A DNA stretch of 64,000 nt, from contig NZ_FQUV01000002.1 of NCBI RefSeq assembly GCF_900129235.1, positions 248,001 through 312,000 on the forward strand. The letters are read 5' to 3'. Position 1 is the stretch's first letter. The number at the start of each line of letters is the position of its first letter. Below are positions 1 to 64,000 of the stretch, piece after piece. Under the pieces are notes generated by a model. That model was not told the origin of the DNA. It saw only the letters and a list, made by a program, of their open reading frames with translations, and made no database searches. Source of the DNA: Litoreibacter ascidiaceicola. Lineage in GTDB: Bacteria; Pseudomonadota; Alphaproteobacteria; Rhodobacterales; Rhodobacteraceae. A program made the translations under genes and the position numbers.

Positions 1-897
1 CGGATCACCGGACTTCAGGCGCACCACATGCGCACCATTGCGGGCGTGGCTGACGATCATCTCGTTGATCGCGTCTTGCGTGACTGACGGGCCGAAGCCT
101 TCCTTGCCAGCGGACAGCATAATGGCCTCGCGGCGGGCCAATTCCAGAATTTCAGGGGCGACAAGGCGGTCATAGATCACCACGTCGGCCTCATCCAAAG
201 CCTTGCGGGCCTTCAATGTCATTAGTTCTGGGTCCCCGGGGCCTGCACCGACCAGATCAACACGTCCCTCTTTCGCGTGTGCGGACAGGTGTTTGTCGAG
301 CAACGCGTCCAACGTGGTTTTGGCATCTTCGCTGGTCGCGATGTCTTTGGCGTAATACTCGGCCCAGAACTCGCGGCGCTTGACGCCGAAGGGCAGGGCT
401 TCGGCCTTGGTGCGAAAGGCTTTACCGATCCGCGCCATAAGACCCAGCCGTGGGGACAACCGCTCTTCGATGTCTTTCTTGATTGCACGCGCCAGCACAG
501 GGGCAGCACCTTCGGTGCCGATTGCCACGACCACAGGATCGCGATCAACCATGGCGGGCGTAATGAACTGGCTGTCCTCTAAGTTGTCGACGATGTTCAC
601 CAACGCGCCTTCGCGATTTGCTATGTCAGCAACGCGGGCGTCTTCGGTATCATCCTCATTCGCCGCATAGAATAGGCGGGCGCACAGGGCGTCGCCTACT
701 TCCATTGGGCGTGCGATCAGGGTCAAACGGCCCTCGGCGGCCCAAGATACGATCTCGGGGGCGGGATCGCTGGCGACCACGGTCAAGTTGGCTTCTGTCT
801 TGAGAAGCAGGCGCAGCTTGGCGAGTGCGGCCTCGCCTCCGCCGGAGACGACGACGCGACGACCCTCGAGGGAAATAAAAATCGGAAAGTGCTTCAT
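1..897 (-). CDS. cysG: Siroheme synthase CysG (C-terminal part cut by window edge)
   Basis: Makes siroheme, the cofactor of sulfite and nitrite reductases, from uroporphyrinogen III. The 299 codons seen start at ATG 897 (MKHFPIF) and run off the left edge. The N-terminal part is the precorrin-2 dehydrogenase/ferrochelatase module, with a GGGEAALAK nucleotide-binding loop near residue 20. From about residue 225 the S-adenosylmethionine-dependent uroporphyrinogen-III methyltransferase module begins (DLVGAGPGDPELMTLKA, then VIYDRLV); the visible sequence stops at RLKSGDP, a conserved motif of that module. It is divergent from an Lrp/AsnC regulator, and the shared 140-bp gap holds an Lrp-like box, so regulation by that neighbour is plausible. 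Only the C-terminal methyltransferase half is missing. Confidence 0.93.
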   Translation of the reverse strand, partial: MKHFPIFISLEGRRVVVSGGGEAALAKLRLLLKTEANLTVVASDPAPEIVSWAAEGRLTLIARPMEVGDALCARLFYAANEDDTEDARVADIANREGALVNIVDNLEDSQFITPAMVDRDPVVVAIGTEGAAPVLARAIKKDIEERLSPRLGLMARIGKAFRTKAEALPFGVKRREFWAEYYAKDIATSEDAKTTLDALLDKHLSAHAKEGRVDLVGAGPGDPELMTLKARKALDEADVVIYDRLVAPEILELARREAIMLSAGKEGFGPSVTQDAINEMIVSHARNGAHVVRLKSGDP

Positions 898-929
898 CTG
901 AGGCGTCCTTCGTTGCTTGCTCCCATATT

Positions 930-944
930 TAGAAAAATTTCCTA
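930..944. promoter_or_regulatory. Lrp-like operator between cysG and the Lrp/AsnC gene
   Basis: The 15-mer TAGAAAAATTTCCTA is a near-perfect inverted repeat and matches 13 of 15 positions of the E. coli Lrp consensus YAGHAWATTWTDCTR. It lies 33 bp from the cysG start and about 90 bp from the regulator start, in the shared divergent promoter region. That it is the autoregulatory site of the adjacent Lrp-family protein is inferred from position. Confidence 0.5.
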
Positions 945-1034
945 ATAATGCCTACCCATACAGCACAATAAGGAATAATGTTCGTTTTTAGGTGAATTGG
1001 GGAACGTATGTTTCGCAACGAAAGGAAAACGGGA

Positions 1035-1496
1035 ATGGCAGCACAGATAGATGCAATGGACCGGAACATACTCGCGCAACTGCAAGAGGATGCTTCACAG
1101 AGTCTTGATGAAATTGCCCGAAAAACAGGCTCTTCCAAGACGCCTGTATGGAACAGAATCAAGAAGTTGCGGGCGGCGGGGGTGATCAAGCAGGACACCG
1201 TTGTGCTTGATCCGGAAAAGCTGGGGTTGGAGGCGTGTTTCTTTGTGCTGATCCGCACGTCGGAGCATGAAAGCGATTGGCAGGAGAAGTTCCTGCACGC
1301 GCTTCAGGCGAGACCCGAGGTGCTGGAAGCGCATCGGCTTGCAGGTGACATCGACTACATCCTGAAGGTGAGGGTGGCTAACGCGCGCGCCTATGATGTG
1401 TTTTATCAGGCCTTGATTTCGGAAGTGCGGATATTCAACGTCACAGCATTGCTGTCGATGGAGGAAATCAAGTCAACGACGGCGCTTCCTTTGTGA
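1035..1496 (+). CDS. Lrp/AsnC family transcriptional regulator
   Basis: DNA-binding regulator of about 153 residues. The N-terminal winged helix-turn-helix follows the family pattern MDRNILAQLQEDASQS, then EIARKTGSSKTPVWNRIKKL, and ends in GVIKQDTVVLDPEKLGL. The C-terminal half is a RAM (AsnC ligand-binding) domain, with the pattern RPEVLEAHRLAGDIDYILKV. ATG 1035 is preferred because AAAGGA sits 8 bp upstream and family members begin only a few residues before the MDRNIL motif; an in-frame ATG at 1008 adds nine residues. It is divergent from cysG, which suggests a role in sulfur or nitrogen assimilation or heme-branch control. The effector cannot be told from sequence. Confidence 0.9.
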   Translation: MAAQIDAMDRNILAQLQEDASQSLDEIARKTGSSKTPVWNRIKKLRAAGVIKQDTVVLDPEKLGLEACFFVLIRTSEHESDWQEKFLHALQARPEVLEAHRLAGDIDYILKVRVANARAYDVFYQALISEVRIFNVTALLSMEEIKSTTALPL

Positions 1497-1500
1497 TGCA

Positions 1501-1537
1501 ATGCAGCGGCCCATAAGGCCGCCGCCGCATTTTATTT
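1501..1537. terminator. Intrinsic terminator between convergent genes
   Basis: Stem GCGGCC (1506-1511) pairs with GGCCGC (1517-1522), and an outer ATGC/GCAT stem (1501-1504 with 1527-1530) extends it. TTTTATTT follows on the plus strand. It lies directly after the Lrp-family stop, and its T-tract overlaps the stop of the M20 peptidase coming from the other side. Confidence 0.7.
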
Positions 1538-2905
1538 CGACATAGCGTCAAGCACACGCACCCAAGACCGGATGCCCTTGTGGAAGCTCGACAAGTCGTA
1601 TTTTTCGTTGGGGGAGTGGATCTGGTCGTCATCCTTGCCAAAGCCGATCAGCATGGCATCCATGCCCAGAATGTCCTTGAAGTGACCTGCAATCGGGATC
1701 GAGCCACCACAGCCGACAAAGGTCGCAGGGTTCGGCCATTCGTCCGACAAGGCGGCACGAGCTTGTTCGAAAGCAGGGTGATCGGTCGACATCTCGGATG
1801 CCGATCCTGCGCCATGGCCTTTGAACTCAACGGTGCAATCTTCGGGCAGCTGCGCTTGTACGAAGGCGCGGAAGCTTTCGCGTAGCTTTAGCGGGTCTTG
1901 ACCCGGCACCAGACGGAAGGAGATTTTCGCACTAGCCTTTGATGGCAGCACGGTTTTGAACCCGTCGCCCTGATACCCACCGGAAATCCCGTTTACCTCG
2001 CAGGTGGGCCGCGACCAGATCATTTCCAGCCCGGTGCGACCGTCCTCGCCCGCAGGTACGCCAAGGCCGACTTCGCCCAGAAATTCGCTGTTGTCGAAGC
2101 CCAGATCGTTCCATTGTTGAGCGATGTCGGCGGGAAGTTCCTCCACCCCGTCATAGAAATCAGGCACCATGATGCGGCCGGAGGCGTCGTGCAGGCTCGC
2201 GATGATCTTGGCCAATACGCGGATCGGATTGCGCGCGATGCCGCCATACATGCCGGAATGCAGGTCTTTGCTGGGGCCGGTGATCGTGAGTTCCTCGCCG
2301 AGCAAACCACGCAACCGTGTGACGATCGCAGGGGTGCTGTCTCCGAACAGGCCGGTATCGCAAATCAACGCGATGTCGGCTTTCAACTCGTCCGCGTTTT
2401 CTTGCATGAAGGGTACGAGGGAGGGTGAGCCGCTTTCCTCTTCGCCCTCAAAGAACAGCGAGATTTTTGCTGGAAGCGCGCCGTGAACGACTTTCCAAGC
2501 GCGGCAGGCTTCGACAAAGGTCATCAGCTGCCCCTTGTCATCGGAGGAGCCACGGCCACGGATGACGGGACCATTGTCGGTGTCTTCCAGTCGCGGCTCG
2601 AATGGCGGATTGTTCCAGAGCGACAGTGGATCAACGGGCTGCACGTCATAATGGCCGTAGAACATCACATGCGGGCCTTCGCCCTCGGCATGCGCGACGA
2701 CCATCGGATGGCCCGGAGTTGGGCGTTTGGAGACGTCAAAGCCGATGCTTTGCAAGTCGTCCACCAACCAGTCGGCAGCGGCGTCACAATCCCCCTTGTA
2801 AGCAGGATCCGTCGAAATCGACGGTATGCGAAGAAGTTCCAGTAGTCTGGCGACGGCGGATTCCAGATCCCCGTCGACCTGATTCAATACAGCGTCAAGT
2901 GTCAT
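1532..2905 (-). CDS. M20 family dipeptidase (zinc metallopeptidase)
   Basis: A 457-residue cytoplasmic di-zinc peptidase of the M20 dipeptidase/CPG2 type. The metal and catalytic motifs are present in order: GHYDVQPVD (His ligand and Asp), GRGSSDDKGQ (bridging Asp), FEGEEESGSP (catalytic Glu and ligand Glu), ICDTG (Asp ligand) and QIHSPNEKY (last His ligand). The central dimerisation domain contains DLHSGMYGG, typical of the branch that cleaves unspecified dipeptides. Full length, no signal peptide. It is convergent with the Lrp-type gene and shares its terminator. The substrate is unknown. Confidence 0.9.
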   Translation of the reverse strand: MTLDAVLNQVDGDLESAVARLLELLRIPSISTDPAYKGDCDAAADWLVDDLQSIGFDVSKRPTPGHPMVVAHAEGEGPHVMFYGHYDVQPVDPLSLWNNPPFEPRLEDTDNGPVIRGRGSSDDKGQLMTFVEACRAWKVVHGALPAKISLFFEGEEESGSPSLVPFMQENADELKADIALICDTGLFGDSTPAIVTRLRGLLGEELTITGPSKDLHSGMYGGIARNPIRVLAKIIASLHDASGRIMVPDFYDGVEELPADIAQQWNDLGFDNSEFLGEVGLGVPAGEDGRTGLEMIWSRPTCEVNGISGGYQGDGFKTVLPSKASAKISFRLVPGQDPLKLRESFRAFVQAQLPEDCTVEFKGHGAGSASEMSTDHPAFEQARAALSDEWPNPATFVGCGGSIPIAGHFKDILGMDAMLIGFGKDDDQIHSPNEKYDLSSFHKGIRSWVRVLDAMSK

Positions 2906-3082
2906 GTTCCTCAGCCCCCATGCCGAAATATTTGGCCATAAGGTTAACAGTCACGACCGTGCTGTCCAGCACCAAGGGCCGGTTTTCGCGAGTATCGAAA
3001 CAATAGCAATTCCCCCTTGAGACTAGGGTCAATTTCGCGCGTAATGTCGGTTAACAATGATCTATATGTTGAGGTATTTTCC

Positions 3083-3670
3083 ATGGTTTCCACTCTACGT
3101 AGCGTAGCGGTAGCAATTATTCTGGCTGAATCGGCGACAAGCGTGGCCGCTGAGTCGCTTTCATACAAGGACGCCCGGCGGGCTTTGCCGAAGGGAAACC
3201 GCACCGTGGCCGAACTACCTGACACCTCCTTTTTGGACGAGAAGCAGCAAGCAATCGTGTTGTCGCTCAAAGATACCATTCCTTACTTCGGCGCGCTGGC
3301 GCTGACCCCGGATGAGGGGCTGTTTGTCGATTGGTTGAATGCCTCGGCGCAACATCACTCAATTGATGCTGCACGCGCGGCAGCGCTCAAACATTGCGAG
3401 GCCAACCGGAAGAAATCATCGGCCAAATGTGTCGTGGTTCTCGAGGTGTCACCTAAGGGTGCGAAACCTGATGCGCCCCTGAGCCTGTCCGCCGAGGCCG
3501 CAGATGCGCTAAGGGGGGAGTATCGTAAATTGAAGGCACCCAAAGCCTTTGCCATTTCCCCAAGTCAGGGCACCTTTGGCTTTGCTGGCGGGGACGGCGC
3601 GAGGGCACTGTCAGCTTGTGCCAAGTCGGGTGGCGGGGCGAAAGATTGCACCGTGGTGGTGGCGGATTGA
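3083..3670 (+). CDS. Secreted hypothetical protein upstream of hemA
   Basis: About 195 residues from ATG 3083, chosen because GAGGT lies 7 bp upstream and the protein then opens with a Sec-type signal peptide (MVSTLRSVAVAIILAESATSVAA, cleavage probably after VAA). In-frame ATGs at 3044 and 3017 would bury the signal. The mature part has Cys residues in ALKHCEANRK, AKCVVV, ALSACAK and KDCTVV, so two disulfides are possible. The pattern ALSACAKSGG then DCTVV faintly resembles the DUF4189 ending, but I do not recognise the family with confidence. It lies on the same strand 117 bp before hemA. Confidence 0.7.
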   Translation: MVSTLRSVAVAIILAESATSVAAESLSYKDARRALPKGNRTVAELPDTSFLDEKQQAIVLSLKDTIPYFGALALTPDEGLFVDWLNASAQHHSIDAARAAALKHCEANRKKSSAKCVVVLEVSPKGAKPDAPLSLSAEAADALRGEYRKLKAPKAFAISPSQGTFGFAGGDGARALSACAKSGGGAKDCTVVVAD

Positions 3671-3674
3671 CCGG

Positions 3675-3701
3675 CCCACCCCCTGACTTTTTCGTGGGGT
3701 G
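3675..3701. terminator. Possible stem-loop after the secreted hypothetical gene
   Basis: CCACCCC (3675-3681) can pair with GGGGTGG (3695-3701) over a 13-base loop that contains TTTTT. No T-tract follows the stem, so it may be a weak or factor-assisted terminator, or a structure in the hemA leader. Confidence 0.3.
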
Positions 3702-3787
3702 GCAAAATGTAGCCTATTCTAGGATGCCAAAATTCGTTAAACGCGGTAGAACTGTTCTAATGCCACAGCAAAAAGGCTGCCAAACCT

Positions 3788-5011
3788 GTGACTTATGACT
3801 CTGCGCTCGACACCGCCTTGCAACGCTTGCACGACGAAGGCCGCTACCGGACCTTTATTGATGTGGAGCGCGCGCGCGGCAACTTCCCTCATGCGGTTTG
3901 GACCAAGCCTGATGGAACGACGCAAGACGTGACGATCTGGTGCGGCAACGACTATCTGGGTATGGGCCAACACCCTGTAGTGCTGGCGGCGATGCACGAG
4001 GCGCTGGATGCCACTGGTGCGGGCTCTGGCGGGACACGCAATATCTCGGGCACGACCGTGTATCACAAGCGTTTGGAGGCCGAACTGGCCGACCTGCATG
4101 GCAAGGAAGAGGCGCTGTTGTTTACCTCTGCCTATATTGCCAATGATGCCACTCTGTCGACTTTGCCTAAACTTTTTCCCGGATTGGTAATCCTCAGCGA
4201 CAATCTCAACCACGCGTCTATGATTGAAGGCATTCGTCGCAACGGCGGTGCGAAGCGTATTTTCAAGCATAATGACCTGGACGACCTGCGCGCCCAGCTG
4301 GAAGCTGTTCCCGCGAACCTGCCGAAGCTTGTCGCCTTTGAGAGCATCTATTCGATGGATGGTGACTTCGCGCCAATCGAAGCAATTCTGGATCTGGCTG
4401 ATGAATACAATGCGCTGACCTATATCGACGAGGTCCACGCCGTTGGCATGTACGGCCCCCGCGGTGGCGGTGTGGCTGAACGGGACGGGTTGATGAGCCG
4501 TATCGACATCATCAACGGCACCCTTGCCAAGGCCTATGGCGTGATGGGCGGGTATATCGCGGCATCCGCGAAAATGTGTGATGCGATAAGGTCTTACGCG
4601 CCGGGGTTCATCTTCACGACGTCGCTTCCTCCTGCCGTTGCGGCCGGTGCCGCAGCGTCGGTCGCGCATTTGAAAACCGACACGACATTGCGCAAGCAAC
4701 ACCAAGACGGGGCGGCTGCGTTGAAGCTGCGCTTGAAGGGGTTGGGCTTACCACTCATCGACCACGGCTCGCACATCGTGCCTGTCCATGTCGGCGATCC
4801 GGTGAAGTGCAAAATGATTTCTGATCGGCTGCTTGATGACCACGGCATCTATGTCCAGCCGATCAACTTCCCGACGGTCCCGCGCGGGACAGAGCGACTG
4901 CGGTTCACCCCGTCTCCGGTTCATGGCCCAAAACAGGTTGATGCGCTGGTTCATGCGCTGGACGAATTGTGGTCCCATTGTGCGCTGAATCGCGCCGAGA
5001 TGGCGGGTTAG
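3788..5011 (+). CDS. hemA: 5-aminolevulinate synthase
   Basis: Pyridoxal-phosphate enzyme joining glycine and succinyl-CoA to 5-aminolevulinate, the first step of tetrapyrrole synthesis by the Shemin (C4) route typical of alphaproteobacteria. The 407 residues match the family length. Start is GTG 3788 ([21 protein letters not shown]), the conserved N-terminus of this family in Rhodobacteraceae. The glycine-rich [11 protein letters not shown], the [11 protein letters not shown] motif and the Schiff-base lysine (residue 248 in [13 protein letters not shown]) are intact. cysG, for siroheme made from the same pathway, lies 3 kb away. No clear operator was recognised upstream. Confidence 0.97.
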
Positions 5012-5085
5012 CCGCTTTTCTGCACTGCAACACGCGGGTGTGATGTGCTACGGTTCTTGCAATGCGGCGGCGTGGGGACGAATCG

Positions 5086-6333
5086 ATGCCGCATTTTGGG
5101 ATAACGGATAAAAGCGGGCAGACGCGGATGTTGGGGCGAAACAAACAGCCCAAATCGGAAAAGACCGAGGAGACTCGGGGTTTCGACGCGTTTGAAATGC
5201 GCCTCGGCGACATGATGCGCGGCGAGCGTGCGACCTTAGGCAAATCCTTGCTCGACGTGCAACGCGAGCTGAAAATCAAAGCCACCTACATCGCTGCCGT
5301 CGAAAATTCTGATCCATCAGTTTTCGAAACACCTGGCTTTATTGCCGGATATGTCCGCTCATATGCGCGTTACTTGGGGATGGACCCTGATTGGGCATTT
5401 GAGCGGTTCTGCAAAGAAAGCGGATTTGCTGGTGTCGAAGGGTTGTCGGGAACATCCGCATCTTCGCGTAAAGAGAACAAGACCCGCGTGAAAGCGGTGG
5501 GGGAAGAGGCGATAATCCGCCCCGTTGCCCCCTATGCACCTTCGGGTGAAAGCATTTTCTCCAAGATCGAACCGGGTGCCATCGGCTCCATCGCGGTGCT
5601 GTTTGGTCTGATCGGGCTGATTGGCTATGGCGGTTATTCGGTGCTTCAGGAAATCCAGCGTGTGGAATTCGCGCCTGTGGATCAATCCCCGAGCCTGTCG
5701 ACGGATGTCGCATCGCTCTCCACGACGCTCCCTCAAACGGAAGTTGCGACGGGTTTCGTAGCCCCTGCACCAGATGCGCTTGACCGTCTGTACCGCCCGC
5801 AAGCTCTTGAGGCTCCGGTGTTGACGGCACGTGATGGTCCCATCGCCGCGCTGGACCCGAATTCCAACGGGGCATTTGTGGTTGAAGACGATCCACGATT
5901 TGCGTCGTCCGCCCTAAGCCGCACTGCCAACGACGCGCCAGCGCTCGCCACGCCACAGGTTCTGGCTGAAAACGCCGAGGATGTAGTTTTATTCGCAACC
6001 CGTCCAGCATGGGTGCGCATCTCCAACGCGGACGGATCGGTGCTGTTCGAGAAAATCCTCGACGCGGGCGAAACGTATGTCTTGCCACAAACCGACGAGC
6101 AGCCAACTTTGCGCGCGGGCAACTCCGGATCGTTGTTCTTCAATATCAAGGGCCAAACCTACGGCCCCGCTGGTCCCGGCACCTCTGTGGCGAAGAATGT
6201 ACCGCTTGGGGTTGATGTCATAACCGAGAATTATGCCGTGGCCGACACCACTGACGCCTTGTTGTCAGAGGTCCTGACTGCGATGGCGACGACACCAATT
6301 GTGATCGACCCGAACGCCCCCGCGACCGAATAG
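5086..6333 (+). CDS. RodZ-like helix-turn-helix membrane protein (DUF4115)
   Basis: About 415 residues from ATG 5086 (GGGG 8 bp upstream; an ATG at 5062 adds eight residues). An N-terminal cytoplasmic HTH_25 domain (MRLGDMMRGERATLGKSLLD through FIAGYVRSYARYLGMDP) precedes one membrane segment around IGSIAVLFGLIGLIGYGG. A long low-complexity periplasmic linker leads to a C-terminal DUF4115 domain (ATRPAWVRISNADGSVLFEK then LRAGNSGSLFF). This layout is that of RodZ, which links MreB to the cell-wall elongation machinery. It directly precedes ispG, an order I recall from other Rhodobacteraceae. The exact role here is inferred from the domain order. Confidence 0.85.
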   Translation: MPHFGITDKSGQTRMLGRNKQPKSEKTEETRGFDAFEMRLGDMMRGERATLGKSLLDVQRELKIKATYIAAVENSDPSVFETPGFIAGYVRSYARYLGMDPDWAFERFCKESGFAGVEGLSGTSASSRKENKTRVKAVGEEAIIRPVAPYAPSGESIFSKIEPGAIGSIAVLFGLIGLIGYGGYSVLQEIQRVEFAPVDQSPSLSTDVASLSTTLPQTEVATGFVAPAPDALDRLYRPQALEAPVLTARDGPIAALDPNSNGAFVVEDDPRFASSALSRTANDAPALATPQVLAENAEDVVLFATRPAWVRISNADGSVLFEKILDAGETYVLPQTDEQPTLRAGNSGSLFFNIKGQTYGPAGPGTSVAKNVPLGVDVITENYAVADTTDALLSEVLTAMATTPIVIDPNAPATE

Positions 6334-6426
6334 TCACCGGATAATTCCGGACGACACGTTGCGACCCTCATCGGTGGGGGCTATATCACCAAAGAACAGC
6401 AGCAATCGCACAAGGCTAGTAGGCCC

Positions 6427-7557
6427 ATGTCCTCCCTCCATTCCATACGCCCGTGGCGTCAGATCGACCGCCGCAAATCCCGCCAAATTATGGTCGGCAA
6501 TGTGCCGGTCGGGGGGGATGCGCCGATCACGGTGCAAACCATGACCAACACCGACAGCTCCGACGTAGCAGCGACTGTTGCGCAGGTGCAGGCATGTGCT
6601 GAGGCAGGGGCGGACATCGTGCGTGTATCCACGCCCGATGAAAGCTCCACCAAGGCCCTGCGAGAGGTGGTCAAGGAAAGCCCCGTGCCGATCGTGGCCG
6701 ACATCCATTTCCACTATAAGCGCGCCATTGAGGCCGCCGAGGCTGGCGCGGCTTGCCTGCGGATCAATCCCGGCAATATCGGCGATGCGACGCGTGTGCG
6801 CGAGGTGATCAAGGCCGCGAAAGACCACGGATGCTCCATCCGGATCGGGGTGAATGCAGGCTCTTTGGAGAAACATCTCCTTGATAAATATGCCGAACCT
6901 TGCCCTGAGGCTATGATCGAAAGCGGGATGGATCATATCCGCATCCTGCAAGACAACGATTTTCACGAATTTAAAATCAGCTGCAAAGCCTCCGACGTCT
7001 TTCTTGCCGCTGCCGCCTATCAAGGGTTGGCGGAGATCACGGATGCACCTATCCATCTGGGAATTACCGAGGCCGGCGGACTGACTTCCGGCACCATAAA
7101 ATCCGCCATTGGCTTGGGCAACCTGCTGTGGAGCGGTATCGGTGACACCATTCGGGTATCTTTGTCAGCTGACCCTGTCGAGGAAGTCAAAGTCGGCTAC
7201 GAAATTCTCAAATCACTGGGCCTGCGCCATCGCGGCGTTAACATCATTTCCTGCCCGTCCTGCGCACGGCAAGGTTTCGACGTGATCAAAACGGTTGAGG
7301 CACTGGAGAAACGTCTGGAGCACATCAAGACACCGATGAGCCTCAGCATCATCGGCTGCGTGGTCAACGGGCCGGGCGAGGCACTGATGACGGATGTCGG
7401 ATTCACCGGCGGCGGGGCAGGGTCCGGCATGGTGTATCTCGCGGGCAAGCAAAGCCACAAGCTGAGCAATGACCAGATGGTTGAGCATATCGTCGAGCAA
7501 GTTGAAAAGCGCGCAAGCGTGATCGAGGCAGAAATGGCCGCTGAGGCAGCTGAATAA
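6427..7557 (+). CDS. ispG: 4-hydroxy-3-methylbut-2-enyl diphosphate synthase (IspG/GcpE)
   Basis: Iron-sulfur enzyme of the methylerythritol phosphate pathway that reduces the cyclic diphosphate MEcPP to HMBPP. 376 residues. The N-terminal TIM barrel has [19 protein letters not shown] and [10 protein letters not shown]. The C-terminal [4Fe-4S] site is seen as [13 protein letters not shown] plus [10 protein letters not shown]. Length and motifs fit the short bacterial form. Its stop at 7557 is directly followed by the ATG of the DUF1499 gene, so the two are co-transcribed. Confidence 0.97.
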
Positions 7558-8007
7558 ATGCTTAAATATCTAGCTTTCGCACTCATCTTGGCGGTGATCG
7601 CCTTGGCTGCAATCGTACGCCTGCGCCCGATCACTCCTGAGACGTGGCATGTCGATCCCGAGACCGTCGCCAGTAAGGAGGAGGCGGGGCACTTTGCAGT
7701 TACCAAAGGCGGAGATATCGCACCCTACGTGGTCGAAGGCACCGTATCAGAGGTTGCCGATGCCTTGCAGGTCCGCATTCAGGCGACCCCTGGCACGACG
7801 TTGTTGGCGGGCGATTTGAACGATGGTTTTGCCACCTATATCACGCGCTCCAAATTCTGGGGGTTTCCCGACGTCACCAATATCAAGCTGGAACCGATGG
7901 GGGACCAAACTGCCGTTCATATGGCTGCGCGACTGGTGTACGGGAAAGCGGATTTCGGAGTGAACGAAGCGCGAGTACGTCATTGGTTGGGGGCGGTGAA
8001 AGGTTAA
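7558..8007 (+). CDS. DUF1499 family membrane-anchored protein
   Basis: 149 residues with one N-terminal membrane anchor (LKYLAFALILAVIALAAIV) and a DUF1499 domain, recognised by YITRSKFWGFPDVTNIKLEP and the tail LVYGKADFGVNEARVRHWL. The function of the family is not established. It starts immediately after the ispG stop (TAA ATG) and is convergent with a small secreted protein gene 3 bp away. Confidence 0.85.
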   Translation: MLKYLAFALILAVIALAAIVRLRPITPETWHVDPETVASKEEAGHFAVTKGGDIAPYVVEGTVSEVADALQVRIQATPGTTLLAGDLNDGFATYITRSKFWGFPDVTNIKLEPMGDQTAVHMAARLVYGKADFGVNEARVRHWLGAVKG

Positions 8008-8010
8008 CCG

Positions 8011-8244
8011 TCAGCCCGTCACGCAACTACCGCCGGTTTCACGCCACATCGGCACGTTCAAGGACATCTCGCAGCGGGCCATAAAGACGCGGCCGCCGAC
8101 GCTCAGGCAGCGGTTTTCGCCCAGTTCGACCCGCGCGCCAGATTTGTCCGTGCAGTAGCATTCCACTGCTTTACCAGAGGGTGATGTCACATCAGCGCTG
8201 ATTGGTAGGGTCAGCACGGCGAAAGCCAGAGCATATTTCCACAT
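8011..8244 (-). CDS. Small secreted cysteine-containing protein
   Basis: 77 residues with a Sec signal peptide ([17 protein letters not shown]) and five Cys in the short mature part ([29 protein letters not shown]), which implies a periplasmic disulfide-bonded peptide. I do not recognise a named family. It is convergent with the DUF1499 gene and divergent from prfA, with 53 bp between its start and prfA. Confidence 0.65.
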
Positions 8245-8297
8245 TGCTCAAGATTAGCACACTTGACCCCACACCTCCAAATGTTCATCAACGCCAC

Positions 8298-9350
8298 ATG
8301 GTTCCATTGGACAGACTTCAGCAAATCACCGAACGGTTTGAGTATCTTGAGGCGCGGCTCGCTTCCGGTGACACGGAAGATTTTGCAGGCATTTCGCGTG
8401 AGTATTCGGAGCTTAAGCCTGTCGCAGACGAAGTGGCGGCCTATCGCCAATTAATTACCGATATAGAAGATGCGCGGGCGATGATGAGCGACCCTGAAAT
8501 GCGCGAACTTGCGCAAGAGGAATTGCCTGCTCTAGAAGCCCGGCTGCCGGAGGCCGAAGACTCGATCAAACTGGCGCTCCTGCCCAAGGATGCCGCCGAC
8601 GCGCGGCCCGCCATGCTTGAAATTCGCCCTGGAACGGGCGGCGACGAAGCCGCGCTGTTTGCCGGTGACTTGTTAAATATGTATCGCCGCTACGCAGAAG
8701 CGCGCGGCTGGACGTTTGATCTGATCGAATACCAAGAAAGCGAGTTGGGCGGCGTTAAGGCAGTCACAGCCCACATCAAAGGGCAAAACGTGTTTGCTCG
8801 ATTGAAGTTCGAAAGCGGTGTTCACCGAGTGCAACGGGTGCCGGTGACTGAAAGCGGCGGGCGGGTGCACACGTCTGCGGCAACCGTGGCCGTGCTGCCG
8901 GAAGCAGAGGAAGTCGATATCGACATTCCCGCCAGCGACCTCCGGCTCGACACCATGCGCGCGTCTGGGGCAGGTGGCCAGCACGTCAACACCACAGACT
9001 CTGCTGTGCGCATCACCCACATCCCGACGGGGATTATCGTCGTCAGTGCCGAGAAGTCGCAACACCGTAACCGCGAGATTGCCATGCAGGTCATGCGCAC
9101 GCGCCTGTATGATCTGGAGCGTCAGAAGCTGGATGACGAACGCTCTGCCACGCGCAAAAGCCAGATAGGCACCGGTGACCGCTCGGAGCGCATCCGCACC
9201 TATAACTTCCCGCAAGGCCGTATGTCAGATCACCGTATCAACCTGACGCTGTATAAACTTGACCAGATCATGCAGGGCGATCTGGACGAGGTTATCGACG
9301 CACTCACAGCTGACGCGCAGGCACAGATGCTGGCCGAACAGGGGCTATGA
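8298..9350 (+). CDS. prfA: Peptide chain release factor 1
   Basis: Recognises UAA and UAG stop codons in the ribosome. 350 residues from ATG 8298 ([20 protein letters not shown]), the usual family N-terminus. The codon-recognition loop carries PVT (in [15 protein letters not shown]), the RF1-type tripeptide rather than the SPF of RF2. The peptidyl-hydrolysis loop is GAGGQHVN. Its stop overlaps the start of prmC by 4 bp (ATGA), so the factor and the enzyme that methylates it are translationally coupled. Confidence 0.97.
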
Positions 9351-10123
9351 GTGACGCGCTGTCTTCGGCCATCGTGCGCTTGCATGAGGCCTGCATTCCC
9401 GATCCATCCAATGAAGCACGCCGTCTCGAGGCGCTGGCTGCTGAACAAAACGTGGACCTCGCTGAACTTGTCGCGCGTCGTGTGACCCATGAGCCGTTTT
9501 CGCATATAGCCGGACGCCGCGCGTTCTGGACCCATGAGTTCTTCGTTTCCAGCGCAGTTCTCGACCCGCGCCCTGACACCGAAACACTGGTGGAAGCTGC
9601 GTTAACACTGCCTTTCGATACCGTGCTGGATCTGGGTACGGGGTCGGGCTGTATCTTGTGTTCTTTACTGGCGGAGCGTCTTTCGACGACCGGTACGGGT
9701 ACGGATATCTCGCCGGATGCCCTCGAAGTGGCACGACGCAACGCGGCGCTGACTGGCACGCAAGCGCGCGCGTCATTCATCGAAAGCAACTGGTTCGAGG
9801 AGGTGGAGGGGCGCTTTGATCTCATTGTCTCCAACCCGCCCTATATCACCGAGGCTGCCTATCGCGACCTGCATCCAACGGTCCACCGGTTCGAGCCGCG
9901 CATCGCTTTGACACCGGGCGGGGACGGGTTGGACCCATACCGTGTCATAGCGGCAGAAGGCGCCAAGTTTCTTAGCGAAGATGGCTTTGTGCTGGTGGAG
10001 ATCGGCTATGATCAGGGAGCAAGTGTGCTGTCTCTTTTCAAACAACACGGCTGGCGCGACGTCGCTTGCATCCCCGACCTCAACAGCAAAGATCGTGTGA
10101 TCCGCGCAAAAGCACCGGAATAG
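9347..10123 (+). CDS. prmC: Release factor glutamine methyltransferase
   Basis: S-adenosylmethionine-dependent enzyme that N5-methylates the Gln of the GGQ motif in release factors. 258 residues. The N-terminal helical domain ends in [13 protein letters not shown]; the methyltransferase fold shows DLGTGSGCI (SAM loop) and the substrate-binding SNPPYI motif. Coupled to prfA by a 4-bp overlap. Confidence 0.95.
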
Positions 10124-10202
10124 CTGATAAACAGGCAATTTCCCGCGTTACATAGCAGAATCAGCTTGCAAATGACCTGCTTGGCTGCTTTTGTCTTTTG
10201 CA

Positions 10203-10233
10203 GTAGGTCGCAGGCGTTTTAAGCGCCTCCTAC
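10203..10233 (+). other. Stem-loop in the leader of the DUF4167 gene
   Basis: In the 222-bp gap after prmC, GTAGG (10203-10207) pairs with CCTAC (10229-10233) and AGGCG (10212-10216) pairs with CGCCT (10224-10228), with a four-base bulge on one side. No T-tract follows, so it is not a classic terminator. The rest of the gap shows no gene. Confidence 0.35.
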
Positions 10234-10345
10234 GCTTAAGCCCAAAATAAGGTCTCGATTCTAACGTCATGGGGACGCCGCCAGCTTGGAAGCGGATAGG
10301 ATCGAAAAACAGGACCAAAGCTCAAACGGCTGGAACCCAAAACAC

Positions 10346-10990
10346 ATGAGATCATCGAAGTCCCGCTCGCGCGGAAAGAGCCGCAATAACAACAACAACC
10401 GATCTGGCGTTAATGTCGTCAACCGGGTGTTCGACAGCTCTGGCCCTGAAGGTAAAGTGCGCGGCACCCCGCAGCAAATTATTGAGAAATACCAGCAGTT
10501 GCACCGTGATGCGCAGCTGTCGAATGACCGCGTTGCCGCTGAAAACTTCTCGCAACACGCAGAACACTATGCGCGGATGCTTGGCGAAGCGATGAAAGAG
10601 CAAGAGGCCCGCCGCGAGGCGCAAGAAGCACAGCAACAGGCGCAGCGTGAGCAGCAGCAAAAGCGCGACCAAAACCAGAATCAGAATCAGAATCGTGACC
10701 AGCCTCAAAACCAGAGCCGTGACCAATCGCGCGATCGCAGCGAAGACCAGCAGCCGGATGTTCGGGTCGATGATATGTCACCTGCAGCACTTGCCGCAGC
10801 GGCAGAGGCTCGTGCAGGCGGTGGCAATCAACCTGATGTGATCGACCTTTCCGGTGATGCCGATTCCAGTGAAAGCGGCTTGGTCGAGACGGCTGAAGCC
10901 GCGCCAAAGCCAGCCCGCAAGCCTCGGACACGCAAGCCCAAAGCCAAGCCGACCGAAGCTTCGACGGATGAAACACCCGCAGCTGAGTAA
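10346..10990 (+). CDS. DUF4167 domain protein with Q/N-rich low-complexity region
   Basis: 214 residues from ATG 10346 (MRSSKSRSRGKSR), the usual start of this alphaproteobacterial family. The conserved core is NVVNRVFDSSGPEGKVRGTP then QQIIEKYQQLHRDAQLSNDR and AENFSQHAEHYARML. The basic Asn-rich N-terminus and the Gln/Asn/Arg/Asp-rich middle (repeated QNQN and RDQ units, encoded partly by CAGAAT hexamers near 10676-10694) look disordered, and the tail is K/P/R-rich. Family function is unknown; the composition suggests nucleic-acid binding, which is inference. Confidence 0.85.
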   Translation: MRSSKSRSRGKSRNNNNNRSGVNVVNRVFDSSGPEGKVRGTPQQIIEKYQQLHRDAQLSNDRVAAENFSQHAEHYARMLGEAMKEQEARREAQEAQQQAQREQQQKRDQNQNQNQNRDQPQNQSRDQSRDRSEDQQPDVRVDDMSPAALAAAAEARAGGGNQPDVIDLSGDADSSESGLVETAEAAPKPARKPRTRKPKAKPTEASTDETPAAE

Positions 10991-11001
10991 TCAGCTGCGG
11001 G
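10976..11001. terminator. Perfect 11-bp stem-loop spanning two convergent stop codons
   Basis: CCCGCAGCTGA (10976-10986) pairs perfectly with TCAGCTGCGGG (10991-11001) over the loop GTAA. The loop contains the stop of the DUF4167 gene, and the right arm begins with the reverse-complement stop of rsmA; the two genes have no spacer. No T-tract follows on either side. Confidence 0.55.
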
Positions 11002-11833
11002 CGATTTCGCGTGCTAATGCGCAGAACGCTTCCAAAGAAACCTGTTCCGCCCGCTCTGTCGGCGGAATGCCTGCGGCCCGAAGATGGTCTTCAATCTCTG
11101 GTCCCATGACTTTCAACGCGGCACGTAGCATTTTGCGACGTTGATTGAACGCAGCTCCGACCACTCTCGATAACACCGCGGCATCTGCTTCAAACCGTGG
11201 TTTTTCGAGCGCGGTTAAATGGACCACAGCCGAATGCACCTTTGGTGCTGGCACAAACGCCTCAGGGGGCAATTCCATCACAATACGGGCGTCCGCCCGC
11301 CACTGGGCCAGCAGCGCCAACCGCCCGTATTTTTTGCTTCCGGGTGCTGCGACGATCCTCTCGGCCACCTCGCGCTGGAACATCAAAGTCAGGCTTTGCC
11401 AGAAGGGCGGCCAGTCTTTTGGGGTCAGCCACCGAACTAGCAATTCGGTACCGACATTATAGGGCAGGTTCGCTGCCACGCGGATCGGCGGGGTCAGGTG
11501 CTCTAGGGGGTTAATCTCCAGCGCGTCGCCTTCGATTACGTGCAATTGGCCAGGATAGGCGGCGGAAATTTCTGCTAGTGCAGGCAAGCAGCGCGGGTCC
11601 TTCTCGACGGCAAGTACGCGCCGCGCCCCTTCAGCCAACAGGCCACGGGTCAAGCCACCGGGCCCCGGACCAACCTCAAGCACATCGCAACCTGTCAGGT
11701 CACCCGCTTGGCGTGCGATTTTCGCGGTCAGGTTCAGATCCAGCAGGAAGTTCTGGCCAAGGCTTTTCTTTGCCGACAACTCATGGTCGCGGATCACGTC
11801 CGAGAGTGGGGGAAGCCCGTCTATTTGCGCCAT
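10991..11833 (-). CDS. rsmA: 16S rRNA (adenine1518-N6/adenine1519-N6)-dimethyltransferase
   Basis: KsgA/RsmA dimethylates two adenines near the 3' end of 16S rRNA during 30S maturation. 280 residues from ATG 11833 ([20 protein letters not shown]). Motifs: [11 protein letters not shown], the SAM loop [14 protein letters not shown] acidic residue and the catalytic AANLPYNV. It starts 1 bp after the pdxA stop, the common pdxA-rsmA order at the end of the surA/lptD operon. Confidence 0.96.
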
Positions 11834-11834
11834 G

Positions 11835-12800
11835 TCATCCTCGCTTGCCCACCATGTCCCACGCCATGCGCAGGGCTGCGATCGTGGAGGTAGGATCGGC
11901 CAAGCCTTTGCCCGCAATGTCGAAAGCTGTGCCATGGTCGGGGGAGGTGCGGATAAACGGCAGTCCGAGGGTCACGTTGACCCCGCCCGAAAAGTCGATT
12001 GTCTTGATCGGAATCAAGGCTTGGTCGTGGTACATACAGATCGCTGCGTCATATCCAGCACGGGCTTGCGCGTGGAACATCGTATCAGCGCTCATCGGGC
12101 CGGACAGGCGCATTCCATTTTGCGACAAGCGTTCCATGAGTGGGGAAATAAGCGTGATCTCTTCGGTTCCCATTGCGCCGCCTTCACCCGCATGAGGGTT
12201 CAGTCCTGCAACGGCCAAACGCGGCTCCGCGATCCCGAAGTCGCGGATTAGTGCCGCATGGGTGATGCGAAGTGTGTCTTCCAACAACCCGGCGGTAAGG
12301 GCATCGGGAACATCGGCCACGGCGATGTGGATGGTCACCGGAACGACCCGCAAATCGGGACAGGCAAGCATCATCACCACGCGTTCGACACCGGCCAAGG
12401 CTGCAAGGTATTCCGTGTGCCCAGGATAGGCAAAATCCGCGCCGTCTTTGAGAGCCTTTTTATGAATTGGCAGAGTACAAAGTCCCGACGCCGCGCCAGA
12501 GCGCACCAGTTCGACCCCGCGCGCAATCACGTCAATCACCCCTTGCGCGTTGCGCGGATCGGGAACGCCCGGTGTGGCGTCTCCAGCAAAATCATGGTGC
12601 AGCAAGGGCAGGGTGGTCTCTTGGCCAGTGACTTCTGACAGAGACGTCACTTCAAATACGGGCCCTGTGACGTGCCGACGATCGGCAAGAAGCACCATCG
12701 GCACTTCGCCACGTACCGCCGCAAAGGCAGTGTGGGCGATCTCAAGGCCAACGCCCGCAGGCTCGCCGCAGCTTACCACGACGGGAGGGTGCTGGCTCAT
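11835..12800 (-). CDS. pdxA: 4-hydroxythreonine-4-phosphate dehydrogenase
   Basis: Pyridoxal 5'-phosphate biosynthesis. 321 residues. Visible family signatures are [14 protein letters not shown] at the N-terminus, the metal-site [20 protein letters not shown], and [13 protein letters not shown] with a second metal-binding His. Its start overlaps the surA stop by 4 bp. It sits in the conserved lptD-surA-pdxA-rsmA order. Confidence 0.96.
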
Positions 12801-14053
12801 TGCTCGACGATGATAGCGTCGGCGCGCAGTTCTTCAAGAAAGCTGTCCGCATAGGAGGTGATGCGCTGGTTGAACAATTGCTCACGAACGCGGCTGCGTA
12901 GGTCGACTTCTTCACCGTTCTCGTCCAGCGGGATATCCAGCGTCCGGCCGCATAGCATCAGGTAAACCAAGAACTGGCCGTTCTGGCGGGTCAGCGCGGT
13001 GGAAACTTCATTGCTGTCGAGCTTTGCCAACTCGAGGGCGATGTCTCCGGGCACGTCGGCGGTGGGTAAGACAGTGCGTTCGAAATACTCCGGCGGCAGG
13101 TCTTTCGCAGGTGTATAGAGGTCGTCGCAGGTGTCGTAACGCTCTTCAAAGGTTTTGGCTTGCGCCAATGTTTCGGCTGTCCTACCACCTGGGAAAAGTA
13201 CAGTCGCATATTCCAATGCTTGGGTTTCCGGTGATCCTGCCTCGGTTTCTTCGAGACCGCGCAGTTGGAACACACCGATGGCGTTCCCAAGGTTCAGCGG
13301 TTCGCTCACTTCGCCCGGTCCAAGTGTCAGCACGGCGGCACGGATTTGCGGAGGGACATTGCCCAAAGGAAGCCATTCAAGACGCCCGCCACGCCCACGG
13401 GTGGGGGAGGCGGAGTAGCGCCGTGCGGCGGCACTGAATGCGCTTTCAGACGAAATAGTCTCTGACAGGCGTTGCGCCAGCGCTTGGTTGCGCTCCGCAG
13501 TCTGGGGGGCAAGTGGCAAAACGATTTCGGCCAACAGAACCCGCGCGCCGCCCGTTGTGCCTTGAAGAGCCAACGCGCGGTCGACCTCTGGTTCCGACAC
13601 TTGGCTACGTGCGCCAAAACGGCCCTGTACCAACTCGCGCCATGCAAGCCCCGCGATCACGAAGTCGCGGAAGGTTTCCGCCGACACGCCGGCTTGGCTC
13701 ACGGCCTTGATAAACTCATCAGCAGTCAGGTTTGCGCGGGACGCGAACTCTTCCATGCCTTCGACGATTTGTTCTTCTGTCGGGGTAATTCCCGCGCGTC
13801 GCGTTTCCATCAGGCGCAATCTGTCATCGATCAGCCCCTTGCGGGCTTCGGTTTTTGCGTTTCCGGGAGCGCGGAGCACATTGAGAAACAGCTCGCGTTG
13901 TTGAAGCTCGTAATTCGTGATGACCAGATCGTTCACCGTGATGGCGGTCTGGAACAGCCCTTGCTGCTGCGCACTCGCGGCAGGCGCAAGAAAGGCCAGT
14001 GCTGTAAGGGTGAAAGCAAAAATCCGGGTCAGGAGCGCATGTTTCGGCATCAT
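12797..14053 (-). CDS. surA: SurA-like periplasmic peptidyl-prolyl isomerase/chaperone
   Basis: Periplasmic chaperone for outer-membrane protein folding, about 418 residues. Two adjacent ATGs (14053, 14050) precede a signal peptide ending APAASAQQQG. The N-terminal SurA_N region (ITVNDLVITNYELQQRELFL) is clear. One parvulin domain lies around residues 170-270 (RVLLAEIVLP, then FSAAARRYSASPTRGRGGRLEWLPLGNVP and FQLRG). A second parvulin domain is not evident, as in other short alphaproteobacterial forms. It follows lptD, whose beta-barrel is a known SurA client in E. coli. Confidence 0.88.
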   Translation of the reverse strand: MMPKHALLTRIFAFTLTALAFLAPAASAQQQGLFQTAITVNDLVITNYELQQRELFLNVLRAPGNAKTEARKGLIDDRLRLMETRRAGITPTEEQIVEGMEEFASRANLTADEFIKAVSQAGVSAETFRDFVIAGLAWRELVQGRFGARSQVSEPEVDRALALQGTTGGARVLLAEIVLPLAPQTAERNQALAQRLSETISSESAFSAAARRYSASPTRGRGGRLEWLPLGNVPPQIRAAVLTLGPGEVSEPLNLGNAIGVFQLRGLEETEAGSPETQALEYATVLFPGGRTAETLAQAKTFEERYDTCDDLYTPAKDLPPEYFERTVLPTADVPGDIALELAKLDSNEVSTALTRQNGQFLVYLMLCGRTLDIPLDENGEEVDLRSRVREQLFNQRITSYADSFLEELRADAIIVEQ

Positions 14054-14070
14054 ATTATCTGCTCTGTTCT

Positions 14071-16227
14071 TTATCCGTTGCACTGTCTGGCGAAGCTTCC
14101 TCCGCCGATCCCCCGCGCGCCGAAGCCCGCAAGCTGGACCGACAGGCTCAGGTCCGTCGTTGGCGATACACTAGTCGAAGTCGTGAAGCGGCGCGAGACC
14201 GAAAGGTCCATTTTTGCGCATTCGTTCTGGTAGCTAATCCCTAGCCCTGCCTCGGTGGTGCGATCATTCACAAAATCGTAGCGTAGCTCGCTGGACAAGG
14301 TCCAGTGCCGCGACACGCGGTAAGCACCTTCAAAGGCCAGTTCTGAGGTATCCGTAGGCCGACCCTCAGCCACATCAGCCTCTAACCAAGCAAAGGTCGA
14401 GGCCAGTTGGAACGTGTCCGTCGTCCAGCCCATACGCATTTCGTTGCGCGCGAAAGAAAACTGATCGTCAAAGATGGCGCGGTTGATCAGATCAAAGCTC
14501 TCGCCGACCTTCAACTGGGCCGCCACAAGCCAGTCGGACTTCGAGCCGGTCAGACCGGTCGAATTGGAAAACTGATTTAGGTCGTCGCGACGCAAGATTC
14601 GCCCGACTGTCAGGCCAAGCTTCCATCCGGAATGGCTTTCGCGCGTGTAGGTCAGGCCGAGATTGAGCCGGTTGCCAAGCTCGCGGTTGTCCACACCGGG
14701 TGCGCGTGAAAACTCGAAGATGTTTGCCTCGTCGAATTCGACCAGCAGGCTGTCCTCATTGTCGACTTCACCGCTTACACTGTTTTTCGACAAGACCAGT
14801 TGAACAACCGGTTCCAGCAGATGGTTGGCACGCGCGCCCTGGCGCAACATCGGCCAGCGCCATTCTACCGCGGCATAAGGTGTGACTTCCACGGTGTCGT
14901 CAAAAGCAAGTGTCGGGTTCGCGCGGGGCTGGCGGATTTTGTAGCCGTCGATAAAAATCGCGCCCTCGGCCGCGACCATCATCCCGTTGCTCCATAACCA
15001 ATCCCTGCGCCATTCGGCCGAGGTGGAAATGCGCACCACATCACGTGATAATCCCGCGCTTGTCGGGTCAGAGTCCGCGCGACGATAATGCCCGTGGGTC
15101 TGAGCCGTCAAAGTTGCAATTCCGCCAAGAGACGACGGGGCAAATCGTTTTATGTATGTCGCATCGCCCACAAGTGTCGGCAGGGTGCGGTTGTCATCGC
15201 CATCGCGGAGCGATTTGTAGTGGATCAGCTCCGCGCCGATATACTCGTCGCGACTGGCGCGCTCGACCGAGATCGCGCTGTCGAGGATGTCTTTGTCGGA
15301 ATAGCCGTAAAGCAGCAGGTAGCCTGGGTCTGACACCAGTTCGACATCAAACTTGCCGGTAAAGCCTCGACCCAATGCAAATGTGCCGTCGGCAAACAGG
15401 TAGCTGCGCGCGTCAAGGTTGGTCACATTGTCATCGGTCACCGCACCGTTCAGTTCGATTTCGCCTTTCGCGAATTTCTGGCGGTATCGCGCTTCCAGTG
15501 TTCTCGCACCTTTGCTGGTCACCCATGGCGTTAAGGTCAGATCGGCATGATCCCCCAGCGTAAAGAAATACGGTGTGCGTAAACCAACACCCAAATCGCC
15601 GTTGGAGCGGAGTTCGGGAAACAAAAATCCGTTTGACCGCTTCACAGTCGGGTCAGGCAGACGCAGATAGGGAGTATAGAAAACTGGAACACCAAGGACC
15701 CTTAGCGTTGCCTCATCAAAATAGATCTGGCGCTCGGTCGCGTCATGAACAACACGCTTCGAGCGGATTTCCCAAAGTGGCACCGGATCGCTTTCACAGA
15801 TGTGGCAGCTGGACGCGATGGTTTTGTAAAACTGGGTGTAGCGCCCCTCGGTGCGGCGAATTTCAGCTGCGGCGACCTGAAGCTGCCGCGCGTAAACCAC
15901 ACGGGCGCTTTTCAACACACCGTCCCGCAGGTCACCGGACAATTGCGCGAAGTCGGCGACGATTAGGGTATCTGTTTGGTCGATGATGTAAATCGGGCCT
16001 GTGACCACCAAGGTATCGGTTTCGCCATTATACGAAATTGATTGCGCTCGAAGCCGCACCCCGTTTTGCAGGATTTCCACATTTCCGGAGGCGCGCAATT
16101 CCTGAGTACCGCTTGCAAAGACGACGCTGTCCGCCACAAGGCTCGCGGTTTCCACGGCTTGCTGCTGTGCAAAGCCGGGGGCTGCGGCGCTTGCAGCCAT
16201 AAATAAACCAAACAGGGCCGCACGCAT
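14071..16227 (-). CDS. lptD: LPS-assembly outer-membrane protein LptD
   Basis: Beta-barrel that inserts lipopolysaccharide into the outer leaflet. 718 residues from ATG 16227 (MRAALFGLFMAASAAAPGFAQQQ, signal peptide). An OstA-like N-terminal domain (ADSVVFASGTQELRASGNVEI) is followed by the LptD barrel (VPVFYTPYLRLPDP, NGFLFPELRSNGDLGVGLRTPYF). Cys in SSCHICES near the N-terminus and in NECAK and ARQCNG at the C-terminus fit the paired disulfides that activate LptD in E. coli. It begins 1 bp after lptG and is followed by surA. Confidence 0.95.
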   Translation of the reverse strand: MRAALFGLFMAASAAAPGFAQQQAVETASLVADSVVFASGTQELRASGNVEILQNGVRLRAQSISYNGETDTLVVTGPIYIIDQTDTLIVADFAQLSGDLRDGVLKSARVVYARQLQVAAAEIRRTEGRYTQFYKTIASSCHICESDPVPLWEIRSKRVVHDATERQIYFDEATLRVLGVPVFYTPYLRLPDPTVKRSNGFLFPELRSNGDLGVGLRTPYFFTLGDHADLTLTPWVTSKGARTLEARYRQKFAKGEIELNGAVTDDNVTNLDARSYLFADGTFALGRGFTGKFDVELVSDPGYLLLYGYSDKDILDSAISVERASRDEYIGAELIHYKSLRDGDDNRTLPTLVGDATYIKRFAPSSLGGIATLTAQTHGHYRRADSDPTSAGLSRDVVRISTSAEWRRDWLWSNGMMVAAEGAIFIDGYKIRQPRANPTLAFDDTVEVTPYAAVEWRWPMLRQGARANHLLEPVVQLVLSKNSVSGEVDNEDSLLVEFDEANIFEFSRAPGVDNRELGNRLNLGLTYTRESHSGWKLGLTVGRILRRDDLNQFSNSTGLTGSKSDWLVAAQLKVGESFDLINRAIFDDQFSFARNEMRMGWTTDTFQLASTFAWLEADVAEGRPTDTSELAFEGAYRVSRHWTLSSELRYDFVNDRTTEAGLGISYQNECAKMDLSVSRRFTTSTSVSPTTDLSLSVQLAGFGARGIGGGSFARQCNG

Positions 16228-16228
16228 G

Positions 16229-17326
16229 TCAGCCGTCCTCCGTGTGCAACAACAAGCCCAGCGACAGGAAGATTCCTGCAAGCGGCGGGGCCCACGCGGC
16301 AACCAGTACCGGAATTTGCCCGTTCTGGCCAAGCACCTGAGCAAAGTTTCGCAAAAAGAAAATGCCAAACCCCATGAGGACCGCGAACAACACCATAAGA
16401 CCAGTGCGCCCGAAGCGGGTATGACGCATCGTAAAGCCAGCCCCGATCAGCACCATCGCAGCCAACAATACAGGGTTCGCAAGCTCCATATTCAGCCAGA
16501 CCCGATGTTGCAGGGCAGAGAACCCCGCTCGGTCCAGTTGCCGGATGAACCTTGGCAGGTCCCAGATCGGAATCGACTCCGGACTTCCGAAGCTGTCTCG
16601 AATTTGATCACGGGTTAGATCGGATTTCACATTGATCTGCGGGTGAAGCACAGCGCCGGTTTCGGGGTTCTCCAGATCGGAAAAAGTCCACCGTTTTGCC
16701 TTGGATAGAACCCAGCTCCCTGGCTCCAGCAGCGCCTCGGCAGCTTCGATGCGATAACTGACCGACCCGTCGCCGTTGAAGCCATAAAAGGTGACCCCGA
16801 AAAACCGTGTCCCATCCAGATTGGAGCGCTCTGCGCGGATGACCACCTGACCTCCGGCGCTGGCCTGACGCAGCCACAGACCTTCTTCGGAGACGGAGCT
16901 AACCGACCCGCCCGTGTTGGCGTAGCGGCTAGAGACAACTTCGAATTGTTTGGACGTGGCCGCAACAATTGGGTTCAGCACAGCGACACCAAGTGCGCCA
17001 AAAACCAGAGATGTCAGAACAGGGGCCGCCAGCGAACGCAGCGCAGAACGCCCCGACGCACGGGTCACAACCAGCTCCGATGTTCGCGCGAGCCCGAGGA
17101 AAAGTGTGATGGTTGCAAGCACAACCAACAGCGGAAGCATGCGGTACATGGCAGCGGGGGCGTTGAGCAATGCAAGCTGACCTGCTTCCATGACGCCAAC
17201 CTGATCACTGTCGAAGCGGCGCATTTGCTCGACTAGATCAATCAACAAAACGATACCGAAAAACACCCCGAACACCAGTGTGAACGACCACGCGAAGCGG
17301 CGGGCAAAATAGATATCAAGCCTCAT
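16229..17326 (-). CDS. lptG: LPS export permease LptG
   Basis: Inner-membrane permease of the LptB2FG exporter. 365 residues of the YjgP/YjgQ family: TM segments near the N-terminus (LDIYFARRFAWSFTLVFGVF and later ALLNAPAAMYRMLPLLVVLAT), a periplasmic jellyroll region, and TM segments near the C-terminus (VLLAAMVLIGAGFTMR). Its start overlaps the lptF stop by 4 bp, which couples the two permease subunits. Confidence 0.93.
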   Translation of the reverse strand: MRLDIYFARRFAWSFTLVFGVFFGIVLLIDLVEQMRRFDSDQVGVMEAGQLALLNAPAAMYRMLPLLVVLATITLFLGLARTSELVVTRASGRSALRSLAAPVLTSLVFGALGVAVLNPIVAATSKQFEVVSSRYANTGGSVSSVSEEGLWLRQASAGGQVVIRAERSNLDGTRFFGVTFYGFNGDGSVSYRIEAAEALLEPGSWVLSKAKRWTFSDLENPETGAVLHPQINVKSDLTRDQIRDSFGSPESIPIWDLPRFIRQLDRAGFSALQHRVWLNMELANPVLLAAMVLIGAGFTMRHTRFGRTGLMVLFAVLMGFGIFFLRNFAQVLGQNGQIPVLVAAWAPPLAGIFLSLGLLLHTEDG

Positions 17327-18450
17327 GCCGGTATCCCTTTCGGGGTGCGCCCACGCATGCGTTTCATTGATGTCGAGTAAAGCAAAAGTGCCGAGATCAA
17401 TGCCCCCACGGCCGGAGCAGCATAGGCCAGCCAGAACAATGCCGCGTCCTTGCGGGCCGCTTCTTCGGCCACGTTGGAAACCATTTGCACCAAAATAATC
17501 AGCACAACCGCGATGACGACTTGCCGCCAGACCCCGAAGCGCGAGAAGCCCCCCAGCATCAAAGTGGCAAAGCCCATGAGCGGAACCACAATTGCCAGAA
17601 GTGATTTGGCAAAGCGATCATGCGCTTCGAACAAAAAGTCGGGCAAGTCGCCATGGGCCGAGGCCAGATCCGCCTCGGACGGGTTGAGCAACACCGGTGT
17701 GGACAATTCTCTGAGGTCGCGATTTCGCGCGCCGCTTGGGCCAATCAAGGCCCCGATATTGTATGCGAAGTCTTCGAAGGCGACGGTGGACAATCGGCCA
17801 GTGTCTTTATGAAAGGTTTGGGCCAGCCCGTTGCGCATTACCAGCCTTGGACCGGACACCGCGCGCACCAGAAATGCGCGTTCCGCCGTGTAGGTAACCA
17901 CCGCCGTCGGATCACGGCTGTCTTCCAAGAACAGCTCGTCAAGTTCGCCCAGTTCCGTAATGTTGCGGATATATACGGCGATATCGGAGGTCGGATGCAG
18001 GAACTGGCCTTCTTTCAGGAACTGCGCTGTGATGTCTTTGGATATTTCCTGACTGCGTCCTGCAAGCTCGGTGCGCGCCGCGGGAACAAGAACATGCGCG
18101 AGCACCGCGACCAGAACGGCAACCAACACGCCGAAATAAATTACAGGCCGTCCGATCCGCAACGACGAAGCGCCCGCCGTTTGCAAAACCACCATTTCCG
18201 AATCCGAGCTGAGGCGATTTGTGACATATACGGCGGCCACGAATGCCGAAATCGGCAGTACAATCAGGATGACATATGGCAAGGTGAGCAAGGTGAACTC
18301 CAGAAACACCAATGCGGTCTGGCCATCGCTGATCAGTTGGTCAAACAAGCCAATTGCGCGGTTCACCCAATATACGGATACCAAAACAAGAGAGAAGAAG
18401 CCGAACAGGATCAACAATTGCGACAGCATGTATCTGTCGAATCGTGCCAA
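17323..18450 (-). CDS. lptF: LPS export permease LptF
   Basis: Partner of LptG. 375 residues, YjgP/YjgQ family. The start is read as TTG 18450 (ARFDRYMLSQLLILFGFFSL): GGGAGG sits 7 bp upstream on the minus strand, and the RFDRYML segment before the first ATG (18429) belongs to the family N-terminus as I know it from relatives. TM segments flank a periplasmic domain, and the tail ends ALLLYSTSMKRMRGRTPKG. First gene of the six-gene envelope operon lptFG-lptD-surA-pdxA-rsmA; divergent from pepA. Confidence 0.92.
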   Translation of the reverse strand: MARFDRYMLSQLLILFGFFSLVLVSVYWVNRAIGLFDQLISDGQTALVFLEFTLLTLPYVILIVLPISAFVAAVYVTNRLSSDSEMVVLQTAGASSLRIGRPVIYFGVLVAVLVAVLAHVLVPAARTELAGRSQEISKDITAQFLKEGQFLHPTSDIAVYIRNITELGELDELFLEDSRDPTAVVTYTAERAFLVRAVSGPRLVMRNGLAQTFHKDTGRLSTVAFEDFAYNIGALIGPSGARNRDLRELSTPVLLNPSEADLASAHGDLPDFLFEAHDRFAKSLLAIVVPLMGFATLMLGGFSRFGVWRQVVIAVVLIILVQMVSNVAEEAARKDAALFWLAYAAPAVGALISALLLYSTSMKRMRGRTPKGIPA

Positions 18451-18573
18451 ACTCTGTCCTCCCTAGTTGTTGAGTGACTTTTTAGCGCAAAATCTGGGGG
18501 TGGAACAGGGGGTTCTGGTCATTGCTCTCTGCCCGCGCTAGCAATGGGGAAACCCTCCAATATAGGCAGACTC

Positions 18574-20046
18574 ATGACCGCTTTGATCCCAGTAGACTTC
18601 GCCGCCACCGACATTGATGCCATCAAGGACATGGAGGGTCGTCTGGCCATTTTCGTGCCCCCAGCGGGCACGCTCGATGCGACGGCCAAACGGGTCAACC
18701 GGTTGACCCGCGGCTCGATTGCCCGCGCGGTATCCGGTGATGCGTTTGAAAAGCTGGAAGACGGCGCGGCGATGGTTCTGTCCTATCCGGTGAATATCCC
18801 TGCCGAAGCAGTTATCATCGTAAAACTGGCGCGTCGCCCGACCGTGGGCGAGGCCCGCAAAGCGGGAGCTACGCTGGCAAAGCAAGCGGGAACGACCAAG
18901 GTCCATGCGTTGTGTGGCAACCTGCGCCGCGCCCACGAGTTGGCTTATGGCATGATCTTGCGCGCTTACGAGTATACCGACCAGAAAACCGCCGAAAAAA
19001 CCGCCCATGAGGGTGCTTCCTTTGTGGTCAATGCGCCCGACGATGTGAAAGCGGCGTTCGATGGACTGGACGCCTTGGCCGAAGGCGTATTCTTCACCCG
19101 TGACTTGGTGAACATGCCCGCAAACGTGCTGACCACGACCGAGTTCGCCAAGCAATTATCTGACCTGAAAGACCTTGGTCTTAAGGTCGAAGTGCTGGAG
19201 GAGAAAGACCTCGAGAAACTCGGCATGGGCTCTTTGCTTTGCGTGGGGCAAGGGTCCGACAGCCCGTCGAAGGTTGTTGTCATGGAATGGAACGGCGGCT
19301 CAAAAGGGGACAAGCCGTTTGCCTTCGTCGGCAAGGGCGTGGTCTTCGACACGGGCGGCATCTCGCTGAAGCCTGCCGCTGGCATGGAAGATATGACGAT
19401 GGATATGGGCGGTGCTGGCGTGGTCGCGGGCGTTATGAAAGCGATCGCAAAGCGTAAGGCCAAAGCAAATGTGGTTGGCCTTGTCGGATTGGTCGAAAAT
19501 ATGCCGTCGGGCAATGCCGTTCGTCCCGGTGACGTGGTAACCTCGATGAAAGGCGACACGATAGAGGTGATCAACACCGACGCCGAAGGCCGCTTGGTTC
19601 TGGCGGATGTGCTTTGGTATGCGCAAGAGCGGTTCGAGCCGCTGGGCATGATCAACCTCGCCACACTGACAGGGGCGATTGTCATCGGTCTGGGGCACGA
19701 GAATGCCGGCGTGTTCTCGAACAATGACGCGCTGGCCAATGCATTCCTGAAGGCTGCCAATGTCGAGGAGGAAGGCGCATGGCGGATGCCAATGGGCAAG
19801 GCCTATGACGATAAGCTGAAATCTCGGATCGCGGATATGCAGAACGTCGGTGGCCGCCCGGCAGGCTCCATCACCGCGGCGCAGTTCCTGCAACGCTTTG
19901 TGAAGCCGGAAACCCCATGGATTCATCTCGACATCGCAGGGGTGGCATCGGTGAAAGAAGAAACCAGTTTTGCACCCAAGGGGGCCACTGGTTGGGGTGT
20001 TCGTGCGTTGAACCGCCTGATCATGGACAACTTCGAGGGCGAGTAA
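18574..20046 (+). CDS. pepA: Leucyl aminopeptidase (M17 family)
   Basis: Cytosolic hexameric di-metal aminopeptidase. About 490 residues from ATG 18574 (MTALIPVDFAATD). The catalytic C-terminal domain shows VGKGVVFDTGGISLKP (Lys, Asp ligands) and the family signature NTDAEGRL. It is divergent from lptF and is followed by holC after 2 bp, the usual pepA-holC order. Confidence 0.95.
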   Translation: MTALIPVDFAATDIDAIKDMEGRLAIFVPPAGTLDATAKRVNRLTRGSIARAVSGDAFEKLEDGAAMVLSYPVNIPAEAVIIVKLARRPTVGEARKAGATLAKQAGTTKVHALCGNLRRAHELAYGMILRAYEYTDQKTAEKTAHEGASFVVNAPDDVKAAFDGLDALAEGVFFTRDLVNMPANVLTTTEFAKQLSDLKDLGLKVEVLEEKDLEKLGMGSLLCVGQGSDSPSKVVVMEWNGGSKGDKPFAFVGKGVVFDTGGISLKPAAGMEDMTMDMGGAGVVAGVMKAIAKRKAKANVVGLVGLVENMPSGNAVRPGDVVTSMKGDTIEVINTDAEGRLVLADVLWYAQERFEPLGMINLATLTGAIVIGLGHENAGVFSNNDALANAFLKAANVEEEGAWRMPMGKAYDDKLKSRIADMQNVGGRPAGSITAAQFLQRFVKPETPWIHLDIAGVASVKEETSFAPKGATGWGVRALNRLIMDNFEGE

Positions 20047-20048
20047 GC

Positions 20049-20510
20049 ATGGGAGCCGCCTTTTTCTACCACATGACCACGCAGCCCGTAGACGTGACCT
20101 TGCCCATGCTGTTGGGCAAGGCACGCGGGGCGGGGTGGCGTGTGGCGATCAGGGGCCGCGATGTCGAAAGACTGGATCATTTGGACGGGAAGCTGTGGGA
20201 AGCGGACGGGTTTCTTGCCCATGGTCGCGCAGGTGGTCCGCATGACGCGGAACAGCCGATTTTGTTGACCGATGCGGTCAAGGCACCGAACGGTGCAAGC
20301 TGTCTTGTCAGTCTCGATGGGGCAGAGATCGCGCCTGAAGAGGTCAATGGATCAGACCGCACGATGATCCTGTTCGACGGCAACGATGGTGATGCGGTTG
20401 CCCGCGCGCGCGAGCAATGGAAGGCGCTGACAACTGCCGGATGCGCGGCACAGTACTGGTCGCAAGAAAGCGGTCGTTGGGAGAAAAAAGCCGAAAGCGG
20501 CGAAGGTTAG
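20049..20510 (+). CDS. holC: DNA polymerase III chi subunit
   Basis: 153 residues from ATG 20049 (MGAAFFYHMTT). HolC links the clamp-loader psi subunit to SSB. The pattern FYHMTTQPVDVTLPMLLGKA, EADGFLAHG and QPILLTD fits the alphaproteobacterial form, and the tail ends QYWSQESGRWEKKA. It directly follows pepA and is convergent with the aspartic protease gene 1 bp away. Confidence 0.88.
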   Translation: MGAAFFYHMTTQPVDVTLPMLLGKARGAGWRVAIRGRDVERLDHLDGKLWEADGFLAHGRAGGPHDAEQPILLTDAVKAPNGASCLVSLDGAEIAPEEVNGSDRTMILFDGNDGDAVARAREQWKALTTAGCAAQYWSQESGRWEKKAESGEG

Positions 20511-20511
20511 G

Positions 20512-21090
20512 CTATCGCTCCAGCACCAAGGTATCGGGTGTGATTTCGACACGACCGAACCTGCGCAGGTAGGCCATGCCCAGCAGCGAGCTGTCCAGTT
20601 CACCTTCGTTAACGAACGCCCGAACTCTGCCCTCGTCCAATTCACCCAAGCGCACATTCTCCAATGTTACACGCGCGGTGCGGACCTCGCCATTCGCGGT
20701 GCTGGCGCGGCCCCCATAGATTAAAGCCTCTGTGTCGATCCCGACGCGCTCCGCATCTTCTTGGGTCAGCACAACGCTGCTTGCGCCGGTATCGACGATG
20801 AATTCCACCGGAACATCGCCCACATGCAACGTCAGGTGATAATGCCCGTCACTACGAACGGGCACCTCGATGCGTCCGTTCTCGAAAGTGCTTTGGCGGG
20901 GAAGGACGGTTTTGGACACGTCATTCCAAAGCCCGTAAGCGACGATGACGCCAACGAAAATGAAACCCCACAACGCGGCTTGACGCGCCATCTCGCCCAT
21001 TCGGGCGCGATTGGAAATCAAAAAATACCCCGCAATAACGGAGCCGAGCAGAACGAGGTAGATGAGGCGGGCGGTGTCTTCGCTATCCAT
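20512..21090 (-). CDS. Membrane-anchored retropepsin-like aspartic protease
   Basis: 192 residues. Two N-terminal membrane segments (LIYLVLLGSVIAGYFLIS and AALWGFIFVGVIVAYGL) precede a single retropepsin-like domain with the catalytic loop FIVDTGASSVVL and the ending SLLGMAYLRRFGRVEI. This matches the clan AA bacterial family (TIGR02281 type), related to the Rickettsia retropepsin-like proteases. A single lobe implies that a homodimer forms the active site. The substrate is not known. Confidence 0.87.
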   Translation of the reverse strand: MDSEDTARLIYLVLLGSVIAGYFLISNRARMGEMARQAALWGFIFVGVIVAYGLWNDVSKTVLPRQSTFENGRIEVPVRSDGHYHLTLHVGDVPVEFIVDTGASSVVLTQEDAERVGIDTEALIYGGRASTANGEVRTARVTLENVRLGELDEGRVRAFVNEGELDSSLLGMAYLRRFGRVEITPDTLVLER

Positions 21091-21111
21091 AGCATTAATA
21101 TAGGGGCTAGG

Positions 21112-21738
21112 TCAGGTGCCTGCCACCACTCCAAACTCGCGCAAGCCGTCTAGGACGAATTGTACCGACAGCGCCGCCAGCAACATCCCCATTAAACGCG
21201 TGATCACCTTGATCCCTGTGTCGCCGATAACGCGCTCCATCAGGCCTGCCATCAAGAACATGCCGAAGACAACGGCAAGCACGGACAGCATCACACCGTG
21301 CACAGCGGCCACATAGGTGAAGTCCGCGCCCGGTGTGCCGGTCAAAAGGATCATCGTCGCCAGCGCGCCCGGACCTGCAATCAAAGGCGTGGCCAGCGGG
21401 AAGACCGAAGGGTCTTCGTCTCCCGGGCCATCAGCCTGATCTTCACGGCGTTGGGTGCGACGCTCGAATAGCATGTCGAGCGCAGTCACGAACAATAGAA
21501 CGCCCCCCGAGATGCGGAAAGCCGCCATTGATATACCGATGAAGTCCAGAAGCGCCTCGCCTGCCAACCCGAACAGCGTCAGCAAAAATACCGCGACCAG
21601 ACACGACCGGATTGCGATCCTAAGGCGGTTGCGGAAATCCATGCCAGACGTAAGCGCCACGAAAAGCGGTGCGAGCCCGATCGGGTCGATCACCACGAAC
21701 AGGGTGACAAAGGCGGTGATTGCGACAGAGGGTTCCAT
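21112..21738 (-). CDS. MarC family integral membrane protein
   Basis: 208 residues with about six hydrophobic segments. The N-terminal signature FVTLFVVIDPIGLAPLFVAL, the ISGGVLLFVTALDML segment and the PLATPLIAGPGALATMILL motif are diagnostic of MarC/YchE. The family is predicted to be transport-related, but its substrate and function are not established. It lies 21 bp upstream of the retropepsin-like gene on the same strand, so co-transcription is likely. Confidence 0.9.
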   Translation of the reverse strand: MEPSVAITAFVTLFVVIDPIGLAPLFVALTSGMDFRNRLRIAIRSCLVAVFLLTLFGLAGEALLDFIGISMAAFRISGGVLLFVTALDMLFERRTQRREDQADGPGDEDPSVFPLATPLIAGPGALATMILLTGTPGADFTYVAAVHGVMLSVLAVVFGMFLMAGLMERVIGDTGIKVITRLMGMLLAALSVQFVLDGLREFGVVAGT

Positions 21739-21803
21739 TTCCTCGCCCTATATGTTTGTTTCACGAAGGAAAACCCTTTGTCGGCATATCTGGGAGAATT
21801 GAC

Positions 21804-22850
21804 ATGACGAATGTGATGGCAGGCGTGGTCCTGACGGGTCATGGCGGCCCTGATATGCTGGAATGGCGGGACGATATGGCTATTCCTACACCCAAACCCG
21901 ATGAGGTGCTGATCGAAGTGGCGGCCTCGTCGGTCAACAATACCGATATCAACACGCGGATAGGCTGGTATTCCCAGACCGTACGCGGGGCGACCGATGC
22001 GGTCAGCGAAACCTCGGACGCGGATGCGTCATGGTCTGGCACGCCCCTTGGCTTACCACGTATTCAGGGTGCTGATGTGTGTGGCCGGATTTCGCGGGTC
22101 GGGCGCGACATTGACCCGAACCGAATTGGCGAGCGAGTTTTAGTGCGGACCATGCAAAATCATGATGGCGCCGTGTGGACCATGGGTTCGGAATGCGATG
22201 GCGGCTTTGCCCAATTCTGCGTGGCACGCGCCCATGATGCCATTGTGGTGGACAGCAGTTGGAGCGATCTGGAACTGGCCACGCTTCCCTGCGCCTACTC
22301 CACGGCAGAGGGCATGTTGCAACGCGCATCCCTCAAGGCGGAGCGAGTGTTGATCACGGGAGCATCCGGCGGCGTTGGGGCTGCGGCAGTGCAATTGGCA
22401 AAAATGCGTGGGGCGCATGTGACTGGGGTTACAACACCTTCTAAAGCGAATGCCGTGCGAGAATTGGGTGCGGACGCAATCTTAACCCGCGATGAAACCC
22501 CGCCGCGCGGTGCATTCGATGTGCTGGTGGATTTGGTGGCCGGCCCCGGCTTTCCCGACATGCTCGACGGGTTGGCCGATTTCGGGCGCTACGTGTGCTC
22601 TGGTGCTATCGCAGGTCCGATTGTCGAGTTGGACGTGCGAAAGCTCTATCTGCGCGACCTGAGTTTCTTTGGGTCAACCTTTCAACCGGACAATATCATG
22701 CCCGATTTGATCGGTTATGTGGAGGCTGGGCGGTTGCGTCCGGCAGTGACCGCAACATTTCTGCTGCGAGACCTGAAGGCGGCCCAAGCGGCATTCGCTG
22801 CCAAAACACATGTCGGTAAAATCGCGATTGATGTGGCGGGCGGAACCTAG
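21804..22850 (+). CDS. Zinc-independent medium-chain dehydrogenase / quinone oxidoreductase-like
   Basis: 348 residues from ATG 21804 (MTNVMAGVVLTGHGGPDMLE; GGGAGAA upstream). GroES-like N-terminal domain (VLIEVAASSVNNTDINTR) followed by a Rossmann domain with ITGASGGVGAAAVQLAKMRGA. The catalytic zinc Cys and the four-Cys structural zinc lobe of alcohol dehydrogenases are absent, so it belongs to the quinone-oxidoreductase branch. Convergent with the ABC-F gene; the two stop codons overlap by two bases inside a stem-loop. The substrate is unknown. Confidence 0.88.
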   Translation: MTNVMAGVVLTGHGGPDMLEWRDDMAIPTPKPDEVLIEVAASSVNNTDINTRIGWYSQTVRGATDAVSETSDADASWSGTPLGLPRIQGADVCGRISRVGRDIDPNRIGERVLVRTMQNHDGAVWTMGSECDGGFAQFCVARAHDAIVVDSSWSDLELATLPCAYSTAEGMLQRASLKAERVLITGASGGVGAAAVQLAKMRGAHVTGVTTPSKANAVRELGADAILTRDETPPRGAFDVLVDLVAGPGFPDMLDGLADFGRYVCSGAIAGPIVELDVRKLYLRDLSFFGSTFQPDNIMPDLIGYVEAGRLRPAVTATFLLRDLKAAQAAFAAKTHVGKIAIDVAGGT

Positions 22851-22863
22851 CTTTCCGCCTTTT
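22839..22863. terminator. Terminator hairpin over overlapping convergent stops
   Basis: GGCGGAA (22839-22845) pairs with TTCCGCC (22853-22859) over a seven-base loop that contains both stop codons. TTTT follows on the plus strand (22860-22863), so it works best for the quinone-oxidoreductase-like gene and may also serve the ABC-F gene. Confidence 0.6.
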
Positions 22864-24688
22864 CCAGTTTGGACTGCGCCTTGACCCACATGGCCTCTGC
22901 TCGGTCCATGGCGTCCATGACCTCGGAATACTTCTTTTGCCAGACCGCGCGCTTGTCGGCCATGTGGTCTTCATAGACCTTCGGGTCGCCAAGACGCTTT
23001 GCCAACTCGTTCTGCATTTCCGACAGCTTGGCGACACGGGCCTCGCATTTCCGCACGTCCGAACGAAGGGCCAAGATGTCATCGCGTGATGCGGTCTTGG
23101 CCTTAGGCTTGTCTTTCTGGGGCTTCTCTGGTGGCGCCAGAAGCAGCTTTCGGTAGCTGGGCAGGTCGTCGTCATACGGGTTCACGCGACCGTCTTTGAC
23201 CAGCCACAAACGGTCGGCAACGAGGGACAGCAAGTGCATGTCGTGGGACACCAGAATGACCGCGCCGGAATAGGCGGTCAGCGCCTGCACCAAGGCCTCG
23301 CGGCTTTCGATATCAAGGTGGTTCGTCGGCTCATCGAGGATCAACAGATGCGGTGCGGGCAGGGTGGCCAATAGCAACGACAAGCGTGCCTTTTGCCCAC
23401 CGGAGAGACGACCCACTTCCGTGTCCGCCTGATCAGGGCCAAGGCCGAAGCTGGCAAGACGGGCGCGCAGCTTGGATTGCCCTTCATGGGCGCGTTCGCG
23501 GATAAGGTGTTCCAGCGGGGTTTCGTCAACGAAAAGCTCGTCCACTTGATGCTGGGCAAAGAAGCCGATGCGCAGTTTGTTGGAGGTCGACATGCGCCCT
23601 CCCATAACTTCAAGACGGTTCGATAACATCTTGGCAAGAGTGGACTTTCCCTCACCGTTCCGGCCCAGAAGCGCGATACGGTCGTCTTGGTCGATGCGCA
23701 GGTTCAGGTGGCTCAGAATGGCTTTGCCATCGTAGCCAACCGATGCGCTTTCGGTGCTGATGATCGGTGGTGACAGCTCTTCCGGTTCAGGGAAGGTAAA
23801 CACCACACGGGCCGCGTCTTCGGGGGCGGTGATTGTTTCCATCTTCTCCAGCATTTTCACGCGGGATTGGGCCTGCTTGGCCTTGGAAGCCTTGGCCTTG
23901 AAACGGTCAACAAAGGATTGAAGATGCGCGCGTTGCAAATCCTGCTTCTTGGCGGCCGCAGCCTGCACCGCACGGCGGGCAGCGCGTTGGCGGGCGAACT
24001 GGTCGTAGTTGCCGGAATAGAACGTCAGCTGTTTGTCTTCGAGGTGCAGGATACCGTTGACCGAGCGGTTCAAGAGTTCGCGGTCGTGCGAAATGATGAT
24101 GACCGTATGCGGATAGCGTGTCAGGTAATGCTCAAGCCACAACGCGCCTTCAAGATCGAGATAGTTGGTCGGCTCATCGAGCAGCAGCAGGTCTGGCTCG
24201 GAGAAAAGAACCGCGGCCAAAGCCACACGCATTCGCCAGCCTCCCGAGAAGTCGGAGCAGGGCCGGTGTGTTTCTTCGGGCGTGAAACCAAGACCGACCA
24301 AGATCGAGGAGGCCCGCGCTTCGGCGGACCAAGCGTCGATATCTACCAGACGGGTCTGGATGTCGGCGATGCGGTTGGGGTCTGTGGCCGTTTCGGCCTC
24401 GGCCATCAGGCTTGCGCGCTCTTTATCCGCGTTCAGAACGGTGTTGAGCAGCGAGACCTCGTTTGACGGCACTTCTTGGGCGATCCCGCCGATGCGGGCG
24501 CGGTCCGGCAAGGTGATTGCGCCACTCTCCAGAACCAGTTCACCACGGATCAATTTGAACAGGGTGGTTTTGCCCGTCCCGTTGCGCCCCACAAGGCCCA
24601 CTTTGTGACCCGTAGGGATATTGGCCGAGGCGCCCTCAAACAAGGAACGGCCTTCGACGGCGTAGCGGAGTTCTGACATGCTTAACAT
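22847..24688 (-). CDS. ABC-F family ATP-binding protein (YheS/Uup-like)
   Basis: Soluble ATPase with two ABC cassettes and no membrane domain, about 613 residues. ATG 24688 gives MLSMSELRYAVEGRSLFEGA, which aligns with the family start. Cassette 1: VGRNGTGKTT, signature FSGGWRMR, LLLDEPTNYLD. Cassette 2: LGRNGEGKST, signature LSGGQKAR, LILDEPTNHLD. A charged P-site-interacting linker lies between them (RAAAAKKQDLQ region), and a C-terminal coiled coil begins near KCEARVAKLSEMQNELAKRL. ABC-F proteins act at the ribosome. The YheS/Uup subtype is inferred from the tail. Confidence 0.92.
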   Translation of the reverse strand: MLSMSELRYAVEGRSLFEGASANIPTGHKVGLVGRNGTGKTTLFKLIRGELVLESGAITLPDRARIGGIAQEVPSNEVSLLNTVLNADKERASLMAEAETATDPNRIADIQTRLVDIDAWSAEARASSILVGLGFTPEETHRPCSDFSGGWRMRVALAAVLFSEPDLLLLDEPTNYLDLEGALWLEHYLTRYPHTVIIISHDRELLNRSVNGILHLEDKQLTFYSGNYDQFARQRAARRAVQAAAAKKQDLQRAHLQSFVDRFKAKASKAKQAQSRVKMLEKMETITAPEDAARVVFTFPEPEELSPPIISTESASVGYDGKAILSHLNLRIDQDDRIALLGRNGEGKSTLAKMLSNRLEVMGGRMSTSNKLRIGFFAQHQVDELFVDETPLEHLIRERAHEGQSKLRARLASFGLGPDQADTEVGRLSGGQKARLSLLLATLPAPHLLILDEPTNHLDIESREALVQALTAYSGAVILVSHDMHLLSLVADRLWLVKDGRVNPYDDDLPSYRKLLLAPPEKPQKDKPKAKTASRDDILALRSDVRKCEARVAKLSEMQNELAKRLGDPKVYEDHMADKRAVWQKKYSEVMDAMDRAEAMWVKAQSKLEKAES

Positions 24689-24794
24689 GCCCTGCGTTTC
24701 GCCTATGCGGGCAGGGGTGTCAATTGGGCGCTTTTCATGAGCAGACCACCATGCTAGGTGCGCCTCAAATTCACTCTTGGTAAGGACCCGCATC

Positions 24795-25217
24795 ATGGCT
24801 ATCCAACGCACATTCTCGATCATCAAACCAGACGCCACAAAACGCAACCTGACTGGCAAAATCGCTGCCAAGTTCGAAGAGGCCGGCCTGCGCATCGTTG
24901 CTTCCAAGCGCATTCAACTGACATTGGCCCAAGCGCAGCAGTTCTACGGTGTCCACTCCGAGCGCCCGTTCTTTGGCGAGTTGTGTGAGTTCATGATCTC
25001 CGAGCCGATCGTCGTTCAGGTTCTGGAAGGCGAAGACGCCATCGCGAAAAACCGCGAAGTCATGGGCGCAACCAACCCTGCGGACGCGGCAGACGGCACC
25101 ATCCGTAAAGAGTTCGCGCTGTCCATCGGCGAAAACTCCGTGCACGGCTCTGACGCGCCAGAGACCGCTGCAGAAGAAATCGCGTTCTTCTTCTCCGGCC
25201 TAGAGCTGGTTGGCTAA
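24795..25217 (+). CDS. ndk: Nucleoside diphosphate kinase
   Basis: Transfers phosphate from ATP to nucleoside diphosphates via a phosphohistidine. 140 residues from ATG 24795 ([22 protein letters not shown]). [17 protein letters not shown] and the active-site [12 protein letters not shown] (nucleophilic His) are intact. A strong terminator follows. Monocistronic by layout; divergent from the ABC-F gene. Confidence 0.97.
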
Positions 25218-25242
25218 GACTTCGGTCACAGAAATTTGGGGA

Positions 25243-25276
25243 AGGGCCGTGCAACTTCAGGTTGGGCGGCCTTTTT
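25243..25276. terminator. Intrinsic terminator after ndk
   Basis: AGGGCCG (25243-25249) pairs with CGGCCTT (25267-25273), seven pairs including one G-T, over a 17-base loop. A run of T (25272-25276) overlaps the stem end on the plus strand. It separates ndk from the convergent TfoX-C gene. Confidence 0.7.
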
Positions 25277-25283
25277 CTTTGCA

Positions 25284-25613
25284 CTAGCGACGCAGGCCAA
25301 CGCCAATCGCATCAAGATCAGCTTCTAACGCACTGATATTTTTGTTGAAATGCTTGGCCTTCAACGTATCAAACTTGACGCGAAGCGCATCTTTTTCCGC
25401 ACCTTTGCAATCGTTCCATGGTCTACCCTGAAGGGCCATAACCAAGACGTAATAGCCAATGAAATGAGGGCGGTCGCCGTTTTCCAGAAGCCTAGCGTAG
25501 GCCGCATCGGCTCCGAGGTCACGCAACGCCTCGGCTGACCGAATGCCCACTCGGGCCAAGCTGGCCTCGTAGGCGGGGCCAAGGTTGCGAATTGAAGAAA
25601 CAGACTCGGTCAT
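25284..25613 (-). CDS. TfoX C-terminal domain protein
   Basis: 109 residues matching only the C-terminal, helix-hairpin-helix-like domain of the TfoX/Sxy competence regulators: SSIRNLGPAYEASLARVGI, EALRDLGADAAYARLL, then GYYVLVMALQGRPWNDC. The N-terminal TfoX domain is absent. Stand-alone forms are common in alphaproteobacteria, and a link to competence is not shown. A 34-codon ORF ends 42 bp upstream, with a strong promoter ahead of it, so the two probably form one transcript. Confidence 0.85.
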   Translation of the reverse strand: MTESVSSIRNLGPAYEASLARVGIRSAEALRDLGADAAYARLLENGDRPHFIGYYVLVMALQGRPWNDCKGAEKDALRVKFDTLKAKHFNKNISALEADLDAIGVGLRR

Positions 25614-25655
25614 AGAACCTGCTTAGACTCATCGGTATCGCAGAGGAAAGGGCCT

Positions 25656-25760
25656 TTACAGGCTGGCCCAATCCGAAAAGCCGGCAGGCGGCGTTGGTCG
25701 CGGAGATTTGGTGTCCTGCGGCTGCGGGTTTGGAGTCGGGGGGGGTGCTTCATAGGCCAT
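25656..25760 (-). CDS. Putative 34-residue proline-rich small protein
   Basis: ATG 25760 to TAA 25656 encodes 34 residues, beginning MAYEAPPPTPNPQPQ and ending PPAGFSDWASL. Start evidence is strong: AGGAGG sits 8 bp upstream of the ATG, and a TTGACA-N17-TATGGT promoter lies about 45 bp further up. Nine of 34 residues are Pro; no membrane segment or Cys. It lies upstream of the TfoX-C gene on the same strand. I do not recognise a family. It may be a translated small protein or a leader peptide. Confidence 0.5.
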   Translation of the reverse strand: MAYEAPPPTPNPQPQDTKSPRPTPPAGFSDWASL

Positions 25761-25807
25761 TTTAGCGGCCTCCTATTTAAAAATTTAAACTAACTATGAA
25801 CAAATCC

Positions 25808-25836
25808 ACCATAGCACTTTGACGCTCGGGTGTCAA
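25808..25836 (-). promoter_or_regulatory. Sigma-70-type promoter for the small ORF and TfoX-C gene
   Basis: On the minus strand, -35 TTGACA (25836-25831) and -10 TATGGT (25813-25808) are separated by exactly 17 bp. The -35 overlaps an inverted repeat, TTTGAC/GTCAAA (25819-25837), which could be an operator. AGGAGG and the 34-codon ORF follow downstream. Confidence 0.6.
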
Positions 25837-25919
25837 AAATGAGGCGGAAATGTGACGGGGAGTTCAGGCAACAGTTAAGAATCACTATCGGCACGAATGC
25901 CTATGTGAACCGCAACATG

Positions 25920-25961
25920 TTGATAGGTTCGATAAGAAATACCCATATTTTGCAAATTTGC
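25920..25961 (+). promoter_or_regulatory. Candidate promoter and palindromic operator of the giant repeat-protein gene
   Basis: TTGATA (25920-25925) and CATATT (25944-25949) are 18 bp apart. A perfect 10-bp palindrome, GCAAATTTGC (25952-25961), sits where transcription would start. Matches to the -35/-10 consensus are moderate, so the assignment is tentative. Confidence 0.4.
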
Positions 25962-26171
25962 CACGGATTTCCCCCCTGTTCGAGGTCAATTAGCGATTGA
26001 GGGCCGTGCGTTCTTTTGCGAAACTGGCAGGAGCGGTCACAAAGAAATGGTCGCCGAGGCGGGTCGAATTATCCCAAGAACACGCGAGCAGGGCAAACCT
26101 TGTCGCAAAATCTCATTTTAAGGCGCGTGCTTTTGCGAGTGCGCGCAGCGTTTCGAGACGGGGACAATTGC
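25962..26171 (+). other. Leader upstream of the giant repeat protein
   Basis: About 210 bp between the candidate promoter and ATG 26172. An in-frame extension back to a TTG at 26016 is open, but its translation is basic and would bury the signal peptide, so it is taken as untranslated. No RNA gene or clear riboswitch was recognised. Confidence 0.4.
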
Positions 26172-29100
26172 ATGAAGATCTGGGCCTCCCGCTTTTTTGC
26201 GGCACCAATTCTAGTCTTGGTATCGGTCATTTGGATAGGGCTCGGATTGGCCGCGACATCCGCACAGGCCACGACCTTCACATCTACTGTTCCCGGAACT
26301 TCGATCACCTTGCCCGACGATTACCCTGAGGCTGGCGGCGTCGCGATCGTCATGATTGGCCTGAACGGTAACATCTATTACCAGTTCTCTGATCCCGCCA
26401 ACGCGTTTGTCGGCTTCAACAACCGCCCCAATCGTCCGGAGCTGGGCGGCAATCCCTTCACCGTGAATGATCCGATCCCGCTTGATTGCGGCTTTTCAGA
26501 CTGTCGGGACTATTTCGGGGGTGGGCTTTCACGGGTCCATATCCGGTTCTCGGCCTATGATGGCGACACCCAGCCCGGCGGCTTCGACGAGAATGATATC
26601 ACTTTGCGTTTGAACGGATTCAACGTGGGGAGTTGGTCCGGCCTGACGACCGAACGGACCAATGATAGCGGTACGCGGTCCTTCGGGTTTAGAACCGGTT
26701 TCGGGAACAACACGTTTAATACGGGTTGGTTCACGTCCTCCAACTCCGGATTAATGGAGTCGCTTCTGAACACGGGGCCGACAGGTCAGACAACCATTCA
26801 GGTTTTCGACGACGACCCGAACGACAACTACTGGGATTTCCAGCGCGGACCCAGCTTACAGAACCCGAACATCCAAACAGTTGCTCCAGGCATGACGATC
26901 GAGAAGTCTGCCAGCCCGACCACCTATGACGATGTCGGGGACGAAATTACTTACACCTTTGTTTTGAAAAACATCGGCTCCGTTCCGATCAGGAATGTAG
27001 GCGTTATTGATGACAGGATCAGCGCGCAGGGTGGAAGCGTCACCTGCGACGATCAGGACATTTTGGACAGCCCGTCCGGTGCTGCCCAACCGTTTCAAAC
27101 GATTTGTCGTGCAACGTATACAGTTACGCAGGCTGACATCGAGGCCGAGCAGGTCACCAACGTTGCAACAACACAAGGCACCCCCGATTTTGGTGTATTG
27201 GGAGCTGTTACGGATACCGAGACTGTCACCGGCCCACCTGCAATACCCTCGATTTCCCTCGAAAAAACAACAATAAGTGCGGCGTTCGGAGCGGCGAATA
27301 CAACCGTTCCCTATGAATTTAGCGTCGAGAATACCGGCAACGTCACGCTGACGGACATCACGGTCACGGACCCGAATATCCCCGGTCTGTCATGCACCTT
27401 TGCCACAATGTTGCCGGACGCTGTCGAAACTTGCGCGGGAACATACACGGTATTGCAAGCCGACGTGGACAATTTTGCCGCGGGCACGCTGCTTCGAAAC
27501 GATGCCGAGGTCACCGCAGACGCGGCGACAGGTGGGGTCGTACAGGATACGGACTTTGTGGAATTAACCGGCCCAGCGGCAGCGCCCGCATTGACCATCG
27601 TAAAGCGTGCCTTGACCGGGACGTATGATAGCGTCGGTGATGTCGTCCAATACGCGTTTGATGTAACGAATACTGGGAACATCACCTTTCCTGCGCCGCC
27701 ATCTGTGACCGACAGCTTGGGGATTCCGGTGACGTGTCCCGCTGGCGCCATGGCGCCAGGACGGCAGATCACCTGCACGGCGGAAATTTCCGTGACGCAG
27801 CCTCATATTGATGACGGTCAGATCGACAATACCGCCACCGCAGAAATCTCGATTGCAGGCGTTAACCTGTCTGAGAGTGACAGCGCTTTGGTGACAGCCA
27901 CGCGCTCGACCGGACTGACATTGACCAAGCGTTTGGCGTCCACCAGCCCGACAAGCTTCGCGGCAGACGCGATCACGCTCAGCTACGAATATGTTCTGCG
28001 GAATACGGGAAATGTGACGCTTGAGGCCGTCGGCGTTGTTGATGACAAAACGACTGTGAGTTGCCCCGCATCCGTGATCGCTCCGATGTCCCAGATCGTG
28101 TGCACCGCAGTTTACAACACCTTGCAGGAGGATGTGAACGATGGTGGCGTGACAAACAAAGCGACAGCATCCGCCACCCCGCGCGGCGAGACCGTCGCTG
28201 TCGAAAGCGTGGAGCAAGAGCTGACGGTGCCAGCCGTCCAGACACCATCTTTGGCACTGGCAAAAAGCGCCGGTGCGCCAGCCCCCAGCTTTAGCCTTGG
28301 CGCGACGATCACCTACACATTCGATGTGACGAACGACGGCAATGTCGACAATCCGGGTCCGATCACCATCACAGATAGCAAACTTGGCGCGCCATTCGAG
28401 TGCTTCGCTGGGCCTTTGCTTGCAGGGACTGCGCAAAGCTGTACGCGCGATTACACACTGACCACGGCTGATTTGCTGTCCGGCTTGGTCGTAAACTCTG
28501 CGACCGCAAGTGGCGGTGGTGTAACATCGCCCAGCGATGGCGCAACCGTTTCCAACAGCGACACGCCCGAAGTGACGCTGACCAAGACGGCATCGCCTTC
28601 GCCCATTCCCGCTGGCGTGACCTCCGTTACATATACGTTCAACGTCCAAAACACAGGTACGGCGCAATTGCTGTTGGCGACCAACCCGATCACGGTCAAT
28701 GACCCGAAGGTCGGAGCGATCGATTGCTCGGCGCAACCTGCAACGCTCGATGCGCCGACACTCCTTACGGCAGGGGAGTCGTTCGACTGCACGGCGAGCT
28801 ACACCTTAACGCAGGCGGAGATTGACGCGGGCGAGGTCGTGAACACGGCGTCGGCGTCCTTCCCGTTCAACGACGGCTCCGGCGTGCAGACGATTACATC
28901 GGACACCGCAACAGCGACGACACCGATTGCGGAGAACTTGCAGTTCACCTTCGCCAAGACCGGACCTGCGAGCTTCATCAATGTGAGTGAGGTGTTGAGC
29001 TACAGCTTTGACATCGAGAATACCGGCAATGTCACGATGACGTCCTTTTTGCTGACCGATGACCTGATTAGCAACGCAAGCTGCCCGGTGAGCAGCTTGG

Positions 29101-32100
29101 CACCGTCTGCGTCCACCACCTGTACCGGCAGCTATACAGTCACCCAAACGGACGTTGACGCGGGAACTGTACTTAACAGTGCCAGCGTGACGGGCCTTTC
29201 CGCTTCGGGCAGCCAAGACACGCAAACCGATAGCTCTACCGCGACGCGCGCGGCTCAACCCACCGACCGCGTATTGAGCGTCGACAAAACTGCCAACCGC
29301 TTGGACTTCACGGCGGTCGGGCAACAGCTGATCTATGCAATCGAGGTGACCAATGACGGGTTGCAAACCCTGACGAACCTGACTGTCACGGACGTTCTTG
29401 ATCCGGCATATAGCTGTAACATTCCGACCCTCGCCCCGGGCGCGTCCAGCAGCAGCTGCACTTTCTCGCATGTCGTGACGCAAGACGACATCGACGCTGG
29501 TCAAGTGGTCAACCTTGCGACCGCGTCGGGTTCTGGTGCCGCGTCTCAAACATCTGGTTTGACCATTCCGGGACCCACCCGAAACGCGAGTTTCACCGCC
29601 GTGAAAGACGCGCTGTCCGGCTATACTGTTGACGGTGATTCAATCACCTATCGCTTTACCGTGACCAACACTGGCAACGTGCGCATCAACGGTGTTCAGG
29701 TTTCCGACCGTGGTCAAGTGTGCACGACGATCGGAACGCTAGAGCCGGGTGAGGTCGACAATTCGTGCCAGTTTACCTTCCTTGTTACTCAGGCCGATGT
29801 GGATGCGGGCAGTGTTGTAAACACCGCGACTGTCACGGGTACAGGTGCGGACGGGACACCGCTAACCGTGACCCCACAGGAAACCGTCACAGGTCCGCTT
29901 GAAGCGCCTGCATTGACGGTCACAAAAGTCGAAGATGACACCAGCGGTGATTTCGGTTTACCGCTCACCTCCGAGAGCTACACCATTTCGGTGATCAATA
30001 GCGGCAATGTCACCCTGAACAATATCTCTGTCACCGATGCGCTGATCGGGCTGGATTGTATCGTGCCGACCTTGGCTCCTTCCGCCACTGCGACCAGTTG
30101 TGACCCCGTCGGTGGTGGGGCATCCGTTCCGATGACGGGCAGCTACACGATTACCCAAGCGGATGTTGATCGCGGATCGTTGAGCAACACCGCAAGCGCA
30201 TCCGGTACAACGATCAATGGTACGACCGCTACGGATAGTGCAACAGTCGAGCTGGACAGTCCGGTACAAACCCGCTCGTTGGGTGTTGTGAAAACAAGCG
30301 ACCTGACCGGTAACTTCGACACGCTTGGCCAGATGATAACCTACAGCTACGATGTGACCAACACCGGCAATACGACCCTGCCGAATGCAATCACCGTCGC
30401 GGATAACAAAATCACTTCGGTTACTTGTGATGCCCTTCCCGCAGGCGGGCTGCCACCGATGGGGGTTGTCACGTGCACGGGAACCTACGCCATCACGCAA
30501 CCTGATATTGATGCAGGCTTCGTGACCAACACTGCGAGCGCGACTACAACGACAACGGCGGGCTCGGTCACGTCGCCGGACGTTGTGCTTACACTGAACG
30601 CTGACCAAAATTTCGCCATGACCTTGGACAAGCGCTTGAAAAGCACGTCAGCCGTCAGCTTTTCGGCAGCGGCCGCACCGATTACCTATGAATATGTCGT
30701 GACCAACAGCGGGAACACGACGATCACGGACGACATAAAAATCAACGACGACCGCTTTGGCACGGATTTGGTTTGTACGACTGCCGATTTGGCCCCAACA
30801 GCGCAAATCATCTGCGAACAGCCATACAGTACAACCCAAGGTGACGTGAATGACGGCGAGGTGACCAACACCGCCACCGCCTATACGGGGCCTAACCTTG
30901 GAGCCGCAACACTCAGCTCCAACAGCGACAGCGTGACTGTACCAGCGTTGCAAAATCCGCTTTTGGTTGTTGAAAAGAACTTTGTCTCGGCCTCGGGGCT
31001 GCCGGTTTCAAATCCGGGTTTCTTCGAGGGGCAAGAGCTCACTTATGACTTCGTCGTCACAAATAGCGGGAATGTCTCGATCACCGTTGATCCTGCGACG
31101 GTCATCAGTGACCCGAAGATCGGCCCGTTCACCTGCACCGGAATACCAACGGTACTGGAGCCATCTGACACCTATACCTGCACAGGTCCGGCGTCGCCTT
31201 ACACCGTCACGGCAAACGACATCATTCTTGGGTCCGCTGTCAATGTGGCGACCGCAACGGGTACACTGCCTGACGCCAGTCAAATTCTGTCTGCGCCGAA
31301 CAGTGCAATCTATCCATTGAACGTAGCGCCCGCGGTGTCCGTGCTCAAACGCACCGAACCGGCAACGGGTGTGACCTTTGCGGCGGTAAATGACGAGATT
31401 GATTACGTCTACGAGGTGACCAATACGGGCAATACCGGCTTGCCATCCCCAGGGACCGTGACGGATGACAAATTTCCGGGTGAAACCATCACCTGCGTTG
31501 ACCCGTCGGGAGGCACGTTCGCACGCATAATCGACGAGCCGACGGAAATCGCAATCTGTACCAGAACCTACATCGTGACGCAGGAAGACCTTGATCGGGG
31601 AAGTGTAACTAACGTCGCCTCTGCGACGACGAGCTTTGCGGGTGATCCGGTGCAGTCCCAACCTGCCACACTTACCGTCAATGGCGATGTTGAGGCTCTG
31701 GTTGCGCTGACCAAAGAGGTGTCACCGACCACGCCAGCGTCCGCAGGCGATATATTGACCTACACGCTGACCGCGACGGCCTCGGGCAACCAAACCATTT
31801 TGGGCGCTACGATTTCCGATCCGTTGCTTTCATCTCTCAGCTGCCTGCAATCTGGTGCGAGTGTTACCAGTGCAGACCTTGACCCGAACGGCGACCCGCT
31901 GATTTGTACGGGGTCGCTGACCGTAACGCAGGCAATGGTCGATGATCAGGAAGTCCGCAACACCGCAAATGTGCGCGGCGCCGCCCCTGACGGGTCGATC
32001 GTCTCAGCTGATACCGAAAATGTACTGGGAGTCGATGCTCCGAATGACGAGCTTACTATCACGAAACGGATCAGCCCTGCGCCGATCAGCGGAACCGACC

Positions 32101-35100
32101 CAGCCTATACCCAACCGGGTCAAGTGGTCACATTCATCGTTGAGGTTGAAAACACGGGCAACATCACGGTCGACAACATCAATGTCACCGACGACCTGAT
32201 CGCAGGGACCTGTAATGTCGGCACGCTGGCGCCTGGGGATAGTAACAGCAGTTGTGTGTTCACCCTTACAGTGATGCAAGACGAGGTCGATGCCGGTTCG
32301 TTCACCAACGAGGCGACGGCATCGGGCACACCACGTGCTGGAACCGGTCCGACAGTCGGGATCGACGATGTATTGGTTCTCGGACCGCCCGCGGAACCTG
32401 CCATTGCGTTTAACAAAGAAGCCAATGTGACCGACTTCTCGGCGGCAGGTGACGTGATCACCTATACGTTTACGGTCGCCAACGCGGGCAACGTGACGCT
32501 GTTCGCGCAGCCTTTTGTGACTGATACGACGATTCAGCCTGCCCCCTTCGCCTGTGGCACAATTCCGGCAGGTGGCCTTGCGCCGCAGGAGTTTGTTTCG
32601 TGCACGCGGGATTATCCCGTCACGCAAGCCGACGTGGACGCGGGAACGATTACGAACAACGCGAGTGCCACCAGCACCGAAGCCCCGACGCCTGAAGTCG
32701 CTAGCGCAACAACCACTGGCACGCGCACGCCGGGTGTGAGCCTGACAAAAACACCGTCGATTACAGCAGACGCACAAATCGGTAACGTAATCGAGTACAC
32801 CTATCGTGTGAGCAACACAGGCAACGTGACCCTTGATGCGGTGACGATGGCGGATACGCATTCCAGCGCCACGACCACAGCGCCCCTGAGCATCGCTGGC
32901 GATGTGCAAGTCGTTGATGCGGGTATTGCCAACGACTCGACCGATGCGGAAGCTAACGGTATATGGGATAGCCTCGCACCTGGTGATGCGGTTGAATTCA
33001 GTGCCGAATATACGGTCAAGCAAGCCGATATCGACGCGAGGCAGGTGTTGTCCAATACCGCAAGCGTCAGCACGTCCAGCCCTGCCGGGACAACCCCGCC
33101 AAGTGACAGCGTAACGGTCAATGTGCCGGTCGAAGTGTCAAACCCGGGTATTGACGTTGAAAAGACAGTGACAGGAAGCACCGGCAGTGCCGCTGATGAC
33201 GTCGTGAGTTTCGAGATCGTTGTTCGCAACACTGGTAATGTAACGCTCGCAACACCGGTTCTCGACGACGATCTGACCCGAAACGGGGGCGCTGTTCTCG
33301 CTTTGACCACGGGTCCCACCCTTGCGTCCGGGAATGCCGCACCCTTGGCTACTCTCGATGTGGGCGAAGTCTGGACCTATCAGGCGAGCTACACCCTGAC
33401 CCAAGCCGATGTGGATGCCGGAGGGATCGACAACACGGTGCTTGTAACTACCACGTCACCGGACGGAACGCCCGTTTCAGACCGATCTGGCAACGGCTTG
33501 CCCGGGGGCGAAGACAGCCCAACGCCGTTCGACATCGACGTTGATCCACAAATCTCGTCGTTGAAAACCATAACCTCAAGCACGGTCGCCGTGGATGAGG
33601 TGGTGACGTTCCAGATCACCGTTACAAACGACGGCAATGTCACCCTGAGTAGTGTGAGTGTTGACGATACGCTGACGCGTACGGATGGAACTGTTCTGGC
33701 GCTCGACGCGCCGGTGGCTTTCGCGGGCGCTGACAATGGGTCGCCTCAGGGAACGCTTCTGCCGGGCGAGGTCGCGACCTACACCGCGCAATACACCTTG
33801 ACCCAAGCTGACATCGACGCGGGTGGTATTTCGAACACCGCGGAGGTCAGCGGCACGCCCCTAAGCGGTGTTCCCGTTACGGATACATCCGATGACGGAG
33901 ACACTGGAGCGGGGGATACCGGCGACGATCCGACGGTTCTGGACATTCCCGAAGATCGCGCGATTGAGCTGGTTAAACAACTGGTGGATGGCGAACCTGC
34001 GAATTTCACCGAAGATGGCGCCATCCTGCGATATGAATTCGTGGTGACCAACGCGTCCAACGTAACGCTGACCGACGCGATTACGATCAACGACCCCCTG
34101 ATCACCGATGCAGGGGGTACGATCACCTGTCCTGCGCCACCAGTTGCTCCGGGTGAAAGCATCAGTTGTTTCGGGGACTATGAGGTTCTGCAATCTGACG
34201 TGGATGCCGGAGGTGTCGACAACGCAGCCACCGCAACCAGTGGTGCCACAACTAGCCCCGAGGCGACGTTGACAGTGCCATCTGTGCAGAACCCGGCGAT
34301 GGAGCTTTTGAAAGAAGCCGAGGAAGTTCTGGCAACGGACTTCTTCACCGGTGCCGAAATTACCTACACCTACACGGTGACCAATACGGGCAACGTGACA
34401 ATCTTCGATCCGATCACGGTCGAGGATAACCTGATTGATACGGTGGTTTGCCCAACACCTTTCCCAACGGAAGGGATCGCTCCGGACGGAACCTATGTCT
34501 GTACGGGCACCTACTTTGTAACGGCCATCGATGCGGATCTTGGACAGGTCACCAACACTGCGAATGCGACCGATGGCACCACACCCAGCCCGACCGTCAC
34601 GGAAACCATCCCTGATACCGCGACCCCCTTGCTGGAGATCACCAAGACTGCCGAAGCAGGTGCGACTTTTGCGGAGGTGGGTGACGAGATCACCTACACA
34701 TTCGAAGTTCTCAATGCGGGGACGCGAACCTTTGCCTCCGTTGTGACGGTCTATGACAACCGTCTAGGCGAAATCATCTGCTTCGATCCCGCTGCAGATC
34801 CGACAAACGACCCCGATTTCCGCGCGGGTGAGGTGCTGACTTGCATGGGCACCGACCAAGTGACGCAAGAGGATTTGGACGCGGGTGAAGTGACCAACGA
34901 GGCCTATGCACAAACGCTGTTCGGGGCGGCTGACACTCCGGTCAGCTCAACACCGGTAGACGTGACCGTTGCGGCGGATTTAGCACCGGATCTGACGTTC
35001 TCCAAAGTGTCGAGCCCGAACCCTGCAGGCGCTGTTGGCACAGATATTACCTATACGTTTACGGCGACCAACACAGGGAACCAGACCCTCAACACGGTAA

Positions 35101-38100
35101 GCGTCAGCGATCCCGCCTTTCCGACGCTGGTCTGCTCCGCGCCGGAATTGCTGCGCGGGGACAGCCTGACTTGCACCGCGACATATGAAATCACGCAAGA
35201 CAACATTGATGCAGGCGAAGTGCTGAACACGGCGACGGCCACGGCACAGACACCGCAAGGTGGCGAACTGGAAGAGACCAGCGCAGAGACGACGATAATG
35301 CCGGCTGCCAATCCGCTTATGTCAGTGGTTAAGCGCCCGAGCGTGTCGCCCTTTGGCCCTGTAGGCAGCTCTGTCACCTACACATTTGACGTGAACAATG
35401 ACGGCAACGTGACGCTGTTCAATGTCGCGGTCGATGACAGCCTGGACAGCGGTCCTGCGTGCGAGATCGCGCGGCTGAATGTCGGGGCTACGGATAGCAG
35501 TTGTTCGTTCACGCTTGAGGTTGATCAGGCGCTGGTCGATGCGGGCAGCGTAACCAACACTGTTGACGTCACCGCTACGGATCAACTGGGCAACCCAGCA
35601 GATGCCACGGCGACAATTACCACGACTGGCCCGATGCAAGCGCCGTCACTTGAGGCCACAAAGGTGGTCAGCTTTAGCGGTGTCGCTGTCGGCGATGTGG
35701 CCAGCTATACCTTGCAGGTCGAGAACACCGGGAACGTCACCCTTGATAATGTGAACGTGACCGACTTGATGACGCGAAACCTGAATGGGCGCAGGGTTAC
35801 GCTAGACAGCCCGTTTGCACTGGTCGCGTCAAGCGATGCGGATGGTGATGGCCGGTTAGATGTGGATGAAACTTGGGTCTACACCGCGACCTTCACGCTG
35901 ACCCAAGCGGATTTGAATGCTCAGGGCGTATCGAACACGGTGGTCGTTGATGCCGAAGGGCCGGGTGCCACGCCGGTGACCGACACATCGGACAACGGCA
36001 ACGATGGTGATGGCAACATGTTGGATGATCCGACCGTGGTTTCGATCACGTCGGACCCGCGCCTTGTGGTAACCAAAGACGTCGTATCGGCAGGCTCCAT
36101 TGCAGGCGAGCAAGTGGTCTTCCGCATCACTGCGGCCAACACCGGCAATGTCGATATTGATGGGGTCACGATCGACGACCAACTGACGCGAAACGGTGGC
36201 GGCGCGCTGGCGTTGACCACGGGGCCAACTCCGGTGGGCGATGCCAGCTTTATCGGAGCAGGCGAGCAGGTCACCTGGGATGCAACCTACACGCTGCTGC
36301 AAGAGGACATTGATGCGGGTGGCGTCGCCAACTCCGCGACCGTTTCAGGCACCGGCCCTGATGGTAGCGCAGTGAGCGACCTGTCAGCTGACGGAGACCC
36401 CTTCGATGGCAATGTCGAGGATGATCCAACCGTTGTGATCATTCCGGCGGCGCCAACCTTGGACGTGCTAAAACGTGTGGTTTCGGCGGATGAGCCGTTT
36501 GACGGTGGCCGCGTCGAGTTCGCGGTCGAAGTCGCCAATACCGGCAACGTGACCCTGAGCAGCGTTGCCTTGATCGAGAACTTGCGTCGGCTGGACGGCG
36601 CAGCGCTGACACCGACCAGCGTAAGCTTTGACAGTGCCACCGAAGGTTCGGGCGAAGGGACGCTGATCCCGGGTGAGACAGCGACCTACACCGTGAGTTA
36701 CATCCTGACGCAAGACGATGTCGATGCGGGCGGGGTGAGCAACTCGGTTACTGCGACAGCGACAACACCGCTCGGTGGCCCGCTCTCTGATGTGTCCCGC
36801 GATGACGACCCATCGGATGGCAATGATGAGGACGACCCGACGATCGCGACGATCGAAGCCGCTCCGGCGAATACTTTCGTCAAAACGGCGTCGCAACCCG
36901 TGCCGCTCTTCCCGATGATCTATCAGGTGACGTTCACTCTGACGGTCGAGAATACCGGCAATGTGACCCAAGAGGGCTACCAGATCGCGGATGACCTGAG
37001 CGCCTTTGAGGGCTCGGCGGAAGTGTTGCGCGATGCGCCGTTCGGACTGTCGGTTCGCACCAGCGGCTTTACCAACGCGGCGGTCAATCCGTCCTTTGAT
37101 GGGGCAGGCGACACCGCGACGTTGAGCGGGGATCCGACCCTTGCACCGGGCGAAACCGGAACGGTTGAAATTGATGTGGTCTACAGCACCGAAGGGGCGG
37201 GCGTGCCAGCGGACAACGTGGCAAATCTGACCTCCGGTCTTTTGCCAAGCCCGCAAAATGCGACCGCCAGTGTGGCCGTGACGGACAGTGACGGGGACGG
37301 GGTGCCAGACTCCCTAGAATCAGCGACAGCGGACCGTGACGGAGACGGCATTCCTGACGCAAACGATTACGATCCGACGGGCTATTTCTATTGCGAGGAT
37401 GACGGACGCATTCTTGCGGGTGGCTCAATCTCGGTTACGGGGCCATTCGGCACACAAACCGGTGTCGGAACCAGCAACTTCATCACCATCGTGCGGGATG
37501 GCAGTGCAGGGGAGTTCCAGTTCTTTGTCACCCGCGCTGGCACCTACACGATCAATCCGACCTATCCTGCGTCCGGAGCTGTGTCGACAAGCCGTTTGGC
37601 AAACCCGACGCTCGACGCGACCAGCTTGCTTCCGGCCAATCCGGCCTCTATCGGGTCCTCGGAGTTTGGCACCACGGACCGTCTTGCGGACTTCTCCGCA
37701 GGGGCGAACCCGTTCTACCTGACCTTGACCTTCGAGGCGGGCGATCCGTTCATCCTGAACAACAATATCCCGCTGGAAAACTGCGCGGGAACGCCGGACT
37801 TGCAGGCAACCAAAGTTGCCGACCGCAATTCGGCTGTGTTCGGCGAGGCGGTGAACTTTACGCTGACCTTCACCAACAATACGCCGACGACAGTGACCAA
37901 CGCGACATTGGTCGACCTGTTGCCAGCCGGTATGCTCTACACCCCCAACACCGCGCGCGTGGATGGGGCCGCGGTCGAGCCCACCGTGACAGGCTTGCGG
38001 CTAGAATGGCCGGGGCAGACCGTGACGCCGGGACAAACCATCAACCTGACCCTTTCTGCGCGGGTGGTGGCGAACGGCTCTTTCGGTGATCTGACCAACA

Positions 38101-38756
38101 GAGGGTTCCTTGCCAACGCCGCTGGTGCGCCGATTTCAAACGTCGCCACGGCTGTCGTGCGGGTCGAGCCGGAGCATGTGTTTGATTGCTCCGACATCAT
38201 TGGCAAGGTCTTTGATGACAAGAACCAGAACGGCTATCAGGATCAGGGCGAGCCGGGCTTGCCCGGCGTGCGGCTGGCGACTGTGCGCGGGTTGCTGATT
38301 ACCACTGACGAGCATGGCCGGTATCACGTGCCTTGTGCGGAGCTTCCAAAAGATATCGGCTCCAACTTCACGCTGAAACTCGACACGCGGACATTACCCA
38401 CGGGCTACCGCGTGACCACGGAGAACCCGCGTGTGATCCGCGTTACGGCTGGTAAATTCGCCAAGCTGAACTTCGGCGCGTCACTGTCCAATGTGGTCGA
38501 TATCGACCTGACCGCTGCGGCCTTCCTTGGAAACTCGTCCGAGCCGTCAGCGGCGTTGGAACGTGGTGTCGACGGGTTGATCGGGCAGATCAAATCGACC
38601 CCATCGGTACTGCGGCTCAGCTACATTCTGAAAGGCGAAGACCGGAAACTGGCAAATGCCCGTTTGAAGGCGGTTGAAAGCTTAGTCCGGGAGCGCTGGA
38701 AAGGCTCCGGCAGATACAAGCTCAACATCGAACGCAGCATCAAGCGTGTGCAGTAG
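26172..38756 (+). CDS. Giant secreted DUF11-repeat protein (about 4194 residues)
   Basis: Starts at ATG 26172 with a Sec signal peptide (MKIWASRFFAAPILVLVSVI, cleavage probably after SAQA). Residues 35-240 form a unique N-terminal domain with CGFSDC. From about 241 to 3561 there are 28 clear DUF11-like Ig repeats of about 118 residues each, followed by a degenerate 29th. At about 3703 two Asp-rich TSP3/calcium-type units occur (DSDGDGVPD, DRDGDGIPD). A domain starting YFYCEDDGRILAGG follows, then another DUF11 domain (about 3876-4000), an SdrD-B/Cna-B-like domain (IIGKVFDDKNQNGYQDQGEP, about 4006) and a basic tail with YILKGEDRKLANARL. The layout suggests an extracellular fibre held at the cell surface. 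It is followed after 12 bp by an outer-membrane barrel gene. Function is unknown; adhesion or surface-layer roles are inferred. Confidence 0.9.
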   Translation: MKIWASRFFAAPILVLVSVIWIGLGLAATSAQATTFTSTVPGTSITLPDDYPEAGGVAIVMIGLNGNIYYQFSDPANAFVGFNNRPNRPELGGNPFTVNDPIPLDCGFSDCRDYFGGGLSRVHIRFSAYDGDTQPGGFDENDITLRLNGFNVGSWSGLTTERTNDSGTRSFGFRTGFGNNTFNTGWFTSSNSGLMESLLNTGPTGQTTIQVFDDDPNDNYWDFQRGPSLQNPNIQTVAPGMTIEKSASPTTYDDVGDEITYTFVLKNIGSVPIRNVGVIDDRISAQGGSVTCDDQDILDSPSGAAQPFQTICRATYTVTQADIEAEQVTNVATTQGTPDFGVLGAVTDTETVTGPPAIPSISLEKTTISAAFGAANTTVPYEFSVENTGNVTLTDITVTDPNIPGLSCTFATMLPDAVETCAGTYTVLQADVDNFAAGTLLRNDAEVTADAATGGVVQDTDFVELTGPAAAPALTIVKRALTGTYDSVGDVVQYAFDVTNTGNITFPAPPSVTDSLGIPVTCPAGAMAPGRQITCTAEISVTQPHIDDGQIDNTATAEISIAGVNLSESDSALVTATRSTGLTLTKRLASTSPTSFAADAITLSYEYVLRNTGNVTLEAVGVVDDKTTVSCPASVIAPMSQIVCTAVYNTLQEDVNDGGVTNKATASATPRGETVAVESVEQELTVPAVQTPSLALAKSAGAPAPSFSLGATITYTFDVTNDGNVDNPGPITITDSKLGAPFECFAGPLLAGTAQSCTRDYTLTTADLLSGLVVNSATASGGGVTSPSDGATVSNSDTPEVTLTKTASPSPIPAGVTSVTYTFNVQNTGTAQLLLATNPITVNDPKVGAIDCSAQPATLDAPTLLTAGESFDCTASYTLTQAEIDAGEVVNTASASFPFNDGSGVQTITSDTATATTPIAENLQFTFAKTGPASFINVSEVLSYSFDIENTGNVTMTSFLLTDDLISNASCPVSSLAPSASTTCTGSYTVTQTDVDAGTVLNSASVTGLSASGSQDTQTDSSTATRAAQPTDRVLSVDKTANRLDFTAVGQQLIYAIEVTNDGLQTLTNLTVTDVLDPAYSCNIPTLAPGASSSSCTFSHVVTQDDIDAGQVVNLATASGSGAASQTSGLTIPGPTRNASFTAVKDALSGYTVDGDSITYRFTVTNTGNVRINGVQVSDRGQVCTTIGTLEPGEVDNSCQFTFLVTQADVDAGSVVNTATVTGTGADGTPLTVTPQETVTGPLEAPALTVTKVEDDTSGDFGLPLTSESYTISVINSGNVTLNNISVTDALIGLDCIVPTLAPSATATSCDPVGGGASVPMTGSYTITQADVDRGSLSNTASASGTTINGTTATDSATVELDSPVQTRSLGVVKTSDLTGNFDTLGQMITYSYDVTNTGNTTLPNAITVADNKITSVTCDALPAGGLPPMGVVTCTGTYAITQPDIDAGFVTNTASATTTTTAGSVTSPDVVLTLNADQNFAMTLDKRLKSTSAVSFSAAAAPITYEYVVTNSGNTTITDDIKINDDRFGTDLVCTTADLAPTAQIICEQPYSTTQGDVNDGEVTNTATAYTGPNLGAATLSSNSDSVTVPALQNPLLVVEKNFVSASGLPVSNPGFFEGQELTYDFVVTNSGNVSITVDPATVISDPKIGPFTCTGIPTVLEPSDTYTCTGPASPYTVTANDIILGSAVNVATATGTLPDASQILSAPNSAIYPLNVAPAVSVLKRTEPATGVTFAAVNDEIDYVYEVTNTGNTGLPSPGTVTDDKFPGETITCVDPSGGTFARIIDEPTEIAICTRTYIVTQEDLDRGSVTNVASATTSFAGDPVQSQPATLTVNGDVEALVALTKEVSPTTPASAGDILTYTLTATASGNQTILGATISDPLLSSLSCLQSGASVTSADLDPNGDPLICTGSLTVTQAMVDDQEVRNTANVRGAAPDGSIVSADTENVLGVDAPNDELTITKRISPAPISGTDPAYTQPGQVVTFIVEVENTGNITVDNINVTDDLIAGTCNVGTLAPGDSNSSCVFTLTVMQDEVDAGSFTNEATASGTPRAGTGPTVGIDDVLVLGPPAEPAIAFNKEANVTDFSAAGDVITYTFTVANAGNVTLFAQPFVTDTTIQPAPFACGTIPAGGLAPQEFVSCTRDYPVTQADVDAGTITNNASATSTEAPTPEVASATTTGTRTPGVSLTKTPSITADAQIGNVIEYTYRVSNTGNVTLDAVTMADTHSSATTTAPLSIAGDVQVVDAGIANDSTDAEANGIWDSLAPGDAVEFSAEYTVKQADIDARQVLSNTASVSTSSPAGTTPPSDSVTVNVPVEVSNPGIDVEKTVTGSTGSAADDVVSFEIVVRNTGNVTLATPVLDDDLTRNGGAVLALTTGPTLASGNAAPLATLDVGEVWTYQASYTLTQADVDAGGIDNTVLVTTTSPDGTPVSDRSGNGLPGGEDSPTPFDIDVDPQISSLKTITSSTVAVDEVVTFQITVTNDGNVTLSSVSVDDTLTRTDGTVLALDAPVAFAGADNGSPQGTLLPGEVATYTAQYTLTQADIDAGGISNTAEVSGTPLSGVPVTDTSDDGDTGAGDTGDDPTVLDIPEDRAIELVKQLVDGEPANFTEDGAILRYEFVVTNASNVTLTDAITINDPLITDAGGTITCPAPPVAPGESISCFGDYEVLQSDVDAGGVDNAATATSGATTSPEATLTVPSVQNPAMELLKEAEEVLATDFFTGAEITYTYTVTNTGNVTIFDPITVEDNLIDTVVCPTPFPTEGIAPDGTYVCTGTYFVTAIDADLGQVTNTANATDGTTPSPTVTETIPDTATPLLEITKTAEAGATFAEVGDEITYTFEVLNAGTRTFASVVTVYDNRLGEIICFDPAADPTNDPDFRAGEVLTCMGTDQVTQEDLDAGEVTNEAYAQTLFGAADTPVSSTPVDVTVAADLAPDLTFSKVSSPNPAGAVGTDITYTFTATNTGNQTLNTVSVSDPAFPTLVCSAPELLRGDSLTCTATYEITQDNIDAGEVLNTATATAQTPQGGELEETSAETTIMPAANPLMSVVKRPSVSPFGPVGSSVTYTFDVNNDGNVTLFNVAVDDSLDSGPACEIARLNVGATDSSCSFTLEVDQALVDAGSVTNTVDVTATDQLGNPADATATITTTGPMQAPSLEATKVVSFSGVAVGDVASYTLQVENTGNVTLDNVNVTDLMTRNLNGRRVTLDSPFALVASSDADGDGRLDVDETWVYTATFTLTQADLNAQGVSNTVVVDAEGPGATPVTDTSDNGNDGDGNMLDDPTVVSITSDPRLVVTKDVVSAGSIAGEQVVFRITAANTGNVDIDGVTIDDQLTRNGGGALALTTGPTPVGDASFIGAGEQVTWDATYTLLQEDIDAGGVANSATVSGTGPDGSAVSDLSADGDPFDGNVEDDPTVVIIPAAPTLDVLKRVVSADEPFDGGRVEFAVEVANTGNVTLSSVALIENLRRLDGAALTPTSVSFDSATEGSGEGTLIPGETATYTVSYILTQDDVDAGGVSNSVTATATTPLGGPLSDVSRDDDPSDGNDEDDPTIATIEAAPANTFVKTASQPVPLFPMIYQVTFTLTVENTGNVTQEGYQIADDLSAFEGSAEVLRDAPFGLSVRTSGFTNAAVNPSFDGAGDTATLSGDPTLAPGETGTVEIDVVYSTEGAGVPADNVANLTSGLLPSPQNATASVAVTDSDGDGVPDSLESATADRDGDGIPDANDYDPTGYFYCEDDGRILAGGSISVTGPFGTQTGVGTSNFITIVRDGSAGEFQFFVTRAGTYTINPTYPASGAVSTSRLANPTLDATSLLPANPASIGSSEFGTTDRLADFSAGANPFYLTLTFEAGDPFILNNNIPLENCAGTPDLQATKVADRNSAVFGEAVNFTLTFTNNTPTTVTNATLVDLLPAGMLYTPNTARVDGAAVEPTVTGLRLEWPGQTVTPGQTINLTLSARVVANGSFGDLTNRGFLANAAGAPISNVATAVVRVEPEHVFDCSDIIGKVFDDKNQNGYQDQGEPGLPGVRLATVRGLLITTDEHGRYHVPCAELPKDIGSNFTLKLDTRTLPTGYRVTTENPRVIRVTAGKFAKLNFGASLSNVVDIDLTAAAFLGNSSEPSAALERGVDGLIGQIKSTPSVLRLSYILKGEDRKLANARLKAVESLVRERWKGSGRYKLNIERSIKRVQ
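26891..36857 (+). repeat. Array of 28 DUF11-like protein repeats (about 356 bp each)
   Basis: Each unit reads: first strand ending in Lys (TKTASP-like), a YTFxVTNTGNVT strand, a T-x-D motif, a variable loop, then YTVTQADVDAG and V-x-NTA. Counting the TQADVDAG-type motif gives 28 copies. Repeats 1-17 and 21-25 carry two Cys; repeats 18-20 (from 32724) and 26-28 (from 35637) do not. Repeats 19, 20 and 26-28 have an LTRxxG type core, and acidic linkers such as DDGDTGAGDTGDDPT follow them. The repeats are divergent at DNA level, so this is an old expansion rather than a recent tandem duplication. Confidence 0.85.
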
Positions 38757-38768
38757 GGGAGCGGGATT

Positions 38769-41700
38769 ATGAAAATGAACAATACCTTACGCGCCGTTTT
38801 GATTGCCTCTACTTCCATGGTGTGGGGCGGGGCGGTAACTGCTCAAGAAGCGGATTTTGAAACCTCTTGCGCATTGGTCAACGGCGTTCTTCCTGCCAAT
38901 TGTACGCAAGACAACGCGTCCGAAGTCGTTGTTGTCCCTGCGGGAGAGAACAACGAGCTGGATCGCGGCAACGCCGCAGTGGGCGGTGATGGCTTCCTGA
39001 TCTCCATCGACGGCCAACCTGTCATCGGTGACACGCGGGTGGAAGACGAAATCCGAAAGACAGACATCGCGCTGTCGAATGCCGATGTGCAGGTGAAGTT
39101 CGACGGATTGGGTGCGGTGCCGCGTCTTGACCTTGTTGCCGTCGATCAAACCGAAGCTTTCGAAGCCGGTGACGTTGTCACATTCCGCTCGCGGACCAAC
39201 TACCCTGCCTACCTGTCGCGCGGCGAGGTGCGCATGGTGGACATTGGCAACGCAGCGGGGCCGAAAACATTGGTCGTGGTGCCGGTGCAACCAAACGGCT
39301 CCGTCTCTGTGGCGATCCCCGAAGGCCGCGACGTTGTTGCCATTCATCGGGTGTATGACGCACGCGGGCGCTACAACGAAACTGAACCTCTTTCCCTACA
39401 AGGAAGTGACGACCGCGGATTGTTTACGCAAGCTGAGGAAGGCACCGACGCCACCCGTGTGCGTGGTATCCCGGTCTCCGGTGGAGCGATTACCGTCTAC
39501 GGGAAAGGCGTGCGCGCAGGTGCAAATGTGCGAACCTTGGGAGAGACTGTTCAGCCGGATGCGGATGGCAGCTTCGTCGTGCAACGCATCCTGCCTGCGG
39601 GCGAACGCGATGTTGAGGTGCGGATCAGCGGGGCGGGTGAGGATATTTACCTGCAACGCTCGGTCGAAATTCCACGCTCTGAATGGTTCGGCGTGGCGAC
39701 GGTTGATCTGACTTTCGGCTACCGTGAGGACGCGGGCAAGAACACTGCGGGCGGTGCCGTCGACAAGTATTACGACCGCGGACGTTTGGCCTTCTACGTG
39801 AAAGGCAAAACGCAGAAGGGCTGGAACATCACCGCCAGTGCCGACACGGGTGAAGACGAGTTGAGCGAGATATTCCGCAACCTCGACAAGAAAGACCCGC
39901 GCCACCTTCTGCTACGGCTCGACAGTGACAAGGCCTATCCGGTTTATGGCGATGACAGCACGATCGTCGAGGACGCGCCGACCTCTGGCAAGTTCTACTT
40001 CAAGGCCGAGCGGGAGGGTAATTTCGCCCTTTGGGGGAACTACAAAGGTCAGGTCAACGGATCGCATTTCCTGCGCAACGAACGCACGCTGTACGGCTTC
40101 CAAGGACATGTGCAGACACAAACGACGACGTCCAAAGGCGAGCCTCGGGCAGAGTTGGATTTGTATGCCGCGCAGCCAGATACGTTGCCGGGTCGGGATG
40201 TGTTCCGTGGCACTGGCGGCTCGGTTTATTTCCTGCAACGCCAAGACCTGTCCATCGGCTCTGAAACCATCGCCATCGAAATCCGCGACCCTGACACGGG
40301 CCGCGTGACCAGTCGCGAGGTTCTGGTCTACGGGCGCGACTATGACATCAACTACTTGCAAGGTGTCATCACGCTGACGCGGCCTTTAACGGGGGCTACG
40401 GGCGGTGGCACGGTGATCACTGACCCGTTGGGCGAGAACACCGTTCAATTGACGGTAAACTACGAGTTCACCCCGACCGCAGGAACCATCGATGGCTACG
40501 CCTATGGTGGGCGGGCGCAATTCTGGGCAACCGATAATCTGCGGTTCGGCGCGACGGGCCTGGTCGAGCAGACAGACATCGCCGACCAAACGGCCTACGG
40601 CGCGGACATGCGCTACGAGATTTCCGACACCACATTCCTGGAGCTTGAATATGCCCGCACAGAGGGGCCTGGGTTCGGGTCCAGCTACTCGTCTGATGGT
40701 GGGCTGATCGTGACCAACACAAATGCAGTTGGTGGTACGGGCGAGGCCTATATGGCCCGTGGGCAGGTCGATCTGAAAGACCTCAATCCGGACCTGAACG
40801 GCCAGCTTGGTGCTTATTACGAAAAGCGTCGGGCAGGCTTCTCGACGCTGGATTACCAAACCACCGTTGATGAGGAACTTTGGGGCGTTTACGGCGAGTA
40901 CGCCCCAACCGAGCGGCTGTCTTACCGTCTTTACTATGATGATTTCACCGATGACGCGGGCAAGGTCGCTCGCGAGGGCGGGCTGGAAGTGACCTATAAG
41001 GTCAGCGAACGCCTGACCTACGATTTCGGCATCGAGCATATCGACAAGGTGACACCTGCGGGTGCGGCCGACGAGACGGGCAACCGCACCGACGTTGCTG
41101 TGCGCGCGACGGTCACGGTGAACCCGCAGTTGGAATACTCCGTGTTCGGTCAAGCGACGGTTTCTCGCTCTGGCGGGCTGGCCCGCAATCACCGTGTTGG
41201 TGCAGGTGTGAAGTACCAGTTCGCACAGAATTGGACCTTCGAGGGCGAAATCTCCGACGGGTCGCGCGGGGTAGGGGCCTTGGCGCTGCTGTCGTATGAC
41301 AATGGCGAGGATGGCACTGCCTATTTCGGATACACCCTTGATCCCGGCCGCAGCTATAACGGCGTGGACCTGAGCGGAAAGGACCGAGGTCAGTTCGTGG
41401 TTGGTGGTACCCGCCGCATGAGCCAAGCGGTCGATGTCTATGCCGAGAATACATATGATCTGTTCGGGCAGCACCGGTCGCTAACCTCGACTTACGGGAT
41501 CAACTACGCACGGTCCGAATTCCTGCGCTACTCGGCCTCTGTGGAGGTTGGCCGCGTGGACGATAGAGCGAACGGTGACTTTGATCGCACCGCGCTGTCC
41601 TTTGGCGTGCGGTACGAAAACCAGACGGGTGTAACAGGCACCGCGCGCTTGGAATACCGACGTGACCGCGGGGTGTACAACAACACCAGCCGTGACGGTG

Positions 41701-42326
41701 ACACGATCGCTCTGGTCTCGACGCTGCGCTACAAAATCGATGAAGAGCAACGGTTGCTGTTCAGTTTTGATGGCAGCTACACCGACACTGACGGCTCCTC
41801 GATTCCTGACGGGCGCTATGCGGAGCTGACTTTGGGTTATGCCTATCGCCCCATTGAAAACGACCGGCTGAACGTGCTGCTCAAATACACCTATCTGCAT
41901 GACCTTTACGGGCAGGAAGTGGACGGCACCAATGACCCCGGCCCGCGCCAAAAAAGCCATGTGCTGTCTTTGGATGCGTCCTACGACCTGAACCGTAATT
42001 GGACCTTGGGCGGCAAGCTGGGTGGCCGCTGGTCGCAAAGCTCTCCGGATGCAACGACGGCGTTTCAGGACAATGATGCGTGGCTGGCCGTGGCCAATGC
42101 GCGGTATCACCTGACCCATAAATGGGACGTTTTGGTCGAAGGGCGCGCTTTGCGGGCAGAGCAGGCGGGCGTCACGGAATACGGCGTTTTAGGTGCCGCG
42201 TATCGCCATATCGGGAACAACTACAAGGTAGGTGTCGGGTATAATTTCGGGAAGTTCTCGGATGATCTGACGGATCTGACCTATGACGACAAGGGCATGT
42301 TCATAAACCTGATCGCGAAGTTCTAA
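38769..42326 (+). CDS. Outer-membrane beta-barrel partner of the giant repeat protein
   Basis: 1185 residues. Signal peptide (MKMNNTLRAVLIASTSMVWG, cleavage near VTAQ), then about 300 residues of soluble beta domains (FEAGDVVTFRSRTNYPAYLS; VRGIPVSGGAITVYGKGV) before a long barrel of alternating aromatic and polar strands. It ends in GMFINLIAKF, the terminal-Phe signal used by the BAM complex. A conserved segment PVYGDDSTIVEDAPTSGKFY and VNGSHFLRNERTLYGFQGHV resembles long proteins usually annotated as OmpA-family or TonB-receptor-like next to DUF11 proteins. No plug domain or TonB box was recognised. GGGGAG overlaps the upstream stop, so it is probably translationally coupled to the giant gene. 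Anchor or exporter of that protein is an inference. Confidence 0.85.
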   Translation: MKMNNTLRAVLIASTSMVWGGAVTAQEADFETSCALVNGVLPANCTQDNASEVVVVPAGENNELDRGNAAVGGDGFLISIDGQPVIGDTRVEDEIRKTDIALSNADVQVKFDGLGAVPRLDLVAVDQTEAFEAGDVVTFRSRTNYPAYLSRGEVRMVDIGNAAGPKTLVVVPVQPNGSVSVAIPEGRDVVAIHRVYDARGRYNETEPLSLQGSDDRGLFTQAEEGTDATRVRGIPVSGGAITVYGKGVRAGANVRTLGETVQPDADGSFVVQRILPAGERDVEVRISGAGEDIYLQRSVEIPRSEWFGVATVDLTFGYREDAGKNTAGGAVDKYYDRGRLAFYVKGKTQKGWNITASADTGEDELSEIFRNLDKKDPRHLLLRLDSDKAYPVYGDDSTIVEDAPTSGKFYFKAEREGNFALWGNYKGQVNGSHFLRNERTLYGFQGHVQTQTTTSKGEPRAELDLYAAQPDTLPGRDVFRGTGGSVYFLQRQDLSIGSETIAIEIRDPDTGRVTSREVLVYGRDYDINYLQGVITLTRPLTGATGGGTVITDPLGENTVQLTVNYEFTPTAGTIDGYAYGGRAQFWATDNLRFGATGLVEQTDIADQTAYGADMRYEISDTTFLELEYARTEGPGFGSSYSSDGGLIVTNTNAVGGTGEAYMARGQVDLKDLNPDLNGQLGAYYEKRRAGFSTLDYQTTVDEELWGVYGEYAPTERLSYRLYYDDFTDDAGKVAREGGLEVTYKVSERLTYDFGIEHIDKVTPAGAADETGNRTDVAVRATVTVNPQLEYSVFGQATVSRSGGLARNHRVGAGVKYQFAQNWTFEGEISDGSRGVGALALLSYDNGEDGTAYFGYTLDPGRSYNGVDLSGKDRGQFVVGGTRRMSQAVDVYAENTYDLFGQHRSLTSTYGINYARSEFLRYSASVEVGRVDDRANGDFDRTALSFGVRYENQTGVTGTARLEYRRDRGVYNNTSRDGDTIALVSTLRYKIDEEQRLLFSFDGSYTDTDGSSIPDGRYAELTLGYAYRPIENDRLNVLLKYTYLHDLYGQEVDGTNDPGPRQKSHVLSLDASYDLNRNWTLGGKLGGRWSQSSPDATTAFQDNDAWLAVANARYHLTHKWDVLVEGRALRAEQAGVTEYGVLGAAYRHIGNNYKVGVGYNFGKFSDDLTDLTYDDKGMFINLIAKF

Positions 42327-42389
42327 TCAGGGCGCAGCAGTGGCCTACTGACTGAGGATGATCGACCGATAGCGATTGAGAAGGCGCGC

Positions 42390-43379
42390 ATGCCAAAAAA
42401 CAAATACTACTCCGGCCCGGTGAGTGACCATTTCGACGGCGTGCGGTTCTATTCTCCCGGCCAGCCCTCGCCTGATCGTTCGCTGCGTGATCTGCTGCGG
42501 TGGCAGCGCGAAAGCGGGCGTGCGCGCTGGCCCAAATCCGTACCAGTGACCCCGTCGAAGCCTCCCGCGAACAGCGACTTGCCGCATCTGACAATGGTGG
42601 GCCATGCGTCGGTATTGATCCAAGTTGCGGGCGTGAACATCCTAACAGATCCCGTCTGGTCCGACCGCGCAAGCCCGTTGAGCTTCCTCGGCCCCAAACG
42701 CGTCACCGCCCCGGGGATTGATTTTGGCGATCTGCCGAAGATCGATGCGGTTCTGCTGAGCCACAACCACTACGATCATCTGGACCTTTCAACACTCAGG
42801 CGTCTGGAGGCACAGCACCGCCCGCTGATAGTGATGCCGCTTGGCACAGACGCGACCGTCCGCAATGCCATCGGAACCGCGCGGATAGCGTGCAACGACT
42901 GGAACGACAGGATCGCCCTGTCGCCCGAGGTGTCCGTTAGCCTGACACCCGCTAACCATTGGTCATCGCGCGGGGTACGTGACCGACGCATGGCTTTGTG
43001 GAGCGGTTTTTGGATTGATTGTCCGGCGGCTCAGATTTGGTTTGCAGGGGATACAGGCTATGGGGATGGGAAGATTTTCCACGACATTCGACGCCGACAC
43101 GGTTCGCCTGACATCGCCCTGATCCCGATTGGTGCGTACGAGCCACGCTGGTTCATGTCGAACCAACATGTCGCCCCCGAGGAGTCGGTGCGCATTTTCC
43201 GTGATGTTGGTGCTAAGCAAGCGCTCGGATTCCACTGGGGGACGTTCCAGTTGACCCACGAGGCGCGCGAGGCACCTAAAGAACTGTTGCTGAGATGTGT
43301 GCTTGAAGCAGGGATAAACCCGGAGCGATTTCCTGCGTTTGGACCCGGCGAGGTTTATTCAATGCAGACGGCCCGATAA
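42390..43379 (+). CDS. Metallo-beta-lactamase-fold hydrolase (NAPE-PLD/UlaG-like)
   Basis: 329 residues, no signal peptide. The metal-binding motif is LSHNHYDHLDLSTL, preceded by GHASVLIQVAGVNILTDPVW and followed by LTPANHWSSRG and FAGDTGYGDG. This order is that of the MBL branch containing N-acyl-phosphatidylethanolamine phospholipase D and UlaG-like lactonases. The C-terminal HWGTFQLTHEAREAP supplies a late His. The substrate is not predictable. It follows the barrel gene after 63 bp on the same strand but has its own GAGAAGG ribosome site and is probably unrelated in function. Confidence 0.88.
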   Translation: MPKNKYYSGPVSDHFDGVRFYSPGQPSPDRSLRDLLRWQRESGRARWPKSVPVTPSKPPANSDLPHLTMVGHASVLIQVAGVNILTDPVWSDRASPLSFLGPKRVTAPGIDFGDLPKIDAVLLSHNHYDHLDLSTLRRLEAQHRPLIVMPLGTDATVRNAIGTARIACNDWNDRIALSPEVSVSLTPANHWSSRGVRDRRMALWSGFWIDCPAAQIWFAGDTGYGDGKIFHDIRRRHGSPDIALIPIGAYEPRWFMSNQHVAPEESVRIFRDVGAKQALGFHWGTFQLTHEAREAPKELLLRCVLEAGINPERFPAFGPGEVYSMQTAR

Positions 43380-43453
43380 TCCGAACAGGATGTTCGCCAC
43401 AGCATTTATGCCAAGCGCAAATGCAATGTGCTGCTTGTCTTCAAAGGGGAAAA

Positions 43454-43528
43454 TGGCTCCGACGGTAGGGATCGAACCTACGACCAATTGATTAACAGTC
43501 AACTGCTCTACCGCTGAGCTACGTCGGA
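43454..43528 (-). tRNA. tRNA-Asn (anticodon GTT)
   Basis: 75 nt including an encoded CCA. Acceptor TCCGACG pairs with CGTCGGA; the D arm (GCTCAGCGGTAGAGC), anticodon loop CTGTTAA and T arm (GTAGGTTCGATCCCTAC) are all canonical. Anticodon GTT reads Asn codons. Confidence 0.95.
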
Positions 43529-43588
43529 ACGGTGAGGCGCGTATAGCAAGCGCGATTCCGGTCGTAAAGAGGGTTTTGCCCAAATAAT

Positions 43589-44500
43589 TCAGATAACTGA
43601 AAACCGGCTTGTTGCGCTGAGTTTGTGCTCGGGTTTCACAAGTTTGCGCTCTGAAAGATCAATCAGATGGGCAATGACATTTCGCTCGGCTGCGGGCAGA
43701 AGTGCGGGGTTTACGTCTGTATAGATCCGCGCTGTAAGCTCCTTTGGTGTTTGAAGCCCTGATTTCAAAGAGGCAAGTATTTGGGATTCGCGCATTCGCC
43801 GATGTGTGAGCAATTCCTGAAGTCTGGCAGACGGGTTATCCACGGGCTTTCCATGGCCGCTAAAATAGGTCGCAACCGGATCGCGCTTCGCCAGCATCTC
43901 CAGAGAGGCCATGAAATCCGTCAGATGCCCGTCGGGCGGGGACACCATGGATGTCGCCCAACCCATCACCAGATCACCGCTGAAAATTGCATCTCCCTGA
44001 TGCCAGTGGAAACACAGATGGTTTCCCATATGGCCAGGGGTGTGGAGCGCGGTGAGACTCCAATCGGACCCGTCAACACGGGTGTCATGGGCAAGGGTGA
44101 CGTCGGGCAGGAAGGTCGAATCGATGCCTTCGCCGCCGCCCAAATCTGTGAACGAGGCCATCACCTCCGCACGTCCGGCAGCGCTGCTCCCAAATCCGTA
44201 AACCTTCGCACCAGTGATCTGCGCCAAGACCATCGCCAACGGGGAATGGTCGATATGGGAATGGGTCACGAAGATATGGCTGATGCGTTGATGTGCCTCT
44301 AGCGCAGAAAGAATAGCGGCCAAGTGCTCTTCATCCGGCGGGCCTGGGTCGATTACGGCAATATCCCGCGTGCCAAGCAGATATGTGTTGGTGCCTGTGT
44401 AGGTCATGGGCGAGGCGTTCGGGGCAAGGATGCAGCGCAGCCCCGCTGAAAGGGTCACGGGCTGCCCCGCTTTGCGCGTGTCTTGCTCGGAACGTGCCAT
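43589..44500 (-). CDS. Metallo-beta-lactamase-fold hydrolase (LACTB2-like)
   Basis: 303 residues. N-terminal NPSPMTYTGTNTY-like entry (here NASPMTYTGTNTYLLG) and VIDPGP, the metal motif VTHSHIDHSPLA, then TPGHMGNHLCF and FSGDLVMGW, and a winged-helix-like C-terminal region (TARIYTDVNPALLPAAERN). This is the LACTB2/RNase Z-related group, some of which cleave single-stranded RNA. Substrate unproven. Divergent from the histidine kinase gene with 41 bp between. Confidence 0.88.
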   Translation of the reverse strand: MARSEQDTRKAGQPVTLSAGLRCILAPNASPMTYTGTNTYLLGTRDIAVIDPGPPDEEHLAAILSALEAHQRISHIFVTHSHIDHSPLAMVLAQITGAKVYGFGSSAAGRAEVMASFTDLGGGEGIDSTFLPDVTLAHDTRVDGSDWSLTALHTPGHMGNHLCFHWHQGDAIFSGDLVMGWATSMVSPPDGHLTDFMASLEMLAKRDPVATYFSGHGKPVDNPSARLQELLTHRRMRESQILASLKSGLQTPKELTARIYTDVNPALLPAAERNVIAHLIDLSERKLVKPEHKLSATSRFSVI

Positions 44501-44541
44501 CGCTCTTTTCCTTTCGGCGAAGGGGCTTTACGGTCCGGAAC

Positions 44542-45861
44542 ATGGCACGGTTCTCAATCAAGCGCTACCTTCCACGCAGCCTGTACGGGCGAGCGGCACT
44601 GATCCTGTTGGTGCCGATCGTGACGATCCAGCTGGTCGTGTCCTTCGCCTTTATCCAGCGCCTTTATGAGGACGTCACCGCGCAGATGACGCAGAACATC
44701 TCGGTGGAGTTACAGTTGTTGCTGGACATCGTCGAAAGCGCCGGCAACGTCGAAGAAGCGGCCACGAAACTGGTCCAGACTGCGAACGCTTTGGATATTG
44801 ATGTGACATTCCCGGGGGCAGACGTGCAAGAGAGACGTCGCTTTACGGATTTGTCCGGACGGGCGATCCGCGAGACACTCGACCAGCAATTTGAGACACT
44901 GCGTGCGGTTGATCTGGTAAGTCTCGACAAAACCGTTCAAGCCAGCTTGGAGACGTCGAAGGGCGTCCTCGAAGTGGCGTTCTCGCGGCGACGGGTGGCT
45001 GTCTCCAACCCGCATCAATTGCTGGTGTTGATGTTGTTCACGGCTGTGTTGATGACGGTGATCTCATATCTGTTCTTGCGCAACCAGCTGCGTCCGATCC
45101 GACGTCTGGCCCGTGCGGCGGAGGCGTTTGGTAAGGGCCGGAACGAGCCATACTATCCGGGTGGGGCGTTGGAAGTGCGCTCGGCTGGTGCTGCCTTTTT
45201 GAACATGCGTGCACGGATCGAGCGGCAAATCGAGCAGCGCACGCTGATGTTGTCGGGCGTAAGCCACGATCTGCGCACGCCGCTCACCCGCTTGAAGCTG
45301 GGGCTGTCGATGCAGCCGGACACTGAAGAGATCAAGGATTTGATTGGCGACGTCGACGAAATGGAGCGATTGATCGAGGCATTTCTGGATTTCGCCAAAG
45401 CTGACGCGCAAGAAGAGTTGGAGCGCGCTGATCCCATCGCTTTGGTCAAGGACCTTGTTGCGAATGCACAAAGGTCAGGCAAGTCGGTTGAACTCGCAGG
45501 AGAAATTCCCGACGCTGTGGACATGAAGCTTCGCCCGCTTTCCGTGCGTCGCGCCGTCGAAAACTTAATAAACAACGCAGTGCGGTACGGGACGGTAGCG
45601 CAGGTGGAAATCGCAGTGCTGGAAACAGCGTTGCGGATCAGTGTCGAGGATAACGGTCCAGGTATTCCCGAGGCACGGCGCGAGCAGGCGGTAAAAGCCT
45701 TTTCGCGGCTGGATGCATCACGCAATCAAAATGCAGGCTCCGGTGTCGGGCTGGGACTGGCAATCGCGGCGGATGTGGCACGGTCCCATGGCGGCACATT
45801 GCGGCTGGGTGACAGCGATCACCTCGGTGGGTTGAAAGCGGAACTGGTGCTGCCGCGATAG
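44542..45861 (+). CDS. EnvZ-like sensor histidine kinase
   Basis: About 439 residues from ATG 44542 (MARFSIKRYLPRSLYGRAAL). Two membrane segments (LILLVPIVTIQLVVSFAF and LLVLMLFTAVLMTVISYLFL) flank a periplasmic sensor of about 130 residues. HAMP follows, then the H-box LSGVSHDLRTPLTRLK, N-box NLINNAVRYG, G1 DNGPGIPE and G2 GSGVGLGLAI. All catalytic motifs are intact. No response regulator gene is adjacent, so its OmpR-type partner must be encoded elsewhere. The stimulus is unknown. Confidence 0.92.
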   Translation: MARFSIKRYLPRSLYGRAALILLVPIVTIQLVVSFAFIQRLYEDVTAQMTQNISVELQLLLDIVESAGNVEEAATKLVQTANALDIDVTFPGADVQERRRFTDLSGRAIRETLDQQFETLRAVDLVSLDKTVQASLETSKGVLEVAFSRRRVAVSNPHQLLVLMLFTAVLMTVISYLFLRNQLRPIRRLARAAEAFGKGRNEPYYPGGALEVRSAGAAFLNMRARIERQIEQRTLMLSGVSHDLRTPLTRLKLGLSMQPDTEEIKDLIGDVDEMERLIEAFLDFAKADAQEELERADPIALVKDLVANAQRSGKSVELAGEIPDAVDMKLRPLSVRRAVENLINNAVRYGTVAQVEIAVLETALRISVEDNGPGIPEARREQAVKAFSRLDASRNQNAGSGVGLGLAIAADVARSHGGTLRLGDSDHLGGLKAELVLPR

Positions 45862-45869
45862 GGGAGAAG

Positions 45870-45946
45870 TGGTAGGCCCGGCAGGACTTGAACCCGCAAC
45901 CAAAGCGTTATGAGCGCTCTGCTCTAACCAGTTGAGCTACAGGCCC
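45870..45946 (-). tRNA. tRNA with CAT anticodon (elongator Met, or Ile2)
   Basis: 77 nt including CCA. Acceptor GGGCCTG pairs with CGGGCCT with two G-T wobbles; D arm GCTCAACTGGTTAGAGC; anticodon loop CTCATAA; T arm GCGGGTTCAAGTCCTGC. The paired first base excludes the initiator type. Elongator Met and lysidine-modified Ile2 cannot be told apart with confidence by eye. Confidence 0.9.
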
Positions 45947-46059
45947 CCTAGGAACGGATGGCTACCAGACCGAACGCCCGCGTCAAGTCTCTTAGGCGCA
46001 TCAATTGCGAAAGTGCGGCGGGTGTTTTAAACCAAACCCGAAATCAAAAGGAACATGTG

Positions 46060-46518
46060 ATGGATACCGGTTATCTTCTGAAGCGCTACGCCGTGGTCTC
46101 TGTAATCACCATGTTCGCGGTGCTTGTTATCTCGTACCTGCTGGAAGTGTTCGTGGGGTTCGACATAGGCTCAGGCGGTTCAATCGCCACCGCACTTGTT
46201 CCCGCCATGGATGCAGGCCAAACCTACGCGCGCCGTGTTAAGAAGCAGCCCGAAAGCGGGTTCGCGTGGAAACTTTCGGCGGTTTTCGTGGTGATCAACG
46301 CCGCTTTGGGTCTCGCGTTCTCGTTGGTGTTTGTCATGGCGTTCGGCGGATTGGCTGATGTGTCCGAGTTATTGAGCGGAGTAGGTCCTGTCGGTTGGGT
46401 CATCATTATCGCCATCGCATTTGCGATCTATTGGCTCGCAAGCCGCTTTTTCTTCGGATTTGGCGCGAAAAACGAGCTGAAGATGCAAGAAAAGCTGGCG
46501 GCGAAGAAGCAGCCATAG
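46060..46518 (+). CDS. ABZJ_00895-type small membrane protein
   Basis: 152 residues from ATG 46060 (AAGGA upstream). Four membrane segments by eye: LLKRYAVVSVITMFAVLVIS, a GSIATALVPAMDAGQTYARR amphipathic/membrane region typical of the family, KLSAVFVVINAALGLAFSLV and GWVIIIAIAFAIYWLA; the tail is basic. The PAMDAGQTYARR motif matches the ABZJ_00895 family as I know it. Function is unknown. It stands alone upstream of purM. Confidence 0.75.
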   Translation: MDTGYLLKRYAVVSVITMFAVLVISYLLEVFVGFDIGSGGSIATALVPAMDAGQTYARRVKKQPESGFAWKLSAVFVVINAALGLAFSLVFVMAFGGLADVSELLSGVGPVGWVIIIAIAFAIYWLASRFFFGFGAKNELKMQEKLAAKKQP

Positions 46519-46578
46519 ACACGTGCCCGCTGGCTTGCTAGGTCGGCGCAACTCTAATCTGCTGCCGGATGTGACCCC

Positions 46579-47631
46579 ATGACCAAAACCCCGAAGAACG
46601 GTTTAACCTATGCCGACGCTGGTGTGGATATTGATGCTGGCAACGCGCTGATCGACCGGATCAAGCCCGCTGCCGCTGCCACCAAACGCTCTGGCGTGAT
46701 GGAGGGCTTGGGCGGTTTCGGGGCATTGTTCGACCTAAAAGATGCAGGGTTCAAGGACCCGATTTTGGTGTCTGCCACCGACGGGGTCGGGACCAAGCTG
46801 CGTATTGCCATCGACACTGGCCATTATGACACCATCGGCGTCGATCTGGTCGCCATGTGCGTCAATGATCTGGTATGCCAAGGCGCGGAACCGCTGTTGT
46901 TTCTCGACTACTTCGCAACTGGCAAGCTGGACCTTGATACGGCCACGACGATCATCAACGGGATCGCGGCGGGCTGCGAGGCTTCCGGCTGCGCGCTTAT
47001 CGGTGGTGAAACCGCCGAAATGCCCGGCATGTATAGCGAGGGTGATTTCGATCTGGCCGGATTCTCGGTCGGCGCAATGGAGCGCGGGACTGCCTTGCCG
47101 CAAGGCGTGGCAGAAGGGGACGTTCTGTTGGGCCTCGCATCGAGCGGTGTTCACTCCAACGGGTATTCTTTGGTGCGCAAAGTTGTTGAGACTTCCGGTC
47201 ACGGCTGGAACGATGCCGCTCCGTTCGCAGAAGGGCAATCCTTGGGGGAGGCTCTGCTGACCCCGACACGCCTCTATGTGAAATCTGCCTTGACTGCGGT
47301 TCGGGCAGGGGGCGTGCATGCGCTGGCCCATATCACCGGCGGAGGTCTGACCGAGAACCTGCCACGGGTTTTGCCTGAAGGTTTGGGGGCTGAGATCGAC
47401 CTTGGCACATGGGAGCTGCCCGGCGTGTTTTCTTGGATGGCAGGTGTCGCGGGCATCGAAGAAGCCGAGATGTTGAAGACCTTCAATTCGGGTGTCGGCA
47501 TGGTGTTGGCCGTTGACCCACACGCGGCAGAAGCGCTGACCAGCGTATTGCAGGATGCTGGCGAGACAGTGTTCCGCATCGGGGCGGTCACGCCGGGCGA
47601 AGGCGTTCGCTATTCGGGCCGCCTGCTTTGA
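46579..47631 (+). CDS. purM: Phosphoribosylformylglycinamidine cyclo-ligase
   Basis: AIR synthetase, step five of purine synthesis. 350 residues: [18 protein letters not shown], the ATP/substrate loops [15 protein letters not shown] and [11 protein letters not shown], and [14 protein letters not shown]. Its stop overlaps the purN start (TTGA), so the two are coupled. Confidence 0.97.
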
Positions 47632-48218
47632 AAAAAGTAGCCATTCTGGTGTCAGGTGGCGGCTCGAACATGCTGACACTGTGTAGCAGTATGGTGGGTG
47701 ACCATCCGGCGAGACCGGTATTGGTCCTGTCAAACGACCCCAGTGCGAAAGGGTTGAGATATGCCGCTGCGCGCGGGCTAAGCGTGGCTGCCGTGGATCA
47801 CCGGAAATTTGGAAAAGACCGCGCAGCATTCGAGGCTGAACTGATAACGCATCTAGATGCGGTCGGGCCTGACATCATCTGCCTTGCAGGTTTCATGCGG
47901 GTGCTAACCGCGGGCTTTGTTGAGCGTTACGCAGGACGGATGCTCAATATCCATCCCTCACTTTTGCCCAAATACAAAGGGTTGAACACCCATGCCCGTG
48001 CGCTGGAAGCCGGTGATGCAGAGGCGGGGTGCTCGGTCCATGTGGTGACACCGGAACTCGATGACGGCCCCATCCTTGGGCAGGCCCGCGTTACTATTGA
48101 ACCAGGCGAGTCAGCTGCAAGCTTGGCGGCCAAAGTGCTTGTGCAGGAACATCGGCTTTACCCCGCCGTTTTGCGCCGTTTCGCAGAAGGTGAACAAGGG
48201 GTTCTGGAGTTGACGTGA
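47628..48218 (+). CDS. purN: Phosphoribosylglycinamide formyltransferase (folate-dependent)
   Basis: GART, step three of purine synthesis using 10-formyl-THF. 196 residues from a TTG start (47628) that overlaps the purM stop. LVSGGGSNM phosphate loop, the folate-site LAGFMRVL, and the catalytic region [22 protein letters not shown] with conserved Asn, His and a downstream Asp ([13 protein letters not shown]). Confidence 0.96.
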
Positions 48219-48319
48219 GGCTTGGGCTTCCCTTTTGCGCCTAAACGGCCTAATAAAGAGCAGGCTCGGGGGCGGTCTACAAAGAACAACAACAACAAGC
48301 GATTACCCGAAGAACTTAC

Positions 48320-49492
48320 ATGCCATCAGACATCATTACGATCACGACCACCGAAGAATTGTCCGCATTTTGCGAGCGGGCAAGGGGCTTCCCTTACGTC
48401 ACCGTCGATACGGAATTTTTGCGCGAACGCACCTATTATGCGAAGTTGTGCCTGATTCAATTGGCCATTCCCGGGGACGACCGCAACGACGCTGTTCTTG
48501 TCGATCCGATCGCGGGCGGGGACATGTCGCTGGAGCCGCTCTACGATCTATTCCGGGACGAGAACGTGGTGAAAGTATTCCACGCAGCGCGGCAGGATCT
48601 TGAGATTTTCTACGTCGAAGGCGGCGTGATTCCGAAACCATTATTCGATACGCAAGTCGCCGCGATGGTGTGCGACTTTGGCGAACAGGTCGGCTACGAG
48701 ACGTTGGTCCGCAAGATTGCGAAAGCGACGGTCGACAAGTCGTCCCGCTTTACGGATTGGTCCCGACGTCCACTCAGCGATGCGCAAAAATTGTATGCTT
48801 TGGCTGATGTGACCCACCTGCGCGACATCTACGAGTATCTGTCCAAACGCCTTGAACGCACGGGGCGCAAGCCTTGGGTCGAGGAAGAAATGGCAATTCT
48901 TCGCGCACCAGAGACCTATGTCGTGGACCCAGAGGCCGCATGGCGCCGGGTCAAAGTGCGCTCGAACGCGCCCAAATTCCTTGCCATTGTGCGGGAATTG
49001 GCCAAGTTCCGTGAAACTTACGCGCAGGAACGAAACATACCGCGAAGCCGCGTCTACAAAGATGACGCGTTGCTTGAGCTTGCCTCCACAAAGCCAAAAG
49101 ATGAACGCGACATTGGCAAATCCCGCTTGTTGCTGCGTGATGCCCGCAAGGGGCCGATTGCGGATGGTATCATAGCTGCTGTAGCTGCCGGTGTATCTTG
49201 CCCGCCTGATAACATGCCGAAAGTTCCGCCTGCGCGGGATCGATCAAGCATGAATTCAGCCTTGGCAGACCTGCTGCGCGTAATGCTGAAAGCGAAAGCT
49301 GAGGAGGTTGGAATTGCTCAGAAGCTGATCGCAACAGCATCCGATCTGGACGACATCGCCTTGGGCGAACGCGACGTTCTAGCCCTGAAGGGCTGGCGAT
49401 CAGAAGTGTTCGGACTGGACGCATTGCGCCTTTGCGGGGGAGAACTAGCGCTCTCGTGCTCCGGAAGTTCAGTAAAGATTATAGAGCTTTAA
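48320..49492 (+). CDS. rnd: Ribonuclease D
   Basis: 3'-5' exoribonuclease that trims tRNA and other small RNA. 390 residues. DEDD exonuclease motifs: VDTEFLRERTYY (Asp, Glu), HAARQDLEIF (Asp) and KLYALADVTHL (Tyr, Asp). HRDC domain follows around residues 210-290 (AIVRELAKFRETYAQERNIP). Full length. Confidence 0.94.
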   Translation: MPSDIITITTTEELSAFCERARGFPYVTVDTEFLRERTYYAKLCLIQLAIPGDDRNDAVLVDPIAGGDMSLEPLYDLFRDENVVKVFHAARQDLEIFYVEGGVIPKPLFDTQVAAMVCDFGEQVGYETLVRKIAKATVDKSSRFTDWSRRPLSDAQKLYALADVTHLRDIYEYLSKRLERTGRKPWVEEEMAILRAPETYVVDPEAAWRRVKVRSNAPKFLAIVRELAKFRETYAQERNIPRSRVYKDDALLELASTKPKDERDIGKSRLLLRDARKGPIADGIIAAVAAGVSCPPDNMPKVPPARDRSSMNSALADLLRVMLKAKAEEVGIAQKLIATASDLDDIALGERDVLALKGWRSEVFGLDALRLCGGELALSCSGSSVKIIEL

Positions 49493-49501
49493 GCGCAGTT
49501 G

Positions 49502-49960
49502 TTAACGCTGCACGGCACGCCGGTTGCTTTGGCCGATGACCGTAATCGTGCGCACCTTGTTCAACCTGTTCGTCGAAACAGCCCGCGCCACGAAAATCTC
49601 GCGAGAGCGCTGTGTGCTTTGACGGGTTTGAGTTACAGGTGGCGAGACGCGGAACTCGTAAGTCAGCGTGCTGAGGTCGTCGCGATCAACCTCCAGCAAT
49701 TCAGCATTCCAGTAGCCCTGCAAGGACGGCAACCCGACGGCGCGAATAATCGCGCCCTCCGGCGTTGGTTCCACTTTCAGTGAAACAACTTGAGCAACAA
49801 ACGGACGAGGATCACGCAAAAGGGCTTCGTCGGTGACGGCTACGGTCTCGGCGCGGTCGCGGCCAAACCAGTTGAACGGATTAACACGTGAGTCGCGGAT
49901 GCGTCCGCATGCGCTCACGGTCAGGCTTATCGCCAGAATTGCTAAAATGGTGCGTGTCAT
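49502..49960 (-). CDS. Small putative lipoprotein
   Basis: 152 residues. Signal peptide MTRTILAILAISLTVSACG ends in a lipobox-like VSAC, so Cys18 would be lipidated. The mature part has RDSRVNPFNWFGR after the anchor and a soluble basic domain ending NKVRTITVIGQSNRRA. I do not recognise a named family; it is probably a periplasmic lipoprotein conserved in relatives. Convergent with rnd. Confidence 0.75.
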   Translation of the reverse strand: MTRTILAILAISLTVSACGRIRDSRVNPFNWFGRDRAETVAVTDEALLRDPRPFVAQVVSLKVEPTPEGAIIRAVGLPSLQGYWNAELLEVDRDDLSTLTYEFRVSPPVTQTRQSTQRSREIFVARAVSTNRLNKVRTITVIGQSNRRAVQR

Positions 49961-50098
49961 TGCTCGAGTCCCCGCCAGCGCCTGTGTTTCCCAATGGAGT
50001 AGCGCAACCGAGAGGACTTGAAAAGTCCGGCCTGCACTGGACGACGTGGAACCAGCGGGTTAACTGCAGAGGAACACTCATCGAAAGGTGCACAGACC

Positions 50099-50506
50099 AT
50101 GGCGCAAGAGGCGTTTGAAGACATAGTTGAGACCTTTGAATTTCTGGATGATTGGGAAGATCGCTATCGTCATGTGATCGACATGGGCAAGGCAATGGAC
50201 CCGCTGGATGACGTGCTGAAGGTTCCTGCAACCAAGGTTGACGGTTGTGCGAGCCAAGTTTGGCTTCACCCAAAGGTAGAGCAGGGCGTGTTCACCTTTG
50301 TCGGCGATAGCGACGCGATGATTGTGCGTGGCCTAATTGCTGTGCTGAAGGGGCTGTATTCAGGGCTGGCCGTTGCCGATGTCGCCAAAGTTGACGCCGT
50401 CGCCGAATTGGGCCGCCTTGGGCTGAACGAGCATTTGTCCGCGCAACGCTCCAACGGCGTGCGCGCGATGGTCGAACGCATCCGCGCAGTAGCTGCGGCC
50501 GCTTAA
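50099..50506 (+). CDS. sufE: SufE family cysteine desulfurase activator
   Basis: 135 residues from ATG 50099 (MAQEAFEDIVETFEFLDDWE). The sulfur-accepting Cys sits in VDGCASQVWL, the canonical SufE loop; YRHVIDMGKAMDPLDD and NEHLSAQRSNGVRAM complete the family pattern. SufE takes persulfide sulfur from SufS for iron-sulfur cluster assembly. No suf operon is adjacent. The stop overlaps that of the convergent DUF1638 gene. Confidence 0.93.
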   Translation: MAQEAFEDIVETFEFLDDWEDRYRHVIDMGKAMDPLDDVLKVPATKVDGCASQVWLHPKVEQGVFTFVGDSDAMIVRGLIAVLKGLYSGLAVADVAKVDAVAELGRLGLNEHLSAQRSNGVRAMVERIRAVAAAA

Positions 50507-51132
50507 GCCTGCGACGTTAACGCAGTTTCAAGATCGCCGTATCCGGTAAAGCGGTACTCGTATTCCAACCCCAGAAATTCGGCACAGGCTTTGGCTTTTT
50601 CCTCCAAGGCTGCATCGCGGCTTTGGGCCTGATAGACCAGCTTTTCGTAATTGCCGAAATACATGTCGCGCAACTCGGGGTGGCGGTCGAGCCCTAGGGG
50701 TTTGGTCACAAATGCATCGAACTGGCGGCACAGAAAATCGGTTAGGTAGAACGATGTGACTTCGTTACGCGCCTCGAAAGCCGCGTTGCCATCGTAAAAG
50801 CTGTAGCAGTGGGGCCCGTCGACCATATCCACACCCATCTCGTCACATGCGGCTTTCAGCAAACCACCTGTGCCGCAATCGGCATAGACGACGAATATCT
50901 TGTCGAAACTGTCACGGTGCTTGGCGACCGCGTCGCGCACGGCAGGCACGATCTTTTCCGGCGTGTTGTGCAAAATAGCTGGAAGACAGGCGAGGGTCAT
51001 GTGGTCCCAGCCATTGCCTTCCTTTACCGCCAGTATCTCCCGTGCAAGCGCCCCGCAGGCCAACAGCAAAACCTTGCCCGCGCCTTGTGGTGCGAGGCCT
51101 TGGTCGCGAAGCGTGCTGTCGTCAGGTGTCAT
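50503..51132 (-). CDS. DUF1638 domain protein near corrinoid genes
   Basis: 209 residues, soluble. DUF1638 features: VLLLACGALAREIL, an ADCGTGGLL loop with a conserved Cys, GVDMVDGPHCYSFYDG and YFGNYEKLVYQAQ. Several Cys and His look metal-binding. DUF1638 genes commonly occur next to corrinoid protein and methyltransferase genes, as here, but the biochemical role is not known to me. Its start overlaps the upstream small membrane-protein gene by 11 bp, so the two are co-translated. Confidence 0.85.
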   Translation of the reverse strand: MTPDDSTLRDQGLAPQGAGKVLLLACGALAREILAVKEGNGWDHMTLACLPAILHNTPEKIVPAVRDAVAKHRDSFDKIFVVYADCGTGGLLKAACDEMGVDMVDGPHCYSFYDGNAAFEARNEVTSFYLTDFLCRQFDAFVTKPLGLDRHPELRDMYFGNYEKLVYQAQSRDAALEEKAKACAEFLGLEYEYRFTGYGDLETALTSQA

Positions 51133-51313
51133 CTCGGTCGAGCCTTTTGTGAAGGGCGCGGATCAACAGACCCGCAAGCATCGCCAGCGGCAGCAGAGCA
51201 GGAATTGCTCGCGCCGCCTGACCCTGCGGTTGCATCTGTGAAAACACGAATACGGTTAGCCCGGCGGCCACGACCACGTAGCACAAAATCAGGGCAAGGC
51301 GCGTGAAAGGCAT
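51122..51313 (-). CDS. Small two-TM membrane protein
   Basis: 63 residues from ATG 51313 (MPFTRLALILCYVVVAAGLT). Two membrane segments, LALILCYVVVAAGLTVFVFS and AIPALLPLAMLAGLLIRAL, separated by a short Gln-rich loop; a basic/acidic tail ends KRLDRDDT. No family recognised. The 11-bp overlap with the DUF1638 gene supports it being real. Confidence 0.65.
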   Translation of the reverse strand: MPFTRLALILCYVVVAAGLTVFVFSQMQPQGQAARAIPALLPLAMLAGLLIRALHKRLDRDDT

Positions 51314-51380
51314 GGCAGGTGTCCTCGAAAGACGGGCATGATTGCTCTGAGTGCGCGGGACGTCAAGCGTTAGCATAATA

Positions 51381-51403
51381 GGAAACGGGCCCCGCAGGGC
51401 CCG
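51381..51403 (-). terminator. Terminator hairpin after the corrinoid protein gene
   Basis: CGGGCCC (51386-51392) pairs perfectly with GGGCCCG (51397-51403) over CGCA. On the minus strand TTTCCTATTAT follows, a short and interrupted T-rich stretch. Confidence 0.55.
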
Positions 51404-51427
51404 CCATGCACTGCACTAATCGACTGT

Positions 51428-52132
51428 TTAGCCAGCGGCCATTTGGTTGTGTTTGCGGGACATAAACTCTTTCGCCGTCTCCACCGCGACAGCTGCATCA
51501 CGACAATAGGCGTCGGCACCGATGGCTTTGCCGAACTCTTCGTTCAGCGGTGCGCCACCAACCAGCACGGTATAGTCGTCACGGATGCCCTTTTCGACCA
51601 TCGTGTCGATCACGACCTTCATATATGGCATCGTCGTTGTCAGCAGGGCGGACATGCCCAGAATATCCGGTGTCTCTGCCGCCAGAGCGTCAAGATACGC
51701 CTCAACAGAATTGTTTATACCGAGGTCGATAACCTCAAAGCCGGCACCTTCCATCATCATGCCGACAAGGTTTTTGCCGATGTCGTGGATGTCGCCCTTT
51801 ACCGTGCCGATCACCATTTTGCCGACGCGCGGGGCACCGGTTTCGATCAACAGCGGCTTGAGGATTGCCATCCCGCCCTTCATGGCGTTGGCAGCCAGAA
51901 GAACTTCCGGAACAAACAAAATGCCGTCGCGGAAGTCGTTGCCAACGATGGTCATCCCGCCGACCAAGGCCTTGGTCAGCACGTCGTAGGGTTCCCATTT
52001 GCGCTCTAGCAAGATGTTAACGCCTTCTTCGATCTCTTCTTTGAGACCGTCGTAAAGGTCGTCGAACATTTGCGCGACAAGCTCTTCATCGTCGAGTTCC
52101 GACAGGATGATATCGTCTTCTTCGTCTGACAT
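51428..52132 (-). CDS. Corrinoid (B12-binding) methyl-carrier protein
   Basis: 234 residues from ATG 52132 (MSDEEDDIILSELDD; GAGGAG 10 bp upstream). A helical cap domain (about 20-95, LLERKWEPYDVLTKALVGGM) is followed by a Rossmann B12 domain with the cobalt-ligand motif GDIHDIGKNL (His116), then VIDLGINNSVE, MSALLTTTMPYM and VLVGGAPLNEEF. It equals the cap and cobalamin modules of MetH as a separate protein and resembles methylamine-type MtbC/MttC proteins. With the homocysteine methyltransferase 1.3 kb away it probably forms part of a split methionine synthase, as described genetically in Phaeobacter. The methyl-folate and reactivation modules are not in this window. Confidence 0.9.
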   Translation of the reverse strand: MSDEEDDIILSELDDEELVAQMFDDLYDGLKEEIEEGVNILLERKWEPYDVLTKALVGGMTIVGNDFRDGILFVPEVLLAANAMKGGMAILKPLLIETGAPRVGKMVIGTVKGDIHDIGKNLVGMMMEGAGFEVIDLGINNSVEAYLDALAAETPDILGMSALLTTTMPYMKVVIDTMVEKGIRDDYTVLVGGAPLNEEFGKAIGADAYCRDAAVAVETAKEFMSRKHNQMAAG

Positions 52133-52289
52133 AGGTTTAGAACTCCTCAACACGCGCGTAGGCGTCGTGGTCTTGCGTTAATAAAGTGATGCGCCGCTGC
52201 GGTGTTTCGGGCGCGACGTTTTGCGACATAGCAAAAGCTTGCACCGACTTGCCCTTGCAAATGTTCTCGCATTGTTCCAATTTGGTGTG

Positions 52290-53393
52290 ATGGAAAATAA
52301 TGCTGCAACTGCACAGAGATCGGAGCGGCTGACCGGTCGGATAAAAGGCCGCGGCACGGTGCAAAATGCTGCTGGTCGCTTTGAACGGTTTGCGCGCGTC
52401 GCGGCCGATGATGGCTGGGATAGTCCTGAAAACGATCTGCCTGTGCTGCGAACGCAGGTCACCTGTGAACAGGTTACCAAAGCGGTAACGCGCAACACGT
52501 CTCCGGACGTACCGTTTGATCGGTCCCTCAATCCTTACCGAGGGTGCGAGCACGGGTGCATTTATTGCTTTGCGCGGCCAAGCCATGCATATCTGGGGCT
52601 GTCGCCGGGCCTGGATTTCGAGACGCGGCTGATTGCGCGTCCGAATGCGGCTCAAGCCTTGGAGCGGGAGTTTCGTCGCCCGAGTTACACCCCTGATGTT
52701 TTGGCGATTGGCACCAACACCGACGCCTACCAACCGATTGAGAGAGACCGGCGCATCATGCGTGGCGTTTTGGACGTGTTGCAGCGATTCAGGCATCCCG
52801 TGGCGATTGTGACCAAGGGAAGCTTGATCGAGCGAGACATCGACATTTTGGGAGACATGGCCGCTGACAGACTGGCCTCGGCGTCGATATCCATCACCAC
52901 ATTGGATGCCAAGATTGCCCGCACGATGGAGCCGAGAGTGCCGTCTCCCGCGCGCCGCTTGCAGATTATCGAACGCTTGGCGTCGGCGGGTATTCCTGTC
53001 CGTGTGAGCGTGTCGCCCCTGATCCCAGGGCTGACCGATCATGAGTTGGAAACCATTCTGCAAAAGGCCCACGACGCCGGCGCAGTCGCGGCCAGTACCA
53101 TCAGTTTGCGGTTGCCGGGTGAGGTGTCCGACCTGTTTCAGGATTGGCTGGCGCGTGAACTGCCGGGGCATGCCACAAAGGTTATGGCGCGGGTGCGCCA
53201 GATGCATGGCGGCCGCGACTATGACCCGACATTCGGTCACCGCATGAGGGGGCAGGGCGCCCATGCCGACCTGATGCGGCGACGATTTAAATCTGCATGT
53301 AAACGAATTGGTTTGACGGAGCATCTTCAGCGCCTTCGAACGGATTTGTTTATGCGACCAACGCAAGACGGGGATCAGCTCAGCTTGTTCTGA
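52290..53393 (+). CDS. PA0069-type radical SAM protein (SplB-like)
   Basis: 367 residues from ATG 52290. The radical SAM cluster motif is CEHGCIYCFARPSH (CxxxCxxC), preceded by LNPYRGC and by KGRGTVQNAAGRFERF, the diagnostic N-terminus of the PA0069 family. Downstream SPLIPGLTDHELETIL and ASTISLRLPGEVSDLF are family motifs too. Related to spore photoproduct lyase by sequence, but the reaction is unknown. Divergent from the corrinoid gene, convergent with the homocysteine methyltransferase gene. Confidence 0.9.
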   Translation: MENNAATAQRSERLTGRIKGRGTVQNAAGRFERFARVAADDGWDSPENDLPVLRTQVTCEQVTKAVTRNTSPDVPFDRSLNPYRGCEHGCIYCFARPSHAYLGLSPGLDFETRLIARPNAAQALEREFRRPSYTPDVLAIGTNTDAYQPIERDRRIMRGVLDVLQRFRHPVAIVTKGSLIERDIDILGDMAADRLASASISITTLDAKIARTMEPRVPSPARRLQIIERLASAGIPVRVSVSPLIPGLTDHELETILQKAHDAGAVAASTISLRLPGEVSDLFQDWLARELPGHATKVMARVRQMHGGRDYDPTFGHRMRGQGAHADLMRRRFKSACKRIGLTEHLQRLRTDLFMRPTQDGDQLSLF

Positions 53394-53399
53394 GCTGAT
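53374..53399. terminator. Perfect 10-bp stem-loop between convergent genes
   Basis: ATCAGCTCAG (53374-53383) pairs perfectly with CTGAGCTGAT (53390-53399) over CTTGTT. The radical SAM stop codon (53391-53393) lies inside the right arm. No clear T-tract; the homocysteine methyltransferase gene ends 5 bp beyond. Confidence 0.55.
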
Positions 53400-53404
53400 A
53401 CCGT

Positions 53405-54418
53405 TCAAGTGCGGGCGCGGCGGCGTGTGATGCGCGGGGCGGGTCCGGCGCCATCTGTGCCGTCGCTCTCCGACGAGAAGCCACCAAGCTTTTCAGTAAT
53501 TTGCTCCAGCGTCGGACGATCACCACGCGGACGGGTCTCAAGAGCTGCACGCATGCTGCGCAGATGATCTGGCGTCGTACCACAGCACCCGCCGATGATT
53601 GTGGCACCGGAATCGCGTGCAAGGCAGGCATAGTCCGCCATCAATTCGGGGGTGCCATCGTAGTGAATGTGGCCGTCATGGTATTTTGGAATGCCAGCGT
53701 TGCCTTTCGCAATGACGGGAATGTTCGTCCCTTCAAAGCCAAGCACCGTGCGCAGCAAATCTGACGACCCGACACCACAGTTCGCACCAAAGGCCAGCGG
53801 TTTTTGTGCCAGTCGCCCTGCCAAAGCCGCCAGCCCTGCCGAGGTTAGCCCCATCATGGTGCGGCCAGCGGTGTCAAAGCTCATGGTGCCACACCATGGC
53901 ATATCAGCGAGTTTCGCGGCCTCTGAGGCGGCTTTCAGTTCTTCGGGTGCGGAAATGGTTTCGGACCACAGCACGTCAGCACCACCAGCTTTCAAGCCCT
54001 CGGCCTGCTCGTGAAACATCTCCACCGCGCTTTCATGGGTCAGGGTTCCCATCGGAGCCATGATGTCGCCGGTCGGACCCATCGAGCCTGCTACAATGAC
54101 GGTCCGTCCTGAAGCGTCAGCAACTTCGCGTCCAATCTCGGCCGCAAGGCGGTTGAGTTCAAAGACGCGATCCTGAGCGTCATGTAGTTTGAGGCGAGAG
54201 GCGTTGCCACCAAAGCTGTTGGTCAGGAACAGGTCGGAACCCGCTTCAACCGCATCGCTATACAGCCGACGGATCCGGTCGGGGTGATCGACATTCCAAA
54301 GCTCCGGAGGTTCGCCCGCGCTTAGTCCCATGTTGAACAACTGGGTACCGGTCGCCCCGTCTGCGAGAATCCAGTCGCGCTCTGCAAGTAGGCGGCTAAG
54401 GGCGTCGGAATTGGTCAT
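53405..54418 (-). CDS. bmt: Homocysteine S-methyltransferase (betaine-homocysteine type / split MetH subunit)
   Basis: 337 residues of the homocysteine-binding TIM-barrel family. DGATGTQLFNMGL at the N-terminus, TNSFGGNASRL, and the three zinc Cys in FGANCGVGSSD and IIGGCCGTTPDH. It lacks pterin, cap and cobalamin domains, so it equals only the first module of MetH. Often named betaine-homocysteine methyltransferase, but the nearby corrinoid protein argues that methyl-cobalamin is the donor here. The basic tail ITRRRART is a short extension. Palindromes lie 60-90 bp upstream. Confidence 0.9.
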   Translation of the reverse strand: MTNSDALSRLLAERDWILADGATGTQLFNMGLSAGEPPELWNVDHPDRIRRLYSDAVEAGSDLFLTNSFGGNASRLKLHDAQDRVFELNRLAAEIGREVADASGRTVIVAGSMGPTGDIMAPMGTLTHESAVEMFHEQAEGLKAGGADVLWSETISAPEELKAASEAAKLADMPWCGTMSFDTAGRTMMGLTSAGLAALAGRLAQKPLAFGANCGVGSSDLLRTVLGFEGTNIPVIAKGNAGIPKYHDGHIHYDGTPELMADYACLARDSGATIIGGCCGTTPDHLRSMRAALETRPRGDRPTLEQITEKLGGFSSESDGTDGAGPAPRITRRRART

Positions 54419-54480
54419 TGGTTGGTCCTGTCCTGAATCGGAGTCCGTCAGCGAGCCTGATCACATGGGCGCGCAGATGA

Positions 54481-54506
54481 ATCAAATTGATAATCATCAT
54501 AATGAT
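54481..54506. promoter_or_regulatory. Paired palindromes upstream of the homocysteine methyltransferase
   Basis: ATCAAATTGAT (54481-54491, five-base arms) is followed at once by ATCAT-CATA-ATGAT (54493-54506). They lie 63-88 bp before the start codon in an AT-rich island. A candidate minus-strand promoter, CTGACT (-35) N17 TTATCA (-10), overlaps them. The arm ATCAA/TTGAT resembles sites of ArsR-family regulators; naming one would be guesswork. Confidence 0.4.
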
Positions 54507-54570
54507 CATGAGTCAGGCCATGTGCGGAGGTCTGGCACTCGTCGAGTTTGCTAAAGCGTAAGGCGGAGCA

Positions 54571-54603
54571 ATAAAAAAGGCCGCCGGAAATGCTCCGGCG
54601 GCC
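54571..54603 (-). terminator. Strong intrinsic terminator of the zeta-subunit gene
   Basis: GGCCGCCGGA (54579-54588) and TCCGGCGGCC (54594-54603) form a perfect 10-bp stem over AATGC. On the minus strand TTTTTTAT follows (54578-54571). It lies 26 bp after the DUF1476 stop and insulates the downstream methyltransferase promoter. Confidence 0.9.
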
Positions 54604-54629
54604 AATAAAAGCACTTGTTGAAAGACGTG

Positions 54630-54944
54630 TTAAGTTTCCGACAGGAGTTGGGATTTAGCCTGCGCCATTAATTCCGCCATCTTCGCGCGAATGGTCGCTT
54701 CCGTTGCCTTATCGCCAAGGTCGCCTGCAACTTTACGGTAAACATCTTCGTCGCCCGCCTCTTCGAAGTCGGCGCGAACCACTTCTTTGGCGTAGTCTGC
54801 GGCTTCATCGCCGGACTTGCCCATCAAATCTGCGGCCCACAAGCCAAGAAGCTTGTTGCGGCGGGCTTCCGCTTTGAACTGCATTTCTGCGTCATGGGCG
54901 AATTTCGATTCAAACGCATTCTCGCGGTCATCAAAGGTGGTCAT
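54630..54944 (-). CDS. DUF1476 protein, F1-ATPase zeta-subunit-type inhibitor
   Basis: 104 residues, all-helical, no Cys: TTFDDRENAFESKFAHDAEM, RRNKLLGLWAADLMGKSG, YAKEVVRADFEEAG and a C-terminal helix. In Paracoccus and related alphaproteobacteria this family is the zeta subunit that blocks ATP hydrolysis by F1, and the family N-terminus is the inhibitory part. The assignment rests on the family. Transcribed alone, divergent from purC, with a strong terminator. Confidence 0.88.
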   Translation of the reverse strand: MTTFDDRENAFESKFAHDAEMQFKAEARRNKLLGLWAADLMGKSGDEAADYAKEVVRADFEEAGDEDVYRKVAGDLGDKATEATIRAKMAELMAQAKSQLLSET

Positions 54945-55047
54945 TTAAGGCTCCTGTGGATGTCTGTTCCTCTTGATATGCCCATGCTTTCGCGCTGACG
55001 CAAGGGGTTGGTGCGTTCGCGGGGTGAAGTGACGCGGCTTGCATTGC

Positions 55048-55117
55048 TTGTCTGACCCGCGCGGGTGACGTATAGGCTCGGCTAACAAAGGGATGCGAGT
55101 CCCGCACCCGCGCGGGA
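55048..55117 (+). promoter_or_regulatory. purC promoter with twin 12-bp palindromes
   Basis: TTGTCT (55048-55053) and TATAGG (55071-55076) are 17 bp apart. The spacer contains the perfect palindrome ACCCGCGCGGGT (55055-55066). A second copy, ACCCGCGCGGGA (55106-55117), sits about 30 bases into the predicted transcript and is part of a 7-bp hairpin GTCCCGC/GCGGGAC (55099-55118), 11 bp before the AGGAG of purC. Two copies 51 bp apart suggest an operator for a purine regulator. Confidence 0.5.
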
Positions 55118-55139
55118 CGCCGCGCCACAGGAGATGCTC

Positions 55140-55901
55140 ATGGCACGCCGTAAGAAGATCTACGAAGGCAAAGCTAAAACACTGTATGAAGGCCCTGAGC
55201 CCGGTACACTTGTCCAGTATTTCAAGGATGATGCGACTGCAAACAATGCTGAAAAGCATGGCATCATCGAGGGGAAGGGCGTGTTGAACAACCGCCTGAG
55301 CGAGTTCTTTATGACCGGCCTCGGCCATATCGGTGTTCCGACCCATTTCATCAAGCGCCTCAATATGCGCGAGCAGTTGATCCGCGCGGTCGAGATAATT
55401 CCGCTGGAAGTCATCGTGCGAAACTACGCAGCTGGGTCCATGGCGAAACGTCTGGGGATGGAAGAAGGCACCATGCTGCCGCGCCCCATTGTCGAGTTTT
55501 CCTACAAAGATGACGCATTGGGCGATCCTCTGGTGCCGGAGGAATACATTATCGCTTTGGGATGGGCGAGCCAGCAGGATCTGGACGACATCGTAGCACT
55601 TGCCCTGCGGGTCAACGACTTCATGTCTGGTGTGATGTATGGCGTTGGCATCAAGCTGATCGACTTCAAAATCGAGATTGGCCGACAGTTTGATGGCGAC
55701 TTCCAACGCTTGATCGTTGCAGACGAGATAAGCCCGGACAGCTGTCGCTTGTGGGACATGGAAACCGGCGAGAAGCTCGACAAAGATGTATTCCGCCGCG
55801 ATCTTGGTAATCTGGCTGACGCATATACCGAAGTTGCTCGGCGTCTTGGGGTATTGCCAAATAACAATGCGCCATTGGGCAAGCCCACTCTGATTAACTA
55901 A
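55140..55901 (+). CDS. purC: Phosphoribosylaminoimidazole-succinocarboxamide synthase
   Basis: SAICAR synthetase. 253 residues from ATG 55140 ([23 protein letters not shown] 6 bp upstream). ATP-binding N-terminal lobe, then [22 protein letters not shown]-type core, [19 protein letters not shown] and [13 protein letters not shown] signatures. First gene of a five-gene run, 13 bp from the next. Confidence 0.97.
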
Positions 55902-55914
55902 CGGATATCGCCCC

Positions 55915-56289
55915 GTGATTTTACGTTTGCTCAATTCCATCGTCGTGCGGTTTCGCAAACCGTTGGAATTGGGTAGCCCGCAAGCCAACAAGCTGGTTCT
56001 GGCGCAGATTGCAGAGCAAGGTGACGATGGCACGCAAGAGCGTCACGTCCGCCACTTTGCCTACCCCATGCGCGGCGCAAGCTCGGCCGGTCGCGACCAA
56101 GCCATCGAGCTGCTTGCCGAGGCCGGTTTAGATGTGTCCGAAACCCAGTACCGAGACGGCGTCCTGGGCGAGCATTACGCGGCGGTGGCAAACGAAGAAT
56201 TCGACCAATTGACCGACAGCCTGCGCGACGAGTTTGCGCGCATAGGCTGGGAATACGACGGCTGGGAATGCGCCGTTCTGAAAAGCTGA
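55915..56289 (+). CDS. RraB-like protein (ribonuclease E inhibitor family)
   Basis: 124 residues from GTG 55915. The core VRHFAYPMRGASSAGRDQAIE, then AEAGLDVSETQYRDGVLG and the ending FARIGWEYDGWECAVL resemble RraB, whose C-terminal motif is EYDGW. In E. coli RraB binds RNase E and changes its specificity. The match is by eye and the family is broad, so RNase E control is an inference, though rne lies 6 kb away on the same strand. Between purC and purS with short spacers. Confidence 0.65.
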   Translation: MILRLLNSIVVRFRKPLELGSPQANKLVLAQIAEQGDDGTQERHVRHFAYPMRGASSAGRDQAIELLAEAGLDVSETQYRDGVLGEHYAAVANEEFDQLTDSLRDEFARIGWEYDGWECAVLKS

Positions 56290-56302
56290 GGGAGCTAAGA
56301 TC

Positions 56303-56533
56303 ATGAAAGCACGCGTCCATATCATGTTGAAAAACGGGGTGCTGGATCCGCAAGGTGAGGCCGTGCGCCACGCCCTTGGAACTCTGGGGTTCAACGGTGT
56401 AAACGGTGTACGCCAAGGTAAGGTGATCGAGCTGGATCTGGCCGACGGAACCACTGAGGCTTCCGTCAAGGATATGTGCGAGAAGCTTCTCGCAAATACG
56501 GTGATCGAAAGCTACACGATCGAGCTTGCCTAA
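56303..56533 (+). CDS. purS: Phosphoribosylformylglycinamidine synthase, PurS subunit
   Basis: 76 residues: KARVHIMLKNGVLDPQGEAV, HALGTLGFNGVNGVRQGK and a C-terminal NTVIESYTIEL. Small subunit that bridges PurQ and the short PurL in the three-part FGAM synthase. Its stop overlaps the next ATG by one base (TAATG). Confidence 0.95.
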   Translation: MKARVHIMLKNGVLDPQGEAVRHALGTLGFNGVNGVRQGKVIELDLADGTTEASVKDMCEKLLANTVIESYTIELA

Positions 56534-57570
56534 TGCGCGCCGCCGTCCTTCGTGAATACAACGCACCGCTGTCCATCGAGGACGTGGCAGAACCCGCTTG
56601 CCCTGAAGACGGCGTCGTTCTGAAGGTCATGGCGTGCGGGGTATGCCGCTCTGACTGGCATGGTTGGACGGGAGAGCATCCTCGTGTGAAGCCCGGGCAA
56701 ATTGGCGGTCACGAGTATTGCGGTGAAGTCGTAGAGGCGGGGCCGTTGGCGACGCATAAGCTGGGCGACAAGCTGATTGCACCGTTCATTCTTGCCTGCG
56801 GAACATGCCCGTCTTGCCAAGAGGGCAATCAAAATACCTGCCCGAACCAACGACTTCCCGGGTTTATCGAGCCCGGCGCTTTTGCGGAATATGTTGCCGT
56901 CCCATTTGACCATAATCTGGCGCATCTGCCGGAAAACCTTTCACCAACCGTTGCGGCAGGTCTTGGATGCCGGGTCACAACCGCTTGGCATGCGTTAACC
57001 GGACGCGCCGCGTTGCAGCCGGGTGAATGGCTCGCGGTTCACGGGACGGGGGGCATCGGCTTGTCGACATTGTTGCTTGGCATCGCAATGGGTGCTCGGG
57101 TGATTGTGGTTGATATAGTCGAGGAAAAACTTATCCATGCCAAAGGCTTGGGGGCCGAAGCTGCGGTGAATGCTACGGATGGTGACGTCGCTGCGAAGAT
57201 CAAAGAGATCACCGGAGGCGGCGCACATGTGTCGGTCGAGGCGCTCGGGCTTCCTGTCACGACGAATGCGTCAATTGAATGCCTGCGCCCCTTGGGCCGC
57301 CATGTGCAAGTCGGCATGCCTGTGGGTCATACCGCGACGATGGAAATCAACATGAGCGCCGTCTATCTTGGCAATCTTGCTTTGTACGGCACACGCGGCA
57401 TGCCGCCATGGAAATACCCGAGCTTGCTGGCGCTGATCACCAGCGGTCGTATCGACATGACGCCGCTTATCGCCCGCGAAATAGGGCTGTCGGGCGTCTC
57501 CGACGAGCTTGCCGCCTTCAACGGGCCAACCCCTCCGGGTGTGGCCGTCATCACTGATTTTCTGAGCTAA
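56533..57570 (+). CDS. Zinc-dependent alcohol dehydrogenase inside the purine operon
   Basis: 345 residues. Catalytic zinc Cys in [12 protein letters not shown] and GGHEYCGEV; structural zinc lobe [15 protein letters not shown] with four Cys; NAD loop [18 protein letters not shown]. Full-length medium-chain dehydrogenase. It starts within the purS stop codon and ends 14 bp before purQ, so it is co-transcribed with genes it has no known link to. Substrate not predictable. Confidence 0.92.
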
Positions 57571-57584
57571 AGGGACCGTTTGTC

Positions 57585-58253
57585 ATGAAAGCTGCCGTCA
57601 TCGTTTTCCCCGGGTCCAATTGCGACCGCGATCTTGCCGAAGGGTTCCGCCAAGCGGGGTTCGAGGTGTCCATGGTTTGGCACAAAGACACCGACCTGCC
57701 CAAGGGCGTGGACGTGATCGGCATTCCCGGGGGCTTTTCTTTCGGGGATTACCTGCGGTGCGGTGCAATTGCAGCCCAGTCGCCTATTTGCCGTGCGGTT
57801 GTGAATTACGCCCATAAAGGCGGGCATGTGCTGGGCTTTTGTAACGGTTTCCAAGTGCTGTGCGAGACAGGCCTGCTGCCTGGCGTGTTGATGCGCAATG
57901 CGGGGCTGAAATTTGTTTGCCGCCAGCAAACGCTTCGTGTCGAGACAGCAGACAGCCCTTTCACCAACGCTTACAGCAAAGGCGACAAGATCATGGTGCC
58001 GATTGCGCACCACGATGGGAACTTTTCCGCCGACGCGGATTTGCTCTCCCGATTGCGCGGCGAAGACCGCGTGGCATTCAGCTATGTCGGCAATCCCAAT
58101 GGCTCAACCGGCGATATTGCGGGTATTCTCAGTGAAAACCGGCGTGTTCTTGGAATGATGCCCCATCCGGAGCGGGCAAGCGAGCCTGCGCATGGTGGCA
58201 CCGACGGGCAGGGGGTTTTCAAATCCTTAACCGAGGTTTTGGCGCTGGCGTGA
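57585..58253 (+). CDS. purQ: Phosphoribosylformylglycinamidine synthase, PurQ glutaminase subunit
   Basis: 222 residues, class I glutamine amidotransferase: [32 protein letters not shown], the nucleophile in [17 protein letters not shown] and the His/Glu pair in MMPHPERA. Supplies ammonia to PurL, which is not in this window. Confidence 0.97.
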
Positions 58254-58305
58254 ATCCGCCTAAGGTGCGCTTGAGAGTACGCGGTCACTGACCTAATCTG
58301 GGCAC

Positions 58306-60146
58306 ATGAAGACGACGCCTCCCACTGGTGGGACCGACATCAAAACGGTCACGCCCCCTCAAACACGGCCATCGCGTAAAGCGACTTGGCTGATAAGAGG
58401 CGTTGTTCTGGGGTTGATCGCCTTGGCAGTTGGTATCATCTGGATATCCAACCTTTGGCTCACCGATCGCTTTACTGAGACCACCCGTAACAGGGGCGAA
58501 ATCCGGCTCGCCCTTTATTCCAACGCCATTACCTCCGAGTTGCAGCGCAACCGCGTCGTACCTTTGCTGTTGTCGCGTGATCCGGTGATGATCTCTGCGC
58601 TGAACTCCAATGATTTTTCGGCCACATCCCGTCGGTTGATTTCGTTTTCGGAAGAGATCGGCGCGGCTGGGCTGCGTCTGCTGGATCAAGACGGGGTTAT
58701 CGTGGCGTCGTCTGACCGAAACGAGTTGGGCGCGGCGTTTCGCAATTCACCCTATTTCGTAGATGCGTTGCGCACCAACGAGACGGTGTTCAATGCGACG
58801 CAGTTGGAAAGTGGCGCCTACAAATTCACCTATGCCCGCCGGATTGAATCCGAGAAGCAAGGAATCGGTGTTATCGTGGTCGACGTCGATTTGCGGCAAT
58901 TTGAGACACGCTGGCGCTCACCATCGGAGGCGGTTCTGGTCGCCAACTCGGAAGGACAGATCGTCATCGCCACCGACCCGCGCTGGCGGGGCTTGGATAT
59001 TGCGGAGGCGTTGGAGAAACGAACGCCGGACAGCGCGTTGAGGCGTGCATTCGAGGCAACAGGCGGCCTGTTCGACATCGAACAACCGGACGCCTATTTC
59101 CGCGGAGAGGCGGTGATGGAAATGGTTGGCCGTATCCCGTTCCGCGGGTGGCGGATCACGTCCTTCTCGACTTACGCAAGCGTGCGGGAACGTGTGAACG
59201 GTGTGCTTGCCATTGAAATTATGGCCTTCGCCATTTTGCTGGCGTTGGCATTCTATGTCCTTTCGCGACGTGCTCAAACACAGGCAGGCTTTTTCCGCCG
59301 CGAAAGTGAAGAATTGCGGGCTTTGAACCTGAGGTTGAGCCGCGAAATTGCTGAACGTCAAAAGGTTCAAAAGAATCTTGAAGTCGCGGAGCAGTCATTG
59401 GCACAATCGCAAAAACTTGCGGCATTGGGCGAGATGTCCGCCGCCGTGAGCCACGAGTTGAACCAACCGCTGGCCGCGATGAAAACCTATCTTGCAGGCG
59501 CAAAGTTGCTGCTGCAACGACGCCGCCCCGAGGAAGCGCAGGCTTCCTTCCAACGCATAGACGACTTGATCGAGCGGATGGGAGCAATCACGAAGCAGCT
59601 GAAATCCTACGCCCGCAAGGGTGGCGACGCGTTGGAGCCGGTAATCTTCGCGACGCAGTTCGCGGCTCTTTGTCGATGATGGAGCCGCAGTTGAAGCGCG
59701 GCGATGTGCGGGTGATATCGACATTGCCCGACGAACCCGTGCTGGTTTTGGGAGATCGCGTGCGGCTTGAGCAGGTGATTATCAATTTGTTTCGCAATGC
59801 CTTGGATGCGACCAAGGGCGTGCTGAAGCCTCAGGTTGAAATACTACTGAACTCCGGTGAAACGGCAGTGCTCAGCGTGCGGGACAACGGTGAGGGGCTC
59901 GAAAGCCTCGATGAACTGTTCGAGCCGTTTTACACGACGAAACAACCGGGGGAGGGCGTTGGTCTTGGTCTCGCAATCTCGTCCGGTATCGTTGCCGATT
60001 TGGGTGGTCGTTTGACAGCACGCAACGGTCAGGCTGGCGGCGCGGTGTTCGAAGTGCAGCTACCAATTTTGGGTCAAGACGCGATCAAGACCCAACCCCC
60101 GACACAATTACCCGCCTCAAATAGCAAAGTTGAGGCCGCCGAATAG
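58306..60146 (+). pseudogene. dctB: C4-dicarboxylate sensor kinase DctB with a one-base frameshift
   Basis: Sensor of dicarboxylates for the DctBD system. First frame, 58306-59679: TM1 (LIRGVVLGLIALAVGIIWIS), periplasmic double-PAS sensor, TM2 (EIMAFAILLALAFYVL), coiled coil and H-box SAAVSHELNQPLAAMK. At codon 446 the frame is lost and stops at 59677. The next frame down resumes with NLRDAVRGSLSMMEPQLKRG and holds N-box NLFRNALDA, G1 DNGEGLE and G2 GVGLGLAI to 60146. Reading GTA-AAT instead of GTAAT at 59641-59645 restores the family sequence exactly. Either one A of AAA was lost in this strain or there is a sequence error. As written, no kinase with both H-box and ATPase domain is made. Confidence 0.88.
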
Positions 60147-60173
60147 GCGCAGTACAGCAAAAGGAGCCAGAAC

Positions 60174-61505
60174 ATGGCCAACGCATTGAAAATTGCAATT
60201 GTCGACGATGAACAGGACATGCGTCAGTCGATTTCCCAGTGGCTGGCGCTTTCCGGCTACGACACCGAGACCTTCTCTAGCGCGGAGGACGCGTTGAAGG
60301 GCATTGGCAGCGACTATCCCGGTATCGTGGTGAGCGACATCAAGATGCCCGGCATGGACGGTATGCAATTCCTCAAACGTCTGATGAGCCAGGACAGCGC
60401 CTTGCCCGTTATCATGATCACCGGCCACGGCGATGTTCCGATGGCGGTGGAGGCGATGCGCGTCGGGGCATTCGACTTTCTTGAGAAGCCGTTTAACCCC
60501 GACCGTATGACCCAACTTGCCAAGCGCGCCACTATTTCGCGACGCCTGACATTGGACAACCGCGCGCTGCGTCGGGAACTATCGGATGGCGCTGCCTTGA
60601 TGCGTAAGTTGATCGGTTCCTCGCCCGTGATGGAGCGTCTGCGCGAGGATGTTCTCGATCTGGGGCAGGCCGATGGTCATGTGCTGATTGACGGCGAAAC
60701 CGGAACGGGCAAGACGCTGATTGCTCATGCGCTTCACGCAGTCGGACCGCGCGCAGGTAAGAAGTTTGTAACCCTAAGTTGTGCCGCTTTTGATGAGGCC
60801 TCTTTGTCGAAGAAGTTGTTTGACCCTGTCATCGAAGGTGAAGAGCTTCCGTTAGTCGAGCAAGCGCGCGGCGGGACCTTGGTGCTTGAAGATATCGAGG
60901 CGCTGCCGGGAACGCTGCAAGCGCGGTTGCTGCAACTGATCAACGAGCAGGGCAGCCCCGCCGAGACGCGGATCATCGCGATTTGCAACACCCAAGAGCA
61001 GGATAAAACCTGCGAAGACTTGATCCGTGCCGACCTGTATTACCGTCTAGCTGCAATGAAGATCACTATCCCTCCGCTACGCCAGCGAGGCGAGGATATT
61101 CTGACATTGTTTAACCGCTTCGGAGAGCAATTCGGCGAGGAATACGGCTCTGACGCACCGGAAGTCTCCGCGCAGGAAGCGGCACAGCTGTTGCAGGCTC
61201 CATGGCCCGGCAACGTGCGCCAACTCATCAACGTCGCAGAACGCGCCGTTCTGCAAAACCGCCGCGGTTCAGGCTCGATTGCGTCCCTGCTGATGGCCGA
61301 CAACTCGGAGATGGGGCCGGTGGTGACGACGGAAGGCAAACCTCTCAAGGAGTACGTTGAAGCGTTCGAGCGGATGTTGATCGACAACACGATGCGCCGT
61401 CACAAAGGCTCCATCGCGAGTGTTATGGACGAGTTGTGTTTGCCGCGCCGGACTTTGAACGAAAAGATGGCAAAGTACGGATTGCAAAGGGCAGACTATG
61501 TCTAA
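60174..61505 (+). CDS. dctD: DctD-like response regulator lacking the GAFTGA loop
   Basis: 443 residues, AAGGAG upstream. Receiver domain with IVDDEQDM, phospho-Asp in VSDIKMPGMDG and a Lys in FDFLEKPF. AAA+ domain with Walker A GETGTGKT and arginine region YYRLAAMKITIPPLRQRGEDI. Where sigma-54 activators carry GAFTGA, this protein has only LFDPVIEGEELPLVEQARGG, about six residues shorter, and the Walker B reads LVLEDIEAL rather than LFLDEIG. The C-terminal Fis-type helix-turn-helix (HKGSIASVMDELCLPRRTLN) is present. Loss of the loop implies no sigma-54 remodelling, as known for Rhodobacter capsulatus NtrC. It follows the frameshifted dctB by 27 bp. Confidence 0.9.
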   Translation: MANALKIAIVDDEQDMRQSISQWLALSGYDTETFSSAEDALKGIGSDYPGIVVSDIKMPGMDGMQFLKRLMSQDSALPVIMITGHGDVPMAVEAMRVGAFDFLEKPFNPDRMTQLAKRATISRRLTLDNRALRRELSDGAALMRKLIGSSPVMERLREDVLDLGQADGHVLIDGETGTGKTLIAHALHAVGPRAGKKFVTLSCAAFDEASLSKKLFDPVIEGEELPLVEQARGGTLVLEDIEALPGTLQARLLQLINEQGSPAETRIIAICNTQEQDKTCEDLIRADLYYRLAAMKITIPPLRQRGEDILTLFNRFGEQFGEEYGSDAPEVSAQEAAQLLQAPWPGNVRQLINVAERAVLQNRRGSGSIASLLMADNSEMGPVVTTEGKPLKEYVEAFERMLIDNTMRRHKGSIASVMDELCLPRRTLNEKMAKYGLQRADYV

Positions 61506-61958
61506 GCAGCCTAAGACATGCGATCATGAATTGAGAGTAATCCGTCACAACAGCGATTGTTCATTGTAATCGACATGCAAACAATACTATGTGTTGAGGA
61601 CGGCTCGGTGCCCCGAACAGGCGCATTGGACGGTTAGAGTTTCACTGCAGCTATGCTCGAAGGACAAAACGAGCTCAAGCACCGCAGGATTGACGGCCCT
61701 TTGGGCCATCGCCGCTGGCTCGCAAAACGCGCCGTGGCACCATTCGTAAGGCCTGCGCCACCAATAATTGGCCCGGGTCGGAGACAAGAACGCGATGAGA
61801 CGCGACAGGCACAGCAACGGACATAATGGCGGGGGAGTCCTCTCGTCACATGCCGTTTTGCAGCCATCCGCGTCCAGGCTCGCCCAAACAAGACATCCCG
61901 TTAACAATGCCGCGCCCCCCGGGGCGTGTTTGTCGTTGGCCAGATGCAATCGGAAAAC
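61506..61958 (+). promoter_or_regulatory. 453-bp rne upstream region with candidate promoter and long leader
   Basis: No gene is supported here. A candidate promoter is TTGTAA (61564-61569), N18, TATGTG (61588-61593), which would give a leader of about 360 nt. The leader has local stems, such as GGCCC-TTT-GGGCC (61695-61707) and GTGGC/GCCAC (61734-61761). E. coli rne also has a leader of about 360 nt, through which RNase E autoregulates; the parallel is by length and structure only. Confidence 0.4.
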
Positions 61959-64000
61959 ATGGCTAAGAAAATGCTTATCGACGCCACCCACGCGGAAGAG
62001 ACCCGCGTCGTGGTGGCAGACGGAAACAAAGTTGATGAATTTGACTTTGAATCGGAAAACAAACGCCAGCTAGCTGGCAATATCTATCTTGCAAAAGTTA
62101 CCCGGGTAGAGCCGTCGCTTCAGGCGGCCTTTGTGGACTATGGCGGAAACCGCCATGGCTTCCTTGCTTACTCGGAAATTCATCCGGACTACTACCAGAT
62201 CCCGATGGCTGACCGTCAGGCGCTGATCGACGAGGAACTGGAATATGCCCGCCAACAAGCGGAAGAGGACGAAAAGCCGAAGAAGTCTTCGCGCTCCCGG
62301 TCTCGGTCCCGCTCGCGGTCACAGAAGTCCAAGACTGACGATGCGGTGGTGACCGAAGAGGTCAAGGACCCAATTTCGGACGAGGCCACAACGGACGCTG
62401 TCGAAGCTGATGCCAGCACGCCTGATGCAGAAGCTCAGGCTCCGGTTGAGGCCAGCGAAGCGGAAATCACATCGACCGAAGCCGAAGTGGCACCGGCGAT
62501 TCCCGGAATGGATGTGGTTGATCTGGACAGCGACGCTGATTCCAGCGACGACGACGATGATGACGACGAAGAAACCTCTGCCTCGGAAAAAGACGACAAT
62601 ATCGAAAGTGTCGCTCAGGAAGATGTGACTGAGGAAATCCGCCAGCCGCGCAAACCACGCGCCAAGCGGTACAAGATCCAAGAAGTTATCAAAGTTCGTC
62701 AGATCCTGCTGGTTCAGGTGGTTAAAGAAGAGCGCGGCAACAAAGGCGCGGCACTCACAACCTACCTGTCTTTGGCTGGCCGGTATTGCGTCCTGATGCC
62801 GAACACCGCACGTGGCGGTGGCATTTCCCGCAAGATCACCAACGCTGCCGATCGCAAGAAACTCAAAGAGATCGCCAACGAGATCGATGTGCCCTTGGGT
62901 GCGGGTTTGATTGTGCGCACGGCTGGGTCGCAACGCACCAAGACCGAGATCAAGCGCGACTATGAATACCTGCAACGCCAATGGGAGCAGGTGCGCGAAC
63001 TGACGCTGAAATCCATTGCTCCGGCGCAGATTTATGAAGAAGGCGATCTGATCAAGCGTTCTATCCGCGACCTTTACAATAAAGACATCGACGAGGTCTT
63101 CGTCGAAGGTGAAGCTGGCTATCGCGTGGCCAAGGACTTCATGCGCATGATTATGCCGTCTCATGCGAAATTCGTGAAACGCTATACCGATCCGATGCCG
63201 TTGTTTGCACGTCATCAGGTGGAATCGTACCTGTCAGGGATGTTCAATCCAACGGTTCAATTGCCGTCTGGTGGCTATATCGTGATCGACACCACCGAGG
63301 CGCTTGTCGCGGTTGACGTGAACTCCGGACGCGCCACAAAAGAAGGCTCCATCGAGCAGACTGCACTGAAGACCAATCTGGAGGCCGCCGCAGAGGTCGC
63401 CCGTCAGATGCGTTTGCGTGACCTCGCAGGCCTGATTGTTATCGACTTCATCGACATGGATGAACGTCGCAACAACACTGCCGTTGAGAAGTTATTGAAA
63501 GACAAGTTGAAAACGGATCGCGCCCGCATTCAGGTTGGACGTATATCCGGCTTTGGCCTTTTGGAAATGTCGCGTCAGCGGTTGCGTCCGGGCATGTTGG
63601 AAGCCTCCACACAGCCTTGTCCTGCCTGTCATGGGACTGGCTTGATCCGCTCTGATGACAGCCTTGCATTGACCATCCTGCGCCAGTTGGAAGAAGAGGG
63701 CACGCGCAAGCGGTCCAAAGAAGTTCTGCTCAAAGCGCCGATTGCGGTCATCAACTATCTGATGAACGAAAAGCGCGAGCATTTGGCCCAGATTGAAAGC
63801 CGTTACAACATGGCCGTGCGTCTGGAAGCTGACGCGCATCTGGTCAGCCCCGACTACACCATCGAGAAGTTCAAAACTGCGACACGGGTGATCAACGCTA
63901 TTGCCTCGAACGTCGTGTCGATGGACAGCATCGACATGTCCGATATCGACGAGATGGAAGACGAGGTCGAAGTTGAAAGTGAAGTTGAAGCAGCTAAGGT
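61959..64000 (+). CDS. rne: Ribonuclease E (5' part; 3' end beyond window)
   Basis: Core endoribonuclease of the RNA degradosome. 680 codons seen from ATG 61959 (MAKKMLIDATHAEETRVVVA). The S1 domain (GNIYLAKVTRVEPSLQAAF, VDYGGNRHGFL) is interrupted at about residues 100-234 by an insertion with an SRSRSRSRSRSQ tract and a DDDDDDDEE run, and resumes at VVKEERGNKGAALTTYLSLA. Catalytic Asp residues are in VDVNSGRAT and VIDFIDMDE. The zinc-link is TQPCPACHGTG. The small domain continues to the right edge, and the C-terminal scaffold is not visible. Insertions at this point are known in alphaproteobacterial RNase E. Confidence 0.96.
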   Translation, partial: MAKKMLIDATHAEETRVVVADGNKVDEFDFESENKRQLAGNIYLAKVTRVEPSLQAAFVDYGGNRHGFLAYSEIHPDYYQIPMADRQALIDEELEYARQQAEEDEKPKKSSRSRSRSRSRSQKSKTDDAVVTEEVKDPISDEATTDAVEADASTPDAEAQAPVEASEAEITSTEAEVAPAIPGMDVVDLDSDADSSDDDDDDDEETSASEKDDNIESVAQEDVTEEIRQPRKPRAKRYKIQEVIKVRQILLVQVVKEERGNKGAALTTYLSLAGRYCVLMPNTARGGGISRKITNAADRKKLKEIANEIDVPLGAGLIVRTAGSQRTKTEIKRDYEYLQRQWEQVRELTLKSIAPAQIYEEGDLIKRSIRDLYNKDIDEVFVEGEAGYRVAKDFMRMIMPSHAKFVKRYTDPMPLFARHQVESYLSGMFNPTVQLPSGGYIVIDTTEALVAVDVNSGRATKEGSIEQTALKTNLEAAAEVARQMRLRDLAGLIVIDFIDMDERRNNTAVEKLLKDKLKTDRARIQVGRISGFGLLEMSRQRLRPGMLEASTQPCPACHGTGLIRSDDSLALTILRQLEEEGTRKRSKEVLLKAPIAVINYLMNEKREHLAQIESRYNMAVRLEADAHLVSPDYTIEKFKTATRVINAIASNVVSMDSIDMSDIDEMEDEVEVESEVEAAK

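Follow-up and report, generated by a model that had tools for sequence, protein, structure and literature searches.

How the CLIPPER adhesins of Gram-negative bacteria cross and grip the outer membrane is a question to which the papers that we found give no answer. A locus of Litoreibacter ascidiaceicola, lying in a stretch of 64,000 nucleotides that we analyzed as a whole (the window), raises it directly: a giant repeat protein, which is a fibrillar adhesin and whose surface location and adhesive function we infer from its sequence, is followed by a gene for a large putative outer-membrane barrel. The initial annotation had described a secreted repeat protein of 4194 residues, a 12-bp gap with a Shine-Dalgarno sequence over the stop codon, and a barrel gene of 1185 residues with an N-terminal soluble region. 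The open reading frames and the sequence agree with the first two of these, and the reading frame, a C-terminal Phe, and a low-confidence model with the third. Across the 12-bp gap, TAGGGGAGCGGGATTATG shows the AGGGGAG Shine-Dalgarno sequence overlapping the stop codon of the giant. The features are as follows.

26172..38756, + strand: giant fibre gene, a CLIPPER/CLIPPER_2 fibrillar adhesin of 4194 aa (ORF, Pfam, and our own HMM)
26172..26270, + strand: predicted Sec-type signal peptide of the giant, residues 1-33 (judged by eye from the sequence)
26271..26861, + strand: conserved N-terminal head, residues 34-230 (orthologue identity)
26862..37181, + strand: stalk of 29 CLIPPER_2/CLIPPER repeats, residues 231-3670 (our own HMM)
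37182..37781, + strand: linker with DxDGDG-type motifs, residues 3671-3870 (sequence)
37782..38156, + strand: last DUF11 (CLIPPER) domain, residues 3871-3995
38157..38486, + strand: SdrD_B-like junction domain, residues 3996-4105 (identity among giants)
38487..38753, + strand: C-terminal beta-alpha-beta-alpha-beta domain, OmpA-like in order and without a GHTD motif (model and weak profile match)
38755..38761, + strand: Shine-Dalgarno sequence of the barrel gene, AGGGGAG, over the giant stop codon
38769..42326, + strand: partner barrel gene, encoding 1185 aa that reach the cut-off of no named family
38769..39728, + strand: signal peptide and N-terminal soluble beta domains of the barrel protein, about residues 1-320 (our own HMM "BNT" and model strands)
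39729..42323, + strand: putative large beta-barrel, about residues 321-1185 (alignment A1 and low-confidence model)

The giant gene ends with a stop codon at 38754-38756, and its open frame includes a further TTG upstream at 26016; we take the ATG at 26172 as the start because the signal peptide, as judged by eye, begins there. The repeats had been assigned to DUF11, which is correct for 17 stretches (223 bits), but DUF7507 dominates with 29 stretches and 1706 bits in Pfam. Genome-wide, all 10 matches to DUF11 at an E value of 0.001 lie inside this one gene. Our own HMM recovered 29 stalk domains above 40 bits; the Lys-Asp-Asn isopeptide triad is complete in 27 of them, and 22 have a Cys pair. 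Tandem DUF11/DUF7507 domains and the triad, both of which serve to define CLIPPER/CLIPPER_2 adhesins, are thus present in the giant, and from the complete triads isopeptide bonds are predicted in its repeats. No RTX family and no TPS domain was found among its Pfam matches (E up to 1).

The two ends of the giant are conserved in different ways. Residues 37-230 of the head share 64-79% identity among 11 orthologues, whose repeats share 38-56%; in the closest orthologues, L030 and L031, the values are 94 for the head versus 95-96 for the repeats and 86 versus 76. The head matched no Pfam family, and its best PDB chain reached an E value of only 0.95. Conservation within the giant is highest in the junction domain, with 53-84% identity in 15 giants that lack the window-type head, while repeats 16-29 of the same 15 proteins align at 16-45%. 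The SdrD_B match in the giant falls below the family cut-off. The C-terminal domain was modeled with a pLDDT of 65-88 (mean of 49 for the whole tail model), and its profile matched the OmpA domains of relatives weakly (E = 0.00085 in one comparison, probability 24%); the fold search with the tail model was dominated by the Ig-like domain and hardly probed the OmpA-like end. Since this OmpA-like domain lacks the peptidoglycan motif, anchoring to peptidoglycan is unsupported in the window.

The identification of the partner as a barrel draws on its C-terminal residue, which is Phe in 16 of the 17 rows of alignment A1 and Tyr in the remaining one, and on an AlphaFold2 model built from seven sequences with a mean pLDDT of 42. 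At that low confidence the model has 29 strands from residue 662 onward and further strands between residues 122 and 296 (block pLDDT 30-76); the N-terminal region, as the HMM BNT, was matched in most relatives. The 50 listed structural matches of the model, which, judged by their titles and by what is known of the entries, we take all to be outer-membrane barrels or complexes with one, are unspecific and range over TonB-dependent receptors, ushers, LptD, and MtrB, so that they suggest an outer-membrane barrel and nothing finer. A barrel motif, DYxIxYxxGxIxL, may resemble a motif of the type IX translocon SprA; SprA is not among the 50 listed matches, an absence that excludes nothing. Hydrophobicity alternates more strongly than in shuffled sequences (z of 3.1-4.0) in each of the three parts into which the protein was divided and is therefore not specific to the barrel part. 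A peak-counting strand predictor performed no better than on shuffled columns and was set aside. PDB sequence searches with the barrel, the barrel profile, and the head returned nothing below an E value of 0.9.

We asked whether barrel and giant occur together elsewhere, a check set beforehand as one that could refute the initial interpretation, which it did not. Among 52 barrels with neighbors available (those covering at least 600 model columns), 46 lie downstream of a junction-bearing giant, 1 is in swapped order (barrel L100 precedes giant L141), 3 are fused, and 2 are orphans; adjacency or fusion to a junction module is thus found in 50 of 52, the window included. The orphans, L118 and L119, belong to a single genus and lack a partner over about 13-16 kb to each side, which suggests that some barrels act alone. 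In 15 relatives with start codons chosen by hand, the stop-to-start gap ranges from -4 to +14 bp, and presence or absence of junction and barrel agrees in 60 of 61 relatives. These counts include near-identical species (L101 and L134) and two replicons of one strain (L136 and L139), and plasmid neighborhoods were taken from 11 of 22 matching records.

The single-chain form that the initial annotation mentioned for other bacteria does exist: the junction directly precedes the barrel in L110 and L125, and L122 and others, including L184, are also fused. A further 17 barrels, shorter or more diverged, fall outside the count of 52. Nine of them are fused at a 45-bit threshold (L048, L121, L122, L123, L126, L129, L131, L132, and L133) and three adjoin a junction ORF (L046, L147, and L182); L128 has a junction below 45 bits, L124, L047, and L145 are cut off by contig ends, and no junction was found for L144.

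Across 398 Pseudomonadota genomes, 42 were junction positive and 56 barrel positive, with 40 carrying both; the two junction-positive genomes without a barrel match are G562 and G595, and 16 of the 56 barrel-positive genomes had no junction match at 1e-6. Fisher tests of co-occurrence gave 2e-39 by genome and 1e-22 by genus (24 shared genera of 34 and 25), values that overstate certainty since genomes are not independent samples and genus g301 is heavily sampled. The barrel family extends over Alpha-, Beta-, and Gammaproteobacteria and one cyanobacterium. Since the two adjoin or are fused in many bacteria, the fibre probably has the barrel as its gate and anchor.

The position of OmpA domains in relatives bears on topology. 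Pfam scans of 18 proteins or protein parts from relatives detected a true OmpA domain in 7 (the other 11 gave no match), always at the junction. It lies at the C terminus of the giant in L183, L112, L113, and L116 (4 of 7 scanned). Two of 7 unfused barrels scanned, L137 and L108, have it at the N terminus of the barrel gene, and in one of 4 fused chains scanned, L122, it separates the junction from the barrel. Giants L112 and L116, each followed by a barrel gene, also carry CshA_NR2 and GEVED at their N termini, besides DUF11. A chain whose N-terminal head is outside and whose OmpA domain is periplasmic has to traverse the outer membrane, which calls for a channel. The Cys pairs point to periplasmic folding, for which a wide pore would be needed.

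We therefore consider it somewhat probable, judging from sequence, that the pair is a two-gene surface-adhesin system in which the giant is exported head first through the barrel, its candidate channel, and docked by its C-terminal junction; export, docking, and anchoring are all deduced from topology. The giant would enter the periplasm via Sec, and the head, followed by the stalk of isopeptide-locked Ig-like repeats, would move out through the large partner barrel. The junction (SdrD_B-like plus OmpA-like domain) would then halt, remain periplasmic, and dock to the barrel and to the soluble region at the N terminus of the barrel protein. At about 4-5 nm per Ig-like domain, about 30 domains would give a fibre of roughly 130-150 nm, fixed by its C terminus and displaying its head. 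A bolder proposal, which we advance tentatively, is an undescribed outer-membrane secretion system with this barrel family as its translocon. In it, a very large barrel of non-Omp85 type would let CLIPPER fibres out head first and then be plugged by the junction, with two-gene, swapped, and fused forms.

Alternatively, the barrel may serve only as anchor or lock, and the giant may leave by a different route, either type I secretion in trans or some other outer-membrane pore. The initial annotation saw no type I secretion nearby, which holds for the neighborhood but not for the genome, where three hlyD loci exceed the cut-off, all on other contigs; moreover, an Acinetobacter silvestris adhesin is described with an OmpA-like anchor in a text (PMC12617251) from which the words "secretion" and "barrel" are absent. 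We nevertheless regard this as unlikely, given the apparent Sec-type N-terminal signal of the giant (by eye), its lack of RTX families among Pfam matches, the fused forms that carry just the barrel, and ORF listings of relatives (neighbors unannotated) in which no further gene was seen traveling with the pair. In the window itself, as had been noted for sortase, TpsB, and autotransporter genes, Pfam scans of 30 ORFs found no protein-secretion or sortase family and no chaperone gene. A genome search for ShlB was silent, as were its 14 controls, and is uninformative.

Two other readings deny the barrel a part in secretion. It could be a substrate transporter, for instance TonB dependent, with the giant a co-transcribed neighbor or substrate catcher: public and plasmid records label barrel relatives "TonB-dependent receptor," "OmpA family protein," or "hypothetical protein," and TonB-dependent receptors are among the model matches. 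Those matches include ushers, LptD, and MtrB as well, however, no plug (PF07715) or receptor (PF00593) family was found in Pfam or NCBIfam at E up to 1, and stalk, junction, and barrel occur fused in one chain, all of which makes a transporter improbable. Finally, the giant may stay in the periplasm or on the inside of the outer membrane with the barrel as its membrane foot, making it a spacer or scaffold. OmpA-type domains do place the junction in the periplasm, and export of the giant is a deduced step, but CshA adhesin heads occur in two relatives, and the length of about 30 Ig-like repeats in tandem far exceeds the width of the periplasm. Isopeptide-locked domains, as far as PMC12617251 treats them, are mainly found in surface adhesins and pilins. 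We consider a periplasmic giant very improbable.

Recognition of the pair would also allow proteins now carrying the three labels above to be named more aptly. Nearly always paired or fused with CLIPPER fibres, and matched in 56 of the 398 genomes sampled, the barrel is a direct and testable candidate for the crossing and gripping step, and the pair is possibly a new secretion route. No description of it was found in titles and abstract openings of the CC-licensed PubMed Central literature.

Among known systems, two-partner secretion (TpsA/TpsB, type Vb) likewise joins a giant secreted adhesin to a dedicated outer-membrane barrel encoded next door, but the window barrel has no POTRA, ShlB, or Omp85 family among its Pfam matches (E up to 1), the giant has no TPS domain, and the fibre is apparently fixed by its C terminus. 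Fused relatives resemble classical autotransporters (type Va) in placing the passenger first and the barrel last in a single chain. The classical autotransporter barrel is a 12-strand unit; the window barrel part, in contrast, spans about 865 residues in a separate gene without a PF03797 match in Pfam, and L122 has OmpA before the barrel. As in chaperone-usher pili, the barrel may pass folded, disulphide-bonded Ig-like domains, but the giant is one continuous chain, Pfam gave no usher match for the barrel, and the window ORFs scanned include no chaperone. The giant differs from type I secreted RTX adhesins in lacking RTX families and nearby hlyD loci, and the barrel from TonB-dependent receptors in lacking PF07715 and PF00593. 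T11SS was considered and set aside: in the text of PMC12282271 that mentions it, DUF11 appears only as a DUF1194 partner, and no T11SS family was among the Pfam matches of the barrel.

The closest likeness in domains is to the CLIPPER adhesins of PMC12617251, where A. silvestris B9T28_05395, the adhesin whose CLIPPER domain was crystallized, is presented as having an N-terminal CshA-type head and an OmpA-like anchor. Those described share with the window giant a CLIPPER stalk, an N-terminal head, and a C-terminal OmpA or OmpA-like domain, and the A. silvestris adhesin has CshA_NR2, GEVED, DUF11, and OmpA in common with L112 and L116. Since "outer membrane," like the two words noted above, is absent from the main text of that paper, no partner barrel appears to be described there. 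Unlike the CLIPPER adhesins as described in that text, the window giant ends in an OmpA-like domain without the peptidoglycan motif, and the system treated here has a barrel gene that adjoins the fibre gene or is fused to it.

The two-gene layout described in the initial annotation was borne out: the gene for the giant, a secreted repeat protein, opens with ATG at 26172 and runs to a stop at 38756, and a 12-bp gap, with a Shine-Dalgarno sequence (AGGGGAG) overlapping that stop codon, separates it from the gene for the barrel, a putative outer-membrane partner. No terminator-like site was found on the plus strand between 38600 and 42500.

26172-38756, plus strand, giant gene, 4194 aa
38769-42326, plus strand, barrel gene, 1185 aa

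About 8 kb from the pair, the minus strand at 10991-18450 encodes two LptF/LptG-family permeases, lptD, a PPIC-type isomerase that is SurA-like by position, pdxA, and ksgA; this outer-membrane biogenesis block is a commonplace cluster that probably bears no relation to the pair. Another minus-strand block (51428-56033) encodes a B12-binding protein, a homocysteine S-methyltransferase, and two neighbors (52137-53408 and 54945-56033) with no Pfam family at 1e-5.

Profiles were derived from the barrel protein (BNT and BARREL) and from the last 330 residues of the giants (TAIL) and scored on loci fetched around barrel matches, and we tallied the 52 barrels, window included, that covered at least 600 model columns. 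A same-strand, adjoining upstream ORF with TAIL accompanied 46 of these, while one had its TAIL ORF downstream (L100, with L141) and three were fused to TAIL (L110, L125, and L127). Adjacency of the two families, left by the initial annotation to be checked elsewhere, thus recurs, and the one-chain form that it had mentioned exists. The remaining two barrels (L118 and L119, from one genus) were orphans, with no junction module, the conserved C-terminal part of giants, found in the fetched stretches flanking them; a fused form of 4548 aa (L125) is encoded in the same genome as L118. Across 15 relatives, stop-to-start gaps measured from start codons ranged from -4 to +14 bp. Since the surrounding genes vary among relatives (unannotated ORF listings), the unit appears to be the pair alone. 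L. halocynthiae, L. albidus, and L. arenae each have an additional, diverged pair. In the diverged second pairs L039, L040, and L041 the barrels are 55 to 59% identical to that of the window, and L040 has a much shorter giant (1498-aa open frame). In L046, L116, and L147 the barrel gene, and in L186 the giant gene, is split over two frames, reflecting either assembly errors or decay.

Genomic co-occurrence, the check proposed at the outset, gave a similar picture. Among 61 relatives, the barrel was found in 16 and TAIL in 15, presence or absence agreeing in 60; the sole disagreement (G019) is a 57% complete genome in which a piece of the barrel lies at the end of a contig. Both were missing from 8 of 21 genomes of the genus, and the barrel was matched in 11 of 289 genomes drawn from the class. 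Across 398 Pseudomonadota genomes, 40 carried both (barrel in 56, TAIL in 42; 16 barrel only, 2 TAIL only), an association with a Fisher value of 2e-39 by genome and 1e-22 by genus (24 genera common to the barrel's 34 and TAIL's 25); the genomes are not independent. Matches also came from 22 plasmid records, including Rhodobacterales, Hyphomicrobiales, Burkholderiales, Vibrio, and one cyanobacterium, in which a TAIL ORF and a barrel ORF again adjoin.

Pfam assigned the giant 29 DUF7507 stretches (1706 bits) and 17 DUF11 stretches, with a subthreshold SdrD_B match near its end and no membrane-barrel family. In 2025, DUF11 and DUF7507 were given the new names CLIPPER and CLIPPER_2, being described as surface-protein domains that form isopeptide bonds (PMC12617251). 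When the 29 repeats of the window that score above 40 bits were aligned, the isopeptide residues Lys, Asp, and Asn were present in 29, 28, and 28 repeats, respectively, and the triad, whose bonds are predicted, was complete in 27; a Cys pair occurred in 22, all with the triad. Lys is so scarce (40 in the 3440 residues from 231 to 3670) that composition does not account for the triad. A DSDGDG...DRDGDGIPD motif (37284-37358), which we take to be of the calcium-binding type, lies ahead of the last DUF11 domain. Residues 37 to 230 are 64 to 79% identical to the window in 11 orthologues whose repeats reach 38 to 56%, and we therefore regard this part as a conserved head; in the closest orthologues, L030 and L031, the values are 94% and 86%, against 95 to 96% and 76% for repeats. 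Neither a Pfam scan nor a PDB sequence search assigned the head a family. As judged by sequence identity, the SdrD_B-like junction (residues 3996 to 4105) is more conserved still, at 53 to 84% in 15 giants without the window-type head, whose repeats 16 to 29 align at 16 to 45%. The last 90 residues are predicted to follow a beta-alpha-beta-alpha-beta order as in OmpA; they lack the GHTD motif, and their profile match to relatives' OmpA domains is collinear but weak (E 0.00085 in a single comparison, probability 24%).

The barrel, 98% identical to its best named relative, in Litoreibacter halocynthiae, matched no Pfam or NCBIfam model at its cutoff and no PDB entry by sequence search. Its AlphaFold2 model is poor (pLDDT 42) but rich in strands, of which 29 lie from residue 662 onward, and all 50 listed fold matches were outer-membrane barrels of many kinds, judged from their titles and general knowledge of the entries. 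We consider it likely that the protein is a large barrel of the outer membrane that carries soluble beta domains at its N-terminus. Public plasmid records variously name barrels of this family TonB-dependent receptor, OmpA family protein, or outer membrane protein transport protein.

A Pfam scan of 18 relative proteins or parts (seven giants or giant ends, seven unfused barrels, and four fused forms) found a true OmpA domain in seven, always at the junction, though the gene differs: at the C-terminal end of four giants or giant ends (Croceibacterium L183, L112, L113, and L116), at the N-terminal end of two unfused barrels (Eleftheria L137, and L108, three times), and between junction and barrel in one fused form (L122). 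Since domains of the OmpA type are periplasmic and attach to peptidoglycan, the junction should lie in the periplasm. At the opposite end, giants L112 and L116 start with CshA_NR2 and GEVED (Pfam), which also make up the head of the adhesin of Acinetobacter silvestris (PMC12617251), source of the CLIPPER crystal structure. A chain whose adhesive head is on the outside and whose OmpA domain is on the inside would have to cross the outer membrane, for which the adjacent or fused barrel would be the simplest channel.

The most likely reading, which we favor with some reserve, is that the chain would be exported head-first through the barrel until arrested by the giant's own junction. Next in rank, at distinctly lower probability, the barrel may hold the giant without exporting it. 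The initial statement that no type I secretion gene lies nearby is right for the neighborhood only; elsewhere in the 3.74-Mb genome there are type I hlyD genes, which could favor such an anchor, but the giant carries a signal of the Sec type and shows none of the features of type I substrates. That the barrel is a TonB-dependent transporter, as several public records name it, is improbable, since Pfam found no plug or receptor family, the defining ones, in the window's barrel. A purely periplasmic scaffold is slightly less probable again, being an unlikely role for ~30 Ig-like domains.

The families tested place the system outside type Vb and type Va secretion and outside the usher and RTX systems. 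As a fibre, the giant falls within a recognized class, the CLIPPER fibrillar adhesins, whereas the partner barrel, the pairing, and the fusion, of which no description was found in the CC-licensed papers searched, appear to be new; a role for the barrel as translocon in a new route of secretion is conceivable, if on balance doubtful.
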